In this document: piece after piece, positions 1 through 64,000 of the stretch
Numbering within the stretch: the stretch's first letter is position 1
How the letters are laid out: each line of letters begins with the position of its first letter
Assembly: GCA_001464915.1 (NCBI GenBank)
Contig: LNED01000038.1
Location: forward strand, 124,001 to 188,000
DNA: 64,000 bases
Source of the DNA: Sphingomonadales bacterium Ga0077531
GTDB lineage: Bacteria; Pseudomonadota; Alphaproteobacteria; Sphingomonadales; Sphingomonadaceae
Direction: 5' to 3'
Translations under genes and position numbers: made by a program
The notes under the pieces: generated by a model
What the model was told of the DNA's origin: nothing
Databases searched by the model: none
The model's input: the letters and a program-made list of their open reading frames with translations, nothing else

Positions 1-51
1 CGCCGCCAAGCGTGCCGCCAATTCGCCATCGCTCAGCGCCGCTGCACTCAT
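1..51 (-). CDS. Start of a gene downstream of cysNC, probably cysQ (partial)
   Basis: Seventeen codons are visible before the window edge ([17 protein letters not shown]). The ATG at 51-49 overlaps the cysNC stop in an ATGA arrangement, so the gene is translationally coupled to the sulfate-activation operon. In related alphaproteobacteria the gene after cysN/C is often cysQ, the 3'(2'),5'-bisphosphate nucleotidase that removes PAP, and CysQ N-termini often contain an 'ELAARLA'-like helix. The identity is an inference from position and this short match; the catalytic part lies outside the window. Confidence 0.45.
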
Positions 52-1961
52 TTGAGCGGCAGGATCTGCTGGATGATGAAGCGCGCGGCTTCCTCAGGTG
101 TCATGTCCACGGTGTTCACCCGGATTTCGGGGTTCTCGGGCGCTTCATAGGGGCTGTCGATCCCGGTGAAGTTCTTGAGCTGGCCGCTGCGCGCCTTTTT
201 ATACAGGCCCTTCACGTCGCGGCCTTCGGCGACTTCCAGCGGCGTATCGACGAAAATCTCGATGAACTCGCCCGGCTCCAGCATCTCGCGCACCATCCGC
301 CGTTCGGCCCGGAACGGCGAGATGAAGGCGGTGAGGACGATCAGCCCGGCATCCGCCATCAGCTTGGCGACCTCACCCACCCGGCGGATATTCTCGATCC
401 GGTCGGTCTCGGTAAAGCCGAGATCGCGGTTGAGGCCGTGACGGACATTATCGCCATCGAGCAGGAAGGTGTGACGGTTCATCACGAACAGCTGCTTTTC
501 CACCTCGTTGGCGATGGTCGATTTGCCGCTGCCCGAAAGCCCGGTGAACCACAGCACGCGGGCCTTTTGGTTCTTCATCCCGGCGTGATCATCCCGCGTG
601 ATCGCGGTCGGCTGCCAATGGACATTGTCCGCGCGGCGCAGGCTGAATTCGATCATCCCAGCAGCGACCGTGGCGTTGGTGAACTTGTCGATCAGGATGA
701 ACCCGCCAAGCGGGCGGCTCGCGGCGTAAGGTTCAAACACGATCGGCCTGTCGGTGGCGAATTCGGCGACCCCAATCGCGTTGAGGCCCAGCGTCTTGGC
801 CGCAAGATGCTCAAGGCTGTTGACGTCGATTTCGTATTTGGGGGGCTGCACCGATGCGGTGACCATCTGCGTGCCAAGCTTGAGCCAGTACCCGCGCCCC
901 GGTTTCAGCGCCTCTTCGTCCATCCACACAAAGGTGGCGCAGAACTGGTCGGAGGCCTGCGGCGGATCGCCCGCGGCGGCGATGGTGTCGCCCCGGCTGC
1001 AATCGACCTCGTCTGTAAGCGTCAGCGTGACCGATTGGCCTGCGACGGCTTCATCAAGGTCTCCGGACATACTGACAATCCGCGCCACCGTGCTGGTCTT
1101 GCCCGAAGGCACAATCCGCACCGCATCACCGGCCCGCACAACGCCGCTGGCGATCTGCCCGGCGAACCCGCGGAAATCGAGATTGGGGCGGTTGACCCAC
1201 TGCACCGGCATCCGCAGCGGCGCGGCCTGCGCAGCGGCGGCGTCTACCTCGACGCTTTCGAGATGTTCGATCAGCGCCGGGCCGCCATACCACGGCGTGT
1301 TGGCCGAGGGCGCAGTGGTGATGTTGTCGCCCTTGAACCCTGAAATCGGGATCGCGGTGAAGGCTTCGATCCCGATGCTGTCGGCAAAGGCGCGGTAATC
1401 CGCCACGATCCCGTCGAATACCGCTTGGTCATAGCCAACCAGATCCATCTTGTTCACCGCCAGCACCACGTGGCGAATGCCCAGCAGGTGGACGAGATAA
1501 GAATGCCGCCGGGTCTGTTGCAGCACGCCCTTGCGCGCATCGATCAGGATCACCGCAAGATCGGCGGTGGACGCGCCGGTCACCATGTTGCGGGTATATT
1601 GTTCGTGCCCCGGCGTATCGGCGACGATGAATTTGCGCTTTTCGGTGGTGAAGAACCGATAGGCGACATCGATGGTGATGCCCTGCTCGCGTTCCGCCGC
1701 AAGGCCATCGACCAGCAGTGCGAAGTCGATTTCCTGCCCTTGCGTCCCGTGCCGCTTGCTATCGCTTTCGAGCGCGGCGAGCTGATCTTCGAAGATCATC
1801 TTGGAATCGTAAAGCAGCCGCCCGATCAGGGTCGATTTGCCATCATCCACGCTGCCGCAGGTGATGAAGCGCAGCAGGCTCTTGTGCTGATGCGCGGCGA
1901 GATAGGCGTCGATATCCTCGGCAATCAGCGCATCGGTCTGGAAGGATGAGGGGGTGTCCAT
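48..1961 (-). CDS. cysNC: Bifunctional sulfate adenylyltransferase large subunit / adenylylsulfate kinase
   Basis: A 637-residue fusion that activates sulfate in the cytoplasm. The CysN half is a GTPase that drives APS formation by CysD; the CysC half phosphorylates APS to PAPS. The N-terminal GTPase has the P-loop GSVDDGKST (residues 36-44), then DTPGHEQYT and NKMDL, followed by EF-Tu-like beta-barrel domains. The kinase half begins near residue 462, with P-loop GLSGSGKS (474-481), [10 protein letters not shown] (about 502) and FISPFRAER (about 546). Length and domain order match known CysN/CysC fusions. The ATG sits next to the cysD stop with a one-base overlap, so the two subunits are co-translated. 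Confidence 0.96.
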
Positions 1962-2872
1962 CAGAAATACCCCTCCTGCTTCTTCTTCTCCATGCTGGCG
2001 TCACCGCCGTCCTTGTCGATCACGCGGCCCTGGCGTTCACTGGTAGTGGTGAGCAGCATTTCCTGCACCACGTCTGACAAGGTCGCCGCCGTGCTTTCAA
2101 CCGCACCGGTCAACGGAAAACAGCCCAGCGTGCGGAACCGGATCGACCGCATGGTAATCTCAGGCGCCTTGCCCATTGCCGCTTCCAATCGGGGCAGGTC
2201 ATCAGCCATGAACAGTCCGCCTTCGTATTCGTAAGTCGGGCGCGGGGCGGCGAAATAGAGCGGCACGATCTCGATATTCTCGGCCATAATATATTGCCAG
2301 ATATCGAGCTCGGTCCAGTTCGAGATCGGGAAGACGCGGATGCTTTCGCCCTTGCGCTTGCGGGTGTTGTAGAGGTTCCACAGTTCCGGGCGCTGGTTTT
2401 TGGGATCCCAGCCGTGGCTCCCCGTGCGAAAGCTGAACACGCGTTCTTTCGCCCGGCTTTTCTCCTCATCACGCCGCGCGCCGCCAAAGGCGACATCAAA
2501 GCCGTGGAGGTCGAGCGCCTGTTTCAGCCCCTCGGTCTTCCACATATCAGTGTGCAACGGGCCGTGTTCGAAAGGGTTGATCCCGCGCGCGAGCGCCTCA
2601 GGGTTTTGGTAGACCAGCAGTTCCATCCCGGCATCGCGCGCGGCCTTCTCGCGCAACCCGTACATGTCCTTGAACTTCCACGTGGTATCAACATGCAGCA
2701 GCGGGAACGGCGGCGGCGCGGGGTAGAACGCCTTTTTGGCGAGGTGCAGCATTACCGCTGAATCCTTGCCGATCGAATAGAGCATCACTGGCTTTTCGGC
2801 CTCGGCCGCGACTTCGCGGATGATGTGGATGCTTTCGGCTTCGAGCCGTTCGAGATGAGTCAGGCTGCGCAT
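1961..2872 (-). CDS. cysD: Sulfate adenylyltransferase small subunit
   Basis: This 303-residue PP-loop ATP pyrophosphatase is the catalytic adenylyltransferase that pairs with CysN to make APS from ATP and sulfate. The PP-loop SIGKDSAV lies at about residues 33-40, with family motifs HVDTTWKF and [14 protein letters not shown] further on. The C-terminus has the usual basic '[25 protein letters not shown]'-type tail. It is the first gene of a minus-strand operon cysD-cysNC-(cysQ?) and is divergent from the Mrp antiporter operon. About 190 bp upstream are free for promoters of both operons. Confidence 0.96.
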
Positions 2873-3065
2873 CGTTCGCAGCTACACGCTGCAAGGTGCA
2901 AGACAAGAGCAGTTTTGGTTGGGGTGCGCCAAGCGGAAGCTTAGCCGGGCAAGGTGGCCAAGGAGAGGTTGCCGTGGCGCAAATGCCTCGTCTAAAGCGG
3001 AAGGCACGCGCAAACGGCGTAATTGCCAAAGCAATTTTCAATTGGAAGGACCACCGGGGCCGCCA

Positions 3066-5903
3066 ATGGCATACCCATTGACGCTTTTGATGCTGGTGGC
3101 GCTGCCGTTTGTCGCAGCGCTGGCAATTGCGCTGCTGCACAATGCAGCGCGTGCGGTGCATTCGGGCATCGCAGCTGGGGCGAGCGCGCTTGGGCTCGTT
3201 CTGCTTGCGCTGCTTGCGGGGCCAGTGCTGGGCGGCGCCGTGCCCTCCGCTTCGTGGAGCTGGGTGCCCGCGCTCGGCCTTGATCTCACGCTGATGGTCG
3301 ATCCGTTGGGGTTGATGTTTGCTGGATTGATCCTCGGCATCGGCCTGCTGGTGGTGATCTTCGGCCATTTCTACCTCTACACGGGTGAGGCGACGGGGCG
3401 GTTTTTTGCCAGCCTGATGCTGTTTCAAGGCGCAATGCTGGGGATTGTGATCGCTGGCAATGTGTTGCTGCTGCTGGTGTTCTGGGAGCTGACGAGCCTG
3501 TCGTCGTTCCTGCTGATCGGATTCTGGCAGCACAAGGCCGAAGCACGGCAGGGTGCGCGCATGGCGCTGGCGGTGACGGGCGGCGGAGGTCTGGCGCTGA
3601 TCGGCGGCATGGTGCTGCTGGGCGTGGTGGCGGGATCGTTTGATCTGGCGACCATTCTGGAGCGCGGCGATATTGTGCGCGCCTCGCCCCTTTATCCGGC
3701 AGCGCTCGGGCTCATCTTGCTGGGGTGCTTCACTAAATCGGCGCAGTTCCCGTTCCATTTCTGGCTTCCCCACGCGATGGCCGCGCCGACCCCGGTTAGC
3801 GCTTATCTCCATTCAGCCACTATGGTGAAGGCGGGCGTGTTCCTGCTCGCACGGTTGTGGCCGGTGCTGGCGGGGACGGAGCTGTATACCGGGATCGTCA
3901 GCAGTGTGGGGCTGGTGACGATGGTGTTTGGCGCAGGTGTCGCACTATTCCGGCACGATCTGAAAAGCATTCTCGCCTATTCCACCATCAGCCAATTGGG
4001 CCTGCTTGTGATGCTGCTCGGCTTTTCGCTGGAGGCGGCGGCGCTGGCTGCGGTCTTCCACATCTTGAACCACGCAGCGTTCAAAGCGGCGCTGTTCATG
4101 AGCGCCGGGATCGTCGAGCATGAAACCGGCACGCGCGATATCCGGCGGCTGGGCGGGCTGGCCAAGGCGATGCCGATCACCGCGCTGGTGGCGACATTGG
4201 CTGCGGCATCGATGGCGGGGCTGCCGCCGCTTGGTGGGTTCATCTCGAAGGAGATGATGCTTTACGAAACACCCGAAGTGGTGCTGTTCGGCCTGCCGTG
4301 GCTGGTGCCGGTGCTGGCGACCGTGGGCGCGACATTTTCGGTCGGCTATTCGCTGCGGCTGGCATGGCACCTGTTCTTCGGGCGCCCGCGCGAGGTCGAA
4401 CCATTCAAGCGCGCGCACGATCCGGGGTTCGGGATGTGGGCCGCACCTGCGCTGCTGACGGTGTTGGCAGTACTGCTGGGGTTGATCCCGATGACCCTTG
4501 CCGCGCCAATGGTTGGCGCGGTGACCGGGGCGGTGATCGGAGCGCCCGCGCCCGAATTCGACCTCGCCCTGTGGCACGGGGTCAACCTCGCCCTGATCCT
4601 GAGCGCCATCGCTGTCGCTGGCGGCGTGCTGCTGCTTTGGCGCCACGCGGGCCTGCTGGCGCTGTGGGAGCGTGCGCCGCTGCCCGATGCCAAGCGCATA
4701 TTCACGCGCACGATGGGCTTTGCCGACAAGTGGGTGCGCAAGGCGCTGGTCGCGACCCACACACCGTCGCTGCAAAATATGCTGCTGGCGAGCTTTGCGG
4801 TGATCGCTGCGCTGGTGATCGAAGGCGCGATGACCGGCGGCGGTGTGCTGACCGGCTCGCGGCCCGGATTGCCTGCCTCGATCCCCGCGATTGTTGCGTG
4901 GACGCTACTGATCGCGGCGACCGCGGCGGTGGTGAACGATTCGCGCAACCGCTTCCGGGTGCTGATTTACATCAGCGTCATCGGTCTGGTGGTGAGCCTC
5001 GCCTTCGCGCAGCTTTCCGCGCCCGATCTCGCGCTGACGCAGATTTCGGTCGAAGTGGTCACGATCCTACTGCTGCTGCTGGCGCTCAACCTGCTGCCCA
5101 AATCCCCGCCGCTGCTGTCGTCCGCGCCGCGCAAGTGGCGTGACGGCGCGCTGGCGATCAGCGGCGGCGTGCTAGTGGGCGGGCTGGCATGGGCGATGCT
5201 CACCCGCGACCCGGGGCCGAGCATTGCCGCCTATCACCTTGCCAATGCCAAGTCCGGCGGGGGCGGCACCAATGTCGTCAACGTCATCCTCGTCGATTTC
5301 CGCGCGTTTGATACCTTGGGGGAGATCATCGTGCTCGGCATCGCGGGCCTTGGCATCTTTGCACTGCTGGAGACGACCGCAGTGGGTGAGGCGGGACGGC
5401 GGCTGCGCGGTTGGCGCAGTGACATGTCGCATTCACCTGAACGCCACCCGATCATGTTGGTGATGGCCAGCCGGATCATCCTGCCACTGACCCTGACGGT
5501 CGGGATTTACCTGTTCCTGCGCGGGCACAACCAGCCGGGAGGCGGGTTCATCGCCGCGCTGGTGGTGGCGGTCGCGTTCCTTGTCCAATATCTCGCCGCC
5601 GGGTTCGACTGGTCGGACAAGCGGCGCAGATTTGGCGAGCATCGCCTGATCGCATGGGGCGTGCTGGTGGCTATGGCGACCGGACTGGGATCGCTGGCGT
5701 TCGGTGCGAATTTCCTCACCTCGACCTTCGAGTATTTCTCGCTCCCGCTGATCGGCAAGTTTGAACTGGCGAGCGCGATGGCGTTCGATACCGGCGTGTT
5801 CCTGACCGTGTTTGGTGCGGTGATGCTGGCGCTGGCGCAACTCAGCCATATTGCACAGCGCGCTGCCCGTGCGGCGACCTCGCAAGAGGATACTGCGCTA
5901 TGA
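3066..5903 (+). CDS. mrpA: Mrp Na+/H+ antiporter subunit A with fused subunit B domain
   Basis: A 945-residue polytopic membrane protein. The N-terminal two thirds is the NuoL-like MrpA core, with the proton-channel signature around GCFTKSAQFPFHFWLP and the following AHTPV-like segment (MAAPTPVSAYLHSATMVKAG). The last about 150 residues (from PIMLVMASRIILPL, with GHNQPGGGFIAAL) are an MrpB domain, so no separate mrpB is needed. The open frame extends to 2919, but that extension is basic and soluble; the ATG at 3066 starts directly into a membrane helix. No ideal ribosome site is visible (an AAGGA lies about 16 bp upstream). It heads a six-gene operon for Na+ export and pH homeostasis. Confidence 0.93.
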   Translation: MAYPLTLLMLVALPFVAALAIALLHNAARAVHSGIAAGASALGLVLLALLAGPVLGGAVPSASWSWVPALGLDLTLMVDPLGLMFAGLILGIGLLVVIFGHFYLYTGEATGRFFASLMLFQGAMLGIVIAGNVLLLLVFWELTSLSSFLLIGFWQHKAEARQGARMALAVTGGGGLALIGGMVLLGVVAGSFDLATILERGDIVRASPLYPAALGLILLGCFTKSAQFPFHFWLPHAMAAPTPVSAYLHSATMVKAGVFLLARLWPVLAGTELYTGIVSSVGLVTMVFGAGVALFRHDLKSILAYSTISQLGLLVMLLGFSLEAAALAAVFHILNHAAFKAALFMSAGIVEHETGTRDIRRLGGLAKAMPITALVATLAAASMAGLPPLGGFISKEMMLYETPEVVLFGLPWLVPVLATVGATFSVGYSLRLAWHLFFGRPREVEPFKRAHDPGFGMWAAPALLTVLAVLLGLIPMTLAAPMVGAVTGAVIGAPAPEFDLALWHGVNLALILSAIAVAGGVLLLWRHAGLLALWERAPLPDAKRIFTRTMGFADKWVRKALVATHTPSLQNMLLASFAVIAALVIEGAMTGGGVLTGSRPGLPASIPAIVAWTLLIAATAAVVNDSRNRFRVLIYISVIGLVVSLAFAQLSAPDLALTQISVEVVTILLLLLALNLLPKSPPLLSSAPRKWRDGALAISGGVLVGGLAWAMLTRDPGPSIAAYHLANAKSGGGGTNVVNVILVDFRAFDTLGEIIVLGIAGLGIFALLETTAVGEAGRRLRGWRSDMSHSPERHPIMLVMASRIILPLTLTVGIYLFLRGHNQPGGGFIAALVVAVAFLVQYLAAGFDWSDKRRRFGEHRLIAWGVLVAMATGLGSLAFGANFLTSTFEYFSLPLIGKFELASAMAFDTGVFLTVFGAVMLALAQLSHIAQRAARAATSQEDTAL

Positions 5904-6289
5904 CCTACGAATTCCTGATGGCGAGCGCGATCGGCGTGTTGGTGGCAGGCGGCGTCTACCTCGCCCTGCGTGCCCGCACGTTTCAGGTGGTGCTGGGTCT
6001 CACGCTGATATCCTACGCGGTGCACCTGTTCCTGTTTGCTAGCGGTCGGTTGGTGCTGGACCGCCCGCCGATCTGGGATGCTGTTCAGGGTGGGGCGCTG
6101 GCGGAGTACACCGACCCGCTACCGCAGGCGCTGGTGTTGACCGCGATTGTCATCACCTTCGGCATGACTGCGTTTGTGGTGATCCTGGCGCTGCGCAGCT
6201 TTCTGGAAACCGGCAGCGACCATGTCGATGGCGACACGGTGCCGTGCGACAGCCAAGACGGTATGGCGGATGGGGACGCACAGCCGTGA
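5900..6289 (+). CDS. mrpC: Mrp antiporter subunit C
   Basis: A 129-residue NuoK-like membrane subunit with three predicted helices. The family core is visible: GVYLALRARTFQVVLGL, then the DPLPQALVLTAIVI segment. It overlaps the mrpA stop by 4 bp (ATGA), which fits strict stoichiometric co-translation. The C-terminal tail is acidic and hydrophilic. It acts with MrpA and MrpD in the ion-translocating membrane complex. Confidence 0.93.
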   Translation: MTYEFLMASAIGVLVAGGVYLALRARTFQVVLGLTLISYAVHLFLFASGRLVLDRPPIWDAVQGGALAEYTDPLPQALVLTAIVITFGMTAFVVILALRSFLETGSDHVDGDTVPCDSQDGMADGDAQP

Positions 6290-7806
6290 CCTTTGCTGAC
6301 CACCTCCCGATCCTGCCGATAGTAATCCCCGCGCTCGCCGCGCCGTGCGCGCTGCTGGTGATGCGGCGGCGGCGCGGGCTGGGTATCGCGATTTCGCTAG
6401 TGTCGTGCCTGGCGATGCTCGCCGCTGCGCTGGCGTTGATGGCGCGGGTGCAAGACGGCACGATCCTCGCTTATGCAGTGGGCGAATGGCCCGCGCCCTT
6501 CGGCATTGTGCTGGTGGCTGACCGGCTAGCCGCGATGATGCTGGTGCTGGCGGCGACATTGGCGCTGATTGCGCTGCTGCACGCGGTGGTGACCGGCGCT
6601 GATCGCAAGGGTTGGCATTTTCACCCGCTGTTCCAGTTTCAGCTGATGGGGCTGAACGGCGCATTCCTGACCGGCGATCTGTTCAACCTGTTCGTGTTTT
6701 TCGAGGTGTTGTTGATCGCCTCATATGGCTTGATGCTTCACGGCCAGGGGCCCGCTCGGCTCAAGGCCGGGGTGCAGTATGTCGTCGTGAACCTTGTGGG
6801 ATCATCGGTGTTCCTGATCGCGCTGGGGCTGCTCTACGCGCTGACCGGCACGCTCAACATGGCCGACATGGGGCTAAGGGTAGCGCAAATCGCGCCAGCC
6901 GAGCAGGGCCTGCTGCGGATCGCCGCGCTGCTGCTGGTGAGCGTATTCGCATTGAAGGCCGCAGTCGCGCCTTTGCACCTGTGGTTGATGCGGACCTATG
7001 CCGTATCCACCCCGGCGGTAGCGGCGTTGTTTGCGATCATGACCAAAGTGGGCGTCTATTCGCTGATCCGGGTGGTGCCGCAGGTGTTCGGCGATGGCGC
7101 AGGCGCGGCGGCGTGGGTGCCTGCGCCTTACCTGCTGCCGGCCGCGATGGTGAGCGCCGTGATCGGCTTTGCCGGCGTGTTCGTCGCCCGTTCGATGAGC
7201 GAACAGGCCGCCTATGCCGTGATCGGATCGACCGGCACGCTGCTGATTGCAGTCGCAGGCTGGACGCCTGACAGCCTTGGCGCTGGCCTTTATTACCTCG
7301 CCCATTCGACGCTGGCGGCAGCCGCACTGTTTCTGGTGGCCGATGTGGCGGCACGGCGGCGCGGCGGTTTTGGCGACAAGGCGAGCCCTGGCCCGGGCTT
7401 TGCGCAGCGTAGCGCCGTGGGGCTGCTGTTTATGCTCGCCGCCATCGCCGCAACGGGATTGCCGCCGCTGTCGGGTTTTATTGGCAAGCTTCTCATCCTG
7501 AAATCGGTCGCCGCTTTGCCCGATTGGGGCTGGGCCTGGGGCGTGATCCTGACGACCACTTTCATCGGGGTGATCGGGTTCGCGCGGGTCGGCAGCGCCG
7601 TGTTCTGGAAGCGTGCCGATGCGGTCGAGGCCACCGCTTCCGCTGCCTCGCGCGCCGATATCGCCGCGCCAATCATTGCGCTGGCACTGCTGGCGGCACT
7701 GTCTGCCGGGGCGGGCTGGGCGAGCGCCTATGCCAACGCCGCCGCCCAACAGGTGCTCAATCCCACTGCTTCAGCCAGCGCAGTGCTGGAAGAGGGCGTG
7801 CGATGA
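6286..7806 (+). CDS. mrpD: Mrp antiporter subunit D
   Basis: A 506-residue NuoM/NuoN-like membrane subunit, one of the two proton-channel-type subunits of the Mrp complex. The hydrophobic core includes the segment FALKAAVAPLHLWL with the conserved lysine. The GTG at 6286 is chosen because it overlaps the mrpC stop (GTGA), has a GGGGA ribosome site 6-10 bp upstream and starts the protein just before the first helix. An upstream ATG at 6244 would add 14 basic residues inside mrpC. Its stop overlaps the mrpE start. Confidence 0.92.
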   Translation: MTFADHLPILPIVIPALAAPCALLVMRRRRGLGIAISLVSCLAMLAAALALMARVQDGTILAYAVGEWPAPFGIVLVADRLAAMMLVLAATLALIALLHAVVTGADRKGWHFHPLFQFQLMGLNGAFLTGDLFNLFVFFEVLLIASYGLMLHGQGPARLKAGVQYVVVNLVGSSVFLIALGLLYALTGTLNMADMGLRVAQIAPAEQGLLRIAALLLVSVFALKAAVAPLHLWLMRTYAVSTPAVAALFAIMTKVGVYSLIRVVPQVFGDGAGAAAWVPAPYLLPAAMVSAVIGFAGVFVARSMSEQAAYAVIGSTGTLLIAVAGWTPDSLGAGLYYLAHSTLAAAALFLVADVAARRRGGFGDKASPGPGFAQRSAVGLLFMLAAIAATGLPPLSGFIGKLLILKSVAALPDWGWAWGVILTTTFIGVIGFARVGSAVFWKRADAVEATASAASRADIAAPIIALALLAALSAGAGWASAYANAAAQQVLNPTASASAVLEEGVR

Positions 7807-8288
7807 CCCGCCTGCTCCCCCATCCGGGTCTCAGCGCCCTGCTGGTCGCCATGTGGATGGTGATGGTCAACGACCTCACCTTTGGCACGCTGTTTCTGGG
7901 GCTGGTGGTTGGCATCGGCGTGCCGCTGTTCACTGCGCCGTGGTGGCCGGGGCGGCCCCATGTGCGGTTCCTCCCCGCGACCGCCTATGTAGGCATGGTG
8001 CTGTGGGACATCATCATCGCCAATTTTCAGGTCGCTGCGATCATCCTGTTCAAGCCCAACCGTGACCTGCGCCCGGCATGGCTGACGATCCCGCTCGAAC
8101 TCACCACACCCGAAGCGATCACGGTGTTCGCCGGCACGATCAGCCTGACCCCCGGCACCGTCTCGGCGGATATCTCAGCCTGCGGGAATTATCTGCTGGT
8201 GCACGCGCTCCATGCGCCCGATCCGCAGGCCGAGATTGCCAAGGTCACAGCGCGCTATGAGGCCCGGCTGTTGAGGATTTTCGTATGA
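7803..8288 (+). CDS. mrpE: Mrp antiporter subunit E
   Basis: A 161-residue subunit with two or three N-terminal helices and a cytoplasmic C-terminal domain containing the family stretch around ITVFAGTISLTPGTVSAD. The ATG overlaps the mrpD stop by 4 bp and its own stop overlaps mrpF by 4 bp. The frame continues upstream to 7524, but that part lies inside mrpD in another frame. MrpE is needed for full Mrp complex assembly and activity in studied systems. Confidence 0.92.
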   Translation: MTRLLPHPGLSALLVAMWMVMVNDLTFGTLFLGLVVGIGVPLFTAPWWPGRPHVRFLPATAYVGMVLWDIIIANFQVAAIILFKPNRDLRPAWLTIPLELTTPEAITVFAGTISLTPGTVSADISACGNYLLVHALHAPDPQAEIAKVTARYEARLLRIFV

Positions 8289-8554
8289 TCGAAACCGCAC
8301 TCGGCTTCGGCTTTGCCGCGCTTGGCCTGGCGTTGGCGATGAACCTGTGGCGCCTGTTCAAGGGGCCGGGCGTTGCCGACCGCATCCTTGCGCTGGACAC
8401 TATGGTCATCAACGTGATCGGCATCATCGTGCTCGCCGGGATCGCGGGCGGCGAGGGCACCTCGTTCGAAGCCGCACTGTTGCTCGCCATGGTCGGGTTT
8501 GTCGGCACAGTCGCTTACGCCAAGTTCCTGCTGCGCGGGGACATCATCGAATGA
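8285..8554 (+). CDS. mrpF: Mrp antiporter subunit F
   Basis: An 89-residue protein with three membrane helices. The conserved GPGVADRILALDTM segment of the MrpF/PhaF family is present (about residues 30-43), including the acidic residue in the second helix. It is joined by 4-bp overlaps to mrpE before and mrpG after. Confidence 0.93.
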   Translation: MIETALGFGFAALGLALAMNLWRLFKGPGVADRILALDTMVINVIGIIVLAGIAGGEGTSFEAALLLAMVGFVGTVAYAKFLLRGDIIE

Positions 8555-8973
8555 GCGGCGGCGGGTCTTTGGCTGAGTGGCTGGTCAGCGCGCTGATCGT
8601 GCTGGGCGGTTCCTTTGCGTTGATCGGCAGCTGGGGGCTGGTGCGCCTGCCATCGCTGATGGAGCGGTTGCACGGGCCGACCAAGGCGACAACGCTGGGG
8701 CTGGGCGCGATGCTGGTGGCATCGGTCGCCTGGTTCCATTTGGTCGACGGCCAGTGGACCACCCACGAAATGCTGATTTCGGTGTTCCTGTTCGTGACAG
8801 CGCCCATTTCCGCCAATCTGATCGCCAAGGTGCACCTGCACCGGTTGAGGCATGGTGAGGCGGCTGAACCCGTTGGCCCGGCTGGCACACCCGCGCCGCC
8901 TTCGTCTGGCATCGATTGGGCCACCCACGAAGCCCCACACGAAGGCACACCGGGCGATTTGGTGGGAGATTGA
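8551..8973 (+). CDS. mrpG: Mrp antiporter subunit G
   Basis: The 140-residue last subunit of the Mrp operon. It has three membrane helices with the family stretch GLVRLPSLMERLHGPTKATTLG, then a hydrophilic Pro/His-rich tail of about 40 residues that is longer than in many MrpG proteins. The ATG at 8551 overlaps the mrpF stop. With subunits A(B), C, D, E and F this completes a full Mrp complex. Confidence 0.93.
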   Translation: MSGGGSLAEWLVSALIVLGGSFALIGSWGLVRLPSLMERLHGPTKATTLGLGAMLVASVAWFHLVDGQWTTHEMLISVFLFVTAPISANLIAKVHLHRLRHGEAAEPVGPAGTPAPPSSGIDWATHEAPHEGTPGDLVGD

Positions 8974-9042
8974 GGCAAAGTTTCAGGCGGCAACGTAACT
9001 TGCCTATGAAACACCCCGCCATTCCAGCAATCTGGAGCTAAA

Positions 9043-9255
9043 ATGCCACAAAGCCAGCGCGACGATGCGGCCATCAGCGAAGTCATCGAGATGGCGCTCA
9101 GCGATTCAGTCAGTTTTGCAACCATCGAGGCTGTTCACGGCCTGAAGCCCGATGCGGTGAAGGCGTTGATGCGCCAAGCACTCAAGCCGGGCAGCTACCG
9201 CGCATGGCGCAAGCGCGTGCGGCAATTTTCAGACCGCCGCGAAGTCTACAAATAG
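9043..9255 (+). CDS. Small TIGR03643/DUF2805-type protein
   Basis: A 70-residue basic protein. The helix-turn-helix-like pattern 'AISEVIEMALSD..SFATIEAVHGL', then VKALMR and the tail SYRAWRKRVR match the TIGR03643 (DUF2805) family as I know it. Its role is unknown; the fold suggests nucleic-acid binding but no function is established. It is the last core gene before the island, with its stop about 60 bp from the left attachment repeat. A GGAG ribosome-binding site is present upstream. Confidence 0.8.
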   Translation: MPQSQRDDAAISEVIEMALSDSVSFATIEAVHGLKPDAVKALMRQALKPGSYRAWRKRVRQFSDRREVYK

Positions 9256-9318
9256 CGCCGGGCTAAGGCTGGTTCCCGGTCTTGCCGCCTGCGAAATTGG
9301 CTCGGGTTTGAGGAGGGC

Positions 9319-9338
9319 TGGAGCGGGTAGCGGGAATC
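9319..9338 (+). repeat. Island attachment repeat, distal copy
   Basis: The sequence TGGAGCGGGTAGCGGGAATC is identical to 28096-28115, the 3' end of the tRNA-Gly gene (encoded CCA, acceptor strand and part of the T arm). Identity stops at base 21. Both copies are in the same orientation, as expected for tyrosine recombinase integration into a tRNA 3' end. Confidence 0.88.
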
Positions 9339-9357
9339 CGCTCCACATTTCCATGAT

Positions 9358-9378
9358 CTCGAAAACCGCAGAAAACCG
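9358..9378 (+). repeat. Left copy of an inverted repeat inside both island ends
   Basis: Twenty-one bases containing AAAACCG twice (AAAACCGCAGAAAACCG) lie 19 bp inside the left attachment repeat. The reverse complement recurs at 28069-28090, 5 bp inside the right repeat, with one gap and one mismatch. The position suggests recombinase arm-type or directionality-factor binding sites; this is inference. Confidence 0.5.
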
Positions 9379-9915
9379 TGGGTTCTTGGGTTGGTGAGAG
9401 TGGTTGTATCCTGCTGTGTGAGAAGGTCAAGGACCAGCTTTTGGCGCCGGTTCGATTCCCATTTTCTGCGCCTGACAGCGCGTTTGACGAGGGCCGGACC
9501 CGTTGGGAGATGCCGAACGCGTTCGCCGGTCACCTTCGGCAGCTTTTGCGAGAATTTCGCCGAAAGCCGCCTTTCAGCAATCGACCCCATGTCAGACATA
9601 GACAACAAAGGTGACGGCGTCTTGAAAGCGGTCATTGGTCACGGCAAACTCAACCATTGGGCTACCACCTGTGCAGCTATCCTCTGCGGCGATATTTCTT
9701 AGTAAACCAATCGGGCACCAACCGTAGCCGCCTCATCGTGCGGCGTGGCATGCCACCTCCAGTACGTGGCTCGGCGAAATTTCTCGTCATGCGCTTCCAC
9801 CCAGCGAGACCTGCCCTCTTTCACATCCTTTTGACGACGGATGCGCGACGAAGGGTGCCAGATTTGCATCTGATAGTGGTCTGAGATCGCTTCAATTAAC
9901 GAAGGCCGCCCGCCA

Positions 9916-10521
9916 ATGAACTCCAAGAATGCATGGATGACGCTTCTTTGCGTAGCGTTCGCCGCCCCGGCAGCGCATGCGCAATCCACGCTCGACAAGT
10001 ATCTGAAAAGAAGCACGCAAGGCGATGCTGCGACGACGTCAGACAGCGCCAGCGTCAAGAAGGTGTTTGAAGGCCCAGATGGCTACTGGCGCGTCGACGA
10101 TAACCGCGCGGCCGGAGGGTCATGCTCGGTCACCTATGAGGCTGGAGCGAGCAAGGCAGGTTATGTCGCGCCCACGAGCGGCAGCGACGCCGCATTCATC
10201 GTCTTCAGCGGACCCGCCATCCCGCCGACAAAGGCGGGCAAAAACAAGAAAATGACGCTCTACACCTCGTCCAACGGGGCGACGCAGGCGGTGGAGGCCT
10301 TCCACGCGCCCAATACCGCCGAGAAAGGCGGTGGGATCATTTTCTTCCGGCTCACCGATATCGAAGCCGCCATGGCCGAGATCAGCGATGCCGAGGATAT
10401 CGACGTCGGTCTCGATAACGCCAAGGTATTCTCCATTGCTTGGCAAGGCGGGCACAAGGCGCGCGCGGCGATGCAAGAATGTCTGCGCGGGGCGCCGCAG
10501 GAAGCGAACACAAAGCCATGA
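9916..10521 (+). CDS. Exported protein of unknown function
   Basis: A 201-residue protein that I do not recognise. It starts with a clear Sec signal peptide (MNSKNAWMTLLCVAFAAPAAHA, cleavage after AHA). The mature part has a beta-rich N-terminal half with a single GGSC cysteine and a second cysteine near the C-terminus (MQECL), which could pair in the periplasm. It overlaps the next gene by 4 bp (ATGA), so the two are probably made together. It is the first gene of the island's exported-protein operon. Confidence 0.75.
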   Translation: MNSKNAWMTLLCVAFAAPAAHAQSTLDKYLKRSTQGDAATTSDSASVKKVFEGPDGYWRVDDNRAAGGSCSVTYEAGASKAGYVAPTSGSDAAFIVFSGPAIPPTKAGKNKKMTLYTSSNGATQAVEAFHAPNTAEKGGGIIFFRLTDIEAAMAEISDAEDIDVGLDNAKVFSIAWQGGHKARAAMQECLRGAPQEANTKP

Positions 10522-11627
10522 AGGCCGATCGTCATGCGCGAGCATTCCGTGGATCTGCGTTGTTGCTGGCAACAGCGTGCTCATCGCCCTTGGCTGCAGC
10601 CGAGTGGATGGTGATCGGCACGGAACCCGACCCTGCTCCGCATCGCAGCATCTATGTCATGGCAGCCGATGATGCGTGGGTTTTCGAGCGCCTCGCCGAT
10701 GGATTTGGCCAAACCAAGGTCAACCGCAATGACGATGTGATCGCTCAGGTTCGAGACAACACCATCAACAGCGTCATCGTGTATCAGGTGTTCGAAGATG
10801 CCGGCGGCACCAACTTCATCAGCTACAGCCTGGACTTCAAATGCCAGCAAGGGCTGGTCAGCATACCCGAGGCGGTAAGCTATGACCGCGCCGGTAAGAC
10901 GGAGAAAGGCGGCGCACCCGGCTGGATGAAAGTGACCGACAACTGGATCGGCAGGGCCGAGATGATCGCGTGCCGGTGGTCGGACTGGCAAGAAGCACAG
11001 CAGGCGTGGAAGGGGGCCAGCGCTCCCACCGCCAAGGGCAAGAAGGCGAGTAAAGCCGCGCCCACCTTTGCCTCGCTCGGCATGGAATATCTCGGCAAGG
11101 CGAACTTTTTCGACACGAAAGCGATCGTCGATCTGGTCTGGAACACCCGATGGGGCGATGCCGTCCAGCCTGCCTATTACGAGGGCACAGCCGAGGAAAA
11201 GGCCGCAGTCGCCGCCAAACTGACCGCGCTGCGAGAACAGACGCGCGGCGTGCTCAACGAAGGCAGCAAATGGGCCGAAATCGCCATCAAGCTGGCGGAC
11301 AAGGCCGAACGGATGGGAGACAAGTTCGCCTCCGACATGGCGGGTGTCGGCGGCATGACCGAAGCCGAAGTTATCGCCCGCTGGGGCGCGCCCGCCAGTT
11401 CGATCGACAGTGGCGGCGTACGGACACTGACCTATTATTTCAGCGACACCCAATATGGCGTCGCCAATAACCGCGTCGATATCGTCGGAGCAGGCGGACA
11501 GGTGGGGCAAACTTACGAGCTCGGCGTCACCTCCAGTTCCCGGCAATGTTCGCGCACGTTACATCTGGAAGAGGGCGGGGTCGGCGAGAAAGCCTACCGT
11601 GTCTTCGACTTCAGCATAGGATGCTGA
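10518..11627 (+). CDS. Exported protein of unknown function, coupled to the preceding gene
   Basis: A 369-residue protein. The ATG at 10518 overlaps the upstream stop; the open frame extends to 10440, but that part lies in the neighbour. The N-terminus is a signal peptide (SALLLATACSSPLAAAEW); cleavage after AAA is likely, although ATAC could also serve as a lipobox. The middle has an Ala/Lys-rich helical stretch (about 170-260), followed by TEAEVIARWGAPASS, a SmpA/BamE-like 'sets a rule for pairing' motif seen in many small envelope proteins. Function is unknown. The C-terminus carries two cysteines (SRQC, SIGC). Confidence 0.75.
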   Translation: MKADRHARAFRGSALLLATACSSPLAAAEWMVIGTEPDPAPHRSIYVMAADDAWVFERLADGFGQTKVNRNDDVIAQVRDNTINSVIVYQVFEDAGGTNFISYSLDFKCQQGLVSIPEAVSYDRAGKTEKGGAPGWMKVTDNWIGRAEMIACRWSDWQEAQQAWKGASAPTAKGKKASKAAPTFASLGMEYLGKANFFDTKAIVDLVWNTRWGDAVQPAYYEGTAEEKAAVAAKLTALREQTRGVLNEGSKWAEIAIKLADKAERMGDKFASDMAGVGGMTEAEVIARWGAPASSIDSGGVRTLTYYFSDTQYGVANNRVDIVGAGGQVGQTYELGVTSSSRQCSRTLHLEEGGVGEKAYRVFDFSIGC

Positions 11628-11630
11628 GCA

Positions 11631-12332
11631 ATGCTTAGGGCGGCGATATTGTGCCTTGCTGCGGTAAGTGCGCTTGTGGGTTGTGTCATTCCATCCGATG
11701 CGGGACCGGAGCGACGATTAGCCCCGATCATGGCGCAGCACGTCAGTCTGGCGGACAGTTCCTGGCTGGGAGAAACAGCCACCCGGCTGGAACTGACCGC
11801 CGAAGAACAGACGCGTCAATTACAAGGCGCAGGCGGTAATCGACCGACCTTTGTGGTGCTTGGCGAAGACTTCACCAATGGCGTGATCGAGGTCGATGTG
11901 GCCGCGGTCATCAACGGGATGGGCGGTAAGGATGCGCGCGGCTTTGTCGGGATCGCTTTCCATATCGATAATCGGCGAGAGAGTTTCGAAGCCGTGTACC
12001 TGCGCATGGCGAACGGGACGCTGAACGATCCCCTGCCGCCTGCGCCCCGCGATGCCCGCGCGGTGCAGTATGTGGCGCATCCCGGTTTTCATTTCGAAGA
12101 TTCACGCAAGGCAGCGCCGGGCCGGTACGAAAAGCCAGCGGCGGTTAAGCTGGGGCGATGGCACAGACTTCGGCTCGAGATCGACGACGGCAGCCTTACT
12201 GTATTCGTGGACAAGCAGTCGGTTCTCGAAATCGATGATCTCAAATACGCCGCGCAGCAGGGCGGTGTCGGGATCTGGGTCGGCGATGGCACGACCGCCT
12301 ACATCAGGAATTTTCGCGCGATCCGAAGCTGA
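11631..12332 (+). CDS. Lipoprotein with a concanavalin/LamG-like beta-sandwich domain
   Basis: A 233-residue predicted lipoprotein. The signal peptide ends in lipobox LVGC (Cys18). From about residue 70 the sequence follows the jelly-roll pattern of LamG/DUF1080-type domains: FTNGVIEVDV, GFVGIAFHIDN, a substrate-face stretch, then WHRLRLEIDDGSLTVFVDKQSVLEI and GGVGIWVGDGTTAYIRNF. Such domains bind or cleave glycans or act as structural lectin folds; no catalytic residues can be named here. The gap to the upstream gene is 3 bp, so it is in the same operon. Confidence 0.78.
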   Translation: MLRAAILCLAAVSALVGCVIPSDAGPERRLAPIMAQHVSLADSSWLGETATRLELTAEEQTRQLQGAGGNRPTFVVLGEDFTNGVIEVDVAAVINGMGGKDARGFVGIAFHIDNRRESFEAVYLRMANGTLNDPLPPAPRDARAVQYVAHPGFHFEDSRKAAPGRYEKPAAVKLGRWHRLRLEIDDGSLTVFVDKQSVLEIDDLKYAAQQGGVGIWVGDGTTAYIRNFRAIRS

Positions 12333-12387
12333 TCGGTCGTCATCTGCGCGGGCCTTTTCGCGCATTTCACCCTCTGAGGAGTTCGTC

Positions 12388-12810
12388 ATGGAGCGATTTC
12401 CGCTTCTATCGCTGCGCCATGCCTTAATGATGCTCCGCATCGTTACGGCTCTGCTTTTTATGGCCCACGCCGCCGTTCGGATCGTTCACGGGACTGTCCC
12501 GCAGTTCGGTGCCTTCATGGGATCAGTCGGATTTCCGCAAGGCGAGGCGCTGGTGTGGGCAATCACGCTGGCAGAGCTTGCCGCCGGGGCAGCAATAATC
12601 GTCAACAGGTATGTGACGCAGGCGGCGGCGGTCCTGTTCATAATCGCCGCGACCGGCATCATCCTGATCCATCGGCACTTCGGCTGGTTCGTAGGCGAAC
12701 ACGGCAACGGTGGCAGCGAATACAGCGTCGCATTGATGGCGGCACTGATCGTCGTCATCGCAGCCGACCGCGACGCAAAAGCGCCGATGTCTGGCACGCA
12801 TCAGACATGA
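12388..12810 (+). CDS. DoxX-like four-helix membrane protein
   Basis: A 140-residue protein with four predicted membrane helices. The start LMMLRIVTALLFMAHAAVRI and GFPQGEALVWAITLAELAAG resemble the DoxX/DoxD family. The ATG at 12388 follows a GAGGAG ribosome site. DoxX proteins are poorly defined and have been linked to redox or thiol stress. Its stop overlaps the next start (ATGA), tying it to the amidohydrolase. Confidence 0.8.
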   Translation: MERFPLLSLRHALMMLRIVTALLFMAHAAVRIVHGTVPQFGAFMGSVGFPQGEALVWAITLAELAAGAAIIVNRYVTQAAAVLFIIAATGIILIHRHFGWFVGEHGNGGSEYSVALMAALIVVIAADRDAKAPMSGTHQT

Positions 12811-14243
12811 TCACCGTGCGCCGCATGCTAAAATGGACAGCAGTGTCCATCGGAACGGTCAGCGTTTTGGCGGGTCTGGCCCTCGGAGCTGGCTTGTCGC
12901 AGCCGCTCGATCCAATCCCGCAATTCGGCACGCACCCAGACCGCCTGGTGATCGCCAATGTCACCATTATCGACGTGGCCGATGGGACGGCCAGACCCGA
13001 CCAAACCGTCACCATCGAGGGCGGCAAGATCGTCAGCGTGGCCAGAGCCGTCAACGATGCCGATCGGCCCGCCGGAGCGATGGTGATCGACGGCAAGGCC
13101 AAATTCCTCATCCCGGGACTGTGGGACGCGCATGTTCACACGCTGGCCCTATCGGACCGGCTGCATTTCCCGCTGATGCTGGCGCATGGCGTCACCACGA
13201 TCCGCAACATGGGCGACGGGTGTTCGTGGCGCAGCACTCTCGATTGCGTTGCGGACCGCGATCAATGGCAGCCCTCAGCGCAAGGTCCTCGCATCATCGC
13301 TTCGGCAAGTTATCATATCGAACAGCTCGATAGCGCCGAGAATGCAGAACGCCTGGTGAAGGCTATTAAAGCCAGAGGCGACGACCTCATCAAGATCCAG
13401 CTTGATGATGAAAGCGATCCCGATGCTTCCAAGTTCGCCGCGCTTGTCGGCGCATCAAGCCGCCTTGGCATACCGGTCACTGGTCATGTTCCCTCGACTG
13501 CCCGTCTGACTGACAAGGTGTACCAGGCGCTGAGCAGCATTGAGCACGACAGCCAGCTGCTGCCGCTCTGCCGCGCCGATGCACCCGCGCCATGCGAGGC
13601 GGTGTTGGCCGCGCTGGCTCAGCGGCGCACGGCTTATGTGCCCACACATATTGCATCGACCGGACAGGATGTTGCACTCGCCCGTTATCGGCCCGAGCAG
13701 AACCGGCTCTTGCCATTCAGCAGTTCCGCGCTCGCCACCATCTGGCAAGCCTATCGCTGGCTACACAGCAGCAGCACCGACGCGCAGGATCTTGCCGCAT
13801 TCGAACAGACCCACCGTGATGCGCTTCGCCTCACGTTGAAGGCCCAGCGCGCAGGGGTGCCGATTCTGGCCGGCACCGATGCGCTTGACCCTTTTGTGCT
13901 TCACGGGCCGGCACTTCATCAGGAGCTATCCTACCTGGCGCGTGCCGGACTTTCGCCTGCCGAGGTGCTGCGCGCTGCGACAATGTCGCCCGCGTTGCTT
14001 TTCGGAGATGGTGATGAGAAGGCGACGATCGGTGTTGGCAATCGCGCTGATCTTGTGCTGCTGAATCGTAATCCGCTGTTCGATATTACAGCAACTCAGG
14101 CGATCCATACCGTCATCGCGAACGGCATCCTTTACGGCCCTGACGAGCGGGTACAAATGATGGCATTCGTCAAGGATCAGGCTGCCCGCTTTTCGGTTAG
14201 CGCGCGATCATGGTGGGCGCTGGCCGGATTTGATCCTGTCTAG
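12807..14243 (+). CDS. Exported or membrane-anchored metal-dependent amidohydrolase
   Basis: A 478-residue member of the amidohydrolase superfamily, imidazolonepropionase/Xaa-Pro dipeptidase-like. The first 30 residues form a membrane anchor or uncleaved signal. Metal-site residues are visible: DAHVH (His109, His111), Lys196 in IKIQLDD, GHVPS (His227), IEHDS (His247) and AGTDA (Asp358). The C-terminal strand segment VGNRADLVLLNRNPL is the usual second beta-sandwich half. These fit a binuclear zinc hydrolase acting on a cyclic amide or peptide, but the substrate cannot be told. Its start overlaps the DoxX stop. Confidence 0.85.
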   Translation: MITVRRMLKWTAVSIGTVSVLAGLALGAGLSQPLDPIPQFGTHPDRLVIANVTIIDVADGTARPDQTVTIEGGKIVSVARAVNDADRPAGAMVIDGKAKFLIPGLWDAHVHTLALSDRLHFPLMLAHGVTTIRNMGDGCSWRSTLDCVADRDQWQPSAQGPRIIASASYHIEQLDSAENAERLVKAIKARGDDLIKIQLDDESDPDASKFAALVGASSRLGIPVTGHVPSTARLTDKVYQALSSIEHDSQLLPLCRADAPAPCEAVLAALAQRRTAYVPTHIASTGQDVALARYRPEQNRLLPFSSSALATIWQAYRWLHSSSTDAQDLAAFEQTHRDALRLTLKAQRAGVPILAGTDALDPFVLHGPALHQELSYLARAGLSPAEVLRAATMSPALLFGDGDEKATIGVGNRADLVLLNRNPLFDITATQAIHTVIANGILYGPDERVQMMAFVKDQAARFSVSARSWWALAGFDPV

Positions 14244-14267
14244 ATTCAACACTCTCGAGGGAACCCG

Positions 14268-14519
14268 ATGTTTGGAATGCAAAGCCGCGTGCGGTGGGCA
14301 CGGAGCGCAGCAAGTGGCGTCCTTACTGCTATCTTGGCGTCATAGGCGTTGGCCGCTGAACCTGACGCGGATGACGCGACACAGTATGCCTCGCTGGTTG
14401 CCGAGAAAATCCTCAAGGCGCTGATTGATACGAACGGCGTGCCAGGCAGGGGCTCCTCCGTTTGGCATGACGGAAAGGTGATGTGGCCCGGATCAGCTGG
14501 CTGCCGCGAAATCAGTTAA
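14268..14519 (+). pseudogene. Remnant of an exported serine hydrolase (class C beta-lactamase-like)
   Basis: Reading from ATG 14268 gives a signal peptide (RSAASGVLTAILAS) that meets an in-frame TAG at 14343-14345. The same frame then resumes with ALAAEPDADDATQYASLVAEK and GVPGRGSSVWHDGKVMWPGSAGCRE. This matches the N-terminus of beta-lactamase-like serine hydrolases ('GVPGxxxAVxxDGKVxWxxxxGxRD'). The frame ends at 14519, before the SxxK and YxN motifs, and runs into the convergent neighbour. It is therefore both stop-interrupted and truncated at the 3' end. Confidence 0.65.
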
Positions 14520-14523
14520 CCGT

Positions 14524-15042
14524 CTATGCCCGCTTGGCCAACCGCCTTCTCACAGCCAACGCCAGAGGAATTGCAACGAGGCTGGTGAAGAACCCGGTGG
14601 ATTTGATTGGCTGGGCGGCTGCCGCAATGCCGGCGAGCCTATCGTCGCCTTTCACCTGCAAGACCTGTATTAACTGGCAGACGGTCTCGATGCTGTCCGC
14701 AACTGCGATCAGCACGGCTGCCGCCAGAACAATCACGCCCAGCCATTTCAAAGGTGCCAGATTTGTAGCGAAGAACATTCGGCCACCACAAAAGGCGCCA
14801 AATGAATACATCGCGATATACGCGAAATCCAAAGCCAGCATGGCCGGTGCATATTCCATTACACCCGCAGCCTGCCAGGCAGACTGGATCGCATCGACCT
14901 GCGCGGCGCTGCCTGCTGATTGATGGTTGCGTATGCCCCATGGCGAAACATCGCTGACGAACATCGGATTCAGGGCGATCATGATGGCCATGATCGCAAG
15001 CCCGCCTAACCAGAAGCGCCAAAAATATCGCTCAAGCTTCAT
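14524..15042 (-). CDS. Four-helix membrane protein coupled to a two-component system
   Basis: A 172-residue protein, unrecognised, with about four membrane helices (residues 8-28, 60-80, 88-115 and 140-160). The ATG at 15042 overlaps the histidine kinase stop (ATGA) and defines the start; a longer frame to 15153 lies inside the kinase gene. Being the third gene of a response regulator-kinase operon, it may be the system's output or an accessory sensor. That role is inferred from position only. Confidence 0.72.
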   Translation of the reverse strand: MKLERYFWRFWLGGLAIMAIMIALNPMFVSDVSPWGIRNHQSAGSAAQVDAIQSAWQAAGVMEYAPAMLALDFAYIAMYSFGAFCGGRMFFATNLAPLKWLGVIVLAAAVLIAVADSIETVCQLIQVLQVKGDDRLAGIAAAAQPIKSTGFFTSLVAIPLALAVRRRLAKRA

Positions 15043-16337
15043 GGTTGTTCCTTTCCGAGGAGAGCCTCGTCGGTGTGGGCGAAGTCCAGTGTGAAGCACG
15101 TTCCCGTGTCGTCGCCGGAATTGATCGACAGCCCGATCGACGACTGGGCACACAGCCGGCGCACGATCGACAGCCCGAGACCGTCCCCGGTGCTCGAAGT
15201 GCCTTTGTGGAAGGGCTCCAGCATCGGCTTGTCGCCCAGCCCTGGCCCGGTGTCCGTAACGGATAGAACGCTGCCGCTGCCTGACACAGTCAAGGTGCTG
15301 TGATCTGCGTGCTGGAACGCGTTGCCGATGATGTTGTTGAGGATCAGCTGCGTGACGACCGGGTTGATGGTCGCCGTCTGATCTGGCGACAGGTCGACCA
15401 CAACACGGACCTTGCTGTGTGAAAACCGCTCGCTGGCGTAGAAAACGGCTTTTTCGACGAGCGGCAATAGCGGCATCACGGCCTGCGGTGCGCCATCCTC
15501 GCGCGCAAGCGTGAGCAGCAGATCCAGAATCAAAACCATGTCATCAGCTGCAGCCTCGATGCGTTTGATCGGTCCGGCGTCGACGTCGTCCTGCGCAATT
15601 CGGGACGACAGCAGCTCCGCGCCACTGCGAATGACAGCGAGCGGCGTTCGCAGTTCATGGCTGGCATCGCGGGTAAAGGCACGCTCGCGGCCGACAAAAG
15701 CGCGCACCCTGTCAAACGCATGTTCAAGCCCCGATGCCAAAATCGCGACTTCCTTGGTTCGGTAAGCGCTGCTGTCGATAACAGGAACCGCTTCGTTACC
15801 TTGAGCGGAAAGATCGGCAGCGAGCTTCGACAGGGGTGACACGGCCTGACTGGCAATGAAGTATCCGATACCCCCGGACACGAGCGCAATGAAAGTCGCC
15901 ACAACCAGCAGCGCTTTGATCATTTTGTCGCGCCGGGGCCGCACCACCAGATATGGTCCCACTTCGGCGACCGCGATGGCGGTCCCGCCGTCATTGGGCA
16001 GGGCAAACTTATTCACATGATAGTATCTATCGGCTTTTCCGAAAAACTCGGTCTTGTCGCCGTCGGGATCAAACTGCGCTCTCAAGTCCAGGGGTAACTC
16101 GGATGTCTGGCGATAAATTCGCATGTACTCGCGCGACGGTTCGGCAAGGCGGTTGTGCTTCTTCCAGTGAGCCTGCTGGATAATGACTTCGCTTTCAAGC
16201 GCTCCGCCAAAGATCCGGTCTTCTACGGTGTAAGCGAAAATGAAAGTAACCAGCCCGAACAGCGCGCTGGTGATGATGGCAGTAAGGACTGCGCCGATGA
16301 CAATCCTGACCCGCAACGAAGAGGGGGCAAGCCTCAT
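15039..16337 (-). CDS. Membrane sensor histidine kinase
   Basis: A 432-residue sensor kinase. It has membrane helices at about 11-33 and 140-163 around a periplasmic sensor of about 105 residues, then a HAMP-like linker and a DHp domain with SHELRTPLAVI (His227). The catalytic domain shows NNIIGNAFQH (about 334-343), DTGPGLG (about 362) and GDGLGLSIV (about 384). It is of the PhoQ/QseC-like HisKA type. The start overlaps the response-regulator stop by 4 bp, and the stop overlaps the membrane-protein start. The signal is unknown. Confidence 0.92.
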   Translation of the reverse strand: MRLAPSSLRVRIVIGAVLTAIITSALFGLVTFIFAYTVEDRIFGGALESEVIIQQAHWKKHNRLAEPSREYMRIYRQTSELPLDLRAQFDPDGDKTEFFGKADRYYHVNKFALPNDGGTAIAVAEVGPYLVVRPRRDKMIKALLVVATFIALVSGGIGYFIASQAVSPLSKLAADLSAQGNEAVPVIDSSAYRTKEVAILASGLEHAFDRVRAFVGRERAFTRDASHELRTPLAVIRSGAELLSSRIAQDDVDAGPIKRIEAAADDMVLILDLLLTLAREDGAPQAVMPLLPLVEKAVFYASERFSHSKVRVVVDLSPDQTATINPVVTQLILNNIIGNAFQHADHSTLTVSGSGSVLSVTDTGPGLGDKPMLEPFHKGTSSTGDGLGLSIVRRLCAQSSIGLSINSGDDTGTCFTLDFAHTDEALLGKEQP

Positions 16338-17020
16338 TGGTCGGCAACCAACCGGAAGCCCACTCCATGAACAGTTTCCAGCATTGGCCCCGCATACGGC
16401 TTGTCCAGAGCCTGACGCAGCAGATGGATATGGCTGCGCAAGGCATCGGAGGGCGGCGGATCATCACCCCACAGCCTTTTGGTCAATTCGGAACGGGAGA
16501 TAGGCCGGGGGTATGATTCTGCGAGAAGCAACAGGATGCTCCACAAAATCGGCGAGAGCCGCAGTTCTGTTCCGCATCGGGATGCGCGTTGCTCTTGCCG
16601 ATCGAGCGCCAACGTTCCAATCTGAATACAATGACGTGTGCCGACCCGGTGTCGCATCGACAATGCGTCGATCCGGGCGGCAAGTTCTGCCAGAGCAAAG
16701 GGCTTGACCAGATAATCATCGGCGCCGGCAGCAAAGCCGGCCAGCTTGTCATCAAGGGTGTCGCGCGCGGTCAGCATCAACACGGGAATGTAATGTGAAG
16801 CGGCGCTTCGCAGTTGTTCACACAGCAATAATCCGTTCAATTTGGGAAGCGCAATGTCGAGCAGGATAATATCAGGATGCGATACCGTTGCGGTGGCAAG
16901 CCCGGTGGCGCCATCGATCGCAAAATCCATCCGGTGCCCGCGCGCCTCGAGATAGTCCGCAATGTTCGCAGCCAATGCATCATTGTCTTCTATAAGCAGT
17001 ATGTCGAGGCCAGCCTTCAT
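16334..17020 (-). CDS. OmpR/PhoB-family response regulator
   Basis: A 228-residue DNA-binding regulator. The receiver domain has the acidic pair ED (11-12), phosphoacceptor Asp55 in LLDIALP and Lys106 in LVKPF. A winged-helix output domain follows (about 130-225), with the ending AGPMLETVHGVGFRLV typical of the family. It is the first gene of the minus-strand operon regulator-kinase-membrane protein. About 200 bp upstream, before the cytochrome-like gene, hold its likely promoter. Confidence 0.92.
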   Translation of the reverse strand: MKAGLDILLIEDNDALAANIADYLEARGHRMDFAIDGATGLATATVSHPDIILLDIALPKLNGLLLCEQLRSAASHYIPVLMLTARDTLDDKLAGFAAGADDYLVKPFALAELAARIDALSMRHRVGTRHCIQIGTLALDRQEQRASRCGTELRLSPILWSILLLLAESYPRPISRSELTKRLWGDDPPPSDALRSHIHLLRQALDKPYAGPMLETVHGVGFRLVADQ

Positions 17021-17222
17021 CGAATGTCCTTATCCTGCCATCACGGCGAAAGACAGAATGCGAGCCTGTTTGAAACCGGCAGCCTCAGGCAGAAGTAGCC
17101 TTGTGATCTCCGGATTGGCAGTCCTGCATGTAGTGACATGTCGTGTCAAAAAATTGTGAAAGCCGATCTTGAGGAGCTTTTTTGATCGCAAGCAACAAGC
17201 CGCATTGGTGATGACCAGTGAT

Positions 17223-17831
17223 CTACCAGGCGATCAGGCTGTCGTAGTAGCGCTGGTAGGCACTCGGTGTCGCAATGGGATATAGCCAACCACCAAACGC
17301 GAGCAGGATGAGAGCGGCGATGGCCACGCCAGAAAGCATCACAAGCCGAACGCCAGTGGCGCTTTGCGTTCTGTACCATACGGCGACAGAGGCATGGGTG
17401 AAGACGGCAAGGATCGCCAGCGCGTAATAGGGGTAGAAGTACCAGCGTAACAGCGGGTGCATCAACACGCCGGAAGCCCAGAAGAAATCAGTCTCAAGCT
17501 CCGCGGCATAGCGCGCATATAGCGCGGCGCCGGTGTGGTTGATGACAAAAAAGGCCAGATATAAGCCACTGACGAGCTGCAACCGGCCCCACCGATCACC
17601 CCTTGTTGAAAGCCAACGCGACATGGCGAAACGCAAGCCGATGCCGATCTGCAGCAAAAAGGCTGCCAGCAATAGCGGCTCGATGGCCGGGCTACGATAT
17701 AGGACCTGAACGAATGAAAGGTATTTGTTGTGGGAGGAGATACCGGCCAAGGCGGTCAAATGCACCGCAAGGTGCAATGCGACGAAGATCAGGATCAGCA
17801 ATCCTGTTATCCTGTGTACGCGCGTCCACAT
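17223..17831 (-). CDS. Cytochrome b-like multi-helix membrane protein
   Basis: A 202-residue membrane protein with about five helices and several histidines in or near helices: RVHRITG (His6), VALHLAVHL (His20, His24), VINHTGA and TILAVFTHAS-like. This pattern resembles cytochrome b subunits of succinate dehydrogenase/fumarate reductase-type or DoxD-like proteins, so heme binding is plausible but not proven. It is divergent from an Rrf2-type regulator, with a palindromic operator just upstream of its start, so it is probably the regulator's main target. Confidence 0.65.
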   Translation of the reverse strand: MWTRVHRITGLLILIFVALHLAVHLTALAGISSHNKYLSFVQVLYRSPAIEPLLLAAFLLQIGIGLRFAMSRWLSTRGDRWGRLQLVSGLYLAFFVINHTGAALYARYAAELETDFFWASGVLMHPLLRWYFYPYYALAILAVFTHASVAVWYRTQSATGVRLVMLSGVAIAALILLAFGGWLYPIATPSAYQRYYDSLIAW

Positions 17832-17854
17832 TGCAATCCCCCGCCCTCGCCCCC

Positions 17855-17892
17855 GACATTAAATCCGGATATTTGATATCCGATTTAATGTC
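17855..17892. promoter_or_regulatory. Palindromic operator between the cytochrome-like gene and the Rrf2 gene
   Basis: The left half GACATTAAATCCGGATAT and the right half ATATCCGATTTAATGTC are inverted copies, with one extra C on the left, around a TTG centre. The site lies 24 bp from one divergent start and 31 bp from the other, so a bound regulator could control both genes. Long AT-rich dyads like this are typical of Rrf2-family operators. Confidence 0.75.
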
Positions 17893-17923
17893 GTGATACA
17901 AGTTCACCGCGGCGGAGGGTTCG

Positions 17924-18424
17924 ATGCGGATTAACAAGGGTGTCGAATGGGGCGTGCATGCCTGCACGCTGCTTGCTCCACTGGGCCCGGGTAAAGGGCT
18001 GAGCCTTGCTCATCTTGCCGATTATCATGGCGTGCCTGCGGCCTACATGGCCAAGCAGATGCAGGCTTTGAGCAAAGCGGGCATTGTGAGGACGAGCCGT
18101 GGCAAGACCGGCGGATACAGCCTGGCTCGTCCCGCTTCGGCGATTTCGCTGTGGGACATTAAGGCTGCGATCGATGGTACATTACCGGCATTTCGCTGTA
18201 CCGAGATTCGTCAGAAGGGGCCGTGTGCGCTCTCTCGCGACCAATGCAAGCAAGCTTGTCCGATCGCAGCAGCCTTTGGTCAGGCAGAGACAAGCTATCG
18301 TCAAGCATTACAGGCGATCAGGCTCACCGACCTCGTTGCCGAGGTAGCGACGACAAGCGACCATCATCATCTAACTCAGATCATGGACTGGTATGCGAAC
18401 TACATCACCGATCTACCGGAGTGA
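17924..18424 (+). CDS. Rrf2-family transcriptional regulator with a cysteine cluster
   Basis: A 166-residue Rrf2-type regulator. The N-terminal winged helix includes LADYHGVPAAYMAKQMQAL and the wing SRGKTGGYSLARP. A cluster Cys92, Cys101, Cys108, Cys112 (RCTEIRQKGPC, then DQCKQAC) is suited to binding an Fe-S cluster or to redox switching, as in NsrR/IscR relatives. The spacing differs from classical IscR, so its signal (NO, iron or redox) is open. GGAGG lies 5 bp before the ATG. It probably autoregulates through the dyad at 17855-17892. Confidence 0.88.
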   Translation: MRINKGVEWGVHACTLLAPLGPGKGLSLAHLADYHGVPAAYMAKQMQALSKAGIVRTSRGKTGGYSLARPASAISLWDIKAAIDGTLPAFRCTEIRQKGPCALSRDQCKQACPIAAAFGQAETSYRQALQAIRLTDLVAEVATTSDHHHLTQIMDWYANYITDLPE

Positions 18425-18717
18425 GCACGGTTGCGGATTCTTCTCGGTTTGATTGGTTAAGGCCAAGGAATAACCGGGTACCAATTCACCAAAATCCCCG
18501 CTTTCATTCGCCTACCGGCAGGTAATGTCAGGAGCGGACGTTTCAGTCACCGAATTGAACGACCATTCCTAGGTCGATAGGCGGCGCATTAGTCGGCTGT
18601 GATAAACGGCAGCTAACGCGTACTGTGACCCGAAACCGGACGGTCAGCTCCCCACCCAGTTCCAGTCATAGACCAGGCCGGATCGCCCTCCCGAAAGCGG
18701 ACGACGCAATGTGCACG

Positions 18718-19374
18718 TCAGCCACCGACCCCTCCCTGCTGATCAGGTATTTGCCACATTGGCTTCTGGTGCGGTGCTGCCAACGCCTTAATTTGCTCTG
18801 CCTGCGCCCGCAGTTCTGTCCGCTTCTCCGGATATTGCTCTGCCAAGGTCCGAAAATGGTCCGCCAACTGTTTCTCGATTTTGCCAAGCGAGAACCATTG
18901 CTCATTGTATCCTGCGTATGTGTCCACCAGCGCGGGTAGCCACGGAGCAAACCGAGTCGCGTCCATGGTCACTTGAGGAACACCGTCGAACTGTCCTGGA
19001 GCGAAAACCTCAAGGGTATTTTCGTTCATCCGGGCGTGCTTGTTCGATCCAAAAACACTTGCCAGCATTTCGACCGATATCGTGTGCGTGTTTCTGACTT
19101 CATCAAACTCGGCACGTTCATTTTCGAACAACTGCTTCTCGAGATTAAGGCTCTCCTTTTTAGCGCGAAGCGTGTCGACGTCACCCTGCAAGCTCGCCTT
19201 GGCGTAGCCGAGCAGCCGCTCATTGTATTCGAGCTCGCCCGCGATCTGGCCGGGGGCGATGGTGAACAGCGACTGGCGTTCTTGCTGCCCGGCGAACAGG
19301 TCCACCACCGCGTCAATCGCGGCCTTCTGGTGAGTGAGGTCGGGTTCGAAGACGAACTTCATGGTGCTGGCCAC
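18718..19374 (-). CDS. Chimeric protein: N-terminus of type III restriction subunit Res joined to a coiled-coil segment
   Basis: A 218-residue product. The first about 55 residues (MKFVFEPDLTHQKAAIDAVVDLFAG) match the start of type III Res endonucleases, which are normally about 900-1000 residues long. Before the helicase motifs the sequence switches to a charged coiled coil (DVDTLRAKKESLNLEKQLFE) and then to an unrecognised C-terminus ending in a Gly-rich tail. No Walker A, DEAD-like or PD-ExK motif is present, so it cannot act as Res. It starts 3 bp after mod. Either it is debris from recombination or a new small partner of Mod. Confidence 0.65.
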   Translation of the reverse strand: MASTMKFVFEPDLTHQKAAIDAVVDLFAGQQERQSLFTIAPGQIAGELEYNERLLGYAKASLQGDVDTLRAKKESLNLEKQLFENERAEFDEVRNTHTISVEMLASVFGSNKHARMNENTLEVFAPGQFDGVPQVTMDATRFAPWLPALVDTYAGYNEQWFSLGKIEKQLADHFRTLAEQYPEKRTELRAQAEQIKALAAPHQKPMWQIPDQQGGVGG

Positions 19375-19377
19375 GCC

Positions 19378-21354
19378 CTAGATGCTCGCGATCTTGGCGA
19401 TGCGGTCGCCGTGACGCTGGCGCAGGATCGCGGCGAGATTGGCCTTCGTGGCCGAACGGTTGTTGTCCGTGCCGAGGCCCACATCCTTGAAGTAGGTGGT
19501 GGTCTGGGTCGGATCGAGCTCGTCCAGCCAATCGGCCATGCCCTGCCCTAGCGTCTCAGCGTCGTCGGGGCCGACATCGCCGAGGCACACCATCAGCGCC
19601 CCGCCGCCGAGCGCGTGGACCGTTTGCCCGGCGATCGTGCGCCTGTCTTCGGGCATGGTGAGATCGATCCCCGTCTTGAGCAGCAGCTCGACCAGCAGGT
19701 CGTGCTCGGTGCGATCGGGCAGGACATTGTCGACCGCATCGAGGATGCTGGCTTCGAGATTGTCCGGATCGGGTTGCCACGGCTTCAGGTTGGAGGTGGC
19801 GAGCTTGTAGACGCGGAAGCCGGTGTCGATCTTCGCATCTGGATGCTCTGCACGGATTTTCTGCCCGGCGCGGCGGAGGCGCTCCTTGGTCAGCTCGGCG
19901 ATATTGAGCGGTTTGCCCAGCTTAGCGCAAATACTTGCGGGTATCGCTTGTTCGCGTTTTTCGGGGTCGAGGGGCTCTGGCAGCTGCACAAGGAGGTAAC
20001 GTCGACTCCCTCCATCCTCGGCATTCCTTGCCATCACCGCGTGACCGGTAGTGCCTGAACCAGCAAAGAAGTCCATAATCACGGACTCTCGGTCCGCGAA
20101 AATTGTGGCCAATCTAGAAATAAGTTCGGTAGGCTTGGGGTTAGAGAAGCCACCTTCGCCGATGAGCTCCTTTACCTCAATGCTTGCTTTCTTATTTCCT
20201 GAAATATCGTCGAAAAGTGGTGAAGGCTTCTTCGTCCTGCCTTCAAGATAGTATTTTACATAGGGCTTCCACCCATCGTCTGACTCCTTCCAGACGATAA
20301 GGTCGTTTTTCATGGCGTCTTCGTATTTTTCGCGACCGAACCTCCACCGACTGTCATACCCAGTCGGGCCCACGGGGAATACTGGAGAACCATCGGGGGC
20401 CTTGACTTCATAATACATCGAGGGGCGATCTTCCCTCCGATCCGCATTGCCGGTCTTTCGAAGCTGCAAGATCGAGAAATTCCCTCGGCTATCTGTCCCG
20501 GTGAATCGAGCTTGATCCCCTTCATCGAGCGGAAGGCCGTGAATAACATAATCGTCAGTCCGGCTGTAACAAAGAACGTAGTCGAAAGAACTACCGAGGC
20601 CGCCACTATCTTGTCCCGTTGTTGTTCCAGTCGCTCTTACGATTGTTCCAACGTAATTCTCTTCTCCAAATTCTTGGTCAAGCACGTCCTTGAGGCTGTA
20701 TATTTCTCGGTCGTCAATACTGACGCAGATGACGCCATCTTCCGCGAGTAACTCACGGGCCAGACTCATGCGCGGCGCAATCATGTTCAGCCACTCGGTA
20801 TGAAGGCGCCCTCGCGCCTCTCTCTTTGACGTGGCTGCCGCACCTAAATCGTTCTTTTGACCAGTAAGACTTAAGTAATTCTGTATGCTATTTCCGAAAT
20901 CATCGGGATATACAAAGTCATTTCCAGTATTATACGGCGGGTCGATGTAAATCAGCTTCACTTTGCCCGCATAGGATCGGCGCAGCAGCTTGAGCACCTC
21001 GAGGTTGTCGCCCTCGATCATCAGGTTCTGGGTTGTGTCCCAGTCCACGCTGTCCTCGGGCGCGGGGCGAAGGGTGCCGAGGCTCGGTGTCATGGCAAAG
21101 GCGCGCGCCCGGCGCTTGCCCTTCCAGTTCAGCCCGTAACGCTCCTCGCCCTCTTCCACCTCGTCGCCGAGCAGCTGGCGCAGCACATCGAAATCGACCT
21201 TCCCATCGGTCACGATCTGCGGGAACAGCGCCTTCAGCCGCTCGACATTCTCCCGCACCAGATCCCCGCTTCCGGCCGCCTCGTCTTCGCGGGTGATCTT
21301 GGGAATGAGGCTTTCGCCGTCTGCGGTGGTATCGGTCATGCTCGGTCCCGTCAT
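19378..21354 (-). CDS. mod: Type III-like site-specific DNA methyltransferase (Mod)
   Basis: A 658-residue beta-class amino-methyltransferase. Motif IV is DPPYNTGNDF (138-147) and motif I is DFFAGSGTTGHAV (428-440), the order expected for type III Mod proteins. The region between them is the target-recognition part. The ATG at 21354 overlaps the upstream stop (ATGA); a second ATG at 21339 is also possible, and the frame upstream to 21441 lies in the neighbour. The central part is clearly more AT-rich than both ends, a sign of recognition-domain exchange. The partner Res gene next door is reduced to its N-terminus. Confidence 0.92.
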   Translation of the reverse strand: MTGPSMTDTTADGESLIPKITREDEAAGSGDLVRENVERLKALFPQIVTDGKVDFDVLRQLLGDEVEEGEERYGLNWKGKRRARAFAMTPSLGTLRPAPEDSVDWDTTQNLMIEGDNLEVLKLLRRSYAGKVKLIYIDPPYNTGNDFVYPDDFGNSIQNYLSLTGQKNDLGAAATSKREARGRLHTEWLNMIAPRMSLARELLAEDGVICVSIDDREIYSLKDVLDQEFGEENYVGTIVRATGTTTGQDSGGLGSSFDYVLCYSRTDDYVIHGLPLDEGDQARFTGTDSRGNFSILQLRKTGNADRREDRPSMYYEVKAPDGSPVFPVGPTGYDSRWRFGREKYEDAMKNDLIVWKESDDGWKPYVKYYLEGRTKKPSPLFDDISGNKKASIEVKELIGEGGFSNPKPTELISRLATIFADRESVIMDFFAGSGTTGHAVMARNAEDGGSRRYLLVQLPEPLDPEKREQAIPASICAKLGKPLNIAELTKERLRRAGQKIRAEHPDAKIDTGFRVYKLATSNLKPWQPDPDNLEASILDAVDNVLPDRTEHDLLVELLLKTGIDLTMPEDRRTIAGQTVHALGGGALMVCLGDVGPDDAETLGQGMADWLDELDPTQTTTYFKDVGLGTDNNRSATKANLAAILRQRHGDRIAKIASI

Positions 21355-21767
21355 GGTTTGCCCGGCCGCTGTAACGGCAGGCCATATTCTTTCAACACGC
21401 CGTTCAACTCGTCCCGGCTGCGATCCAACGCCTGCTGGCATGACGCAATCTCGCGTTCCAACCCGCTGATATGCAGCCGCAGCTTGGCGATGCGTTGTTC
21501 GGCGGACGCGGACAGCTCGCGCTTCGGCTTGGCGATCATCGGTGGCGGTGGCGGGCGCTGCCTTGCGTCCTGCTTGGCCTTAGCCCGCTTCCGGCGTTGG
21601 TGACGATTGGTCTTGCCGCTGCCCGGCAGGGGGAAGGATGGCGGCGCAGAAGCCGCTTTTGGCGGCTGCGGTTCAGGTTCGGGCTCCTCATCGCCGCCAT
21701 TGCCGAACCAGTCAGGCGTGTGCGGGCCAATGATCGTGCCACCGCCAATATAGCCCCCTTTGCCCAT
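21351..21767 (-). CDS. Small proline-rich, basic, coiled-coil protein of the defence operon
   Basis: A 138-residue protein that I do not recognise. It has a Gly-rich start, an acidic Pro-rich segment (EEPEPEPQPPK), a strongly basic patch (KTNRHQRRKRAKAKQ) and a C-terminal coiled coil (about 90-130, ISGLEREIASCQQAL). The basic patch suggests DNA or RNA contact. Its ATG overlaps the DUF4391-like gene stop (TGATG) and its stop overlaps mod, so it is firmly embedded in the operon. It is not a known type III restriction component. Confidence 0.7.
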   Translation of the reverse strand: MGKGGYIGGGTIIGPHTPDWFGNGGDEEPEPEPQPPKAASAPPSFPLPGSGKTNRHQRRKRAKAKQDARQRPPPPPMIAKPKRELSASAEQRIAKLRLHISGLEREIASCQQALDRSRDELNGVLKEYGLPLQRPGKP

Positions 21768-22531
21768 CAAGCCCCCAATTGCGCAATCAATTCATCAACT
21801 TTCAGGCGAAGATGACGCACCTGATCGCCCAATGCAACCTGCCGTGCGAGCACCTTCTCCCGCTTCGCGGCCGCCCGCGCCGTCAGCCACTCGGCTTCGG
21901 CATCGCGATACAGCGCCAGCGCTGTCCGGCGGGATGCGGGATCATCGGCGAGGCGAAAGGGCTTGCCGGTCAGGCGCGCAATCTCCAGCGCCTCGGCCCG
22001 CTCGATCAGTCCGTCATAGAGCAGCCGCAGATTGAGCCGGGGGAGCGCTGGCACAGCAAGGCTGGCAACGAAGGTAGCTGTCGCCGGTTCTGCCGTATCG
22101 ATGCAGTCCGGGGCGACGACCAGCCGCTCGACCACCATCTTGTCCTCGATCCGCTCAGCCCGGCGAAGGGGCGCAAACGATACCCGCGTGCCCGCTCCGC
22201 CCGGCAAGGCGGTCAGCAGGATGATCGGCACCGGAATGGCGCGATGGATTATGGTAAGCAGCCGCTGGGTCGGCTCGGCCCGCGCGGTGAGGGCAAGCAG
22301 TTGGGTCGCTGGCACCGGCCGTTCATCATCGATTGCGGCGGCAACGCCGATGGTCGCGGGTGACAGCGTCGCCCACCAGTCGAGCCGCTCGATCACCTTG
22401 TCGATTAGCTTGCGGTCTGCCGCGTGCGCCGCCCCGTGCTCCGCCAAAATGTCCTTCGGCAAACGCCGGGCCGGATCGCCGCCGGAGGGCAGGGCAAGAG
22501 CCTCGCGGATGGTGTGCGGCGTGACAGTCAT
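21767..22531 (-). CDS. DUF4391-like protein of a restriction-modification locus
   Basis: A 254-residue protein. The start (TIREALALPSG, then RRLPKDILAEHG and ADRKLIDKVIERLDW) and the middle (IDDERPVPATQLLALTARA, then PVPIILLT) fit the DUF4391 pattern as I recall it. The C-terminal 60 residues are a helical stretch. DUF4391 genes commonly sit between a helicase and Mod/Res in type III-like loci; their role is unknown. The ATG at 22531 is 7 bp after the helicase stop. A longer frame to 22768 lies inside the helicase. Confidence 0.75.
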   Translation of the reverse strand: MTVTPHTIREALALPSGGDPARRLPKDILAEHGAAHAADRKLIDKVIERLDWWATLSPATIGVAAAIDDERPVPATQLLALTARAEPTQRLLTIIHRAIPVPIILLTALPGGAGTRVSFAPLRRAERIEDKMVVERLVVAPDCIDTAEPATATFVASLAVPALPRLNLRLLYDGLIERAEALEIARLTGKPFRLADDPASRRTALALYRDAEAEWLTARAAAKREKVLARQVALGDQVRHLRLKVDELIAQLGA

Positions 22532-22538
22532 CGAGGCG

Positions 22539-25500
22539 CTAGCGGGGCGGCAGAATTGCGAGCCAGGTGATGACTTCCCAATCATCGAGCCCGCTTTCCC
22601 CGCCCGCGCCTTCAACCCCGCCGGTGGTGAACAGGCTTTCGACGGCGCGTTCCTCAGCCTTACCGGTAACGCCCCGGATCGCGGCGGCAAGCAGGCTCTG
22701 GTATTTGTCCATCCGACTGCCCTCGCGGGTCTCGGCATCGAACTGCTCCCAGGCCTTAGCCTGCACATCCTCTGGCGTATTGGCGGCGAGCCGCAGCAGG
22801 TCCAGCATCCGTTTGGGCTGGCTGGGCGGCAGAATCACGCGCTCGTCCTCGCCTATATATACGAGCGCGTGCGGGTATAGCGGGTCGCCCTTGGCCAGAG
22901 CGCGCTCGGCATTCGGCGTGGCGGCGCGGAGCAGGAACAGGGCGCCGGCAGGGAAATCGTCCGACGCCGCGATGGGCGAATAGGTGCCGATCATCCGCTG
23001 CGCCACCGCCTCGCGGTCTTCGGGCGAAAGGCGGGCCAGATCGAGCCGCAGGTCGTTCAATGTCAGATCGGTGATCGATACGCCGGAGGACAGATCCTCC
23101 AGATCGATCACCCGCTCCTGCAGCGATTCGAGCTGGCGGCGGCGATACTCGAGATCGTTCATGGCATCCCCTGCCTGCGTCTCGATCAAGTTTTCTTCGC
23201 CGGTGGCGGATACATCGAGCAGCATCATCTTGCCGGATACGCTGCGCTGCAGGCCGATGTAGCTGTCGAGGTCCATGTTGGGCCAGAAATTGACCAGCTG
23301 GATCACGTCGTTCGGCGAACCGAGCCGGTCGACGCGTCCGAATCGCTGGACGATACGGACCGGGTTCCAATGGATGTCGTAATTTACCACGCAGTCGCAG
23401 TCCTGAAGGTTCTGGCCTTCGGATATACAGTCAGTGGCGATGATCAGGTCGACCTCCAGCTCCTGCGCCAGCGCTTCCGGACGGGCGCGCGATTGCGGTG
23501 AGAAGGCCGTCAGTATAGAGGCCAGGTCGGCGCGGAGCTTCATATGGGTCGTTTTGTTCCGGCCGGAGCCGGTCACCAAGGCCATCGGCCGCGGGTATGT
23601 TTCCGCCAGCTGCGCATACAGGTATTCGGCGGTGTCGGCGAACGCGGTGAACACCAGCAGCTTCACGTTGCCGCCGTTGTAGGGGGCAGACAGCTTGTCT
23701 GCGATGAGCCGCTTGAGGTCAGCCAGCTTCGCATCTTGCGCTGGCCCAACATTCTGCGCTTGGCGGAGCAGGCGCAGCAAGCGCTCCCTGTCCTCCGCCA
23801 GATCCTGCCGCCACCTCACGAGGTCGGCATCGGTAAGAAGGACGCGGATGTTCTTGCCGACGCCTAGCTGTTCGAAGGTCGGATCATCATCCTCGAGATC
23901 GTCAATCGACGGTGCGTCGATGCTTTCATCGTGGGAATCGATGCGGCCGATCAGGTCGTCGACCGCCGCCAATTGCCGTTCGATGGTCAGCGCAAAGGCA
24001 TGAACGGAGCTCTCCATGCGCTTGAGCAGGTTGACGCGCATGAGCGCAACGAGGCTCTCTTCGCGGTCAAGCTGGCGGAATACGCTGGCGCCCGAGCCCG
24101 TCTGCTGGCTGTAGCGCCGATCATACGCCTCGCGCCGGTCCTCCATCACATATCGCAGCGGCGCGAAGGCGGCGAGCTTGAGGCGCCGTATTTCGTTATT
24201 CACCTCGCCGATGGCGGGAAATAGGCCGGTGATGTCGACGTCCGAGTAGATATTCTTCGGCTGCAGCCGCGTGGGGAAGGTTCCGGTCTCTTCCGTCCCG
24301 TAGTATTTTTCGATGTGCTTTCGGCTGCGCGCGATGGTGAGCAGGTCAAGCAGGCGGAAGTAGTCGAAGCCCAGCATCTCGAGAAGCTTTGCGGGCGTTC
24401 TGTGCGCGTCCGGTAATTCCTGCCATCGGTTGAATTGGCCCTGAGCTATTCGCACGGTGCCAGCGATACTCGGCACGCCATGCCCGGACAGTGCGCTATC
24501 GTTGCCCTCCGTCGCAAACGCGATCTGGTTCTTCAAATCATTGAGCCGGTTGTTGACCGGCGTCGCCGACAGCATCAGCACCTTTGTCTTGACCCCGGCC
24601 TTCACGACAGCGTTAAGCAGCTTATCGTAGCGGCTCTCCCGCTCGCCCTTGCCGGCTGGACGGTTCCGAAAATTATGGCTCTCGTCGATCACCACCAGAT
24701 CGTAATTGCCCCAGTTGATGTGGGTTAGGTCCATTTCGCCCGACTGGCCCTGTTCGCGGGAGAGGTCGGTGTGGTTCAGCACATCGAACGAAAACCGGTC
24801 GCCAACGAGCATGTTGCGCACGTCGTTCTGCGTCCAGAGCGTCCAATTTTCGCGCAGCCGCTTGGGAGCCAGCACCAGCACGCGCGCATTCCTGAGCTCG
24901 AAATACTTGATGACGGCGAGCGCCTCAAAGGTTTTGCCCAAGCCAACGCTGTCAGCCAGGATGCAGCCGCCGAAGCGCTGAAGCTTGTCGATCGCGCCGA
25001 TCACCCCATCGCGCTGGAAGCGGTAGAGCTTCGACCAGATGGTCGTCTCGCGTATCCCCGTCGCCGGATCAACGATCCGATCTTCGTTGGTGGCTTCCTC
25101 CATCTCGGCGAAAAGCTGAAACAGGGACTGGAGGTAAACGGCATCGGCGGGATGCTGCGCTTGCCCGTCGGCAAGGGCAATCCGCAGCCGGGCGACCGCA
25201 TCACCATCGGGATTGGCCTGCCGCCACAGCTCTCGGAACCATTGCTGGAGCTGCTCGATTTCCGCAGGGTTCTGCGCGACCTGTATCAAGCCAAGAGCAT
25301 CTTGCGGCGCGATACCAAGGCCGCCAGTCGTCACCGGGCAATTTCCGATCAGGGCGAAATCGCCGCTAGCGAGAAAAGATTGAGCCAGTGGCAGCTTGGT
25401 TTGCCGCACTTGCGCCTGTGCGATCACGTCAGCAAGACTTCGACAGAGCGCCCGGGTCTCAAGGCGATTGCGACGATTCCGGTCGTTGCCAGTGCCGAAA

Positions 25501-25682
25501 AGGCCTAGCCCATCGTGTCCGGCTCCGAGCAGTAAGCGCCCCAGCTTCCCTCCGGCGCGCTTCCCGAACACCTCAGTCGCGCCGAATACGGAAAGGTCGG
25601 TGACCATGCCGTCAAGTTCGCCGTCCGTTCCCGTGATCCAGTCAATCGCTCGATGTCGACCTGTTGTATCAATGACCTGCAA
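22539..25682 (-). CDS. SNF2-type helicase with a degenerate phospholipase D-like N-terminus
   Basis: A protein of up to 1047 residues. Residues about 70-155 resemble the end of PLD-like domains (DRNRRNRLETRALCRSLAD, then ALIGNCPVTTGGLGI and AEIEQLQQWFRELW), but no HxK catalytic motif is present. The helicase core has Walker A DSVGLGKT (244-251), DESH (333-336), SATPVNNR and motif VI VQRFGRVDRLGS. The family often accompanies DUF4391 and type III Mod/Res. The start is uncertain: TTG at 25682 has GGAG about 8 bp upstream, while ATG at 25607 is the alternative. It is probably the first gene of the operon, lying about 87 bp after the integrase. Confidence 0.88.
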   Translation of the reverse strand: MQVIDTTGRHRAIDWITGTDGELDGMVTDLSVFGATEVFGKRAGGKLGRLLLGAGHDGLGLFGTGNDRNRRNRLETRALCRSLADVIAQAQVRQTKLPLAQSFLASGDFALIGNCPVTTGGLGIAPQDALGLIQVAQNPAEIEQLQQWFRELWRQANPDGDAVARLRIALADGQAQHPADAVYLQSLFQLFAEMEEATNEDRIVDPATGIRETTIWSKLYRFQRDGVIGAIDKLQRFGGCILADSVGLGKTFEALAVIKYFELRNARVLVLAPKRLRENWTLWTQNDVRNMLVGDRFSFDVLNHTDLSREQGQSGEMDLTHINWGNYDLVVIDESHNFRNRPAGKGERESRYDKLLNAVVKAGVKTKVLMLSATPVNNRLNDLKNQIAFATEGNDSALSGHGVPSIAGTVRIAQGQFNRWQELPDAHRTPAKLLEMLGFDYFRLLDLLTIARSRKHIEKYYGTEETGTFPTRLQPKNIYSDVDITGLFPAIGEVNNEIRRLKLAAFAPLRYVMEDRREAYDRRYSQQTGSGASVFRQLDREESLVALMRVNLLKRMESSVHAFALTIERQLAAVDDLIGRIDSHDESIDAPSIDDLEDDDPTFEQLGVGKNIRVLLTDADLVRWRQDLAEDRERLLRLLRQAQNVGPAQDAKLADLKRLIADKLSAPYNGGNVKLLVFTAFADTAEYLYAQLAETYPRPMALVTGSGRNKTTHMKLRADLASILTAFSPQSRARPEALAQELEVDLIIATDCISEGQNLQDCDCVVNYDIHWNPVRIVQRFGRVDRLGSPNDVIQLVNFWPNMDLDSYIGLQRSVSGKMMLLDVSATGEENLIETQAGDAMNDLEYRRRQLESLQERVIDLEDLSSGVSITDLTLNDLRLDLARLSPEDREAVAQRMIGTYSPIAASDDFPAGALFLLRAATPNAERALAKGDPLYPHALVYIGEDERVILPPSQPKRMLDLLRLAANTPEDVQAKAWEQFDAETREGSRMDKYQSLLAAAIRGVTGKAEERAVESLFTTGGVEGAGGESGLDDWEVITWLAILPPR

Positions 25683-25768
25683 GAAGGGGCTCCGGATCGT
25701 TACGGCTATCGCAGCCAGCTCATGGCGCTGCTCTGTGGTAGATTGCGGGCCGCGAACAAATGTTTAAC

Positions 25769-27934
25769 TCAACCGCCGGACCGGGCAAGCTTCCTTTTCT
25801 CTGTCAGCTTTAGCTTATCTTCTGCGATCGCGTCCTGATCCCAGAGGAAATACCGGCTGACATCGCGGCCGGGCGCCGATCCGACGCGCGAGCGGTGCTT
25901 GAGGGGGAGGATATTCACAGACGCTGCCTGCGGCACGTGCTCAGTAACCACCGGCATCTCCTTAACGAGGAGGTCGAGGAGTTCCTGCAGAGCCCGCACT
26001 TCGCCAATCGCAAGCGCGCGGCGATTGTATTTGCGCGGACCCGTGCCCTTCGCGGCATGCCCCATGATGCGGTCGATAAGGGTCTGACTGACCTCAGGCG
26101 ACGCCAACATGCTTTGCGTGTAGGTCCGCGTCGAGTGGAAATCCGACTTTTTGCCTTTCCGGGTTTTGGGGAGCGGCATGATGGCATTGGTTGCGTCAAC
26201 GATGGCCATCCACGCCCGCGAGTAGAAACGGCCACCGCCGACTTCGGGTGCCACGAGCTCATCCTTAGGGATCGATGTTGGGCGCTTGGCGTCCTCTCGA
26301 TAGAGCTCAGGAAAGATTGGGATCACCTGCTCTGGGTCGAGGTAGCCTTCCTGTTCCGCGATGCACGCGACATATTCCTTGAGGCCAAGCCTGAGCAGCT
26401 CGGGGTGGATCGGCATCACGCGATGGCGGGATTTGCGCTTCAGACCGCCGGGGGTCACACCATCATCGCTGCGGGTCATGTTCGCCTGGACGAGTAGGTA
26501 TGGCACCTCGCAATCGAAATCGAGGTCGATAACTTCAAGCCCGCAAACCTCCTCACGCGACATCCCTGTGTAGATCGCGATCAAAGGCGCCCAATAAGCC
26601 GCATCCTGATAAATCTGAGGACACTCGACGACCTTCAGGCGATTTATGGGTCCACCGCTGCCATGCCAAAGGGGCAAGCTGAACAGCACCCGCAAATGCT
26701 CAGGCGTCCATGGCATCCGCTTGGGGTCGCTTGGATCATCCTCGACCGGGATCCAGTGGTCCAGAAAATCCATCTCGAGAGTGTCCTTGCCATATCGGGA
26801 CCGCCATTCATTGCGGGCGAGCTGCTTGGAAATTGATTGCAGCGCGCTCAAATCGCGATTGATCGAACGATCGTCTCGCCGATTCTCGTTCGTGACCTCC
26901 GGCAACGCAGCCGGATCGTAGGGCTTGGCCAACCGCCCGCTCTTTCCCAAACGCCCGTAACGAATGTCATTCGGGATGAGCCGCAGCGCGCCGAGATAAG
27001 CTTGAATGTCCGCGTCCGTGTATTCGCACAGCGGTTTGTCCCCTGTCACCCAAGCGAACCGTTCCGCGATAGCCGTCCGCTGGCGTAGATCGCCCTTCCA
27101 TTTGTGTTTGGCTTTCAATGCCTGAAGCGTCGGGCCGATAATTTCGCTGAACCGCTTCTCGGACGGGTTCAGGAAGATGCTGGATTCGGCAACCAGTCCG
27201 GCAGCCGGTGCAGTTGGCGTGACCTGCTGGCCAGCTTGCGCTAATTGCGTCCTTCGCGCCTCCAGCACCAAGCTGTCATCAAGCAGGGCAGCAAATGGAT
27301 CACCGACGGCCGCGATCAGCGGGTGATTGAACAGCTCGGCACGCTTATGCGCCTCCATCATGCCGCGAAGGACATTCGCCCGCGCCTCATGGATTGTGCT
27401 TTCGCTAATCGGGGCCCCAATTTCCTTGAGTGCCGCCTCGCCTGCGGATGCACGTGCCTCGTCCGGAATGCCGAAGGCCGCCAGCATTTTTCTGACCAGG
27501 TCGCGCTCCTCCTCACTCCATTCATCGCGCATCGCAGCTTCGATGACCTCGTCCGGCACGTCTTCCGCATCGGCCCGCACCTGAAGCAGAGCGGCGTAGT
27601 ATCCCGCCATGATCCGCTCCATCCCAGGCTCATCGCCGCGATACCTTTTGGGCGCAACAAGGTCTCCGAGCGCCAGGCCGATTACTTTTTCAAGAGCTGC
27701 GCGATATATGGCACGCTGCTCGTCGACCGTCAGGTTGTGACGCTGCGTGACAGTCTCGATCGTCATCTCCACTTCATCCCATTTGACGGCCATCCGCCGA
27801 GCAAGGCATCGCGCCTTTTCAGGATCGGCTGTTCCCAATGAAATGCTTATAGGTCGGGAGGTTGCTTGATGCCTAATGCGCCTCCGAAAATGATACCTTG
27901 CGCCTTTACGGACGAGATAGCTTTGCTGGCGCAT
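25769..27934 (-). CDS. Tyrosine recombinase (island integrase)
   Basis: A 721-residue site-specific integrase, longer than phage-type enzymes (350-450). An N-terminal DUF6538-like start (YLVRKGARYHFRRRI) is followed by a long helical region and a core-binding domain. Catalytic residues are visible: Arg460 in GMSREEVCGLE, a hairpin Lys near 499, HSTR (His600, Arg603), His626 in MGHAAKG and the nucleophile Tyr636. About 85 residues follow the tyrosine, an unusual tail. It lies beside tRNA-Gly and points away from it, the usual layout for an island integrase. Confidence 0.92.
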   Translation of the reverse strand: MRQQSYLVRKGARYHFRRRIRHQATSRPISISLGTADPEKARCLARRMAVKWDEVEMTIETVTQRHNLTVDEQRAIYRAALEKVIGLALGDLVAPKRYRGDEPGMERIMAGYYAALLQVRADAEDVPDEVIEAAMRDEWSEEERDLVRKMLAAFGIPDEARASAGEAALKEIGAPISESTIHEARANVLRGMMEAHKRAELFNHPLIAAVGDPFAALLDDSLVLEARRTQLAQAGQQVTPTAPAAGLVAESSIFLNPSEKRFSEIIGPTLQALKAKHKWKGDLRQRTAIAERFAWVTGDKPLCEYTDADIQAYLGALRLIPNDIRYGRLGKSGRLAKPYDPAALPEVTNENRRDDRSINRDLSALQSISKQLARNEWRSRYGKDTLEMDFLDHWIPVEDDPSDPKRMPWTPEHLRVLFSLPLWHGSGGPINRLKVVECPQIYQDAAYWAPLIAIYTGMSREEVCGLEVIDLDFDCEVPYLLVQANMTRSDDGVTPGGLKRKSRHRVMPIHPELLRLGLKEYVACIAEQEGYLDPEQVIPIFPELYREDAKRPTSIPKDELVAPEVGGGRFYSRAWMAIVDATNAIMPLPKTRKGKKSDFHSTRTYTQSMLASPEVSQTLIDRIMGHAAKGTGPRKYNRRALAIGEVRALQELLDLLVKEMPVVTEHVPQAASVNILPLKHRSRVGSAPGRDVSRYFLWDQDAIAEDKLKLTEKRKLARSGG

Positions 27935-28068
27935 GGTTTCAGCGCCCCTTTCCGGCGAACGCGTTCGCCGAACAAATACGCGAAGACGCCAGACGGTCAG
28001 GTCCGGCCGTGTGAGATGCTATGTGAGAAGCTATGGGGGAATAGGTGCGCATGCCGCCTCCAGATTGG

Positions 28069-28090
28069 CGGTTTTCTGCGGCTTTTCGGG
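28069..28090 (-). repeat. Right copy of the inverted repeat inside the island end
   Basis: The reverse complement of these 22 bases matches 9358-9378 with one gap and one mismatch (core CCGCAGAAAACCG). It is 5 bp from the right attachment repeat and about 135 bp from the integrase start, which suits a recombinase accessory site. Confidence 0.5.
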
Positions 28091-28095
28091 AATTG

Positions 28096-28169
<74 letters not shown>

Positions 28170-28220
28170 ATGGCTCCTGCCGCGCCCAATGCCATCAGGC
28201 GGGGGCTTGCGTCAACAGTT

Positions 28221-29084
28221 CTAACGACCCGTGCCGACCGCCATATTGTCGATCAGCCGTGTCCCGCCGATCCGGGCGGCGATCAGCAGGCGGGCTGGGG
28301 CTTTGCCCAATGCGGACAGCGGCTGAAGTGATGCTGCGTCGGCGAAGGCGGCATAATCGACGCTGGAAAACCCCGCTGCGATTATCTTGGATTCGAGCGC
28401 GGCGAGCGTATCGGGCACTGCTCCGCCGTTCTCAAGCGCCGCAATCGCTTCCTTCATTGCGCGCGGCAACGCCCCCGCCGCCGCCCGCTGCTCCGCCGTC
28501 AGATAGCGGTTGCGGCTGCTCATCGCCAACCCGTCCGCCTCACGCACGGTCGGCACGCCAATGATCGCGTCCACATGCGGGTGCGTAAGATCGAGGTCGC
28601 GCGCCATCGCCCGGATCACGGCGAGCTGTTGAAAATCTTTCTCGCCGAACAGTGCAACATCGGGCTGCACCTGATTGAACAGCTTGCACACCACGGTCGC
28701 CACCCCGTCAAAATGGCCGGGACGGGCCGCGCCGCACAGGCCTTCGCTGACGCCCGTCACGCTGATATTGGTGGCAAAGCCGGCTGGATACATCGCCTCG
28801 GCCGTTGGCGCCCACAACAGCGCGCAGCGTTCGCTTTCAAGCAGCGCGGCATCGGCAGCGAGCTGGCGCGGGTAGGCGTCGAGATCCTCGTTCGGCCCGA
28901 ACTGCTTGGGATTGACGAAGATCGAGGCGACCACGTGATCGGCCACCTCCCGCGCGCGGCGCACCAGTGTCATATGGCCTTCGTGCAGCGCGCCCATCGT
29001 CGGCACCAGCGCAATGCGCTTGCCACCTGCGCGCAACTGTCCCACCGCGGTTCTCAACATATCGAGCGTCTTGACCGTTTGCAC
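28221..29084 (-). CDS. panC: Pantothenate synthetase
   Basis: A 287-residue cytoplasmic enzyme that joins pantoate and beta-alanine with ATP to make pantothenate for coenzyme A. Motifs: [14 protein letters not shown] near residue 30 (HxGH nucleotide-binding), [23 protein letters not shown] and SSRNRYLT (KMSKS-like). The GTG at 29084 is chosen because GGAGG lies 6-7 bp upstream and the protein then begins as family members do. The frame runs on to 29141 without a better start. It is divergent from mipZ, a neighbourhood also seen in Caulobacter. Confidence 0.95.
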
Positions 29085-29182
29085 CGCTTCGCCTCCAAGG
29101 ATAAACCGCTGGTCACGCCCTAGCGGCGGTTCCTGTCCCATTTCAAGCGGCTGCTCTGCGGCTGCCGAGCGAGTACCCCGCC

Positions 29183-30040
29183 ATGTTATCCGCCCAGCCT
29201 TCCGACCAACCGATTGCAGCGCGCAAGTTGCGGGCCGGGCAGGCGCACCGGATCGTGTTCGCGAACGAGAAGGGCGGCACCGGCAAATCGACCACGGCGG
29301 TGCATATCGCGGTGGCGCTGTCTTATTTGGGCGCGCGGGTGGCGTCGATCGACCTCGATCCGCGCCAGCGCACCATGCATCGCTATATCGAAAACCGCCT
29401 GTCCACGCTGGAAAAGCGCGGGCTGACGCTGCCGACCCCCGATTGCGAGGTGTTTCGCGGCGATAGCACGGGTGATTTGGTCGCGATGATCCGGCGGTTG
29501 GAAGCGAGCTGCGATTTCCTCATCATCGACAATCCCGGTCGCGATGACCCCTTCGCGCGGATCGCGGTGGAAAATGCCGATACGCTGGTCACGCCGATGA
29601 ACGACAGCTTCGTCGATTTTGACCTCATCGGGCAGGTCGATGCCGAGACGTTTAAGGTGAAGAAGCTTTCGTTCTTCGCCGAACTGATCTGGGAAGCGCG
29701 GATGAAGCGCAGCCGGATGACGATCGAACAGCAGCGCCCGGAAATGGACTGGATCGTGGTGCGCAACCGCACCGGCCACGTCGAAGCGCGCAATATGGCG
29801 CGCTTGCAAAAAGCACTGGGTGAAATGGCCAAGCGGGTCGGGTTTCGGGTCACGCAGGGCCTGTCGGAACGCGTGATTTACCGCGAACTGTTCCCTTCGG
29901 GCCTGACCTTGCTCGACAAGGGGCATTTGGGCGAGCTTGGCACCAGCCATCTGGTCGCGCGGCAGGAGTTGCGATCACTGGTCAAGGCACTGGCGCTGCC
30001 CGATTTTGAACGCAGCCAGAGCGCGTTGGAACTGGCCTGA
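29183..30040 (+). CDS. mipZ: ParA-like division-site regulator MipZ
   Basis: A 285-residue ParA/MinD-type ATPase. The deviant Walker A KGGTGKST is at 30-37, followed by DLDPRQRT and [15 protein letters not shown] in place of the usual DCPP motif, which is the MipZ form. In Caulobacter, MipZ binds ParB at the polar centromere, forms a gradient and blocks FtsZ polymerisation away from mid-cell. The adjacent panC and the parS site 8.8 kb downstream support this call. The next gene follows after 3 bp. Confidence 0.92.
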
Positions 30041-30043
30041 CCG

Positions 30044-30373
30044 ATGATGCGCGCACTGATCCTGATCGCAGTTGTCTGCGTGCTGTGCCGCTGGGCGTTG
30101 GGCAAGTGGCCGTGGGATTACCTGCGGCCAGCCCCCACCCGGAGCCAAGCTTTGTTCCGGGCGCGCAAGCTGCTGGGGGTTGAGGCTGGCGCGGGGCGCG
30201 AGGACGTTATTGCTGCGCACCGACGGCTGACTGCACTGGTTCACCCCGATCGCGGCGGTACGACTGCCGCCATGCAGGAGGCGAATGCCGCGCGCGATAT
30301 GCTGCTCGCCGAACTGCCCGGCGCGGCGATTCCGCCCGATGACCACGATCCGCCAGCGCCATCGCAGGATTGA
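30044..30373 (+). CDS. Small membrane-anchored J-domain protein
   Basis: A 109-residue protein with one N-terminal membrane helix (LILIAVVCVLCRWAL) and a C-terminal J-domain (RARKLLGVEAGAGREDVIAAHRR), including the HPD motif in LVHPDRGG. This layout is like Tim14/Pam18-type co-chaperones, which bring an Hsp70 to the membrane. It follows mipZ by 3 bp, so the two are co-transcribed. A possible partner Hsp70 is encoded 1.6 kb downstream. MM at the start leaves 30044 or 30047 open. Confidence 0.85.
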   Translation: MMRALILIAVVCVLCRWALGKWPWDYLRPAPTRSQALFRARKLLGVEAGAGREDVIAAHRRLTALVHPDRGGTTAAMQEANAARDMLLAELPGAAIPPDDHDPPAPSQD

Positions 30374-30521
30374 CACATTCGTGCGGCAGTCCTTTTGCCT
30401 GAAATAGATAAGTGAGCGGCAATGATCAGGCGGCTTCGCCCTTTGTTACCGTGGCAAATCGCTGTTCAACCATCTGAACTGATGTGGGCGAACGGCATGT
30501 CCCAAATAGGAAGCTTGGCAT

Positions 30522-31937
30522 ATGCAACATCAATTTCACCCCACCGTTCTGCGCGAATACGACATCCGTGGGATCATCGGTGAAACGCTGGGCGCGGATG
30601 ATGCGCGCGCGATTGGCAGCGCATTCGGCACGCTGCTGCGCGAAGCGGGCGGTAAGACTGTAGCCGTTGGCTATGACGGGCGGGTCAGCTCACCCATCCT
30701 CGAACATGCGCTGATCGAGGGGTTGAACGCGAGCGGATGCGATGTGGTCCGGATCGGCCTTAGCGCGACCCCGATGCTGTATTACGCCGAGGCTTCAGCC
30801 CCAGAGGTGGATGGCGGCATTCAGATAACTGGCAGCCACAATCCCCCCAATTACAATGGCTTCAAGATGGTATTTCTTGGCCGGCCGTTCTTCGGCGCCG
30901 ATATCCAGCAGCTCGGGGAACTGGCAGCAGTCGGGGCGTTCGCCAGCGGCATGGGTAGCGTCAGCACGCGCGACATCATGGGCGAGTACATCGAGCGCCT
31001 GCTCCAGGGTCTGGCCGGGTGCGATCTCAAGTCGCTCGAATCCCTCAAGGTGGGTTGGGATGCCGGGAACGGGTCGGCGGGCCCCGCGCTCGAAGCCTTG
31101 GCTGCCCGGTTGCCGGGAGAACACCATCTTTTGTTTACCGAAGTTGACGGACATTTTCCCAATCACCATCCTGATCCCACTGTGGAGGCCAACCTTGCCG
31201 ATCTGCGCACGCTCGTCGCGGAGAAGAACCTCGATTTTGGAGTGGCTTTTGATGGCGACGGCGACCGGATCGGTGCGATCGATGGCACCGGCCGGGTGAT
31301 CTGGGGCGATCAGCTGCTGATGATCTACGCCGAAGATGTGCTCAAAACCCGCCCCGGCGCGACGGTGATCGCCGATGTGAAGGCCAGCCGCGCTTTGTTT
31401 GACCGGGTGGCAGAGCTGGGCGGCCAGCCGCTGATGTGGAAGACCGGCCACTCGCTGATTAAGTCCAAAATGAAGGAAACTGGCGCGCCGCTGGCGGGCG
31501 AAATGAGCGGCCACGTGTTTTTTGCCGATGATTACTATGGGTTTGACGATGCGCTGTATGCCGGCGTGCGGTTGCTGGCGGCATCGGCGCGGTTGGGCAA
31601 ATCAGTGACAGAACTTCGCAGCGCGATCCCGGCGATGCTCAACACTCCGGAAATGCGGTTCCAGGTTGATGAGAGCCGCAAATTTGCCGCGATGGAGGAG
31701 ATTTCCGAGCGGCTGACCACCACACCTGGGCCGGGAGTGGAAAGCGTCAACGGCACCGACGGCGTACGCGTGAATACCGCCGACGGTTGGTGGCTGCTGC
31801 GCGCTTCGAACACGCAGGACGTGCTGGTGGCCCGCGCGGAAAGCGATAGCGAAGCGGGGCTGGAGCGGCTGCTCGCGCAAATCGACGAGCAGCTGCGACT
31901 GTCGGGCCTGGAACGCGGCGAAACCGTCGGCCACTAA
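30522..31937 (+). CDS. pgmG: Phosphomannomutase/phosphoglucomutase
   Basis: A 471-residue alpha-D-phosphohexomutase. It interconverts hexose 1- and 6-phosphates for exopolysaccharide and cell-surface sugar synthesis. Motifs in order: REYDIRGIIGE, the phosphoserine loop ITGSHNPPNYNG, the metal-binding FDGDGDRIG, and the sugar-binding GEMSGHVFF. The phosphate-binding C-terminal segment is RASNTQDVLVARAES. The name pgmG is the Sphingomonad usage; the substrate preference cannot be read from sequence. A 148-bp gap upstream holds its promoter. Confidence 0.94.
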   Translation: MQHQFHPTVLREYDIRGIIGETLGADDARAIGSAFGTLLREAGGKTVAVGYDGRVSSPILEHALIEGLNASGCDVVRIGLSATPMLYYAEASAPEVDGGIQITGSHNPPNYNGFKMVFLGRPFFGADIQQLGELAAVGAFASGMGSVSTRDIMGEYIERLLQGLAGCDLKSLESLKVGWDAGNGSAGPALEALAARLPGEHHLLFTEVDGHFPNHHPDPTVEANLADLRTLVAEKNLDFGVAFDGDGDRIGAIDGTGRVIWGDQLLMIYAEDVLKTRPGATVIADVKASRALFDRVAELGGQPLMWKTGHSLIKSKMKETGAPLAGEMSGHVFFADDYYGFDDALYAGVRLLAASARLGKSVTELRSAIPAMLNTPEMRFQVDESRKFAAMEEISERLTTTPGPGVESVNGTDGVRVNTADGWWLLRASNTQDVLVARAESDSEAGLERLLAQIDEQLRLSGLERGETVGH

Positions 31938-31984
31938 ACGCCAAACCCACCGCAATTCCAATTGCCTGCGAAGCGCGCCGCGCT

Positions 31985-33715
31985 ATGACAATGGCAATGC
32001 TCGTCGGGATCGATCTTGGCACCACCAATAGCGCGGTCGCGATCTGGCGGGACGGCGCACCGCAGCTTGTGCCCAATGCACTGGGCAAGGAACTTACCCC
32101 TTCGGCCGTGTCGTTGGCGAAAGGCGGGCAGGCGTGGGTGGGGGAGGCTGCGCTTGACCGGATGGCGACGCATCCCGCGGACACGGTCACCAGTTTCAAG
32201 CGGATGATGGGCACTGCGGCCAACGTTACGCTGGCGGGCACCACGCTGACCCCGGAGGACTTGTCGGCGATGGTGCTGCGCAGCCTTGCCGATGATGTCG
32301 AGGCGGCGACTGGGGAACGCCCGACCGCGGCTGTCATCACAGTGCCCGCCTATTTCAACGAACGTCAACGCCGCGCCACCCGGCGTGCGGGTGAGATTGC
32401 GGGCCTTGAGGTCAAGCGGCTGATCAACGAGCCGACGGCCGCCGCGCTCGCTTTTGGCCTCACTGACCGAGGCGACCGCGAACCATTTCTGGTGTTTGAT
32501 CTGGGCGGCGGCACGTTTGACGTGTCGATTGTCGAGATGTTCGAAGGCATTGTCGAAGTGCGCGCCTCTGCTGGGGACAACCGCCTCGGCGGCGATGATT
32601 TTGACGAGGTGCTGGTGCGGTTGGTCGAGCCTATGCTGGCCAAAAACGTAGAGGGCCGTGAGGCTCTCGACCTGCTGCCCGCCGACCGCCGCCGCGCGCT
32701 GCTGACGCTGGCTGCCGAGCGCACTCGCCGCGCGTTGAGCAACGCCGAGGCAGCGGAGTTCACCGTGGTGGCCGACAACACCCCTCTCACCGCCCGTATC
32801 ACCACCGAAGCCTTCGAAGAAGTCGCCGCGCCGCTCGTGAAACGCTTGCGCGATCCGGTGATCCGCGCGCTGCGTGATTGCCATATCGACGTGCGCACGC
32901 TGTCGGATATCGTGCTGGTCGGCGGAGCGACGCGGATGCCGGTGGTGCGCAAGGCGCTGACCCGGATGTTCGGGCGCTTCCCCAATGCCACTGTTCACCC
33001 CGATCACGCGGTCGCGTTGGGCGCGGCGATTCAGGCTGGGCTATTGTCGGGTGGGGAAGGGTTGGAGGAAATCCGCATTACTGATGTGGCGCCCTTCACG
33101 CTGGGCGTCGATACCGCCACCCGCGATTCCCACGGGCGGTTCCATGATGGCATTTTCGCGCCGATCATCGAGCGTAACACCCCGGTGCCGGTCAGCCGGG
33201 TTGAGCGGTTCCACACCCTTGCTGATAATCAGCGCGAGATCGCGTTCGGCATCTATCAGGGCGAAGCGCGCGATGTGAAAAACAACGTTCAACTGGGGGA
33301 GATCAAGGCCCCGGTGCCCCCGCGCCCCGCGGGCGAGGTGATGGTCGAGGTACGCTTCACCTATGACACCAGCGGCCTGCTGGAGGTAGATCTGGAAGTC
33401 GCTTCTTCGGGCCTCAAGCGCAATCTGGTGATTGTGGATGAGGACGACAAGCGCAACCAGAAGGACATCGAAGGTCGCCGCAAGCTGCTCGAAAAGCTGA
33501 AGGTTCACCCGCGCGACGAGGCGGAAAATGTCGCGCTGCTGGCCCGGGCCGAGCGCGCTTACGAGGGCTTCACCGGCCATGTCCGCGATATCATCGGCGG
33601 GATGCTGACCGAGTTTCAGGGCGCGCTCGAAAAACAGGACCCCCGCCTGATCGCTGATGCGCGGGATAGTTTGGCAAGGTTGCTTGACGAGATTGAGGCC
33701 AACCCGCCGGTATGA
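31985..33715 (+). CDS. HscC-like Hsp70 chaperone
   Basis: A 576-residue Hsp70, shorter than DnaK (about 640). The ATPase signature IDLGTTNS is at 9-16, then VPAYFNERQRRATRRAGEIAG, FDLGGGTFDVS and VLVGGATRMPVV. The substrate domain begins near APFTLGVDT and the lid is short, as in HscC. It overlaps by 4 bp a membrane-anchored J-like protein, the same pairing as E. coli HscC with DjlB/DjlC. It is probably a specialised chaperone and not the general DnaK. Three close ATGs make the exact start 31985, 31991 or 31997. Confidence 0.9.
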   Translation: MTMAMLVGIDLGTTNSAVAIWRDGAPQLVPNALGKELTPSAVSLAKGGQAWVGEAALDRMATHPADTVTSFKRMMGTAANVTLAGTTLTPEDLSAMVLRSLADDVEAATGERPTAAVITVPAYFNERQRRATRRAGEIAGLEVKRLINEPTAAALAFGLTDRGDREPFLVFDLGGGTFDVSIVEMFEGIVEVRASAGDNRLGGDDFDEVLVRLVEPMLAKNVEGREALDLLPADRRRALLTLAAERTRRALSNAEAAEFTVVADNTPLTARITTEAFEEVAAPLVKRLRDPVIRALRDCHIDVRTLSDIVLVGGATRMPVVRKALTRMFGRFPNATVHPDHAVALGAAIQAGLLSGGEGLEEIRITDVAPFTLGVDTATRDSHGRFHDGIFAPIIERNTPVPVSRVERFHTLADNQREIAFGIYQGEARDVKNNVQLGEIKAPVPPRPAGEVMVEVRFTYDTSGLLEVDLEVASSGLKRNLVIVDEDDKRNQKDIEGRRKLLEKLKVHPRDEAENVALLARAERAYEGFTGHVRDIIGGMLTEFQGALEKQDPRLIADARDSLARLLDEIEANPPV

Positions 33716-35304
33716 GCCGCCACTTCCCCTGGAACACCCTCGGGATCGACGCGACGCAGGATACAGCGGCGATCCGCAAGGCTTATGCCGATGGCTTGCG
33801 CGGTCTCAATGTCGATGAGGACATCGCCGGTTACGCCAACCTGCGCCGGGCGCGCGATGAGGCGCTGTGGCTGGCGGCACAAGGCGAACCGGAGGACGAA
33901 GGTGACTACGGCCTCGGCGGGTTTGATGATGGCGTCCTCGGTGAAGTGGATTCCGATTATGCCGATGATTGGGACACCGCGCCCGAGCCCTTCCACCACG
34001 AACCGCTGCACGATGCTGCCGCTCCCGAACTGACCGAAACCCAACGCCGCGCGCAGGACGCGTGGCAGGCGCTGCTCGATATCCTCTACCCTGGCGGAGA
34101 GGTCAGCGAGGAGAGCGTCACTTACGCCGAAATGGAGGACGGGCTGGCGCATCTCGGCGTGCTGCTCGATCATGCCGAGCGTGCCGATCTGGCCGAGCAT
34201 GATGCGCTCGACGGGGCGCTCGCCGATGTGTTCGCCCGCACCTGGCCGCGTTCGGCACCGTTTGTGGAGCCTGCCAACGCGGCGCTGCATTGGTTGGACG
34301 AGGCGGGCCACCTTGAAGAACGCCCGGCGCTCATGTTCCTCAACGCGCGGCTGAAGGGGATGCGGTTCCACGATAAGGTGCAGCTGCCTGATCACCCGTT
34401 GCACAAGGCATGGGCCGAATTGTCGCGTCCGGGGCAGGCCGGGTTCATCGACCGGCTGCGGGTCAAACGGCTCGAAATTGATAAACTGTTGACCGGGTTG
34501 CGGCAGCACTATCCTGAGCTGGAAAGCCACCTCGCGCCCGAACGCGTCGCCTCGTGGGAGGGCACCCCCAATGCGCGGGGCGTCAGCGATACCGTGCCCA
34601 ATATGGTTCGCGGGATTGTCATCGTGCTGCTGGTGCTGTTGGTGCCGCGTCTGATTTCGAGCTTCACCGATCCGCGCCCCGATGATCCGGCGGCGCCCTT
34701 GCTCGATTTCGGGCCGAGTGCCGCCGAAATCGACGCCGAAGTCGCCAATATCTTTGGCGAAGGCGTCGACATGAACGGCGTGCGCGCCGCCGATCCAGTG
34801 TTTGCCGATCAGTTGCGCAATGCCTTCAACGCGGCTCCGTTTTCGGACAATTCCCCGCTGGTTTTTGCGCGGCGCAAGGCGTTGGAGGCGGGCGAAGTGG
34901 CCGATTTTGACACGCTGGTTGCCCGTGCCGAGCTGCGCCGCCTATGGCTCTCGGCCGCAGCACGGCAACCGTCGGGCGTATGCCAAAACGTGCTGGTGGG
35001 CGATTTCTTCAGCCTTCCACTCGAACTGACAGCCGAAGAAAGCGTCAGCGAAAGAGCGTTGCTGCGGCAGTTGCTGAATGCGCAGGTGCTGCGCCATCAG
35101 GCCAAGGGCGGGCAGACGCAATATGCCATTCCAGGCTGGGTGGTGAGCGATGTGATCACGCGCAGCGGGCTAAACGAAGATGCGTTACGCAAAGCGATGG
35201 GCGACACCGCCAGCCCGGATCGCTGCAAGGCCGAAATTGCGCTGGTAGAGGTAGTGCTCGCCAATCCCGGGCAGGTATCGAAGGAACTGCTCCGGGGGAT
35301 CTGA
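33712..35304 (+). CDS. DjlB/DjlC-like membrane co-chaperone with a J-like domain lacking HPD
   Basis: A 530-residue protein. The first about 60 residues (PWNTLGIDATQDTAAIRKAYA, then ARDEALWLAA) have J-domain helices, but the loop reads LNVDEDI instead of HPD. An acidic helical middle domain follows, then one membrane helix near 301-317 (GIVIVLLVLLVPRL) and a C-terminal domain with two cysteines (SGVCQN, PDRCKAE). The start overlaps the Hsp70 stop, so they form a pair. It is probably a dedicated regulator or anchor for that Hsp70, but without HPD normal stimulation of ATPase is doubtful. Confidence 0.8.
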   Translation: MSRHFPWNTLGIDATQDTAAIRKAYADGLRGLNVDEDIAGYANLRRARDEALWLAAQGEPEDEGDYGLGGFDDGVLGEVDSDYADDWDTAPEPFHHEPLHDAAAPELTETQRRAQDAWQALLDILYPGGEVSEESVTYAEMEDGLAHLGVLLDHAERADLAEHDALDGALADVFARTWPRSAPFVEPANAALHWLDEAGHLEERPALMFLNARLKGMRFHDKVQLPDHPLHKAWAELSRPGQAGFIDRLRVKRLEIDKLLTGLRQHYPELESHLAPERVASWEGTPNARGVSDTVPNMVRGIVIVLLVLLVPRLISSFTDPRPDDPAAPLLDFGPSAAEIDAEVANIFGEGVDMNGVRAADPVFADQLRNAFNAAPFSDNSPLVFARRKALEAGEVADFDTLVARAELRRLWLSAAARQPSGVCQNVLVGDFFSLPLELTAEESVSERALLRQLLNAQVLRHQAKGGQTQYAIPGWVVSDVITRSGLNEDALRKAMGDTASPDRCKAEIALVEVVLANPGQVSKELLRGI

Positions 35305-35373
35305 TCACCGCGTCGGGGCTGGTGCGGCGGTACTGCATGGGCCACTAGGATGAATAGGAAGCGGAGAGAATCG

Positions 35374-36312
35374 ATGATGACAATGCGTGCTTTGCTGGCC
35401 TCGTGTGCATGGATCGCGCTGCTGACCGCTCCCGCCACCCTCGCCGCGCAGGATGCTGCGGCTGCGGACGACGTTGTGATGGTCGATGATCTTCCCCCGC
35501 GCACCGAAGAGGACGGGTTGGCGGCGATGAGCGACATGTTCGCCGGCCTGTTCACCAAAGAACCGCTCACCCCCGAACAGGAAGCGCGCGTGCCCGCTGC
35601 TGAACAGTTGGTCGCCAAGATCATTCCGGCGGGCACCATGGCGGAAATGATGGACAAGCTGCTGGGCGGTGTGCTCGGCCCGATGATGGCGGCTGCACCC
35701 GATGCTGCGGTCACCACGCTGGCCAAGCAGATCGGCACCGAGACCTATGCGCTCGACCTTAACGAGGAACAGGCGGGCGAACTTGCCAGCCTGTTCGATC
35801 CCGCCTGGGCCGAACGCCAGCAGCGCGAAGCAGCCATGTTCCCCGAACTGATGAAGGAGGTCATGGTCTTGATGGAGCCGGGGATGCGCACAGCCATGTC
35901 CGAACTTTACGCGATCCGCTTTTCGTCCGGCGAACTGGCTGAAATTGATGCCTTCTTCTCGACCGGCACCGGCGGGAAATATGCCCGCGAAAGTTTCCTG
36001 ATGGCGAGCGATCCGCGCATTATGGCGTCGAGCATGGAGGCCATGCCCGCTTTGATGGGCATGGTCGGCGATATCGAAAAGCGCATGGCGGAAAGCGTCG
36101 CAGACCTGCCAGCGGTGCGCAGCTTTGCCGACCTCTCACCCGCAGAACGCTCAAAAGTGGCGGAGATGACTGGGCTTGCGGTTGAGGAGATCGAAGCCAA
36201 TCTCGCAGCGTTGGCGTTCAATTACGAGGTCGAGGAAGCCACGGCGACCGACGAAGAAATCGCGGCACAGGCTGAAGCCGACGCCGCCGCCGCCGCCGCC
36301 GTTGCGGAGTGA
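35374..36312 (+). CDS. Exported DUF2059-type protein
   Basis: A 312-residue protein. A signal peptide (MRALLASCAWIALLTAPATLAAQ) is followed by a helical domain with the DUF2059 pattern ELYAIRFSSGELAEIDAFF and GTGGKYARES, preceded by PAGTMAEMMDKLLGG. Function is unknown; family members are periplasmic. The start at 35374 has GGAGA 9 bp upstream, while an ATG at 35350 would put charged residues first. The C-terminus ends in an alanine run coded by a GCC tandem repeat. Confidence 0.8.
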   Translation: MMTMRALLASCAWIALLTAPATLAAQDAAAADDVVMVDDLPPRTEEDGLAAMSDMFAGLFTKEPLTPEQEARVPAAEQLVAKIIPAGTMAEMMDKLLGGVLGPMMAAAPDAAVTTLAKQIGTETYALDLNEEQAGELASLFDPAWAERQQREAAMFPELMKEVMVLMEPGMRTAMSELYAIRFSSGELAEIDAFFSTGTGGKYARESFLMASDPRIMASSMEAMPALMGMVGDIEKRMAESVADLPAVRSFADLSPAERSKVAEMTGLAVEEIEANLAALAFNYEVEEATATDEEIAAQAEADAAAAAAVAE

Positions 36313-36313
36313 T

Positions 36314-38824
36314 GTGACCCCGCCTGATCTTGGGCCGGAAGCTGGGTCCGACCCCGCCGCGACCCTCCCGCCAGAAATCGCCGCGTGGTTCGCTGCGAAG
36401 GGGTGGCGGGTGCGGCGGCATCAGTTGGACATGCTGGCGAAAGCCCGCGCGGGCCGCGATGCGCTGCTCGTCGCCGATACCGGGGCGGGCAAGACGCTGG
36501 CAGGGTTTCTGCCGACCCTTTGCGACTTTGCGCCGTCGGCTGGCGCGGTTCCTCTGGCCAAAGATACTGGCGGTCTGCACACACTCTACGTCTCGCCCTT
36601 GAAGGCGCTGGCGCAGGATGTGAAGCGCAACCTGCTCACCCCTATTGAAGATATTGGCCTGCCGATCCGGGTCGAAACCCGCAGCGGCGATACCCCGTCG
36701 AACCGCAAGAAACGCCAGCGCGAACGCCCGCCGCACGTGCTGCTGACCACGCCGGAATCGCTGTCGCTGTTGCTGTCCTATCCTGAAAGCGCCGAGCTGT
36801 TTGCGGGCCTCAAGCGGATCGTGATCGACGAAGTCCACGCCTTTGCCACCGACAAGCGCGGCGATTTGCTGGCGCTGAGCCTTGCCCGTCTGCATGCGCT
36901 CGCCCCGCAGGCGCAGCGGGTGGCGCTGTCGGCAACGCTCGCCAATCCGCGCGATTTTCAGGAATGGCTCGCTCCGCAAGGCACCGGTGACGCTGGTGAA
37001 ATTGCGGCAGCCGATCTGGTCCTGGGGGAGAAGGGGGCTGACCCCGAGGTTGAAATCTTGCTGCCGATTGAGGAGCGCGTGCCGTGGGGCGGCCACGCTG
37101 GGCGCTGGGCGGTGCCGCAGTTGTACGAGGCAATCAAAGCCAACCGCACCACGCTGGTCTTCACCAATACGCGGTTTCTGGCCGAGTTCATCTTCCAGTG
37201 TCTGTGGGAAGTGAACGAGGATCACCTGCCGATCGGCATCCACCACGGCAGCCTGTCAGTCGAAGCCCGCCGCAAGGTCGAAGAGGCGATGGCGCGCGGA
37301 GAATTGCGCGCGCTGGTGTGCACCGCCAGCCTCGATCTCGGGATCGACTGGGGCGACATTGATTTGGTGGTGCAGATGGGCGCGCCCAAGGGATCTTCGC
37401 GCCTGCTGCAACGGATCGGGCGGGCGTGCCATAGGCTCGATACGCCCAGCCGCGCGGTGTTGGTGCCGGGCAACCGGTTCGAATTCCTCGAAGCGATGGC
37501 GGCCAAGGACGCGGTCGATCAGGGCCAGCGCGATGGCGAGGCATTCCGCCCCGGCGGGCTCGACGTGCTGGCCCAGCATGTGATGGCCTGTGCCTGCGCT
37601 GCGCCGTTTCAAGAAGGCGCATTGCTGGCCGAGGTGCGCAGCGCGCTGACCTATAGCTGGCTGGATGAAGCGACGTTCAGCCGTGTGCTCAGCTTCGTTT
37701 CGAACGGCGGCTATGCGCTCAAAGCCTATGATCGCTTCCAGCGGATTGTGCGCGACAAATCAGGCGTCTGGCGGCTCGCCCATCCCAATCAGGCGCAGCG
37801 CCACCGGATGAATGCGGGGATCATCGTCGACTCCGAAATGCTCAACGTGCGCTTCAAGAATGGCCGCAATCTGGGCAAGGTGGAGGAGCGGTTCGCCGCG
37901 CAGCTTTCTCCCGGCGATACCTTCTTCTTTGCGGGCATGAGCCTTGAAGTCGAAGGCGTCAAAGACATGGACGTGGTGGTGCGCGCGGCCAAGAAAAGCG
38001 CCACCATCCCCTCCTATGGCGGGTTACGCCTGCCGCTCACCACGCATCTGGCGACGCGGGTGCAGGCGATGCTGGCTGACCGCGCGGGCTGGGGGCGGTT
38101 TCCCGATGATGTGCGCGAATGGCTGGAGATGCAGGATTACCGCAGCCGGATGCCTGCCCCCGGCGAGTTGCTGGTCGAAAGCTTCCCGCATGGGGGCAAG
38201 CACTACACCACCTATTACACATTCGAAGGCTGGAACGCGAACCAATCGTTGGGGATGCTGATCACCCGGAGGATGGAAGACCGCGGGCTGTTGCCGGCCG
38301 GGTTCGTGGCTAATGATTATTGCCTCGCGGTGTGGGGGCTGAAGCCGGTCGAGAACCCTGCGCCGCTATTATCGCCCGATATTCTGACCGATGAGTTTGT
38401 CGAATGGGTCACCGAAAGCCACCTCCTGCGCCGTGCTTTCCGCGAGGTTGCGGTGATCAGCGGGCTGGTCGAGCGCCAGCATCCAGGGCAGCGCAAAACC
38501 GGCAAGCAGGTCACTTTCTCGACCGATCTGATTTACGATGTGCTCAAGAAATATGAACCCGATCATGTGCTGCTTGAGGCCGCTTGGGCCGATGCGCGGG
38601 CGCGGATGACGGACGTTGGGCGCTTGGCGGATTTGCTCGAACGGTCGGAACGCGAGTTGGTGCATGTCACCCTCGACCGAGTATCGCCTTTGGCGGTGCC
38701 AGTGATGACCATGATCGGGCGCGAGGCTGTGCCGCAGGGGGCGGTGGATGACGAACTGCTGCTGGAGGCCGAGGGGCTGATCGCCGCAGCGATGCGCCCT
38801 GATCCGCCGCTGGAGGGGGATTAG
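36314..38824 (+). CDS. Ligase-associated (Lhr-like) DEXH-box DNA helicase
   Basis: An 836-residue superfamily 2 helicase. Walker A DTGAGKT is at 55-61, TTPESL follows, then DEVH (172-175) and the motif SATLANPRDF. Motifs TASLDLGIDWGDIDLVVQMG and LQRIGRACH mark the second RecA domain. A long C-terminal half (winged helix and Lhr-type region) continues to the end. Homologs are called ligase-associated DNA damage response helicases because they usually sit with an ATP-dependent ligase, exonuclease and phosphoesterase; none of these is here. The GTG at 36314 starts 1 bp after the DUF2059 stop. The frame continues upstream, but only inside that gene. Confidence 0.9.
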   Translation: MTPPDLGPEAGSDPAATLPPEIAAWFAAKGWRVRRHQLDMLAKARAGRDALLVADTGAGKTLAGFLPTLCDFAPSAGAVPLAKDTGGLHTLYVSPLKALAQDVKRNLLTPIEDIGLPIRVETRSGDTPSNRKKRQRERPPHVLLTTPESLSLLLSYPESAELFAGLKRIVIDEVHAFATDKRGDLLALSLARLHALAPQAQRVALSATLANPRDFQEWLAPQGTGDAGEIAAADLVLGEKGADPEVEILLPIEERVPWGGHAGRWAVPQLYEAIKANRTTLVFTNTRFLAEFIFQCLWEVNEDHLPIGIHHGSLSVEARRKVEEAMARGELRALVCTASLDLGIDWGDIDLVVQMGAPKGSSRLLQRIGRACHRLDTPSRAVLVPGNRFEFLEAMAAKDAVDQGQRDGEAFRPGGLDVLAQHVMACACAAPFQEGALLAEVRSALTYSWLDEATFSRVLSFVSNGGYALKAYDRFQRIVRDKSGVWRLAHPNQAQRHRMNAGIIVDSEMLNVRFKNGRNLGKVEERFAAQLSPGDTFFFAGMSLEVEGVKDMDVVVRAAKKSATIPSYGGLRLPLTTHLATRVQAMLADRAGWGRFPDDVREWLEMQDYRSRMPAPGELLVESFPHGGKHYTTYYTFEGWNANQSLGMLITRRMEDRGLLPAGFVANDYCLAVWGLKPVENPAPLLSPDILTDEFVEWVTESHLLRRAFREVAVISGLVERQHPGQRKTGKQVTFSTDLIYDVLKKYEPDHVLLEAAWADARARMTDVGRLADLLERSERELVHVTLDRVSPLAVPVMTMIGREAVPQGAVDDELLLEAEGLIAAAMRPDPPLEGD

Positions 38825-38845
38825 CGGATACGAATGTTCCGCGAA

Positions 38846-38861
38846 TGTTTCACGTGAAACA
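38846..38861. promoter_or_regulatory. Chromosomal parS site (ParB binding)
   Basis: TGTTTCACGTGAAACA is a perfect 16-bp palindrome identical to the conserved bacterial parS consensus; with flanks the dyad extends to 20 bp (38844-38863). It lies between the convergent ends of the helicase gene and an exbD gene, free of coding sequence. ParB would load here and spread, and MipZ encoded 8.8 kb away would bind ParB. Confidence 0.93.
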
Positions 38862-38901
38862 TTTTGGCGGCGCTAATCCGCTCTCCCGGACGGTCACACT
38901 A

Positions 38902-39336
38902 TCAGAAATCCCGGTGCCGCTCATTCCCGATGAAGGCGAAGCTGTCTGCGCCCTCTTCCTTGATCAAGGCGATGGTCTGCGCGGCGGTGTCGTAACTGGC
39001 GAGCGCGTCGGGTTCGAATCGCAGCAAGGGCTGCTGATCGAGCGCGCTGGCAGCGGCGACTTGGGCGCGCAGGGCGGTTTCTGAAAGCGGGGTGCCGTTC
39101 CACGACAGGCGGTCGGCGGCGTCAATGGTAATGGTGTTCTGGTCGAGCACCGGGAGCGTGGCCTTGGTCGTGTCGCTCGGCAGGTCGACCGGGGTGACGT
39201 TTACCTGCACTGGCATGGCGAGGATCAGCATGATCAGAAGCACCAACAGCACGTCGATGAAGGGGGTGACGTTCATTTCGGCGATCGCACGGGGGCGGCG
39301 GGCATAGTGGTTGGGGCGGGTCACGGTGACGGGCAT
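38902..39336 (-). CDS. exbD: ExbD/TolR-family protein, third copy
   Basis: A 144-residue inner-membrane protein with one N-terminal helix and a periplasmic domain. The helix carries the proton-coupling aspartate in TPFIDVLLVLLIM. The periplasmic part resembles the ExbD at 39632-40060 (WNGTPLSE, FEPDALASYD, FIGNERHRDF), so it is a paralog. It stands apart from the tonB cluster, behind that operon's terminator, and so needs its own promoter. It may form an energising complex with the ExbB nearby or with a TolQ-type partner elsewhere. Confidence 0.87.
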   Translation of the reverse strand: MPVTVTRPNHYARRPRAIAEMNVTPFIDVLLVLLIMLILAMPVQVNVTPVDLPSDTTKATLPVLDQNTITIDAADRLSWNGTPLSETALRAQVAAASALDQQPLLRFEPDALASYDTAAQTIALIKEEGADSFAFIGNERHRDF

Positions 39337-39535
39337 CGGCGCTCTCCTTGGCAGGGGGCGGTGCAGGATGGCACCCGCCCTGACCCTGTGGCTTTTATCG
39401 CAAAAGCAGCAAGTTGCCTAACGCGTACCGGTATTCGCTGCGCAACCGATCCGCGATGTTTCACCAATGTTACACGTGGGAGCGAAGCTGTGCCGCAGAC
39501 ACAAACATTGGCGGGTCAAGGGATGGGGCAGACGC

Positions 39536-39576
39536 AAAAAAGGGCGCCGCGAAGTCCTCGCGGCGCCCTTTTTTTA
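39536..39576 (-). terminator. Strong intrinsic terminator of the tonB-exbBDD operon
   Basis: A 12-bp perfect stem (AGGGCGCCGCGA paired with TCGCGGCGCCCT, 5-base loop at 39553-39557) is flanked by A5 on the left and T7 on the right, so it can stop transcription on either strand. Minus-strand reading from exbD reaches it after the 39632 stop. Confidence 0.9.
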
Positions 39577-39631
39577 AGTGACCTAGGCCAGACCTGGAGG
39601 GGCCTAGGGCACCTCTAAGGCAGAGCTGGGC

Positions 39632-40060
39632 TTACTTGCCGAATTCGCGATACTTGTCGTTGCCGACGAAGCCGAATTTGGTCACGCCCGATGCCTTGAT
39701 GTCCTGCAACACGCGGGCCGACAGCGAGTAGCTGGCCAGCGCTTCAGGCTCAAACTGCAGTTCGGGCTCAACCGCCATGGTGGTGGTCTCTTGCAACGTC
39801 GCCACCAGCTGACCTTCGCTGATCGGCGTGCCGTTCCACAGGATTTGATCCTGCGGGGTCAGCACCAGCTTGTTCTTGATCGGATCGATCAGTGGCGGCG
39901 GGGCGTCGGTCGGCTGCGGCAGATCGATGTCGACCGAGTGGGTCGCCACCGGGATGGTGATGATGAACATGATCAGCAACACGAGCAAGACGTCGATCAG
40001 CGGCGTCATGTTCATGTCCATCATCGGTTCGCCGTCGAGTTTTCCTCCGGCCATACCCAT
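39632..40060 (-). CDS. exbD: ExbD/TolR-family protein
   Basis: A 142-residue ExbD with one membrane helix containing the conserved Asp in TPLIDVLLVLLIM, followed by a periplasmic domain (WNGTPISEGQL, FEPEALASYS). It converts proton-motive force together with ExbB to energise TonB. It is the last gene of tonB-exbB-exbD-exbD, and a strong terminator follows 56 bp downstream. Confidence 0.93.
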   Translation of the reverse strand: MGMAGGKLDGEPMMDMNMTPLIDVLLVLLIMFIITIPVATHSVDIDLPQPTDAPPPLIDPIKNKLVLTPQDQILWNGTPISEGQLVATLQETTTMAVEPELQFEPEALASYSLSARVLQDIKASGVTKFGFVGNDKYREFGK

Positions 40061-40105
40061 GTCAGTTACTCCTTAAATCGCCCAAGGGCGCAAATCAGAT
40101 GCGGA

Positions 40106-40636
40106 TCAGATACCCGGTTCGACCGGGTTCGAAATGAACCCGACGATCGGATAACCAGCCAGCTGAATGTTGTAGATCGCCCCTGCCACGCACTTCCACG
40201 GCGCGTTCACGTCCCCGCGGATGTGCACCTGCGGGATTTCATCCGGGTTTTCCATCAAGGCTTCCGGGCCGCCTGCGCGCTGGACGATTGCATCGAGGCG
40301 GTCGAACGCCTGCTTCTGCAATTCATCCGAGGTGACCGGGGTGACGTTGTTGAAGTAGACCCGGCATTCGCCGTCACGCGATGCACCGGCAAAGCCCGGT
40401 TCCCCGGCGCTACGGCCAGCGGAATCGGTGGTGCTGACAGTAAGCAGCAGGTTTTCCACCTTGTCCTTCGATTCAACCGATTCGAACACCGGAATTTCCA
40501 GCTTTTCAATCGTCTGAATCGCGACCGGAACCGCGATGAGGAAGATGATCAGGAGCACCAGCATCACGTCCACCAACGGCGTGGTGTTGATGTCGGACAT
40601 CGGGGTATCAGGCCCGCCTCCCGTAGAAATTGCCAT
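40106..40636 (-). CDS. exbD: ExbD/TolR-family protein, long form
   Basis: A 176-residue ExbD with the helix TPLVDVMLVLLIIF and its conserved Asp. The periplasmic domain is longer than in its neighbours, with an insertion including VSTTDSAGRSAGEPGFAG and a cysteine pair (GECRVYF, WKCVAGA) that may form a disulfide. Two different ExbDs after one ExbB is typical of Sphingomonad and Xanthomonad TonB operons, where the second ExbD can be substrate-specific. Confidence 0.92.
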   Translation of the reverse strand: MAISTGGGPDTPMSDINTTPLVDVMLVLLIIFLIAVPVAIQTIEKLEIPVFESVESKDKVENLLLTVSTTDSAGRSAGEPGFAGASRDGECRVYFNNVTPVTSDELQKQAFDRLDAIVQRAGGPEALMENPDEIPQVHIRGDVNAPWKCVAGAIYNIQLAGYPIVGFISNPVEPGI

Positions 40637-40765
40637 TGTGAATTCCTAGCCTGTCAAAACATTGACTTGAAAACAGTGTCTAGACGCGCCTGCGTTAACC
40701 GTGGCGGTCCAGCGAAGCGGCGGGAACGCCCCTCTGGGCCGCTCCCGCCGTTTCGGCAATGGCGA

Positions 40766-41533
40766 TCAGGCCTTGGCAGCCGGAGCGGCGGGCTTGGCAG
40801 CGGGCTTGGCGGCCGGAGCAGCCACCACCGCCGGCTTCACGGCGCCGTTCGAGTTGATGTAGGCGAGAATGTCGGTCGAGAAGCCGTTCAGCATCTCGGA
40901 GATGCGACGGTTGCGCGACTGCAGCCAGTTGAACGAAAGCACCGCAGGCACTGCGACGATCAGACCGATGGCGGTCATGATCAGCGCTTCACCCACTGGG
41001 CCGGCTACCTTGTCGATCGAGGCCGAGCCAGCGATACCGATGTTGATCAGCGCGCGGTAGATCCCGATCACGGTGCCGAGCAGACCAACGAACGGCGACG
41101 TTGCACCCACGGTGGCGAGGAACGGCAGGCCGCTGGCGAGCACCGAATTGATCGAATCTTCCGAACGCTGAAGCGTACCGTGCATGTAGTCGTGCGATTC
41201 GAGTGCATCAGTCATCTTGCCGTGGTCTTCCTGCGCCTTGACGGCGTCATCGGCGAGCTGGCGCCATGCGCCGTCTTTTTCGAGCTTGGCTGCGCCTTCA
41301 CGCAGGGTCGCCGCGCGCCAGAAGCTGGATTGCACGGTCTTGTACTGCTTGAAGATCTTGTTCTGTTCAAACAGCTTGGTGAACAGAACGTAGAACGAAC
41401 CGACCGACATGATGACCAGAACGGCGAGAATGGTCCAGGCGACCGGGCCGCCTTCGCGCATTGCTTCGACGAAGCCGAACTTGTTTTCGGGGGCTGCTTC
41501 CGCGGCGGCCGCGGCGAGAAGGGTAAGGTTCAT
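40766..41533 (-). CDS. exbB: ExbB/TolQ-family proton channel
   Basis: A 255-residue inner-membrane protein with three helices. The MotA/TolQ/ExbB core is visible: LATVGATSPFVGLLGTVIGI, then GPVGEALIMTAIGLIVAVPAVLSFNWL. An N-terminal helix (GPVAWTILAVLVIMSVGSF) precedes the cytoplasmic domain. The C-terminal tail is Ala/Lys/Pro-rich. It forms the pentameric channel around ExbD that powers TonB. Confidence 0.94.
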   Translation of the reverse strand: MNLTLLAAAAAEAAPENKFGFVEAMREGGPVAWTILAVLVIMSVGSFYVLFTKLFEQNKIFKQYKTVQSSFWRAATLREGAAKLEKDGAWRQLADDAVKAQEDHGKMTDALESHDYMHGTLQRSEDSINSVLASGLPFLATVGATSPFVGLLGTVIGIYRALINIGIAGSASIDKVAGPVGEALIMTAIGLIVAVPAVLSFNWLQSRNRRISEMLNGFSTDILAYINSNGAVKPAVVAAPAAKPAAKPAAPAAKA

Positions 41534-41610
41534 TGCGAAAAGTCCTCTTGAAAAGATTGTCCCAGTGGCTGGCGGCCTGATTGATACAGGGCCGCCAGCC
41601 GGATCGTCTG

Positions 41611-42294
41611 TTAGTTCAGCTTGTAGGTAATGCGGGTGGTGTAGCTGCCCGTGGTCGGGTTGCCGGCATCATCCAGCGCTGGATCGAAGCGCGAATACCG
41701 CTCCATCCCCGAACACGCGGCCGCATCAAGGATGTCCGAACCGCTCGACGCGGTGACCGAACAACCCGTGGCACGGCCATCGGCAGTCACGGTAACCCGT
41801 ACACCCACGGTGCCTTCGATTTCTTCACGCAAGGCGCGGGCCGGGTAGTTTTCCTGAATGCGCGCAGCCCAGCCGCGTTCACCCTTGGTCTTCGCTCCGC
41901 GCGCCTTGGATGGCGGCTTGGGCGGGGTCGGCGGGCCGGGTGTTACGGCCGGCGTGCTGGGACGAACCTGTGTCGGTTGCGGCGGCGGCGGTGTCTGCAC
42001 CGTCTGAATCTGCGGCGGGTTGGGCGACACGTTGAACGGCGGCGGCGGCGCTACGGGCGGCGGCGGCGACGTTGGCTGCGGAATGTCTTCAGGGGGCGGG
42101 GGGGGCTCATCCGGCGGTGGCGGTGGCTCTTCCTCGACGTTGATGGTGGTGACCCGTTCGATCGCTTCTTTCACGCCGTCGACGGCAAGATAGACGATCA
42201 TCCCCAGCCCTATGCCACCGACAATCGCGAGCGCGACGATCAATGAGACAAGCTTTGGGCCGGTCAATCCTTGTTGTTGGCTAGCGTAGGACAT
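41611..42294 (-). CDS. tonB: Energy transducer TonB
   Basis: A 227-residue protein with an N-terminal membrane anchor (SLIVALAIVGGIGLGMIVYL), a long Pro-rich periplasmic spacer and a C-terminal TonB domain (NYPARALREEIEGTVGVRVTV, then DAAACSGMERYSRFDPA). It passes energy to outer-membrane TonB-dependent receptors. It is the first gene of the operon and is divergent from an exported hypothetical gene. In Sphingomonads such systems serve many receptors for iron and carbohydrate uptake. Confidence 0.94.
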   Translation of the reverse strand: MSYASQQQGLTGPKLVSLIVALAIVGGIGLGMIVYLAVDGVKEAIERVTTINVEEEPPPPPDEPPPPPEDIPQPTSPPPPVAPPPPFNVSPNPPQIQTVQTPPPPQPTQVRPSTPAVTPGPPTPPKPPSKARGAKTKGERGWAARIQENYPARALREEIEGTVGVRVTVTADGRATGCSVTASSGSDILDAAACSGMERYSRFDPALDDAGNPTTGSYTTRITYKLN

Positions 42295-42661
42295 CCAGCG
42301 CTTTCTCTCCAGTTACTCGCCGATCAGGGGATCGGCACACTCCCCACCCGCTGGCCGATGAGGCCAGTGAGCGGATCCCGGTAATTTCGGTCCTCCCACG
42401 CCAGGAATGCCGGTCAGGGCGTGTGCAATATCTACACATCCCGGACCTATCCCGACTGGTACGCCGTGAGCCAATTCGCCCAATGCGCAACCTGAGCTGT
42501 TCGCGCGGCAATGTCCCCAGTCCCACGCGATCAGCCATCGGGGCTTTAACGGGCATCCCCTAGCCGATCAAACGCTTTTGCGGTTCAGCGCCGATTCACT
42601 GCGCGCCATGTGCAATAGGTATTGCTAAAAGGTGCACCGCAACTGGCAGATGGACACAGTG
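42295..42661. other. 367-bp divergent intergenic region upstream of tonB
   Basis: It lies between the tonB start (minus) and an exported hypothetical gene (plus). I see no coding frame with a ribosome site, no clear palindrome and no RNA gene. The tail (TGCAATAGGTATTGCTAAAA, 42610-42629) is more AT-rich and probably holds the plus-strand promoter. Confidence 0.5.
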
Positions 42662-43552
42662 ATGAAGCCAACCATTAAAGATGAATTAACACTTGTTTTC
42701 AAACCTCTGAAGGTTGTGATGTTGGCGGTCGCCGGGCTGGCGATGGCACCGCAATTGGCCCATGCGCAAGCTGTGTCTCAGGATGCGACGCTCGCAACAA
42801 ATCTACCGACCTATGCCGATCTGGCGACATTTTCTGACGCGGCTGACATGGTGATCCGCGCACAGATTCGCCGCCAGACCGTGCTGAAGCCCGATCGCGC
42901 GCCCGGTTTGGCAGCGGGATTCGCGCGGCTTTATATCGAGGCGAATACGCTGGCGGTGATCGCTGGACGCACCGGTGTGGGGCCGACACTGGCTTATCTG
43001 GTTGACGTGCCGCTGGACGCCAAGGGCAAGGTTCCCAAGTTGAAAAAGCGCGAATTTGTGTTGTTTGCCGACGCTGTGCCGGGCCGTGCGGGTGAAGTGC
43101 GACTGGTCGCGCCGGGGGCGCAGCTTGCCTACACCCCTGCTTTGGAAGCGCGGCTGCGGCCGATCCTGACCGAGCTTTATGCTGCCCCGGAGACTGTTCC
43201 GCCGCGCATCACAGGGATCAGCGATGCGCTGGCAGTGGCGGGCACCTTGACGGGCGAATCGGAGACGCAGGTTTTTCTGGCAACCGAAAACCGCGCGCCG
43301 GTGTCGCTCACGATCCTGCGCCGTCCGGGGCAAGCGCCGCAATGGGGCGTGTCGTGGGGAGAGATCATCGATTCGGCGGCGCGCCCGCCCGCGCCAGAGA
43401 CTTTGCGCTGGTATCGGCTAGCCTGTTCGCTGCCCGCGCAACTGCCGAGCAGCGCCAACCTCGCCCGCGAAGCGACCGAAAGGCGGCTGGCGGCGAGCGA
43501 TTACGCCCATGTCATCAGCCAGCTGGGCCCATGCGAGCGGCGGGTTTCATAG
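42662..43552 (+). CDS. Exported protein of unknown function
   Basis: A 296-residue protein, unrecognised. The start at 42662 gives a good signal peptide (VVMLAVAGLAMAPQLAHAQA); GTG at 42632 and ATG at 42650 are in-frame alternatives. The mature part alternates strands and helices (VPLDAKGKVPKLKKREFVLF). Two cysteines near the C-terminus (LACSLP, LGPCERR) could pair in the periplasm. It is monocistronic, with hom following after about 93 bp. Confidence 0.78.
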   Translation: MKPTIKDELTLVFKPLKVVMLAVAGLAMAPQLAHAQAVSQDATLATNLPTYADLATFSDAADMVIRAQIRRQTVLKPDRAPGLAAGFARLYIEANTLAVIAGRTGVGPTLAYLVDVPLDAKGKVPKLKKREFVLFADAVPGRAGEVRLVAPGAQLAYTPALEARLRPILTELYAAPETVPPRITGISDALAVAGTLTGESETQVFLATENRAPVSLTILRRPGQAPQWGVSWGEIIDSAARPPAPETLRWYRLACSLPAQLPSSANLAREATERRLAASDYAHVISQLGPCERRVS

Positions 43553-43645
43553 GCGCACTGATTCGCGTGCCCGCTTGACCGAGGGGGCGGGGCGGGTAAG
43601 CGGCTTTCCCGACTATTGATGGCCTGATGAATCTAGGAGAGCCGC

Positions 43646-44968
43646 TTGTCCGATTCCGCCCCCGCCAAACCGCTGCGCATCGCCATCGCCGGGCTCGGCA
43701 CAGTGGGCGCGGGCGTGATCCGGTTGCTTGATACCAACGCCACGCTGATTGCGGCGCGGGCCGGGCGGGCGATTGAGGTCGTCGCGGTCAGCGCGCGCGA
43801 CCGGGGCAAGGATCGCGGCGTCGATATCGCCCGCTTTGCGTGGGAAGACGATATGACCGCGCTCGCCCGGCGCGACGACGTCGATGTGGTGGTGGAACTG
43901 GTCGGCGGATCGGATGGCCCGGCGCTCGCCCTGTCGCGCGCGGCACTCGTCGCGGGCAAGGGCCTCGTCACCGCCAACAAGGCGATGGTTGCGCATCACG
44001 GGCTGGAACTGGCTGAGTTGGCCGAAGCGAACAACGCCGCGCTGAAATTCGAAGCGGCGGTGGGCGGCGGCATCCCGGTGATCAAAGGCCTGCGCGAAGG
44101 CACCAGCGCAAATGCGCTGACCAAGGTTTACGGCATTCTCAACGGCACCTGCAATTACATCCTGTCGACGATGGAAGCGACCGGCGCGGATTTCGGCGCG
44201 GTGCTGGCCGAAGCGCAAACGCGCGGCTTTGCCGAGGCTGACCCCGCGTTCGATATCGAAGGGGTGGACGCGGCGCACAAGCTGGCGATCCTGGCGGCCA
44301 TCGGCTTTGGCACGCGGATCGATTTTGCGGGCGTACGCGTGTGCGGCATCACGCAGGTGCGCGCCGCCGATATTGCGCAGGCTGATGCACTCGGCTTCGT
44401 CATCCGCCTGATCGGAGAGGCTGACGTCGAGGACACGCCCGAAGGCGCGCGCCTGCTGCAACGCGTGCGCCCGTGCCTTGTCGCCAAGGGGCATCCTTTG
44501 AGCGCGGTCGACGGCGCGACCAATGCGGTGGTGGCCGAGGGCAATTTCTCGGGCCGCCTATTGTTTCAGGGCCCCGGCGCAGGCGACGGCCCGACGGCGA
44601 GCGCGGTGGCGGCTGACCTGATCGACATTGCCCGCGACGAAGTGGGCGCACCGTTCTCGATCCCCGTGGCGCAGCTCGCCGCGCTGCCCCCGGCTGAACC
44701 GGGTCACCGCACAGAGCGCACCTATCTGCGATTTATGGTCAAAGACCGCCCGGGCGTGCTCGCCGAAATCACCGCCGCGATGAGGGATGGCAATGTCTCA
44801 ATCGAAAGCCTGATCCAGCAAGGGCGCGGGCAGGCGGAAGGCGAGGTGATGGTGGCGATGGTGACGCACGAGGGGCAGGAAGCCAACGTGTCCGCCGCGC
44901 TGGCACTGCTCGAAGGTTCCGAGAGCCTGACCGGCGAACCGCTGGTGCTGCCGATCCTGCCGCTTTAG
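43646..44968 (+). CDS. hom: Homoserine dehydrogenase
   Basis: A 440-residue cytoplasmic enzyme of the aspartate pathway; it reduces aspartate semialdehyde to homoserine for threonine and methionine. Regions: NAD(P)-binding GLGTVGAGVIRLL, the substrate region GGGIPVIKGLREG, NGTCNYIL and GFAEADPAFDIEG, and a C-terminal ACT domain (RFMVKDRPGVLAEITAAM), likely for threonine feedback. TTG at 43646 is the start because AGGAG lies 6 bp before it and no other start fits. Its stop overlaps the end of a convergent gene by 4 bp. Confidence 0.95.
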   Translation: MSDSAPAKPLRIAIAGLGTVGAGVIRLLDTNATLIAARAGRAIEVVAVSARDRGKDRGVDIARFAWEDDMTALARRDDVDVVVELVGGSDGPALALSRAALVAGKGLVTANKAMVAHHGLELAELAEANNAALKFEAAVGGGIPVIKGLREGTSANALTKVYGILNGTCNYILSTMEATGADFGAVLAEAQTRGFAEADPAFDIEGVDAAHKLAILAAIGFGTRIDFAGVRVCGITQVRAADIAQADALGFVIRLIGEADVEDTPEGARLLQRVRPCLVAKGHPLSAVDGATNAVVAEGNFSGRLLFQGPGAGDGPTASAVAADLIDIARDEVGAPFSIPVAQLAALPPAEPGHRTERTYLRFMVKDRPGVLAEITAAMRDGNVSIESLIQQGRGQAEGEVMVAMVTHEGQEANVSAALALLEGSESLTGEPLVLPILPL

Positions 44969-45609
44969 GGTTCGGGTGCGGGTTCCACCGCCTCAGGCAA
45001 CCCCAGCTCCGCCTCAACCCGGCTGCGATCTTCGTCTGACAGAGGCGCATCATCGCCTTCAAGCGGCACCAGACCTTGCGCCACCCGTTCGGCGTCCGAG
45101 CCTTCGGGCGGGGGCGGGATCGCTTCGACGTCGATGATCAGCGCTGGCTCATCCGGGCATGGGCCGATGAAGCACAGGCCGCTGACCGTCGCAGGCCCGC
45201 GAAAAATGCCCGGCCCGGCGACATCGGGCGGCGCAATCGTGCCGACATTCTGCGTCCGCTCGGCATAGTCTTTCAGCCACGCCTCGCGGCTGCCGCTATA
45301 AAGCTGCGAGGTATCGGTTTCGAGCGCGCGGCACACCACGATTTCGCCTGCAACCACGCCGCGCTCACGCTGCTCCTCACATTCGCGGTAAACCGCTTCA
45401 GTTGCGGCTTCCGACGTCGGGAGCGGGGCGAGGATGTCGATTGGTTCGGTCGGGGTGGCGGTGGGCGCTTCGGGGCCAAGGTCGATCGGGACGCGCACCG
45501 GCTCAGGGGTGGCCGACGGGTCAGGCCGAGGCGGCAGACGGGTGGCTTGCGGTGCGGATTGCGTGCTGGCGGCCAGCAGGGCGAAAGCGGCAAGGAAGGG
45601 GCCAAGCAC
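44965..45609 (-). CDS. Exported protein, paralog of the next gene
   Basis: A 214-residue protein with a short signal peptide (FLAAFALLAASTQSA) and a long Pro/Thr-rich linker (about 20-60). The folded part has CEEQRERGVVAGEIVVCRAL, followed by ALIIDVEAIPPPPEGSDAERVAQGL. Four cysteines (CEE, VCR, LCF, PCPD) suggest disulfides. It shares the C-x-E...GEIVVCR and ALIIDV...GSDAxRxAxGL blocks with 45621-46271. I do not recognise the family. Confidence 0.75.
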   Translation of the reverse strand: MLGPFLAAFALLAASTQSAPQATRLPPRPDPSATPEPVRVPIDLGPEAPTATPTEPIDILAPLPTSEAATEAVYRECEEQRERGVVAGEIVVCRALETDTSQLYSGSREAWLKDYAERTQNVGTIAPPDVAGPGIFRGPATVSGLCFIGPCPDEPALIIDVEAIPPPPEGSDAERVAQGLVPLEGDDAPLSDEDRSRVEAELGLPEAVEPAPEP

Positions 45610-45620
45610 GGTCGTGCCCC

Positions 45621-46271
45621 CTATCCGCCCTTTTTCTTGGGCCTTGCCGGAACGGACGTCTTGATCCCTGCCGCCTCACGCCGGGCCTTTTCCTGTTCCT
45701 CGGTCAGTTCGACTTCTTCGTTCAGCGGCGGCAATCCGCGCGCGATGCGGTCGGCGTCGGAACCGGCCGGGGCTTTGGGCAGGGCGGCAACATCGATGAT
45801 CAAGGCGGGGGCCGGCACCTTGCCAAAGCCGATGGAATTGCCGTGATTGGGAATCCCGAAAGCTTCGGGCGTGCGCGGCGCATTCTTGAACGCGGTTTCT
45901 TCGGCGTAGCGTTTTTGCGCTTCCTTGCGGCTGCTGCTCAGCGAATTGGAGCCATCGTCGGCGACCTGACGGCAGACGACGATCTCGCCGCTGATCGTAC
46001 CCGCATCGGCGCGCTCTTCGCATTGCAGCGCCTGCGCCTGATTGACCTCACCGCGCGGCACGGTGACGAGGATATTGATCCGTTCCTGCGGTGCAGCAGG
46101 TGCCGGCGGGGTGGCGGCTGGCTCCTCGGCGGGCGGCGGCGCCGCGCCTGTTGTCGCAGCCGTGTCATCCTGCGCGGCCACAGGCACGACCGTTACCAAC
46201 GCCAAAGCGGATAAGATGAAGCTGAAACCCGACACGGCGGGCGTGGCATTGCTCGACAAACCCGTCTCCAT
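45621..46271 (-). CDS. Exported protein, paralog of the preceding gene
   Basis: A 216-residue protein with signal peptide (SFILSALALVTVVPVAAQD), a Pro/Ala-rich linker and then CEERADAGTISGEIVVCRQV, RKEAQKRYAEETAF and ALIIDVAALPKAPAGSDADRIARGL. These blocks recur in 44965-45609, which lies 11 bp downstream, so the two arose by duplication and are probably co-transcribed. Only two cysteines are kept. The extreme N-terminus overlaps the region upstream of glpX, which is divergent. Confidence 0.75.
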   Translation of the reverse strand: METGLSSNATPAVSGFSFILSALALVTVVPVAAQDDTAATTGAAPPPAEEPAATPPAPAAPQERINILVTVPRGEVNQAQALQCEERADAGTISGEIVVCRQVADDGSNSLSSSRKEAQKRYAEETAFKNAPRTPEAFGIPNHGNSIGFGKVPAPALIIDVAALPKAPAGSDADRIARGLPPLNEEVELTEEQEKARREAAGIKTSVPARPKKKGG

Positions 46272-46336
46272 CAGCCTATGCGCCGGTGCGATCTGAAATC
46301 TGGTTTCTACCAGAGCGATATGAGGCTGAATTGCGC

Positions 46337-47353
46337 ATGAACTCTCCGACCGATACCGCCCTTACTCCCGCTGAACAAGCCGCCAGCGATAATGCCATCC
46401 AGCGCGTGCTGGTGCTGGAAATGGTGCGCGTCACCGAAGCAGCGGCGATTGCGGCGGCCGAACTGATCGGGCGCGGCGATGAAAAGGCCGCCGATGCCGC
46501 GGCGGTTGCAGCCATGCGCAAGGCGTTCGACACGCTGTATATGGATGGCACCGTGGTGATCGGCGAAGGCGAGCGCGACGAAGCGCCCATGCTGTTCATC
46601 GGCGAAAAGGTCGGCATCGGCAAAGGCCCGCAGATCGACATCGCGCTCGATCCGTTGGAAGGCACCACCATCACTGCCAAGGCCGGGCCAAACGCACTCG
46701 CGGTGCTGGCGGCGGCGGAAAAGGGCTGCCTGCTCAACGCGCCCGACGTTTATATGGATAAGCTGGCGGTCGGCCCCGGTTATCCCGAAGGCATCATCGA
46801 TCTGGCCAAAACCGCGACTGAAAACGTGATGGCGGTGGCGGCGGCCAAGGGCGTCAAGCCGCGCGACATTAATGTTTGCGTGCTCGACCGGCCGCGCCAT
46901 GCCGAACTGATCGCCGAATTACGCGGGATTGGCTGCGGGGTGGTGCTGATCGGCGATGGCGACGTCGCGGGCGTGATCGCGGTGACGGACGAAGATACCA
47001 CGATCGATATGTACATGGGCCAAGGCGGCGCGCCTGAAGGCGTGCTGGCCGCAGCGGCGCTGCGCTGTGTCGGCGGGCAGTTCAACGGACGCCTCGTGTT
47101 CCGCAACGAGGACGAGAAAGCCCGCGCCCGCAAGTGGGGGATCACCGACCTCAATCGTATCTACAAACTGGAAGACCTGGCCAAGGGCGACTGCATTTTT
47201 GCGGCGACCGGGGTCACCTCAGGCTCGCTGCTCGACGGCGTAAAGCGCCGCCGCCGCCCCACGGGTGAGGTCTATATGACCACCGAAAGCGTGGTGATGC
47301 GCGCGTCTTCGGGCACGGTGCGGTGGATCAGAGGCGAGCACCGGATCGCGTAA
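46337..47353 (+). CDS. glpX: Class II fructose-1,6-bisphosphatase
   Basis: A 338-residue gluconeogenesis enzyme that removes the 1-phosphate of fructose-1,6-bisphosphate. GlpX motifs are GEGERDEAPMLFIGE, LDPLEGTTITA, and the later TDEDTTIDMYMGQGGAPEGVLAA; the first two build the metal site. The ATG at 46337 is chosen over the frame opening at 46286, which would add 17 non-family residues; GAGGCTGA lies upstream. The hom-glpX order is common in Sphingomonads, where recJ often follows, but here it does not. Confidence 0.95.
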   Translation: MNSPTDTALTPAEQAASDNAIQRVLVLEMVRVTEAAAIAAAELIGRGDEKAADAAAVAAMRKAFDTLYMDGTVVIGEGERDEAPMLFIGEKVGIGKGPQIDIALDPLEGTTITAKAGPNALAVLAAAEKGCLLNAPDVYMDKLAVGPGYPEGIIDLAKTATENVMAVAAAKGVKPRDINVCVLDRPRHAELIAELRGIGCGVVLIGDGDVAGVIAVTDEDTTIDMYMGQGGAPEGVLAAAALRCVGGQFNGRLVFRNEDEKARARKWGITDLNRIYKLEDLAKGDCIFAATGVTSGSLLDGVKRRRRPTGEVYMTTESVVMRASSGTVRWIRGEHRIA

Positions 47354-47359
47354 CCGCTA

Positions 47360-47746
47360 ATGCAAACGCTGGCGCTGATCGTCCTTATTGCGGCAGGCGG
47401 CTGGCTTGTCGCGGTCGGCGTGATGATGGCGTTCAGACCGCTCTATGCGCTCCACGTCCTCAGTCTTACCGCATCGTCGCATCGCGTTAACGTGTCTGAA
47501 CAGGCGCCTCGGTTGATCGCTGGCGCTGCCATGTTCGTGCGCGCCGATGTTTCAAAACTACCGCAGCTGTTTGAGGTTGCAGGCTTGTTCATCGCTGCAT
47601 CTTCGGCCGTACTGCTGGTGATCCCGCTATCGTGGCACAGCGGTTACGCCATCTGGTGGGCCAAGCGTATTCCGCCAGTGGCGGTGCGCGCCATTGCCCC
47701 GCTGTCGCTGTTGGGCGGAGCAGGGCTGATCTATGCGGCGTGGTGA
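47360..47746 (+). CDS. Small membrane protein of unknown function
   Basis: A 128-residue protein with three or four hydrophobic helices (3-23, 50-60, 72-90, 105-125). No family is recognised. It follows glpX by 6 bp and is probably in its operon. A tail-end basic patch (WWAKRIPP) suggests a cytoplasmic loop between the last helices. Confidence 0.65.
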   Translation: MQTLALIVLIAAGGWLVAVGVMMAFRPLYALHVLSLTASSHRVNVSEQAPRLIAGAAMFVRADVSKLPQLFEVAGLFIAASSAVLLVIPLSWHSGYAIWWAKRIPPVAVRAIAPLSLLGGAGLIYAAW

Positions 47747-47890
47747 AGCACAGGGCGCACCGCACTGCCGCACACATTACAAATTCATGTTGGAAAACTG
47801 ACAAAATATTGACTTGTGCGCCGCCGCGCGCCACGGGCGCTTCCGTCCTGTTCTATCGTGGCAGACCAAACACTCGCCCGGACGGGATCA

Positions 47891-48847
47891 ATGCAAAATC
47901 ACAGCGGCACCGCGCGCATCGACGCGGTCATCACTTGGGTTGACGGGGATGACCCGCAGCACCGGGCCAAGCGGCTCCATTATCAGCCACAAGCCCCGCG
48001 CAACGCCAATGCCGTGAACCCCCACCGCTGGGCGTGCAATGACGAACTGAGCTATTGCCTGCGCTCGATTGCCAATCACGCGCCGTGGATCGGGCGGATC
48101 TGGATCATCACCGATGCGCAAACGCCCGATCTGACCGGGCTGCCCGCCGCACTGGCCCAGCGGATTGCGATCATTGATCATCGCACACTGTTCGCCGGGC
48201 ACGAAAGCGCGCTGCCGACATTCAACTCGCTGGCCATCGAAACGCTGCTGTGGTGCATCCCGGGGCTGGCCGAACATTTCGTCTATTTCAACGATGATGT
48301 GTTTTTGACCGGCCCGCTCGCCCCCGGTGATGTGTTTCGCGATGGCGCCCCGGTTTTGCGCGGCGGCTGGGTTGATCAGCGTGCTATCGCCGCCGATCCT
48401 GCTAGCCGCGACGATCCGACGCTGCTGAACGCCCTGACCCAGATCAATGCAGCTGACTTGGCCGGATTTGGCGCTGAGCGACTGTTTCGCGCAGCGCATG
48501 TCGTCCATCCGTTGCGCCGGTCCGTGTTGGCCCAGCTATACGACCAGCACCGCGATGCGTTCGCGGCGAATATCCATCATCGGTTCCGCTGCACTTCGCA
48601 ATTCCTGCCCCAAAGCCTGCACAATCACGCCTGCATTGCGGCGGGCGGCGCGGTGCTGCAAACCACGGAAGATCATCTCCACCTGCGCACCGGCGCAGTG
48701 CTTGATTATCCGTTGCCGCACGTGCGGGAATATCTCGCCCGCGCGCTCCAGCCGCAGTTCAAGTTTCTGTGCGTCAACGATCTGCCGCAGGTCGAAGCGG
48801 CGATTCCTGACACCCGCGACTGGATCGAACGCGCCATCGCCGCGTGA
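47891..48847 (+). CDS. Stealth-family sugar-phosphate transferase
   Basis: A 318-residue protein. Stealth conserved regions are clear: DAVITWVDGDDP (11-22), CNDELSYCLRSI (49-60), PTFNSLAIET and FNDDVFL (133-139), then HHRFRCTSQFLPQSLHNH. Stealth proteins transfer hexose-1-phosphate from UDP-sugars and build phosphodiester-linked capsule polymers. The ATG at 47891 precedes the first conserved region by ten residues; the frame extends to 47816 with a basic, unlike-family sequence. No capsule cluster surrounds it. Confidence 0.87.
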   Translation: MQNHSGTARIDAVITWVDGDDPQHRAKRLHYQPQAPRNANAVNPHRWACNDELSYCLRSIANHAPWIGRIWIITDAQTPDLTGLPAALAQRIAIIDHRTLFAGHESALPTFNSLAIETLLWCIPGLAEHFVYFNDDVFLTGPLAPGDVFRDGAPVLRGGWVDQRAIAADPASRDDPTLLNALTQINAADLAGFGAERLFRAAHVVHPLRRSVLAQLYDQHRDAFAANIHHRFRCTSQFLPQSLHNHACIAAGGAVLQTTEDHLHLRTGAVLDYPLPHVREYLARALQPQFKFLCVNDLPQVEAAIPDTRDWIERAIAA

Positions 48848-48977
48848 CATTGGCTCCGCCGCCGCTGGGCAGCGTCCGTTTTGGCAAGAGCTGACGACAA
48901 CCGCGCCGCTCTCCGTTGCAATTCCATGACGCCGCGTTAGGCGGTGTGCACCATCTGCGCTCGGGGATTCGCACATC

Positions 48978-49913
48978 ATGAAGATCATGTCCGGCAATTC
49001 GAACCTGCCGCTCGCCCGGGCGATTGCCGCCTATCTCGAAATCCCGCTGACCGATGCCAGCGTGCGGCGCTTTGCTGACGAGGAAGTGTTCGTCGAAATC
49101 CACGAGAATGTGCGCGGCGAAGACGTGTTCGTGGTGCAGCCGACCAACTTCCCGGCGAACGATAACCTGATGGAACTGCTGATCTGCATTGATGCGCTGC
49201 GCCGCGCCTCGGCCAAGCGGATCACGGCGGTGGTGCCCTATTTCGGCTATGCTCGGCAGGATCGCAAACCCGGCCCGCGCACGCCAATTTCGGCCAAGCT
49301 GGTGGCGAACCTGATTACTGAGGCTGGCGCAGACCGGATGCTGGCGGTGGATCTGCACGCCGGGCAGATTCAGGGGTTCTTCGATATCCCGACCGATAAC
49401 CTCTATGCCGCGCCGGTGATGGCGGCGGATATTCAGGCCCGGTACGGCGATCAGGCGCTGATGGTGGTCAGCCCCGATGTTGGCGGTGTGGTGCGCGCGC
49501 GTGCGCTGGCCAAGCGGCTCGATAACGCGCCGCTCGCGATCGTCGACAAGCGCCGTGATCGTCCGGGCGAAAGCGAAGTGATGAACATCATCGGCGAAGT
49601 CGAAGGGCGGCATTGCATCCTGATCGACGACATCATCGATTCGGGCGGCACGCTGTGCAACGCGGCTGAAGCGCTGCTGGAAGGCGGCGCCAAATCGGTC
49701 GCGGCCTATATCACCCACGGCGTGCTGTCGGGCGGGGCAGTGGCACGGATCAACGGGTCGAGCCTGAAGGAACTGGTGATCACCGATTCGATCCGGCCCA
49801 CCGAGGCCGCCGAAGCATCAGACCGCATCCGGGTGCTGCCCATCGCTCCGCTGGTGGGCGAAGCAATCCGGCGGATTGCGGATGAAAGCTCGGTCAGCTC
49901 GCTGTTTGATTGA
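48978..49913 (+). CDS. prs: Ribose-phosphate pyrophosphokinase
   Basis: A 311-residue cytoplasmic enzyme that makes PRPP from ribose-5-phosphate and ATP for nucleotide, histidine and tryptophan synthesis. Motifs: [16 protein letters not shown] (flexible loop), [12 protein letters not shown], and the PRPP-binding [14 protein letters not shown]. Length is standard. MKIM leaves 48978 or 48987 as the start. The stop overlaps the next gene by 1 bp (TGATG). Confidence 0.96.
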
Positions 49914-50260
49914 TGTTTGATCCCGGGGAGGTTCGGGACATTCTCATCAGCGCCGCTCGGCACCGCGGGTCGCTGACTTACTCCGCTCTGCCCGGCGTCC
50001 TCGGCCACTCTTTTACCCGCCCGCTGATGCGGCAGCTATGCAAGGTGCTTGATCGCATCGACGATGATGGGCGCGCAGCGGGCGAACCGGGCTTGGCGGT
50101 GCTGGTGGTGCGGCAATCGGACGGGCTGCCGGGGCAGGAGTGGTTCGTCGCCCGCTCAGGCGTTTACAGTGATCTGCCGCGCGAATGGGAAGGGCCGGAG
50201 GCGCGGCGCTACACGCAGGCCCGGCAGGCCGAGGCCTTCGACTACTGGCAATCCGCCTGA
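49913..50260 (+). CDS. Conserved small protein coupled to prs
   Basis: A 115-residue protein of unknown function. The start ATG is in TGATG with the prs stop, a coupling that suggests joint expression. The sequence is amphipathic with ILISAARHRGSLTYSALPGVLG and a C-terminal DLPREWEGPEARRYT stretch. No catalytic motif is seen. It has the look of a small Sphingomonad-conserved protein, but I cannot give a family. Confidence 0.7.
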   Translation: MFDPGEVRDILISAARHRGSLTYSALPGVLGHSFTRPLMRQLCKVLDRIDDDGRAAGEPGLAVLVVRQSDGLPGQEWFVARSGVYSDLPREWEGPEARRYTQARQAEAFDYWQSA

Positions 50261-50270
50261 CCGAAGCCGG

Positions 50271-51245
50271 TCACGCCCGCCACGGATAGTTTTCGTCTGG
50301 CAATGCCCGGCCCAGCACTTCCAGCCGCCGCGATTGTCGTGCCTCCAGCGTCAGGGTCATGAACGGTTGCGGCGTACGCGCGAATTGGCGCGGAGTGGTG
50401 CCGAAAAAGTGGCGGAATTCGCGGATCATATGGCTCTGGTCAAAGAACCGCAGCGCCGCCTCCTCCGCCTCGCTATCATGCGCCACACCGAGCAAGTGTG
50501 AGGCAATCTCGAGCGCGCGCGCGCGGCGCAGCACGTGCGTGGCGGACTGGCCATAGGCGCGCTTGATCTGCCGTTCGAGCCGTCGCCGTTCAATTGCGTG
50601 TTCCTCGGCAAAATCGCCCAGGTTGAGATTGGGATCGGCAAACACCGCTTTATCAAATGCCGCGATCACAGGATCGGGAGCCTTGGCGCCGGTGTGTTCG
50701 ATCAACTGTCGCACCAGGATTTCGGCGACCTTGAGCCAGCGCTCAACCGGAGCTGCCGGGTCGAACCATTCGATCATCTGGCGGCTGGTGCCCCACTCCT
50801 GATGACCATAGATGTGATCATAGAGGATGATCCGGTCGAGCGTGTCTTCGGCGCTTGGTCCCTTGAGCGCGAGCATCGCCCCGGGCTTCAGCGCCACGCC
50901 GATGGTCGCAAAGCTGCCGCTGACGCTCACCGGCATACGTTTCGTATGAGCGCCGAACAGCAGAGCGGCCTGATGATAGCGACCGAAACCATCGCGGGTG
51001 CGCGCGGTCCAATCGCCGGTAAACAGGACGCGCATGACTGGCGTGTCCGAAATTAGCCCGCAATGCATCGTCGCGCCGAGGTCCATTTCGACTTGCGTGG
51101 CGTAAACTCGCGCCACCCACGGGGCGAGATCATCGGCAGGCGCGCGGTTGTTGGACAGCGGCTCACCGCCGCGCGTGTGGCCGAGGGCCGAGCGCAATTC
51201 CGGGCTCGCTGCTGCGAATTCCGTCCCGCTCTTTTCAAACCCCAT
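50271..51245 (-). CDS. AraC-family transcriptional regulator
   Basis: A 324-residue regulator. The N-terminal two thirds is an unassigned sensor-like domain. The C-terminal AraC DNA-binding domain has two helix-turn-helix units (LGDFAEEHAIERRRLERQIKR, then FFDQSHMIREFRHFFGTTP). The terminal TPRQFARTP motif is typical. It is convergent with the prs partner gene (11-bp gap) and divergent from hisN. Effector and targets are unknown. Confidence 0.87.
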   Translation of the reverse strand: MGFEKSGTEFAAASPELRSALGHTRGGEPLSNNRAPADDLAPWVARVYATQVEMDLGATMHCGLISDTPVMRVLFTGDWTARTRDGFGRYHQAALLFGAHTKRMPVSVSGSFATIGVALKPGAMLALKGPSAEDTLDRIILYDHIYGHQEWGTSRQMIEWFDPAAPVERWLKVAEILVRQLIEHTGAKAPDPVIAAFDKAVFADPNLNLGDFAEEHAIERRRLERQIKRAYGQSATHVLRRARALEIASHLLGVAHDSEAEEAALRFFDQSHMIREFRHFFGTTPRQFARTPQPFMTLTLEARQSRRLEVLGRALPDENYPWRA

Positions 51246-51377
51246 CGAAGATGCGCCCCCGCAACACTTTTGCTTCTGCCAGTCGCTCTAGAGCAAGTTG
51301 GCGCGGAATGCGATACGTGGGCTCCATTCGGCAATAGGGGCTTGCGCCCACGCGCGGCTTGGGGGAACGGATGATCC

Positions 51378-52148
51378 ATGACAGATAAAGATCTCGCTCT
51401 CGCCCTGCGCCTTGCCGACGTGGCGGGAGCCGCGATCCGTCCGCTGTTCCGGGGGCAGTGGAGCGAGGAGCGCAAGGCCGACCGCAGCTTCGTCACCGAA
51501 GCCGACCGCGCTGCCGAAGCCGCGATGCGCCGCTTGATCGAGGCGGAGTTCTCAGCCGACGGCATCATTGGCGAGGAATATGGCACCCGTAACGAAGGTG
51601 CGGGCCGCCAATGGGTGCTCGATCCGATCGATGGCACGACCAGCTTTATCGCCGGGCGCCCGATTTTCGGCACGCTGATCGCATTGCTTCAGGATGGCTG
51701 GCCGGTGCTGGGCATCATCGACCAGCCGATTGCGGGTGAACGCTGGGTGGGCCGGATCGGTCAGCCGACGCTCTTAAACGGCAAGCCTGCGGCGGCGCGC
51801 CCGCTCAAGGAATTGGGCGAGGCGGTGCTCGCCACCACCAGCCCGCACCTGTTTTCCAACGAGGAAGCCGACGCCTTCATGGCGGTGGCGAAACAGGTGG
51901 CGGAAAAGAAGATCATCTACGGCGGGGACTGCTACAATTACGGCCTCGTCGCCAGCGGCCACATCGACGTGGTAATCGAGGCCGGGCTGAAGCTATATGA
52001 CTACGCCGCGCTGGTGCCGGTGGTCGAAGGCGCCGGCGGGATCATGGCCGACTGGCAAGGCAATCCGCTGGATGCCGGGAGCGACGGCACCGTGATCGCG
52101 CTGGGCGATCCGGCGCGGCTGGAGGATGTGCTGGAGGCGATGGGGTAG
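51378..52148 (+). CDS. hisN: Histidinol-phosphatase of the inositol monophosphatase family
   Basis: A 256-residue Mg2+-dependent phosphatase. The metal site is seen as GEE (65-67) and LDPIDGTTSF (81-90), with the later region LYDYAALVPVVEGAGG. Its sequence is closest in style to HisN, which dephosphorylates histidinol phosphate, but an inositol or nucleotide phosphatase role is not excluded. It follows the AraC regulator divergently by 132 bp. Confidence 0.88.
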   Translation: MTDKDLALALRLADVAGAAIRPLFRGQWSEERKADRSFVTEADRAAEAAMRRLIEAEFSADGIIGEEYGTRNEGAGRQWVLDPIDGTTSFIAGRPIFGTLIALLQDGWPVLGIIDQPIAGERWVGRIGQPTLLNGKPAAARPLKELGEAVLATTSPHLFSNEEADAFMAVAKQVAEKKIIYGGDCYNYGLVASGHIDVVIEAGLKLYDYAALVPVVEGAGGIMADWQGNPLDAGSDGTVIALGDPARLEDVLEAMG

Positions 52149-52243
52149 GGGATAGCGTTTGTTATCGGGCGTTTTTTGCCAAAAGCAGACCTTCTGCAAA
52201 CGACCCCATTGCGGTCATTAGCCAGACCAGTAATGTTTGCACC

Positions 52244-52765
52244 ATGGATAGACGAACCCTGATTGCCCTTGTAGCTTCCTTTGCTGCGGCACCGGCGACG
52301 GCGTGTAGCCCTGCGTTGAAGTCGCCTCGTTCGTCTGGGCTGGAGAACAATCAAGTTCGATCGCTTTTTACGGCATGGTGGCAACGCGATGCTGATCAAT
52401 TCCGCGCTCACTTCACAGACACGTTGATGGCGGATGGCAGCCGGATGGAACCTGAGCTTGCGAGCGAGCTGTTCGCAGCCGACCCAATCCCTGCGGAGAC
52501 GTTTGCCATCTATGACCGGTTTTTCACCGATGAAAAAAAGCTCAACACGCTGCGGCTGATTGTAAACACGGATTCTGGCGTGTTCGTAGCGTGCTCAGAA
52601 GCCGATTCTACGCTCAACATCCAATCGGATTGCACAGGTATGCCGATGCAGCACTTATTTTTGGTAACGATGTTCGGATTGAACCCTCGCTCCATAATGC
52701 ACTTAGCGAGTTCGGAAACGGTGGGGTTCGGTAAGTTCAGCATCTGGACCGACGACGGCGAGTAA
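52244..52765 (+). CDS. Probable lipoprotein of unknown function
   Basis: A 173-residue protein. The start MDRRTLIALVASFAAAPATAC combines a twin-arginine-like motif with a possible lipobox (Cys21). The mature part (LFTAWWQRDADQFRAHF, then PIPAETFAIYDRFF) resembles small NTF2/SnoaL-like folds, but this is weak. It stands alone between hisN and rpmI. GC is lower than in the neighbours, a hint of foreign origin. Confidence 0.65.
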   Translation: MDRRTLIALVASFAAAPATACSPALKSPRSSGLENNQVRSLFTAWWQRDADQFRAHFTDTLMADGSRMEPELASELFAADPIPAETFAIYDRFFTDEKKLNTLRLIVNTDSGVFVACSEADSTLNIQSDCTGMPMQHLFLVTMFGLNPRSIMHLASSETVGFGKFSIWTDDGE

Positions 52766-52983
52766 AGTCCAGTTTCCACCCACTTGCGGCTATCTCGCCG
52801 AATTCGCAGACTTCCCGAAAGCCGCCGCTCCCTTGGCGGGACCGGGGCGCCACACCCCAAACCCCTTGCCTTTCGCGCCCCCCGCGCTTATCCGCGCGCA
52901 CTTCACTGACACGAATCAATCAGCCTGCCTGGCGACAAGGGCTGCCAGGGCCGGTTCCGACGTGTCTCAATTAGGAGATGAAA

Positions 52984-53187
52984 ATGCCCAAGCTGAAGAC
53001 CAAGAGCGGTGTGAAGAAACGCTTCAAACTCACCGCCACCGGCAAGGTCAAGCACGGCGTCGCTGGCAAGCGTCACCGCCTGATGAGCCATAATGCGAAG
53101 TATATCCGCACCAACCGCGGCACTTCCGTCCTGTCGTCGCATGATACGCCGACGATCAAGAAGTGGGCGCCGTACGGGCTCGATTGA
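52984..53187 (+). CDS. rpmI: 50S ribosomal protein L35
   Basis: A 67-residue basic ribosomal protein (PKLKTKSGVKKRFKLTATGK, then GKRHRLMSHN). The ATG at 52984 has AGGAG 8 bp upstream; an ATG at 52978 is too close to it. rplT follows after 47 bp, the conserved order. infC is not next to them in this window. Confidence 0.97.
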   Translation: MPKLKTKSGVKKRFKLTATGKVKHGVAGKRHRLMSHNAKYIRTNRGTSVLSSHDTPTIKKWAPYGLD

Positions 53188-53234
53188 TGCAGCCGGCCTT
53201 GCGCCGCGCCATCTCACAATAAGGATATACTAGC

Positions 53235-53594
53235 ATGCCACGCATCAAACGCGGTGTTACCACCCGCACCAAACACAAGCGCTTACTCGAACAAGCCAAG
53301 GGCTTTCGCGGTCGTCGCAAGAACACCATCCGCGTCGCCCGTCAGGCGGTCGAAAAGGCCGGGCAATATGCCTACCGTGACCGCAAGATCAAAAAGCGCA
53401 CGTTCCGCGGGCTTTGGATCCAGCGCATCAATGCGGCTGTCCGCATGGAAGGCCTGACCTATTCGCAGTTCATGCACGGGATCAAGCTGGCCGGGATCGA
53501 GCTCGACCGCAAGGCGATGGCCGATCTGGCGATGAACGAAGGCGGCGCCTTCAAGGCCGTGATCGCTCAGGCGAAGGCTGCTTTGCCTGCTTAA
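53235..53594 (+). CDS. rplT: 50S ribosomal protein L20
   Basis: A 119-residue L20 ([47 protein letters not shown] cut into its usual blocks, then [11 protein letters not shown]). It binds 23S rRNA early in assembly and in many bacteria represses its own operon. A strong terminator follows, so it does not read efficiently into the regulator downstream. Confidence 0.97.
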
Positions 53595-53626
53595 GCCACT
53601 GCCGGGTTCATCCCCGCCAAACGATC

Positions 53627-53656
53627 AAAGGCGAGTCCCGCGGGGCTCGCCTTTTT
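53627..53656 (+). terminator. Intrinsic terminator after rplT
   Basis: A stem AAAGGCGAG paired with CTCGCCTTT, loop TCCCGCGGGG, followed by T-rich sequence (CTTTTT). It lies 33 bp beyond the rplT stop and separates the ribosomal genes from the regulator and pheST. Confidence 0.85.
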
Positions 53657-53738
53657 CGTTGTGCTCGCCTTTTCGCCCATTTTGTATGAAACCGTCAGCA
53701 ATCTTGTAAAATCGCGCCAGTTGCGTAAATCACAACGC

Positions 53739-54662
53739 ATGGGGGATTCGACGAACAATAGCGCCGGGGGTGGGCTTGTGCCGCCCGCAGGCTACCGGAT
53801 GAAATCCGAATTCCGCGAACCGCCCGCGCAGTTCGAAGGGTGCTTCACGACCTTTTATCACGTCACGCTTGAGATGGACGAACCGGGCCAACGCCTGACC
53901 GACTACCTTCAGCCCGAATGGGGCAATATCCGCTTCTTCTGCGGCGGTGCGCCCGATGCCTCAATCGGTGCAACCCATATCAGCGGCGCGCCGTTTGTGG
54001 CGAGCGGGGCGAGCTCGCTGCCGTGTCGCTTTACCCTCGGCCAAGTGCGGATGTGGGGAGTGGGGTTCCTGCCATTGGGCTGGGCGCGGTTCATGCCAGC
54101 CGATGCCAGCAGTTGCACGAATATCATCTGCGACGGCGCGGGCCACCCTGCGTTCCAGCATTTCGCCGGGCTCACCAATACGCTGTGCAACCCGCAAGCC
54201 GATCTTGACGAACAGTATGAGGCAATCGTCACGCTGATGGAGCGGGTGATGCGCCCGACGCGCGACGATGCGCGGATCAGCCGCATTCACGCCGAGCTGG
54301 TGAACGGTGAGCACGCTTCGGTGCATGATCTGGCCGACGCCTGCGCGATGAGCATCCGCACGCTGGAGCGCACCTGCATGCGGTATTTTGGCTTTTCGCC
54401 CAAGCTGTTGATGCGCCGCCAGCGGTTCATGCGCAGCCTGACGACCTTTATGCTCCATCGCGGCAGCCGCTGGACCGAGGCGATGGACGCGCATTATCAC
54501 GATCAGGCGCAATTCACGCGTGAGTTCCATGAATTCATGACCATGAACCCGAGCGAGTATGCCGCGCTCGATCATCCGATCCTGACATCGTTCATGGAAG
54601 CCCGCGCGCGGGTGTGGGGTAGCGCGGCACAAACGCTGGATGCGCCGCCGCCGCCGCGCTGA
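53739..54662 (+). CDS. AraC-family transcriptional regulator between rplT and pheS
   Basis: A 307-residue regulator. The N-terminal domain is a sensor-like region (FEGCFTTFYHVTLEM, then CRFTLGQVRMWGVGF). The C-terminal AraC domain has ASVHDLADACAMSIRTLER and FTREFHEFMTMNPSEYAAL. The start at 53739 is inside an AT-richer stretch; an ATG-like start at 53661 lies in the terminator region. It is a second AraC regulator within 3 kb of the first. Targets are unknown. Confidence 0.85.
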   Translation: MGDSTNNSAGGGLVPPAGYRMKSEFREPPAQFEGCFTTFYHVTLEMDEPGQRLTDYLQPEWGNIRFFCGGAPDASIGATHISGAPFVASGASSLPCRFTLGQVRMWGVGFLPLGWARFMPADASSCTNIICDGAGHPAFQHFAGLTNTLCNPQADLDEQYEAIVTLMERVMRPTRDDARISRIHAELVNGEHASVHDLADACAMSIRTLERTCMRYFGFSPKLLMRRQRFMRSLTTFMLHRGSRWTEAMDAHYHDQAQFTREFHEFMTMNPSEYAALDHPILTSFMEARARVWGSAAQTLDAPPPPR

Positions 54663-54754
54663 CGGGGCTGCCCCTGCCACAGGTGCTTTGCAAAACGCGC
54701 GATTTGCCGCTAGCGGGCCGGGGCGAAACCTCGCTTGCGAAACCACCACAGGCC

Positions 54755-55855
54755 ATGACCGACATCACAATCCAAACACAGGCCGCTTTGGCCGCGATTG
54801 CCGCCGCTGACAGCCTTGATGCGCTTGAGGCGCTGCGGCTCGACACGCTTGGCAAGAAAGGGTGGGTTAGCCTCGCTCTCAAGACGCTCGGCGGGATGAG
54901 CCCGGATGAGCGCACCGCTGCTGCCCCCGCGATCCAATCCGCACGCGCCGCGATTGCAGAGGCCTTGGATGCCAAGAAGGCGGCGCTGGAAACGGCGGAG
55001 CTCGATGCGCGGCTGGCGCGTGAGACGGTTGACCTTACCCTGCCTGCGCAGGCTGCGCCCAAGGGTTCGGTGCATCCCGTCAGTCAGGTGATGGACGAGC
55101 TGGCGGAAATCTTCGCCGACCTCGGCTTTGCCGTGGCGACCGGGCCGGAGATCGAGGACGACTGGCACAATTTCACCGCGCTCAACATGGATGAAACCCA
55201 CCCGGCGCGGGCGATGCACGATACGTTTTATTTCCCGGACAAGACCTCCGAGGGGCGAGAAGTATTGCTGCGCACGCACACTTCGCCTGTGCAAATCCGG
55301 TCGATGCTCGCCCAAGGCGCGCCGATCCGCATTATTGCGCCGGGGCGGGTGTATCGCAGCGACAGCGATGCGACCCACACGCCGATGTTCCATCAGGTCG
55401 AAGGTCTGGTGATCGACAAGGATATTCACCTTGGCCACCTCAAATGGACGCTGGAGACCTTCTTCAAGGCGTTCTTTGAGCGTGAGGACATCGTGCTGCG
55501 GCTGCGCCCGTCGTACTTCCCGTTCACTGAGCCGAGCGTCGAGGTTGACGTGGGCTATTCCAACGAAGGTGGCCGCCGCGTCGTCGGCGGGCACGGCGAT
55601 GCGCCGGGCCATGCGTGGATGGAAATTGGTGGCAGTGGGATGGTCAACGCCCGCGTGCTCGAATTCGTCGGGCTCGATCCAGCCGAATATCAGGGCTTTG
55701 CCTTCGGTCTCGGGATCGACCGGATTGCGATGCTGAAATACGGGATGAATGATTTGCGCGCGTTCTTTGATGGCGATGGCCGCTGGCTGGCGCATTACGG
55801 CTTCTCGCCCTTCGATCAGCCGACGCTGTCCGTTGGCGTGGGAGCGAAGGCATGA
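54755..55855 (+). CDS. pheS: Phenylalanyl-tRNA synthetase alpha subunit
   Basis: A 366-residue class II synthetase subunit that charges tRNA-Phe together with PheT. An N-terminal coiled coil is followed by GSVHPVSQVMDELAEIFADL, HTSPVQIRSM (motif 2 region) and GFAFGLGIDRIAMLKYGM (motif 3). The ATG at 54755 fits family N-termini; the frame from 54683 adds unrelated residues. pheT overlaps its stop by 4 bp. Confidence 0.96.
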   Translation: MTDITIQTQAALAAIAAADSLDALEALRLDTLGKKGWVSLALKTLGGMSPDERTAAAPAIQSARAAIAEALDAKKAALETAELDARLARETVDLTLPAQAAPKGSVHPVSQVMDELAEIFADLGFAVATGPEIEDDWHNFTALNMDETHPARAMHDTFYFPDKTSEGREVLLRTHTSPVQIRSMLAQGAPIRIIAPGRVYRSDSDATHTPMFHQVEGLVIDKDIHLGHLKWTLETFFKAFFEREDIVLRLRPSYFPFTEPSVEVDVGYSNEGGRRVVGGHGDAPGHAWMEIGGSGMVNARVLEFVGLDPAEYQGFAFGLGIDRIAMLKYGMNDLRAFFDGDGRWLAHYGFSPFDQPTLSVGVGAKA

Positions 55856-58239
55856 AGTTTTCGCTCACCTGGCTCAAGGATCACCTTGAGACGACCGCGA
55901 CCGTGGCCGAAATCTGCGATGCGCTGAACGCCATCGGGCTTGAGGTTGAAGGCGTCGAAGACCCGGCGGACAAGCTGGCGGGTTTCCGCATCGCCCACGT
56001 CCTGACCGCCGCGCGCCACCCCGATGCCGACAAGTTGCAGGTACTGACCGTCGATACGGGTGACGGCGACCCGTTGCAGGTCGTGTGCGGCGCGCCCAAT
56101 GCGCGGGCCGGGATGAAGGGTGTGCTCGGCCTGCCCGGTGCGGTCGTTCCGGCGAACGGCATGGTGCTGCGCAAAAGCGCGATCCGCGGCGTCGAATCCA
56201 ATGGCATGATGTGTTCGGTGCGCGAGTTGGAAATGGGCGAGGATCACGACGGGATCATCGAACTGCCCGATGATGCGCCGGTGGGAACAAGCTTTGCCGA
56301 TTACCACGGCGCCGACCCGATGATCGAGGTCGCGGTGACGCCCAACCGCCCCGATTGCATGGGTGTTTACGGCATCGCCCGCGATCTGGCGGCCAAGGGC
56401 CTGGGGACGCTGAAGCCGATTGCCATGCCTGCGTTCAGCGCGGCAGGTGCGTGCCCGGTCGCAATCCGCACCGATGATCCTGAAGGCTGCCCGGCATTTT
56501 ATGGCCGCGTCATCACCGGCGTGCGCAACGGCCCCTCGCCCGACTGGCTACAAGCGCGGCTGAAAAGCGCGGGCCAGCGGCCGATCTCGCTGCTGGTCGA
56601 TCTGACCAACTACCTGATGCTGGGCTTTGGCCGTCCGGCGCACGTTTATGACCTCGCCAAGCTTTCTGGCGCAGTGGTGGCGCGGCGGGCGAAGGACGGC
56701 GAGCAGGTGCTGGCGCTGAACGAGAAGACCTACACGCTCGATGCCGCAATGACGGTGATCGCTGACGAGAGCCAAGTGCACGACATCGCCGGGATCATGG
56801 GCGGCGAGCATTCGGGCGTCAGCGAGACGACCACCGACGTGCTGCTCGAAATTGCTTACTTCGATCCGGCCCGCATCGGCGCGACCGGGCGCAAGCTTGG
56901 GCTCTCGTCCGACGCGCGCACGCGGTTTGAACGCGGGGTTGATCCTGAATTTCTGGATGATGGCCTCGATCTGCTGACAGGGCTAATCGTGGAACTCGCT
57001 GGCGGAAGCCCAAGCGATGTGGTGCGCGCCGGTTCACCGCCGCTCGCCGCCAAGGTGATCGCGTTCGACCCCGGCCTGACATTGCGCCTCGGCGGGATTG
57101 CGGTGGCCGAGGACGAACAGAAGCGCATCCTCGAAAGCCTTGGCTTCGCGGTCTCGGGCGACTGGCAGGTCACCTGCCCGCTCCGCCGCAATGACATCGA
57201 AGGCCCGGCCGATCTGGTCGAGGAAATCGTCCGCATCCACGGGCTCGACAAGGTCGCCAGCGTTGCGCTTCCCCGCATCGAAGGCGTCGCGCGCCCAACG
57301 GCAACCCCTCAGCAAAAGCTGGAACGCGGCCTGCGCCGTGCGGCCGCTGCGAGCGGGCTGAACGAGGCGGTGACCTGGAGCTTCCTGCCAGAATGGGCGG
57401 CGGAGCATTTCGCGTCTGATCAGGCCCTGTGGGTCCTTGCCAACCCGATCAGCGAAGACCTGAAGGCGATGCGCCCCGCGCTGCTGCCCGGCCTGCTGAT
57501 GGCGGCCAAACGCAATGCTGATCGCGGCGCTGCATCGTCGCGCCTGTTCGAAATCGGGCGGCGCTATTTCCGCAGCGCCGATGGCCTCAGTGATGAAAAA
57601 CCGACGCTCGGCATTGTGCTGGCAGGTGAGAAAACGCCGCGCGGGTGGCAGGCGGGCAAGGCCAAACCGTTCGACGCCTATGATGCCAAGGCGCTGGCGT
57701 TGGAACTGCTGGAAGCCGCAGGCGCGCCGGTTGCCAATCTGATGGTGATGGGGGAAGCGGGCGCGCAGTTCCACCCCGGCCAATCGGCCACGCTCCGGCT
57801 CGGCCCCAAGACGGTGCTGGCGCGGTTCGGGATGGTGCACCCCGCCACACTCAAAGCCTTCGACGTCGATGGCCCGATTGCGGCGGTTGAGCTGTTTCTC
57901 GACGCGATCCCGGCCAAGAAGGGCGCGGCGTTCGCCCGCCCCGGCTTTACCCCGCCCGCTCTGCAAGCGGTGACGCGCGATTTCGCCTTCCTTGTGCCCG
58001 AAACGCTCGCGGCGGGCGATCTCGTCCGCGCGGTGCAGGGCGCGGACAAGGCAGCGATCACTGGCGTGCGGGTGTTTGATGTGTTCCAGGGCGCAGGTGT
58101 GCCTGAGGGGCGAAAATCGCTGGCGATTGAAGTCACACTGCAACCAGGCGAGGCCAGCTTCAAAGACGCCGATCTGAAGGCGATGGCCGAGAAAATCGTG
58201 GCCGCTGCGGCCAAGCTGGGTGGGGAGTTGCGCGGATGA
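55852..58239 (+). CDS. pheT: Phenylalanyl-tRNA synthetase beta subunit
   Basis: A 795-residue beta subunit. It starts with the tRNA-binding EMAP-like domain (VLTAARHPDADKLQVLTVD, then CGAPNARAGMKG). B3/B4 and B5 domains follow (DNA/tRNA-contact and editing parts), and a C-terminal anticodon-binding FDX-ACB domain ends in QPGEASFKDADLKAMAEKI. It overlaps pheS and the next SDR gene by 4 bp each, so transcription continues downstream. Confidence 0.96.
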   Translation: MKFSLTWLKDHLETTATVAEICDALNAIGLEVEGVEDPADKLAGFRIAHVLTAARHPDADKLQVLTVDTGDGDPLQVVCGAPNARAGMKGVLGLPGAVVPANGMVLRKSAIRGVESNGMMCSVRELEMGEDHDGIIELPDDAPVGTSFADYHGADPMIEVAVTPNRPDCMGVYGIARDLAAKGLGTLKPIAMPAFSAAGACPVAIRTDDPEGCPAFYGRVITGVRNGPSPDWLQARLKSAGQRPISLLVDLTNYLMLGFGRPAHVYDLAKLSGAVVARRAKDGEQVLALNEKTYTLDAAMTVIADESQVHDIAGIMGGEHSGVSETTTDVLLEIAYFDPARIGATGRKLGLSSDARTRFERGVDPEFLDDGLDLLTGLIVELAGGSPSDVVRAGSPPLAAKVIAFDPGLTLRLGGIAVAEDEQKRILESLGFAVSGDWQVTCPLRRNDIEGPADLVEEIVRIHGLDKVASVALPRIEGVARPTATPQQKLERGLRRAAAASGLNEAVTWSFLPEWAAEHFASDQALWVLANPISEDLKAMRPALLPGLLMAAKRNADRGAASSRLFEIGRRYFRSADGLSDEKPTLGIVLAGEKTPRGWQAGKAKPFDAYDAKALALELLEAAGAPVANLMVMGEAGAQFHPGQSATLRLGPKTVLARFGMVHPATLKAFDVDGPIAAVELFLDAIPAKKGAAFARPGFTPPALQAVTRDFAFLVPETLAAGDLVRAVQGADKAAITGVRVFDVFQGAGVPEGRKSLAIEVTLQPGEASFKDADLKAMAEKIVAAAAKLGGELRG

Positions 58240-58985
58240 CCAAGACTGCTTTTGTCACCGGCGCCACAGCAGGGATCGGCCTAGCCACGGTCCGCACGCT
58301 GGTCGGCGCGGGCTGGCGCTGTGTTGCCACAGGGCGGCGGCAGGATCGGCTCGACGCACTCGTGGCAGAACTGGGCGCAGATAAGGTTCACGCCGTCTGC
58401 TTTGACGTGCGCGATACCGACGCGCTTGACGCCGCGCTGGCAAGCTTGCCCGAGGGGTTCCGCGACATTGATCTGCTGGTCAACAATGCGGGCCTCGCGC
58501 AGGGGCTGTCAGCGGCGCAGAATGCCAATCTCGACGATTGGCAGACCATGATCGACACCAACATCACCGCGATGGTGGTGCTGACCCGCAAGCTGTTGCC
58601 GCAGCTGATCGAGCGCAAGGGTGCGATCATCGCCATCGGTTCGGTGGCGGGCAGTTATCTTTATCCGGGCGGCAACGTTTATGCCGGGTCTAAGGCCTTC
58701 GTGAACCACTTCACGCTTGCCCTTCGCGCTGACCTCCACGGCACCGGCGTGCGCGTCACCAGCATTGAGCCCGGTATGGTCGAGACTGAGTTCACCGTGG
58801 TGCGCACCGGCAGCCAGCAGGCTTCCGATGACCTGTATCGCGGGGTCAATCCGATGACCGGGCAGGACATTGCCGACACGATCCTGTGGATCGCCACCCT
58901 GCCGCCGCATCTCAATATCAACCGGATCGAGCTGATGCCGGTGAACCAGGACTTCGCGGGCTTCCGCGTCGCGCGCGATACGTAA
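58236..58985 (+). CDS. SDR-family NADP-dependent oxidoreductase (YdfG-like)
   Basis: A 249-residue classical short-chain dehydrogenase. The cofactor motif TGATAGIG is at 8-15, NNAG at 83-86, and the catalytic triad is Ser136, Tyr149 and Lys153 (YAGSK). The C-terminus MPVNQDFAGFRVAR is typical of YdfG-type enzymes that act on 3-hydroxy acids such as serine or malonate semialdehyde. Substrate is inferred. It overlaps pheT by 4 bp and prfC by 1 bp. Confidence 0.87.
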   Translation: MTKTAFVTGATAGIGLATVRTLVGAGWRCVATGRRQDRLDALVAELGADKVHAVCFDVRDTDALDAALASLPEGFRDIDLLVNNAGLAQGLSAAQNANLDDWQTMIDTNITAMVVLTRKLLPQLIERKGAIIAIGSVAGSYLYPGGNVYAGSKAFVNHFTLALRADLHGTGVRVTSIEPGMVETEFTVVRTGSQQASDDLYRGVNPMTGQDIADTILWIATLPPHLNINRIELMPVNQDFAGFRVARDT

Positions 58986-60508
58986 TGACGAGCAATAGGC
59001 GCACCTTCGCGATTATTTCGCACCCTGACGCCGGGAAAACCACGCTCACCGAAAAGCTGCTGCTGCAAGGCGGCGCGATCCACTTGGCGGGTGAGGTCAA
59101 GGCGCGCGGGCAGGCGCGGCGGGCGCGGTCGGACTGGATGAAGATCGAACAGCAGCGCGGGATTTCGGTCACGTCCTCGGTGATGACCTTCGCCAAGGAC
59201 GGGATCGTCTTCAACCTGCTCGACACGCCGGGGCACGAGGATTTCTCGGAAGATACCTATCGCACGCTGACTGCGGTGGATTCGGCGGTGATGGTGATCG
59301 ACGCCGCGAAGGGCATCGAGCCGCAGACCCGCAAGCTGTTCGAAGTGTGCCGCTTGCGGAGCGTGCCGATCATCACCTTCGTCAACAAGGTTGACCGCGA
59401 AGGCCGCGACCCGTTCGAGACGCTCGACGAGGTCGCCGACATGCTAGCGCTCGATGTCAGCCCGCAGATGTGGCCGATTGGCATGGGCGGCGAGTTCGAA
59501 GGCATTCTGGATTTTGCCACCGGCACCGTCAGCCGCCCCGAAGGCCCGTCGAAGGAATTCCTCGGCAAGCGTGATGCCAACGCCGCGATCCCCGAACGGT
59601 TCGCCGACGAGATCGAATTGGCACGCGGCGGATACCCTGAGTTTGACCTTGAGGCGTTCCGCCACGGCGACCTCACCCCGGTTTATTTCGGTTCCGCGCT
59701 CAAGAACTTCGGCGTCACAGAGCTGATTGACGCCATCGCCCGCTATGCTCCGCCGCCGCGGCCGCAACCTGCGGGCGAGGAACAGATCAGCCCTGACCGC
59801 GACGAGGTGACTGGCTTCATCTTCAAGGTGCAGGCCAATATGGACCCCAACCACCGTGACCGGATCGCGTTTATGCGGCAGGTTTCGGGCACCTTCAAAC
59901 GCGGCATGAAGCTGACACCTTCAGGGCTGGGCAAGCCGATTGCGGTGCATTCACCGATCCTGTTCTTTGCCCAAGACCGCGAAATTGCCGACACGGCTGA
60001 GGCGGGTGACATCATCGGTATCCCCAACCACGGCACCCTGCGCGTGGGCGATACCCTGTCCGAACGCAACCAGGTGCGCTTCACCGGCCTGCCGAACTTT
60101 GCACCGGAAATCCTGCGCCGCGTGCAATTGCGTGATCCGACCAAGACCAAACAATTGCGCAAAGCCTTGGATGATCTCAGCGAAGAGGGCGTGATTCAGG
60201 TATTCTACCCTGAAATCGGCTCGCAGCACATTGTCGGCGTGGTGGGGCAATTGCAGCTCGAAGTGCTCATTTCGCGGCTGGAGGCGGAATACAAGGTTGA
60301 AGCCGTGCTCGAACCTTCGCCATTCGCGACCGCGCGCTGGATCAAGGGCGATCCTGCGTTGATCGAAGCCTTCGTCGGCTTCAACCGTGCCAACCTCGCC
60401 CGCGACCGCGATGGCGATTTCGTGTTCATGGCCAAGAGCCCGTGGGACGTGAACTATCAGGTCGAGAAGAACCCGGAGCTGACCTTCTCGGCCACGAAGG
60501 AGCGTTAG
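58985..60508 (+). CDS. prfC: Peptide chain release factor 3
   Basis: A 507-residue GTPase that removes RF1/RF2 from the ribosome after termination. G-motifs: HPDAGKTTLTEKLL, then DTPGHEDFSEDTYR and NKVDR. Domain II and the C-terminal EF-G-like region follow (LLRRVQLRDP-type segment, HIVGVVGQLQLEVL). The ATG at 58985 overlaps the SDR stop (TAATG); the longer frame to 58886 lies in the SDR gene. Confidence 0.95.
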   Translation: MTSNRRTFAIISHPDAGKTTLTEKLLLQGGAIHLAGEVKARGQARRARSDWMKIEQQRGISVTSSVMTFAKDGIVFNLLDTPGHEDFSEDTYRTLTAVDSAVMVIDAAKGIEPQTRKLFEVCRLRSVPIITFVNKVDREGRDPFETLDEVADMLALDVSPQMWPIGMGGEFEGILDFATGTVSRPEGPSKEFLGKRDANAAIPERFADEIELARGGYPEFDLEAFRHGDLTPVYFGSALKNFGVTELIDAIARYAPPPRPQPAGEEQISPDRDEVTGFIFKVQANMDPNHRDRIAFMRQVSGTFKRGMKLTPSGLGKPIAVHSPILFFAQDREIADTAEAGDIIGIPNHGTLRVGDTLSERNQVRFTGLPNFAPEILRRVQLRDPTKTKQLRKALDDLSEEGVIQVFYPEIGSQHIVGVVGQLQLEVLISRLEAEYKVEAVLEPSPFATARWIKGDPALIEAFVGFNRANLARDRDGDFVFMAKSPWDVNYQVEKNPELTFSATKER

Positions 60509-60534
60509 GCTTGCGAGCGGCCGGGGATCGCGGC

Positions 60535-61416
60535 ATGGCAGAACCCATGCACGACACTGGCCCCACATCGCAGACTTTCATTTCGCAGCGCCTTCGGCTC
60601 CACTATCTCGATTGGGGCGGGCGCGGGAAACCGCCGCTCGTGCTGGTGCACGGTGGGCGCGATCATGCGCGGTCATGGGACTGGACGGCGCAGGCGCTGA
60701 GCGCGGATTATCATGTCATCGCGATGGATCACCGCGGGCATGGCGATAGCGACTGGGTGTCGGACGGCGTCTATTCCGCTGCCGACATGGTCTATGATCT
60801 GGCGCAGCTGATCCATCAGCTCGGCGTTGGCCCGGTGCGGATGGTGGCGCATTCGATGGGCGGCAATGTCGCGCTGCGATACGCTGGAGCCTTCCCCGAT
60901 ATGGTGAGCAAGCTGGTGGCGATCGAGGGCCTCGGCCCGTCACCCGAAATGCGCGCTAAGCAGCGCGCCGTGCCTTACCCCGAACGCCTCGCCGAATTTA
61001 TCGAGAAAAAGCGGAAAGCCGCCGGACGCTCCCCGCGCAAATACGACAGCATCGAAGCCGCCTTTGCGCGGATGATCGAGGAAAACGCCTACCTTACCGA
61101 GGAACAGGCGCGGCATCTGACCGTCCACGGGGTCAACCGCAACGAGGACGGCACCTATAGCTGGAAGTTCGACCCCCACCTCAACGTCTGGCCGGTCGAG
61201 GATATCGGCGATGAATTTGTTGAGTCGCTTTGGGCCGCGATCACCTGCCCGACGCTATTGTTGTACGGCGCGGATAGCTGGGCCTCGAACCCGGAGAAGG
61301 ACGGGCGGATTGCGCATTTCAGCACCGCCAGCGTGATCGAGTTCGAGAAAGCGGGCCACTGGCTGCACCACGATCAGTTTGATCGCTTCATTGCCACTTT
61401 GCGCGATTTTCTCTGA
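60535..61416 (+). CDS. Alpha/beta hydrolase
   Basis: A 293-residue alpha/beta-hydrolase. The oxyanion region is HGGRDH (about 39-44), the nucleophile Ser107 in VAHSMGGN, and the histidine lies in AGHWLHHDQ near the C-terminus. The acid is probably Asp in YGADSWA. Substrate is unknown. The start at 60535 is the first ATG in a sensible position; 60547 is also possible. It follows prfC by 26 bp. Confidence 0.83.
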   Translation: MAEPMHDTGPTSQTFISQRLRLHYLDWGGRGKPPLVLVHGGRDHARSWDWTAQALSADYHVIAMDHRGHGDSDWVSDGVYSAADMVYDLAQLIHQLGVGPVRMVAHSMGGNVALRYAGAFPDMVSKLVAIEGLGPSPEMRAKQRAVPYPERLAEFIEKKRKAAGRSPRKYDSIEAAFARMIEENAYLTEEQARHLTVHGVNRNEDGTYSWKFDPHLNVWPVEDIGDEFVESLWAAITCPTLLLYGADSWASNPEKDGRIAHFSTASVIEFEKAGHWLHHDQFDRFIATLRDFL

Positions 61417-61434
61417 CCCACTGGGAGCCCGCTG

Positions 61435-61998
61435 ATGGCTGATTTCACCGATGCGCTGACCGAAAAGCAGATCGCGATGATCGCCGCGCAGCCGGTATTT
61501 TTCGTGGCGACGGCGGCGGCGGACGGGCGGATCAACCTCAGCCCCAAGGGTTACGACGCATTCCGGGTGTTGTCGCCCACAAGAGTGGCCTATCTCGATC
61601 TGGGCGGTTCGGGGAACGAGACCCATGCGCATCTGGCGGCAGATGCCCGCATTACGGTGATGTTCTGCAATTTTGACCGACCCGCGTTGATCTTGCGGAT
61701 TTACGGGCGTGGGCGTGCGGTATTGCCGCAGGATGCCGAATGGGACGCGCTCGCCGCGCACTTCACCATGCTGCCGGGGACGCGCCAGATTTTCGATATT
61801 GCGGTGGAAAGCGTGCAAGGCTCGTGCGGCTGGGGCGTGCCGTTCATGACGCTGGCGGGGGAGCGCGATACCCTCAAGAAGGCGCACCGTCAGTCCGATC
61901 CCGCGCAATGGGCTGCCAAGGTGGCGAAGCGCACCCGCAGCATTGATGGCCTGCCGACCCGCGCGACCGACCGCTTTATTGCCGGGGACGAGAACTAG
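61435..61998 (+). CDS. Pyridoxamine 5'-phosphate oxidase-family protein
   Basis: A 187-residue split-barrel flavin-binding-type protein. The core reads AAADGRINLSPKGYDAFRVL, then YLDLGGSGNETHAHL and ITVMFCNFDRPALILRIYGR, the pattern of PNPOx-like proteins. The true function may be FMN/F420-dependent reduction; substrate is not readable. It follows the hydrolase by 18 bp with a GGGAG ribosome site, so they may be an operon. Confidence 0.85.
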   Translation: MADFTDALTEKQIAMIAAQPVFFVATAAADGRINLSPKGYDAFRVLSPTRVAYLDLGGSGNETHAHLAADARITVMFCNFDRPALILRIYGRGRAVLPQDAEWDALAAHFTMLPGTRQIFDIAVESVQGSCGWGVPFMTLAGERDTLKKAHRQSDPAQWAAKVAKRTRSIDGLPTRATDRFIAGDEN

Positions 61999-62106
61999 CG
62001 TCAGCCGATGGTTGGCGCACATCCTGCCGCAAAAATTGCTCAATCATTAATCACTCGCCTAAAAAATAGGCAGGTATTTTTCTGCAGGTGCGAAGAAACG
62101 CCCTGA

Positions 62107-62535
<429 letters not shown>

Positions 62536-62548
62536 GGGGAACCAAGCA

Positions 62549-63901
62549 ATGAAGCGTATCCTTTGCAATGCTGCGATGCTGGCGACCGGGGCGGTTATGC
62601 TGGCCGCACCGGCGCTCGCCGCGCCCGTGGCTGAAGCTGCCGAAGCGGCTGTTGTTGCCGCTGAAGCCGCGCCTGCCGTGCCCAATCCGGGCAACAACGG
62701 CTTTATGATGACGGCGACCGTGCTGGTGCTGTTGATGATCCTGCCGGGCCTCGCGCTGTTTTACGGCGGCCTGACCCGTTCAAAGAACATGCTGTCGACC
62801 ATGACGCAGATCGGGGCTGCCGCCTCGCTTGCGATGCTGGTGTGGGTGATGTGGGGTTACGGCCTCGCATTCGGCCCGGAAGGCAACGAGTATATCAGCT
62901 GGGGCAAGTTCTTCCTGGCCGGGGTCACGCCGGATTCAACCGCCGCGACCTTCACCGACGAGGTGATCAGCGAATACATCTTCATCAGCTTCCAGATGAC
63001 CTTTGCTGCGATCACCGTGGCGCTGGTGCTGGGATCGGTGGTTGAACGCATGAAGTTTGCTGCGACGATGGTGTTCACCCTCGTCTGGCTGACGATCGTC
63101 TATTTCCCGATCGCCCACATGGTGTGGGAAGCGCGCGGCGTGTTCTTCGTGATGGGCGCGCTCGACTTTGCCGGCGGCACGGTGGTGCACATCAACGCCG
63201 GTGTTTCGGCGCTGGTCGCGGCCTACATCCTTGGCAAGCGCAAGGGTTACCCGACCGAACCGATGATGCCGCATAGCTTGACGCTGACAATGGTCGGCAC
63301 TGGCCTGCTGTGGGTGGGCTGGTTTGGGTTCAACGCCGGATCGGCGCTTGAAGCCAATGGTTCGGCCGCGCTCGCCATGATCAACACCTTCGTTGCCACG
63401 GCTGCGGGCGGGCTGTTCTGGATGCTGACTGAACGGGCGATGGGCCACAAGGCTTCGGCACTCGGCTTCTGCTCGGGTGTGATCGCTGGGCTTGTCGCGG
63501 TCACCCCTGCGGCTGGCAATTCCGGTCCGTTCGGCGCGATCCTGCTCGGCGCAGTCGCCTCGGTCATCTGCTACTTCTTCGTTTCGAAGGTGAAGGCCAA
63601 GTTCGGCTATGACGACGCGCTGGATGCTTTCGGCATCCACGGCGTGGGCGGCATCGTCGGCGCGATCGGCACCGGCATCGTGTTCTCACCCGCACTGGGT
63701 GGGCCGGGCGGCGAAGATTTCGACATGGGCGCGCAGTTGGTGACTCAGGTCACTGCGGTTGCCGCCACTATCGCGATCGCCGCTGTTGGCACCGCCATCG
63801 CCATGTACATCGCCAAGGCCATCACCGGACTGCGGGTTGATGAAGAAAGCGAAGTCAACGGCCTCGACATCTCCGAACATGGGGAGCGCGCTTACAACTA
63901 G
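62549..63901 (+). CDS. amtB: Ammonium transporter
   Basis: A 450-residue inner-membrane channel. A cleaved signal peptide (MLATGAVMLAAPALAAP) and a short linker precede about eleven helices. Family motifs: LALFYGGLTRSKNM, DFAGGTVVHINAGVSALV (with the pore histidine), GWFGFNAGSALEANG, and FGIHGVGGIVGAIGTG (second pore histidine). The gene is co-transcribed with glnK from the sigma-54 promoter and is used at low ammonium. Confidence 0.96.
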   Translation: MKRILCNAAMLATGAVMLAAPALAAPVAEAAEAAVVAAEAAPAVPNPGNNGFMMTATVLVLLMILPGLALFYGGLTRSKNMLSTMTQIGAAASLAMLVWVMWGYGLAFGPEGNEYISWGKFFLAGVTPDSTAATFTDEVISEYIFISFQMTFAAITVALVLGSVVERMKFAATMVFTLVWLTIVYFPIAHMVWEARGVFFVMGALDFAGGTVVHINAGVSALVAAYILGKRKGYPTEPMMPHSLTLTMVGTGLLWVGWFGFNAGSALEANGSAALAMINTFVATAAGGLFWMLTERAMGHKASALGFCSGVIAGLVAVTPAAGNSGPFGAILLGAVASVICYFFVSKVKAKFGYDDALDAFGIHGVGGIVGAIGTGIVFSPALGGPGGEDFDMGAQLVTQVTAVAATIAIAAVGTAIAMYIAKAITGLRVDEESEVNGLDISEHGERAYN

Positions 63902-63920
63902 GCGTCCTTCCATCAAGCTT

Positions 63921-63961
63921 GGCGGGGGGAGATCTCTCTCTCCCTCTCCTCTCCCCCCGCC
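63921..63961 (+). terminator. Possible hairpin after amtB
   Basis: A 10-bp stem GGCGGGGGGA paired with TCCCCCCGCC around a pyrimidine-rich loop lies 20 bp after amtB. No T-run follows, so it is weaker than the other two terminators in the window and may only pause RNA polymerase. Confidence 0.4.
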
Positions 63962-64000
63962 TCACCACGTTCCTCCTGCGAACGAACAAACTAATATGGC

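Follow-up and report, generated by a model that had tools for sequence, protein, structure and literature searches.

A tRNA-Gly genomic island of a Sphingomonadales bacterium carries a probable decayed copy of an extended type III restriction operon

The classical type III restriction enzymes, EcoP15I and EcoPI, are encoded by mod followed by res. The m4C type III systems Eco86II and BspHIV additionally carry a gene for an SNF2/SF2 helicase-like protein 5' of mod and res (PMC8259958). In several type III systems Mod is able to methylate alone, whereas two published Mods require Res (PMC8259958).

The locus described here belongs with a four-gene system (helicase, DUF4391, Mod, Res) that has the mod-res order of the classical enzymes. 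EcoP15I Mod is homologous to the Mod of our locus (2.7e-55), and EcoP15I Res to the intact Res of a related genome, G340 (6.2e-48). The classical systems lack the two genes found before mod here, which encode an SNF2 helicase with a pseudo-PLD domain and a DUF4391 protein. A helicase-like gene 5' of mod and res is shared with Eco86II and BspHIV, but the E. coli NCTC86 locus, taken as Eco86II (SNF2, 963 aa; Mod, 1,040 aa; Res, 1,126 aa), has no DUF4391 gene, whereas in our system this gene stands between helicase and mod. The similarity of the Eco86II helicase to this family is confined to the motor core (32 to 35%) rather than extending over the full length; its Mod shows 25% identity over 414 columns, and its Res has no significant similarity to the G340 Res (BLASTP E of 0.006 over 155 residues). 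In a quick, unrooted Res tree with long branches, Eco86II Res fell far away, and four loci with other helicases fell among the DUF4391-linked Res proteins. The four-gene system differs in these respects from the Eco86II-type helicase-linked group (Murray 2021).

All five genes of the locus lie on the minus strand of the window, by which we mean the whole 64-kb stretch analyzed, and neighbors are joined by overlaps or gaps of at most 7 bp, as an earlier note on this DNA had claimed (Table 1). The helicase and DUF4391 genes are 7 bp apart, Mod and the short Res-like ORF 3 bp apart, and the small-protein ORF overlaps the DUF4391 and Mod genes by 4 bp each. The helicase and Mod, described in the note as complete, do have the lengths of their relatives (for the helicase, in an alignment with 14 of them). 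The notion of a five-gene operon survived in part: all five genes exist, but the occupant of the small-protein slot varies between loci and about 160 residues of the Res-like ORF are foreign. Of the four-gene system, three genes are complete in the window and Res is truncated.

Table 1. Features of the locus and its island (positions in the window)
Feature	Positions	Strand	Remarks
Partial copy of tRNA-Gly 3' end, probable far attachment site	9319..9341	-	20/23 bases
Sequence fused behind Res remnant	18634..19200	-	C-terminal part of coiled-coil gene; ORF ends at 18718, followed by about 80 bp
Short Res-like ORF	18718..19374	-	218 aa
Res remnant, first ~58 residues only	19199..19374	-	DNA match to intact Res stops at 19199
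Type III Mod DNA methyltransferase	19378..21354	-	658 aa, open, full length; PF01555 9.4e-30; PADLOC MTase_III 7.3e-194
Small protein, variable accessory slot	21351..21770	-	139 aa, no family
DUF4391 protein, signature gene of the system	21767..22531	-	254 aa; PF14335 1.3e-30
SNF2 helicase, pseudo-PLD	22539..25682	-	TTG start at 25682, 1,047 aa
Island integrase	25769..27934	-	721 aa; DUF6538; phage-integrase match below curated cutoff
tRNA-Gly (TCC), island integration site	28096..28169	-	Same tRNA borders the G369 remnant island

We consider it about 90% probable that the locus is the decayed remnant of an extended type III operon of four genes, carried on a tRNA-Gly genomic island. Only about the first 58 to 73 residues of the short Res-like ORF are Res: residues 5 to 73 match positions 1 to 74 of a 989-position Res profile, and residues 2 to 59 are 95% identical to the 1,004-aa Res of G340. 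A type III Res consists of an SF2 ATPase and a C-terminal endonuclease domain; the window copy retains only residues 2 to 59 of 1,004, in agreement with the claim that Res had been lost except for its N terminus. Over 567 bp, the fused tail shares 96.8% identity with the 3' part and flank of a 344-codon open frame in another genome, G369 (locus L037), and the junction carries a 2-bp microhomology. The sequence shows that a deletion removed Res after about residue 58 and joined what was left to the end of a neighboring coiled-coil gene. That gene has no Pfam family and no plasmid match, and among 396 genomes it was found only in G369. As a functional subunit the short ORF was rejected, since G369 carries the tail as part of a gene of its own and the junction is the scar of a deletion. 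The idea that this genome has another Res at a different place was rejected as well, with no further match at E ≤ 1e-20.

Relatives of the locus encode a full-length Res. At E ≤ 1e-40 the helicase was found in 22 of the 396 genomes of the order search, comprising the window, the remnant in G369, 14 counted loci, and six genomes (G310, G296, G209, G068, G266, and G023) in which the helicase had different partners, matched weakly or in truncated form, or lay on a short contig. Res was at least 988 aa long in 14/14 other DUF4391-bearing loci of the order. In other taxa, the sequence reached 4 kb beyond Mod at 59 loci; 54 of these had a full Res, 2 were cut by a contig end, 1 was split, and 2 had none. 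A hand count of a sample chosen by DUF4391, which shares at least one locus with the preceding sample (L062 = L185), found Res in all 13 loci with room, at least 988 aa long in 12 and 907 aa in one. ResIII and RE_endonuc domains were present in 3/3 intact relatives scanned. The four-gene order therefore recurs in unrelated genomes, whereas the same order with a short Res-like gene, which would have marked a real five-gene system, does not: the 218-aa fusion occurs in no other of the 396 genomes. The loci with a missing or split Res include L209, with an annotated IS1380 element inside Res; L095, with a Fic-like gene after Mod and an ORF there that is presumably transposase-like; and L096, split into several genes, with about 2 kb of sequence lying inside Res. 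The archaeal locus L119, without a Res within about 4 kb after Mod, stands as a plain exception. The full Res of the relatives, together with the lack of a second Res match in this genome, indicates that the window copy is broken.

The locus sits on a tRNA-Gly genomic island. The sequences flanking the window are separated by 17 bp in G707 and by 55 bp in G706, and a partial tRNA-Gly copy comparable to that in Table 1 arose in 0/100 shuffles. In G369, where the sequence adjoining the tRNA is 96% identical, a sister island with the same ends retains Res only to residue ~303 and has suffered a helicase-Mod deletion. The earlier note had named a full Res in all close homologous loci as the sign of a simply broken copy; this held for the 14 loci of the order but not for this closest island, which is broken elsewhere in Res. 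Breakage of two island copies at different points of Res also favors decay, and the window locus would show restriction in the course of being lost from a mobile island.

Deprived of the Res ATPase-nuclease, the window copy would be unable to restrict DNA. Mod matches a solved Mod (6k0w) at 3.5e-70 and qualifies as a beta-class amino-methyltransferase of type III by its PADLOC match. Its sequence contains DPPYNTG and FAGSGTT, which we take to be the catalytic motifs. It is probably an orphan methylase that still modifies a one-strand site, unless it needs Res as two Mods do (PMC8259958). The suggestion that restriction was lost and an orphan methylase kept is supported by the Res counts given above and by the lack of a second Res match in this genome.

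That the helicase, DUF4391, the small protein, and Mod are still open and full length counts against decay; either the loss of Res was recent or the rest has been kept for something. One such function would be a remodeled Mod-dependent defense, in which the helicase, the DUF4391 protein, the small protein, and the short Res-like protein act without a nuclease-bearing Res. Although all but one of the five genes are open, full length, and tightly coupled and the helicase-DUF4391 pair is rarely split, we regard this reading, also raised in the earlier note, as very improbable: among the 396 genomes the fusion was found in the window alone, its tail belongs to a separate gene in G369, full-length Res prevails in all three samples, most of the listed exceptions are interrupted or split loci, and the small protein rarely adjoins DUF4391. 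Still harder to credit is an assembly error as the source of the Res truncation. Although the assembly is a 48-contig draft, the junction falls within a contig of 196 kb, and the fused tail and downstream flank recur in the same island of G369.

Somewhat unlikely, yet well ahead of both, is retention of Mod by selection, for gene regulation or for protection against another Res, with the helicase and DUF4391 as passengers. The full length of Mod, its motifs, and the methylation by Mod alone noted above for several systems (PMC8259958) fit this account, but the dN/dS values between the window and G340 place Mod (0.38) and the small protein (0.45) as the least constrained genes and the helicase (0.08) as the most constrained, and in G340 Mod itself is interrupted. 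These values mainly reflect the time before the loss of Res and are no proof of present selection.

The wider interest lies in the intact parent of this copy. The helicase has Pfam SNF2 and Helicase_C domains, with the motor motifs kept in the alignment with 14 relatives, and the predicted model of its N terminus matches PLD folds. The HxKx4D motif was found in 0/74 aligned N termini, that of the window included, and in 0/80 helicase ORFs, a few of them cut by contig ends. This confirms the proposed degenerate PLD-like domain and rejects a decay peculiar to the window copy. (One locus set, A3, comprised 73 of 80 helicase loci, omitting 4 cut by contig ends, the near-duplicates L114 and L123, and the broken L096.) Residues 141 to 1025 match PADLOC C3a139 'HKD+Snf2' at 1.7e-104, but our family is without the motif; C3a139 was named in no open paper searched. 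The SNF2 core is also common to DISARM DrmD (145 bits against a curated cutoff of 610) and to PLD-helicase NF042964 (123 against 1,100 bits), the latter differing in HxKx4D as well; with scores this far under both cutoffs, the helicase is assigned to neither.

The DUF4391 protein gave an AlphaFold2 model with a pLDDT of 96.7, and none of the 254 PDB hits or 457 viral hits to its fold reached E ≤ 0.001; against 50,697 phage records the window protein had no match at E ≤ 0.001. DUF4391 was present in 18/298 other genomes of a phylum sample, and wherever a sampled locus had sufficiently long flanks it stood in this operon, except at L189, where the 9.6 kb downstream contain no Mod. Across phyla, the helicase and DUF4391 genes seldom lie apart: gaps of at least 250 bp occurred in 4/76 helicase-DUF4391 pairs, 18/68 DUF4391-Mod pairs, and 26/61 Mod-Res pairs. 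(Another set, A2, comprised 70 of 76 loci with DUF4391, omitting 4 cut by contig ends and L114 and L123.) Many gaps of the intact operon hold extra genes, some of toxin or defense families, including RhuM, PrrC-related, Fic, GmrSD, Zeta, and Schlafen-type genes. Compact intact operons free of such insertions are present, for example, in Chitinimonas prasina (L063) and gamma proteobacterium HdN1 (L076). The small protein of the window had clear homologues beside DUF4391 only in G340 and G121 among 376 genomes searched, 7 further matches being weak.

No description of the four-gene system was found in the open literature searched, whose coverage leaves most subscription journals outside; this holds for PMC8259958 and for the accessible parts of PMC7784981, PMC12839542, PMC10853773, PMC2292703, and PMC12458937. 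As the earlier note proposed, an apparently undescribed system is present, though as the four-gene parent in its intact form and not as the five-gene set of the window. In the intact system, Mod and Res would recognize the site, slide, and cleave as in EcoP15I, and the helicase and DUF4391 together would form a DNA-translocating or remodeling helper. Tentatively, and at less than even odds, this helper may enable Res to slide and cut by clearing away phage inhibitors or roadblocks. With similar reserve, the intact operon may be a separate undescribed type III class, built on an obligate pseudo-PLD translocase and a new-fold DUF4391 helper module, and a nest for backup toxins. If so, the module would free sliding Res from roadblocks or sense phage inhibitors, and the nested toxins could fire once the restriction system is disabled. 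DUF4391, a family of unknown function, becomes a testable subunit of a type III operon, and the question arises why a type III enzyme with its own motor would need a second one. At one helicase locus, L064, no DUF4391 lay within 1.4 kb. At two loci of the order (L052 and L053) the helicase stands without DUF4391, Mod, or Res, so that this family is not restricted to type III operons.

The five linked genes proposed in the earlier note were confirmed in position and on the minus strand, where the first junction is a gap of 7 bp, the next two are overlaps of 4 bp and the last is a gap of 3 bp. Family models recognised the helicase, the DUF4391 protein and the Mod methyltransferase; no family match was found for the small protein. 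In the last ORF, the match to Res was limited to residues 5 to 73, equivalent to positions 1 to 74 of the 989-position model. The idea that this order with a short Res is a recurrent system was not supported. In a sample of 396 genomes of the order, drawn evenly from a larger group, 22 contained the helicase (E ≤ 1e-40), and the order helicase-DUF4391-Mod-Res was found in 14 loci besides the window, all of which carry Res frames of at least 988 aa. An in-frame stop codon disrupts Mod in one of them, L038 of genome G340, and thus the closest relative with an intact Res looks broken in another subunit. Two further loci, L052 and L053, have the same helicase family, but ORFs of ~1340 and ~530 aa replace the other three genes behind it; this may be another system.

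The break in Res could be located by comparison with two genomes of the same genus. Against the 1004-aa Res of G340, the last window ORF matched at residues 2 to 59 only (95%). In nucleotide alignment, similarity to Res extends to position 19199 and a different match starts at 19200, with 2 bp common to both. The second match (567 bp, 96.8%) covers the 3' part of a separate 344-codon open frame and its flank in G369, where part of the window's island survives at the same tRNA-Gly. There, the first 169 bp from the tRNA are 96% identical to the window, followed by ~85 helicase codons fused to the end of Mod and then by Res up to residue 303, after which comes the same coiled-coil gene as in the window. 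Res is therefore interrupted at a separate point in each of two copies of one island; alternatively, the window break could be a second deletion within a G369-like break. The fusion of Res to the coiled-coil gene in the window is a deletion scar, and the locus represents the ordinary decay of one copy. In a further genome, G119, just the last ~214 residues of Res remain.

In the two genomes compared, G707 and G706, the window flanks lie 17 bp and 55 bp apart, respectively, so ~19 kb is inserted in the window. Since left-flank homology stops short of the tRNA 3' repeat, a second insertion of ~350 bp may exist. This segment has partial matches elsewhere in other genomes and may be what is left of an earlier insertion.

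Coordinates of features in the window and in compared loci
Feature	Location	Positions
End of left-flank homology	window	near 8971
Possible second small insertion	window	8972-9318
Partial tRNA-Gly 3' repeat	window	9319-9341
Short Res-like ORF	window	18718-19374
Interrupted Mod	L038 (G340)	12401-14365
Four-gene system behind Tn7-like genes	L211, Acinetobacter gerneri pC-SY-46	3896-20436
Locus with a gene annotated mads1	L217, E. coli LS45	8808-19353

One genome per species (84,980 species) was also scanned for the helicase. The analysis covered the 80 best among 580 confirmed loci, and the set is therefore biased; many of the loci come from metagenome bins. Among these 80, DUF4391 was present in 70 of 71 loci with 1 kb beyond the helicase, Mod in 63 of 63 with 2.5 kb beyond DUF4391, and a full Res, in order, in 54 of 59 with 4 kb beyond Mod. 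As for the remaining five, L081 and L133 are cut by contig ends, Res is split in L096, and L095 and the only archaeal locus, L119, are without it. In L095, Mod is followed by a gene similar to the L077 Fic gene and by a long ORF that may encode a Tn3-type transposase. The 80 loci span Pseudomonadota, Bacillota, Bacteroidota, Actinomycetota, Verrucomicrobiota, Chloroflexota, Planctomycetota and other phyla.

A second sample was chosen by PF14335 rather than by the helicase. The domain was found in 19 of 299 genomes of the phylum, the window's included, and in none of 14 control genomes. Hand counts over 19 regions, taken from the other 18 genomes, place the helicase upstream in all 14 with 1 kb of room and Mod downstream in 17 of 18 (split in L187). 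The exception is L189, on a contig of G417, where neither Mod nor Res lies within 9.6 kb downstream of a DUF4391 gene at the contig edge. Res follows Mod in 13 of 13 regions with 4 kb of room; 12 are at least 988 aa long, and the frame in L192 has 907 aa and lacks the first 93 positions of the profile. The two samples overlap, as L185 and L062 have identical Res.

The helicase also occurs on 135 of 72,556 plasmid records, four of which were inspected. Plasmids of Phaeobacter, Lactococcus and Acinetobacter gerneri bear genes annotated as helicase, DUF4391, methyltransferase and DEAD/DEAH protein (Res-like), in that order, and an IS1380 element splits Res on an Acetobacter plasmid. On the A. gerneri plasmid, TnsA-, transposase-, TniB- and TniQ-like genes immediately precede the system, an arrangement suggestive of carriage by a Tn7-like element.

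The helicase and DUF4391 genes overlap or lie at most 60 bp apart in 72 of 76 loci, and at least 250 bp apart in four. Gaps of at least 250 bp separate DUF4391 from Mod in 18 of 68 loci and Mod from Res in 26 of 61. Because the first two genes, unlike the others, are rarely separated, we infer that they function as a pair. The modelled helicase N-terminus (pLDDT 89.9) matched PLD folds in 33 of 277 matches at E ≤ 0.001, with modest TM-scores of ~0.4; human BJ-TSA-9 (4urj), a pseudo-enzyme, was the top PLD match and the restriction enzyme SauUSI was fifth. Given this fold and the lack of HxKx4D in all 74 aligned N-termini, the domain is an ancestral pseudo-PLD. The DUF4391 model (pLDDT 96.7, built from 71 sequences) had no PDB or viral-model match at E ≤ 0.001.

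Operon gaps contain 59 ORFs of at least 130 aa, at least eight being fragments of split Mod or helicase. Nineteen inserted ORFs were chosen by eye; 10 were scanned with Pfam and 10 with PADLOC, one being common to both. Pfam identified RhuM, GmrSD, Zeta toxin, Bro-N, Macro, Fic, DUF1016, Schlafen AlbA and AIG2 domains, and a PLD-like domain below its cut-off. With PADLOC, six of the 10 matched at 1e-18 or better, including PDC-S05 (RhuM genes), HEC-01A and PDC-S06, one had a weak CARF match and three had none. Toxin or defence-family inserts between DUF4391, Mod and Res occur in L058, L061, L062, L067, L074, L077, L081, L091, L099, L119 and L133. The PDC-S06 gene has weak similarity to PrrC, which sits inside a type I system; by analogy, some inserted genes may be backup effectors. 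A gamma-glutamylcyclotransferase/AIG2-like gene separates Mod from Res in four loci: Pfam confirmed it in L042 and L061, and a similar N-terminal sequence identifies it in L043 and L065.

The parent system is apparently a conserved, undescribed variant of type III restriction. In the open literature searched, DUF4391 appeared in one paper, which does no more than name the domain in a table, and nothing was found for PF14335. In E. coli NCTC86, the locus assumed to be Eco86II has the order SNF2-Mod-Res without DUF4391; its helicase resembles the window family in the motor only, and its Res has no significant similarity. EcoP15I is closer to the window-family Mod and Res. The window helicase fell below the curated cut-offs of the DISARM DrmD and single-gene PLD-helicase models.

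By homology to EcoP15I, Mod would bind and methylate DNA, and Res would hydrolyse ATP, slide and cut. Restriction is thus not expected of the window, which is without Res. Its Mod may methylate by itself; two characterised type III Mods required Res in E. coli (PMC8259958). Since the extra helicase of Eco86II is dispensable for methylation and for in vitro cleavage (PMC8259958), our preferred guess is that the helicase is an in vivo helper against roadblocks or inhibitors.

E. coli LS45 (L217) has SNF2, Abi, AIPR, methyltransferase and DEAD/DEAH genes behind one annotated mads1, an order that connects the MADS name with the helicase of the Eco86II type. In L204, L205, L206 and L054, where no DUF4391 was seen, relatives of the window-family Mod and Res stand behind a different SNF2 helicase of 950 to 1056 aa, whose motor begins near residue 60 in L206, perhaps reflecting a helicase swap.
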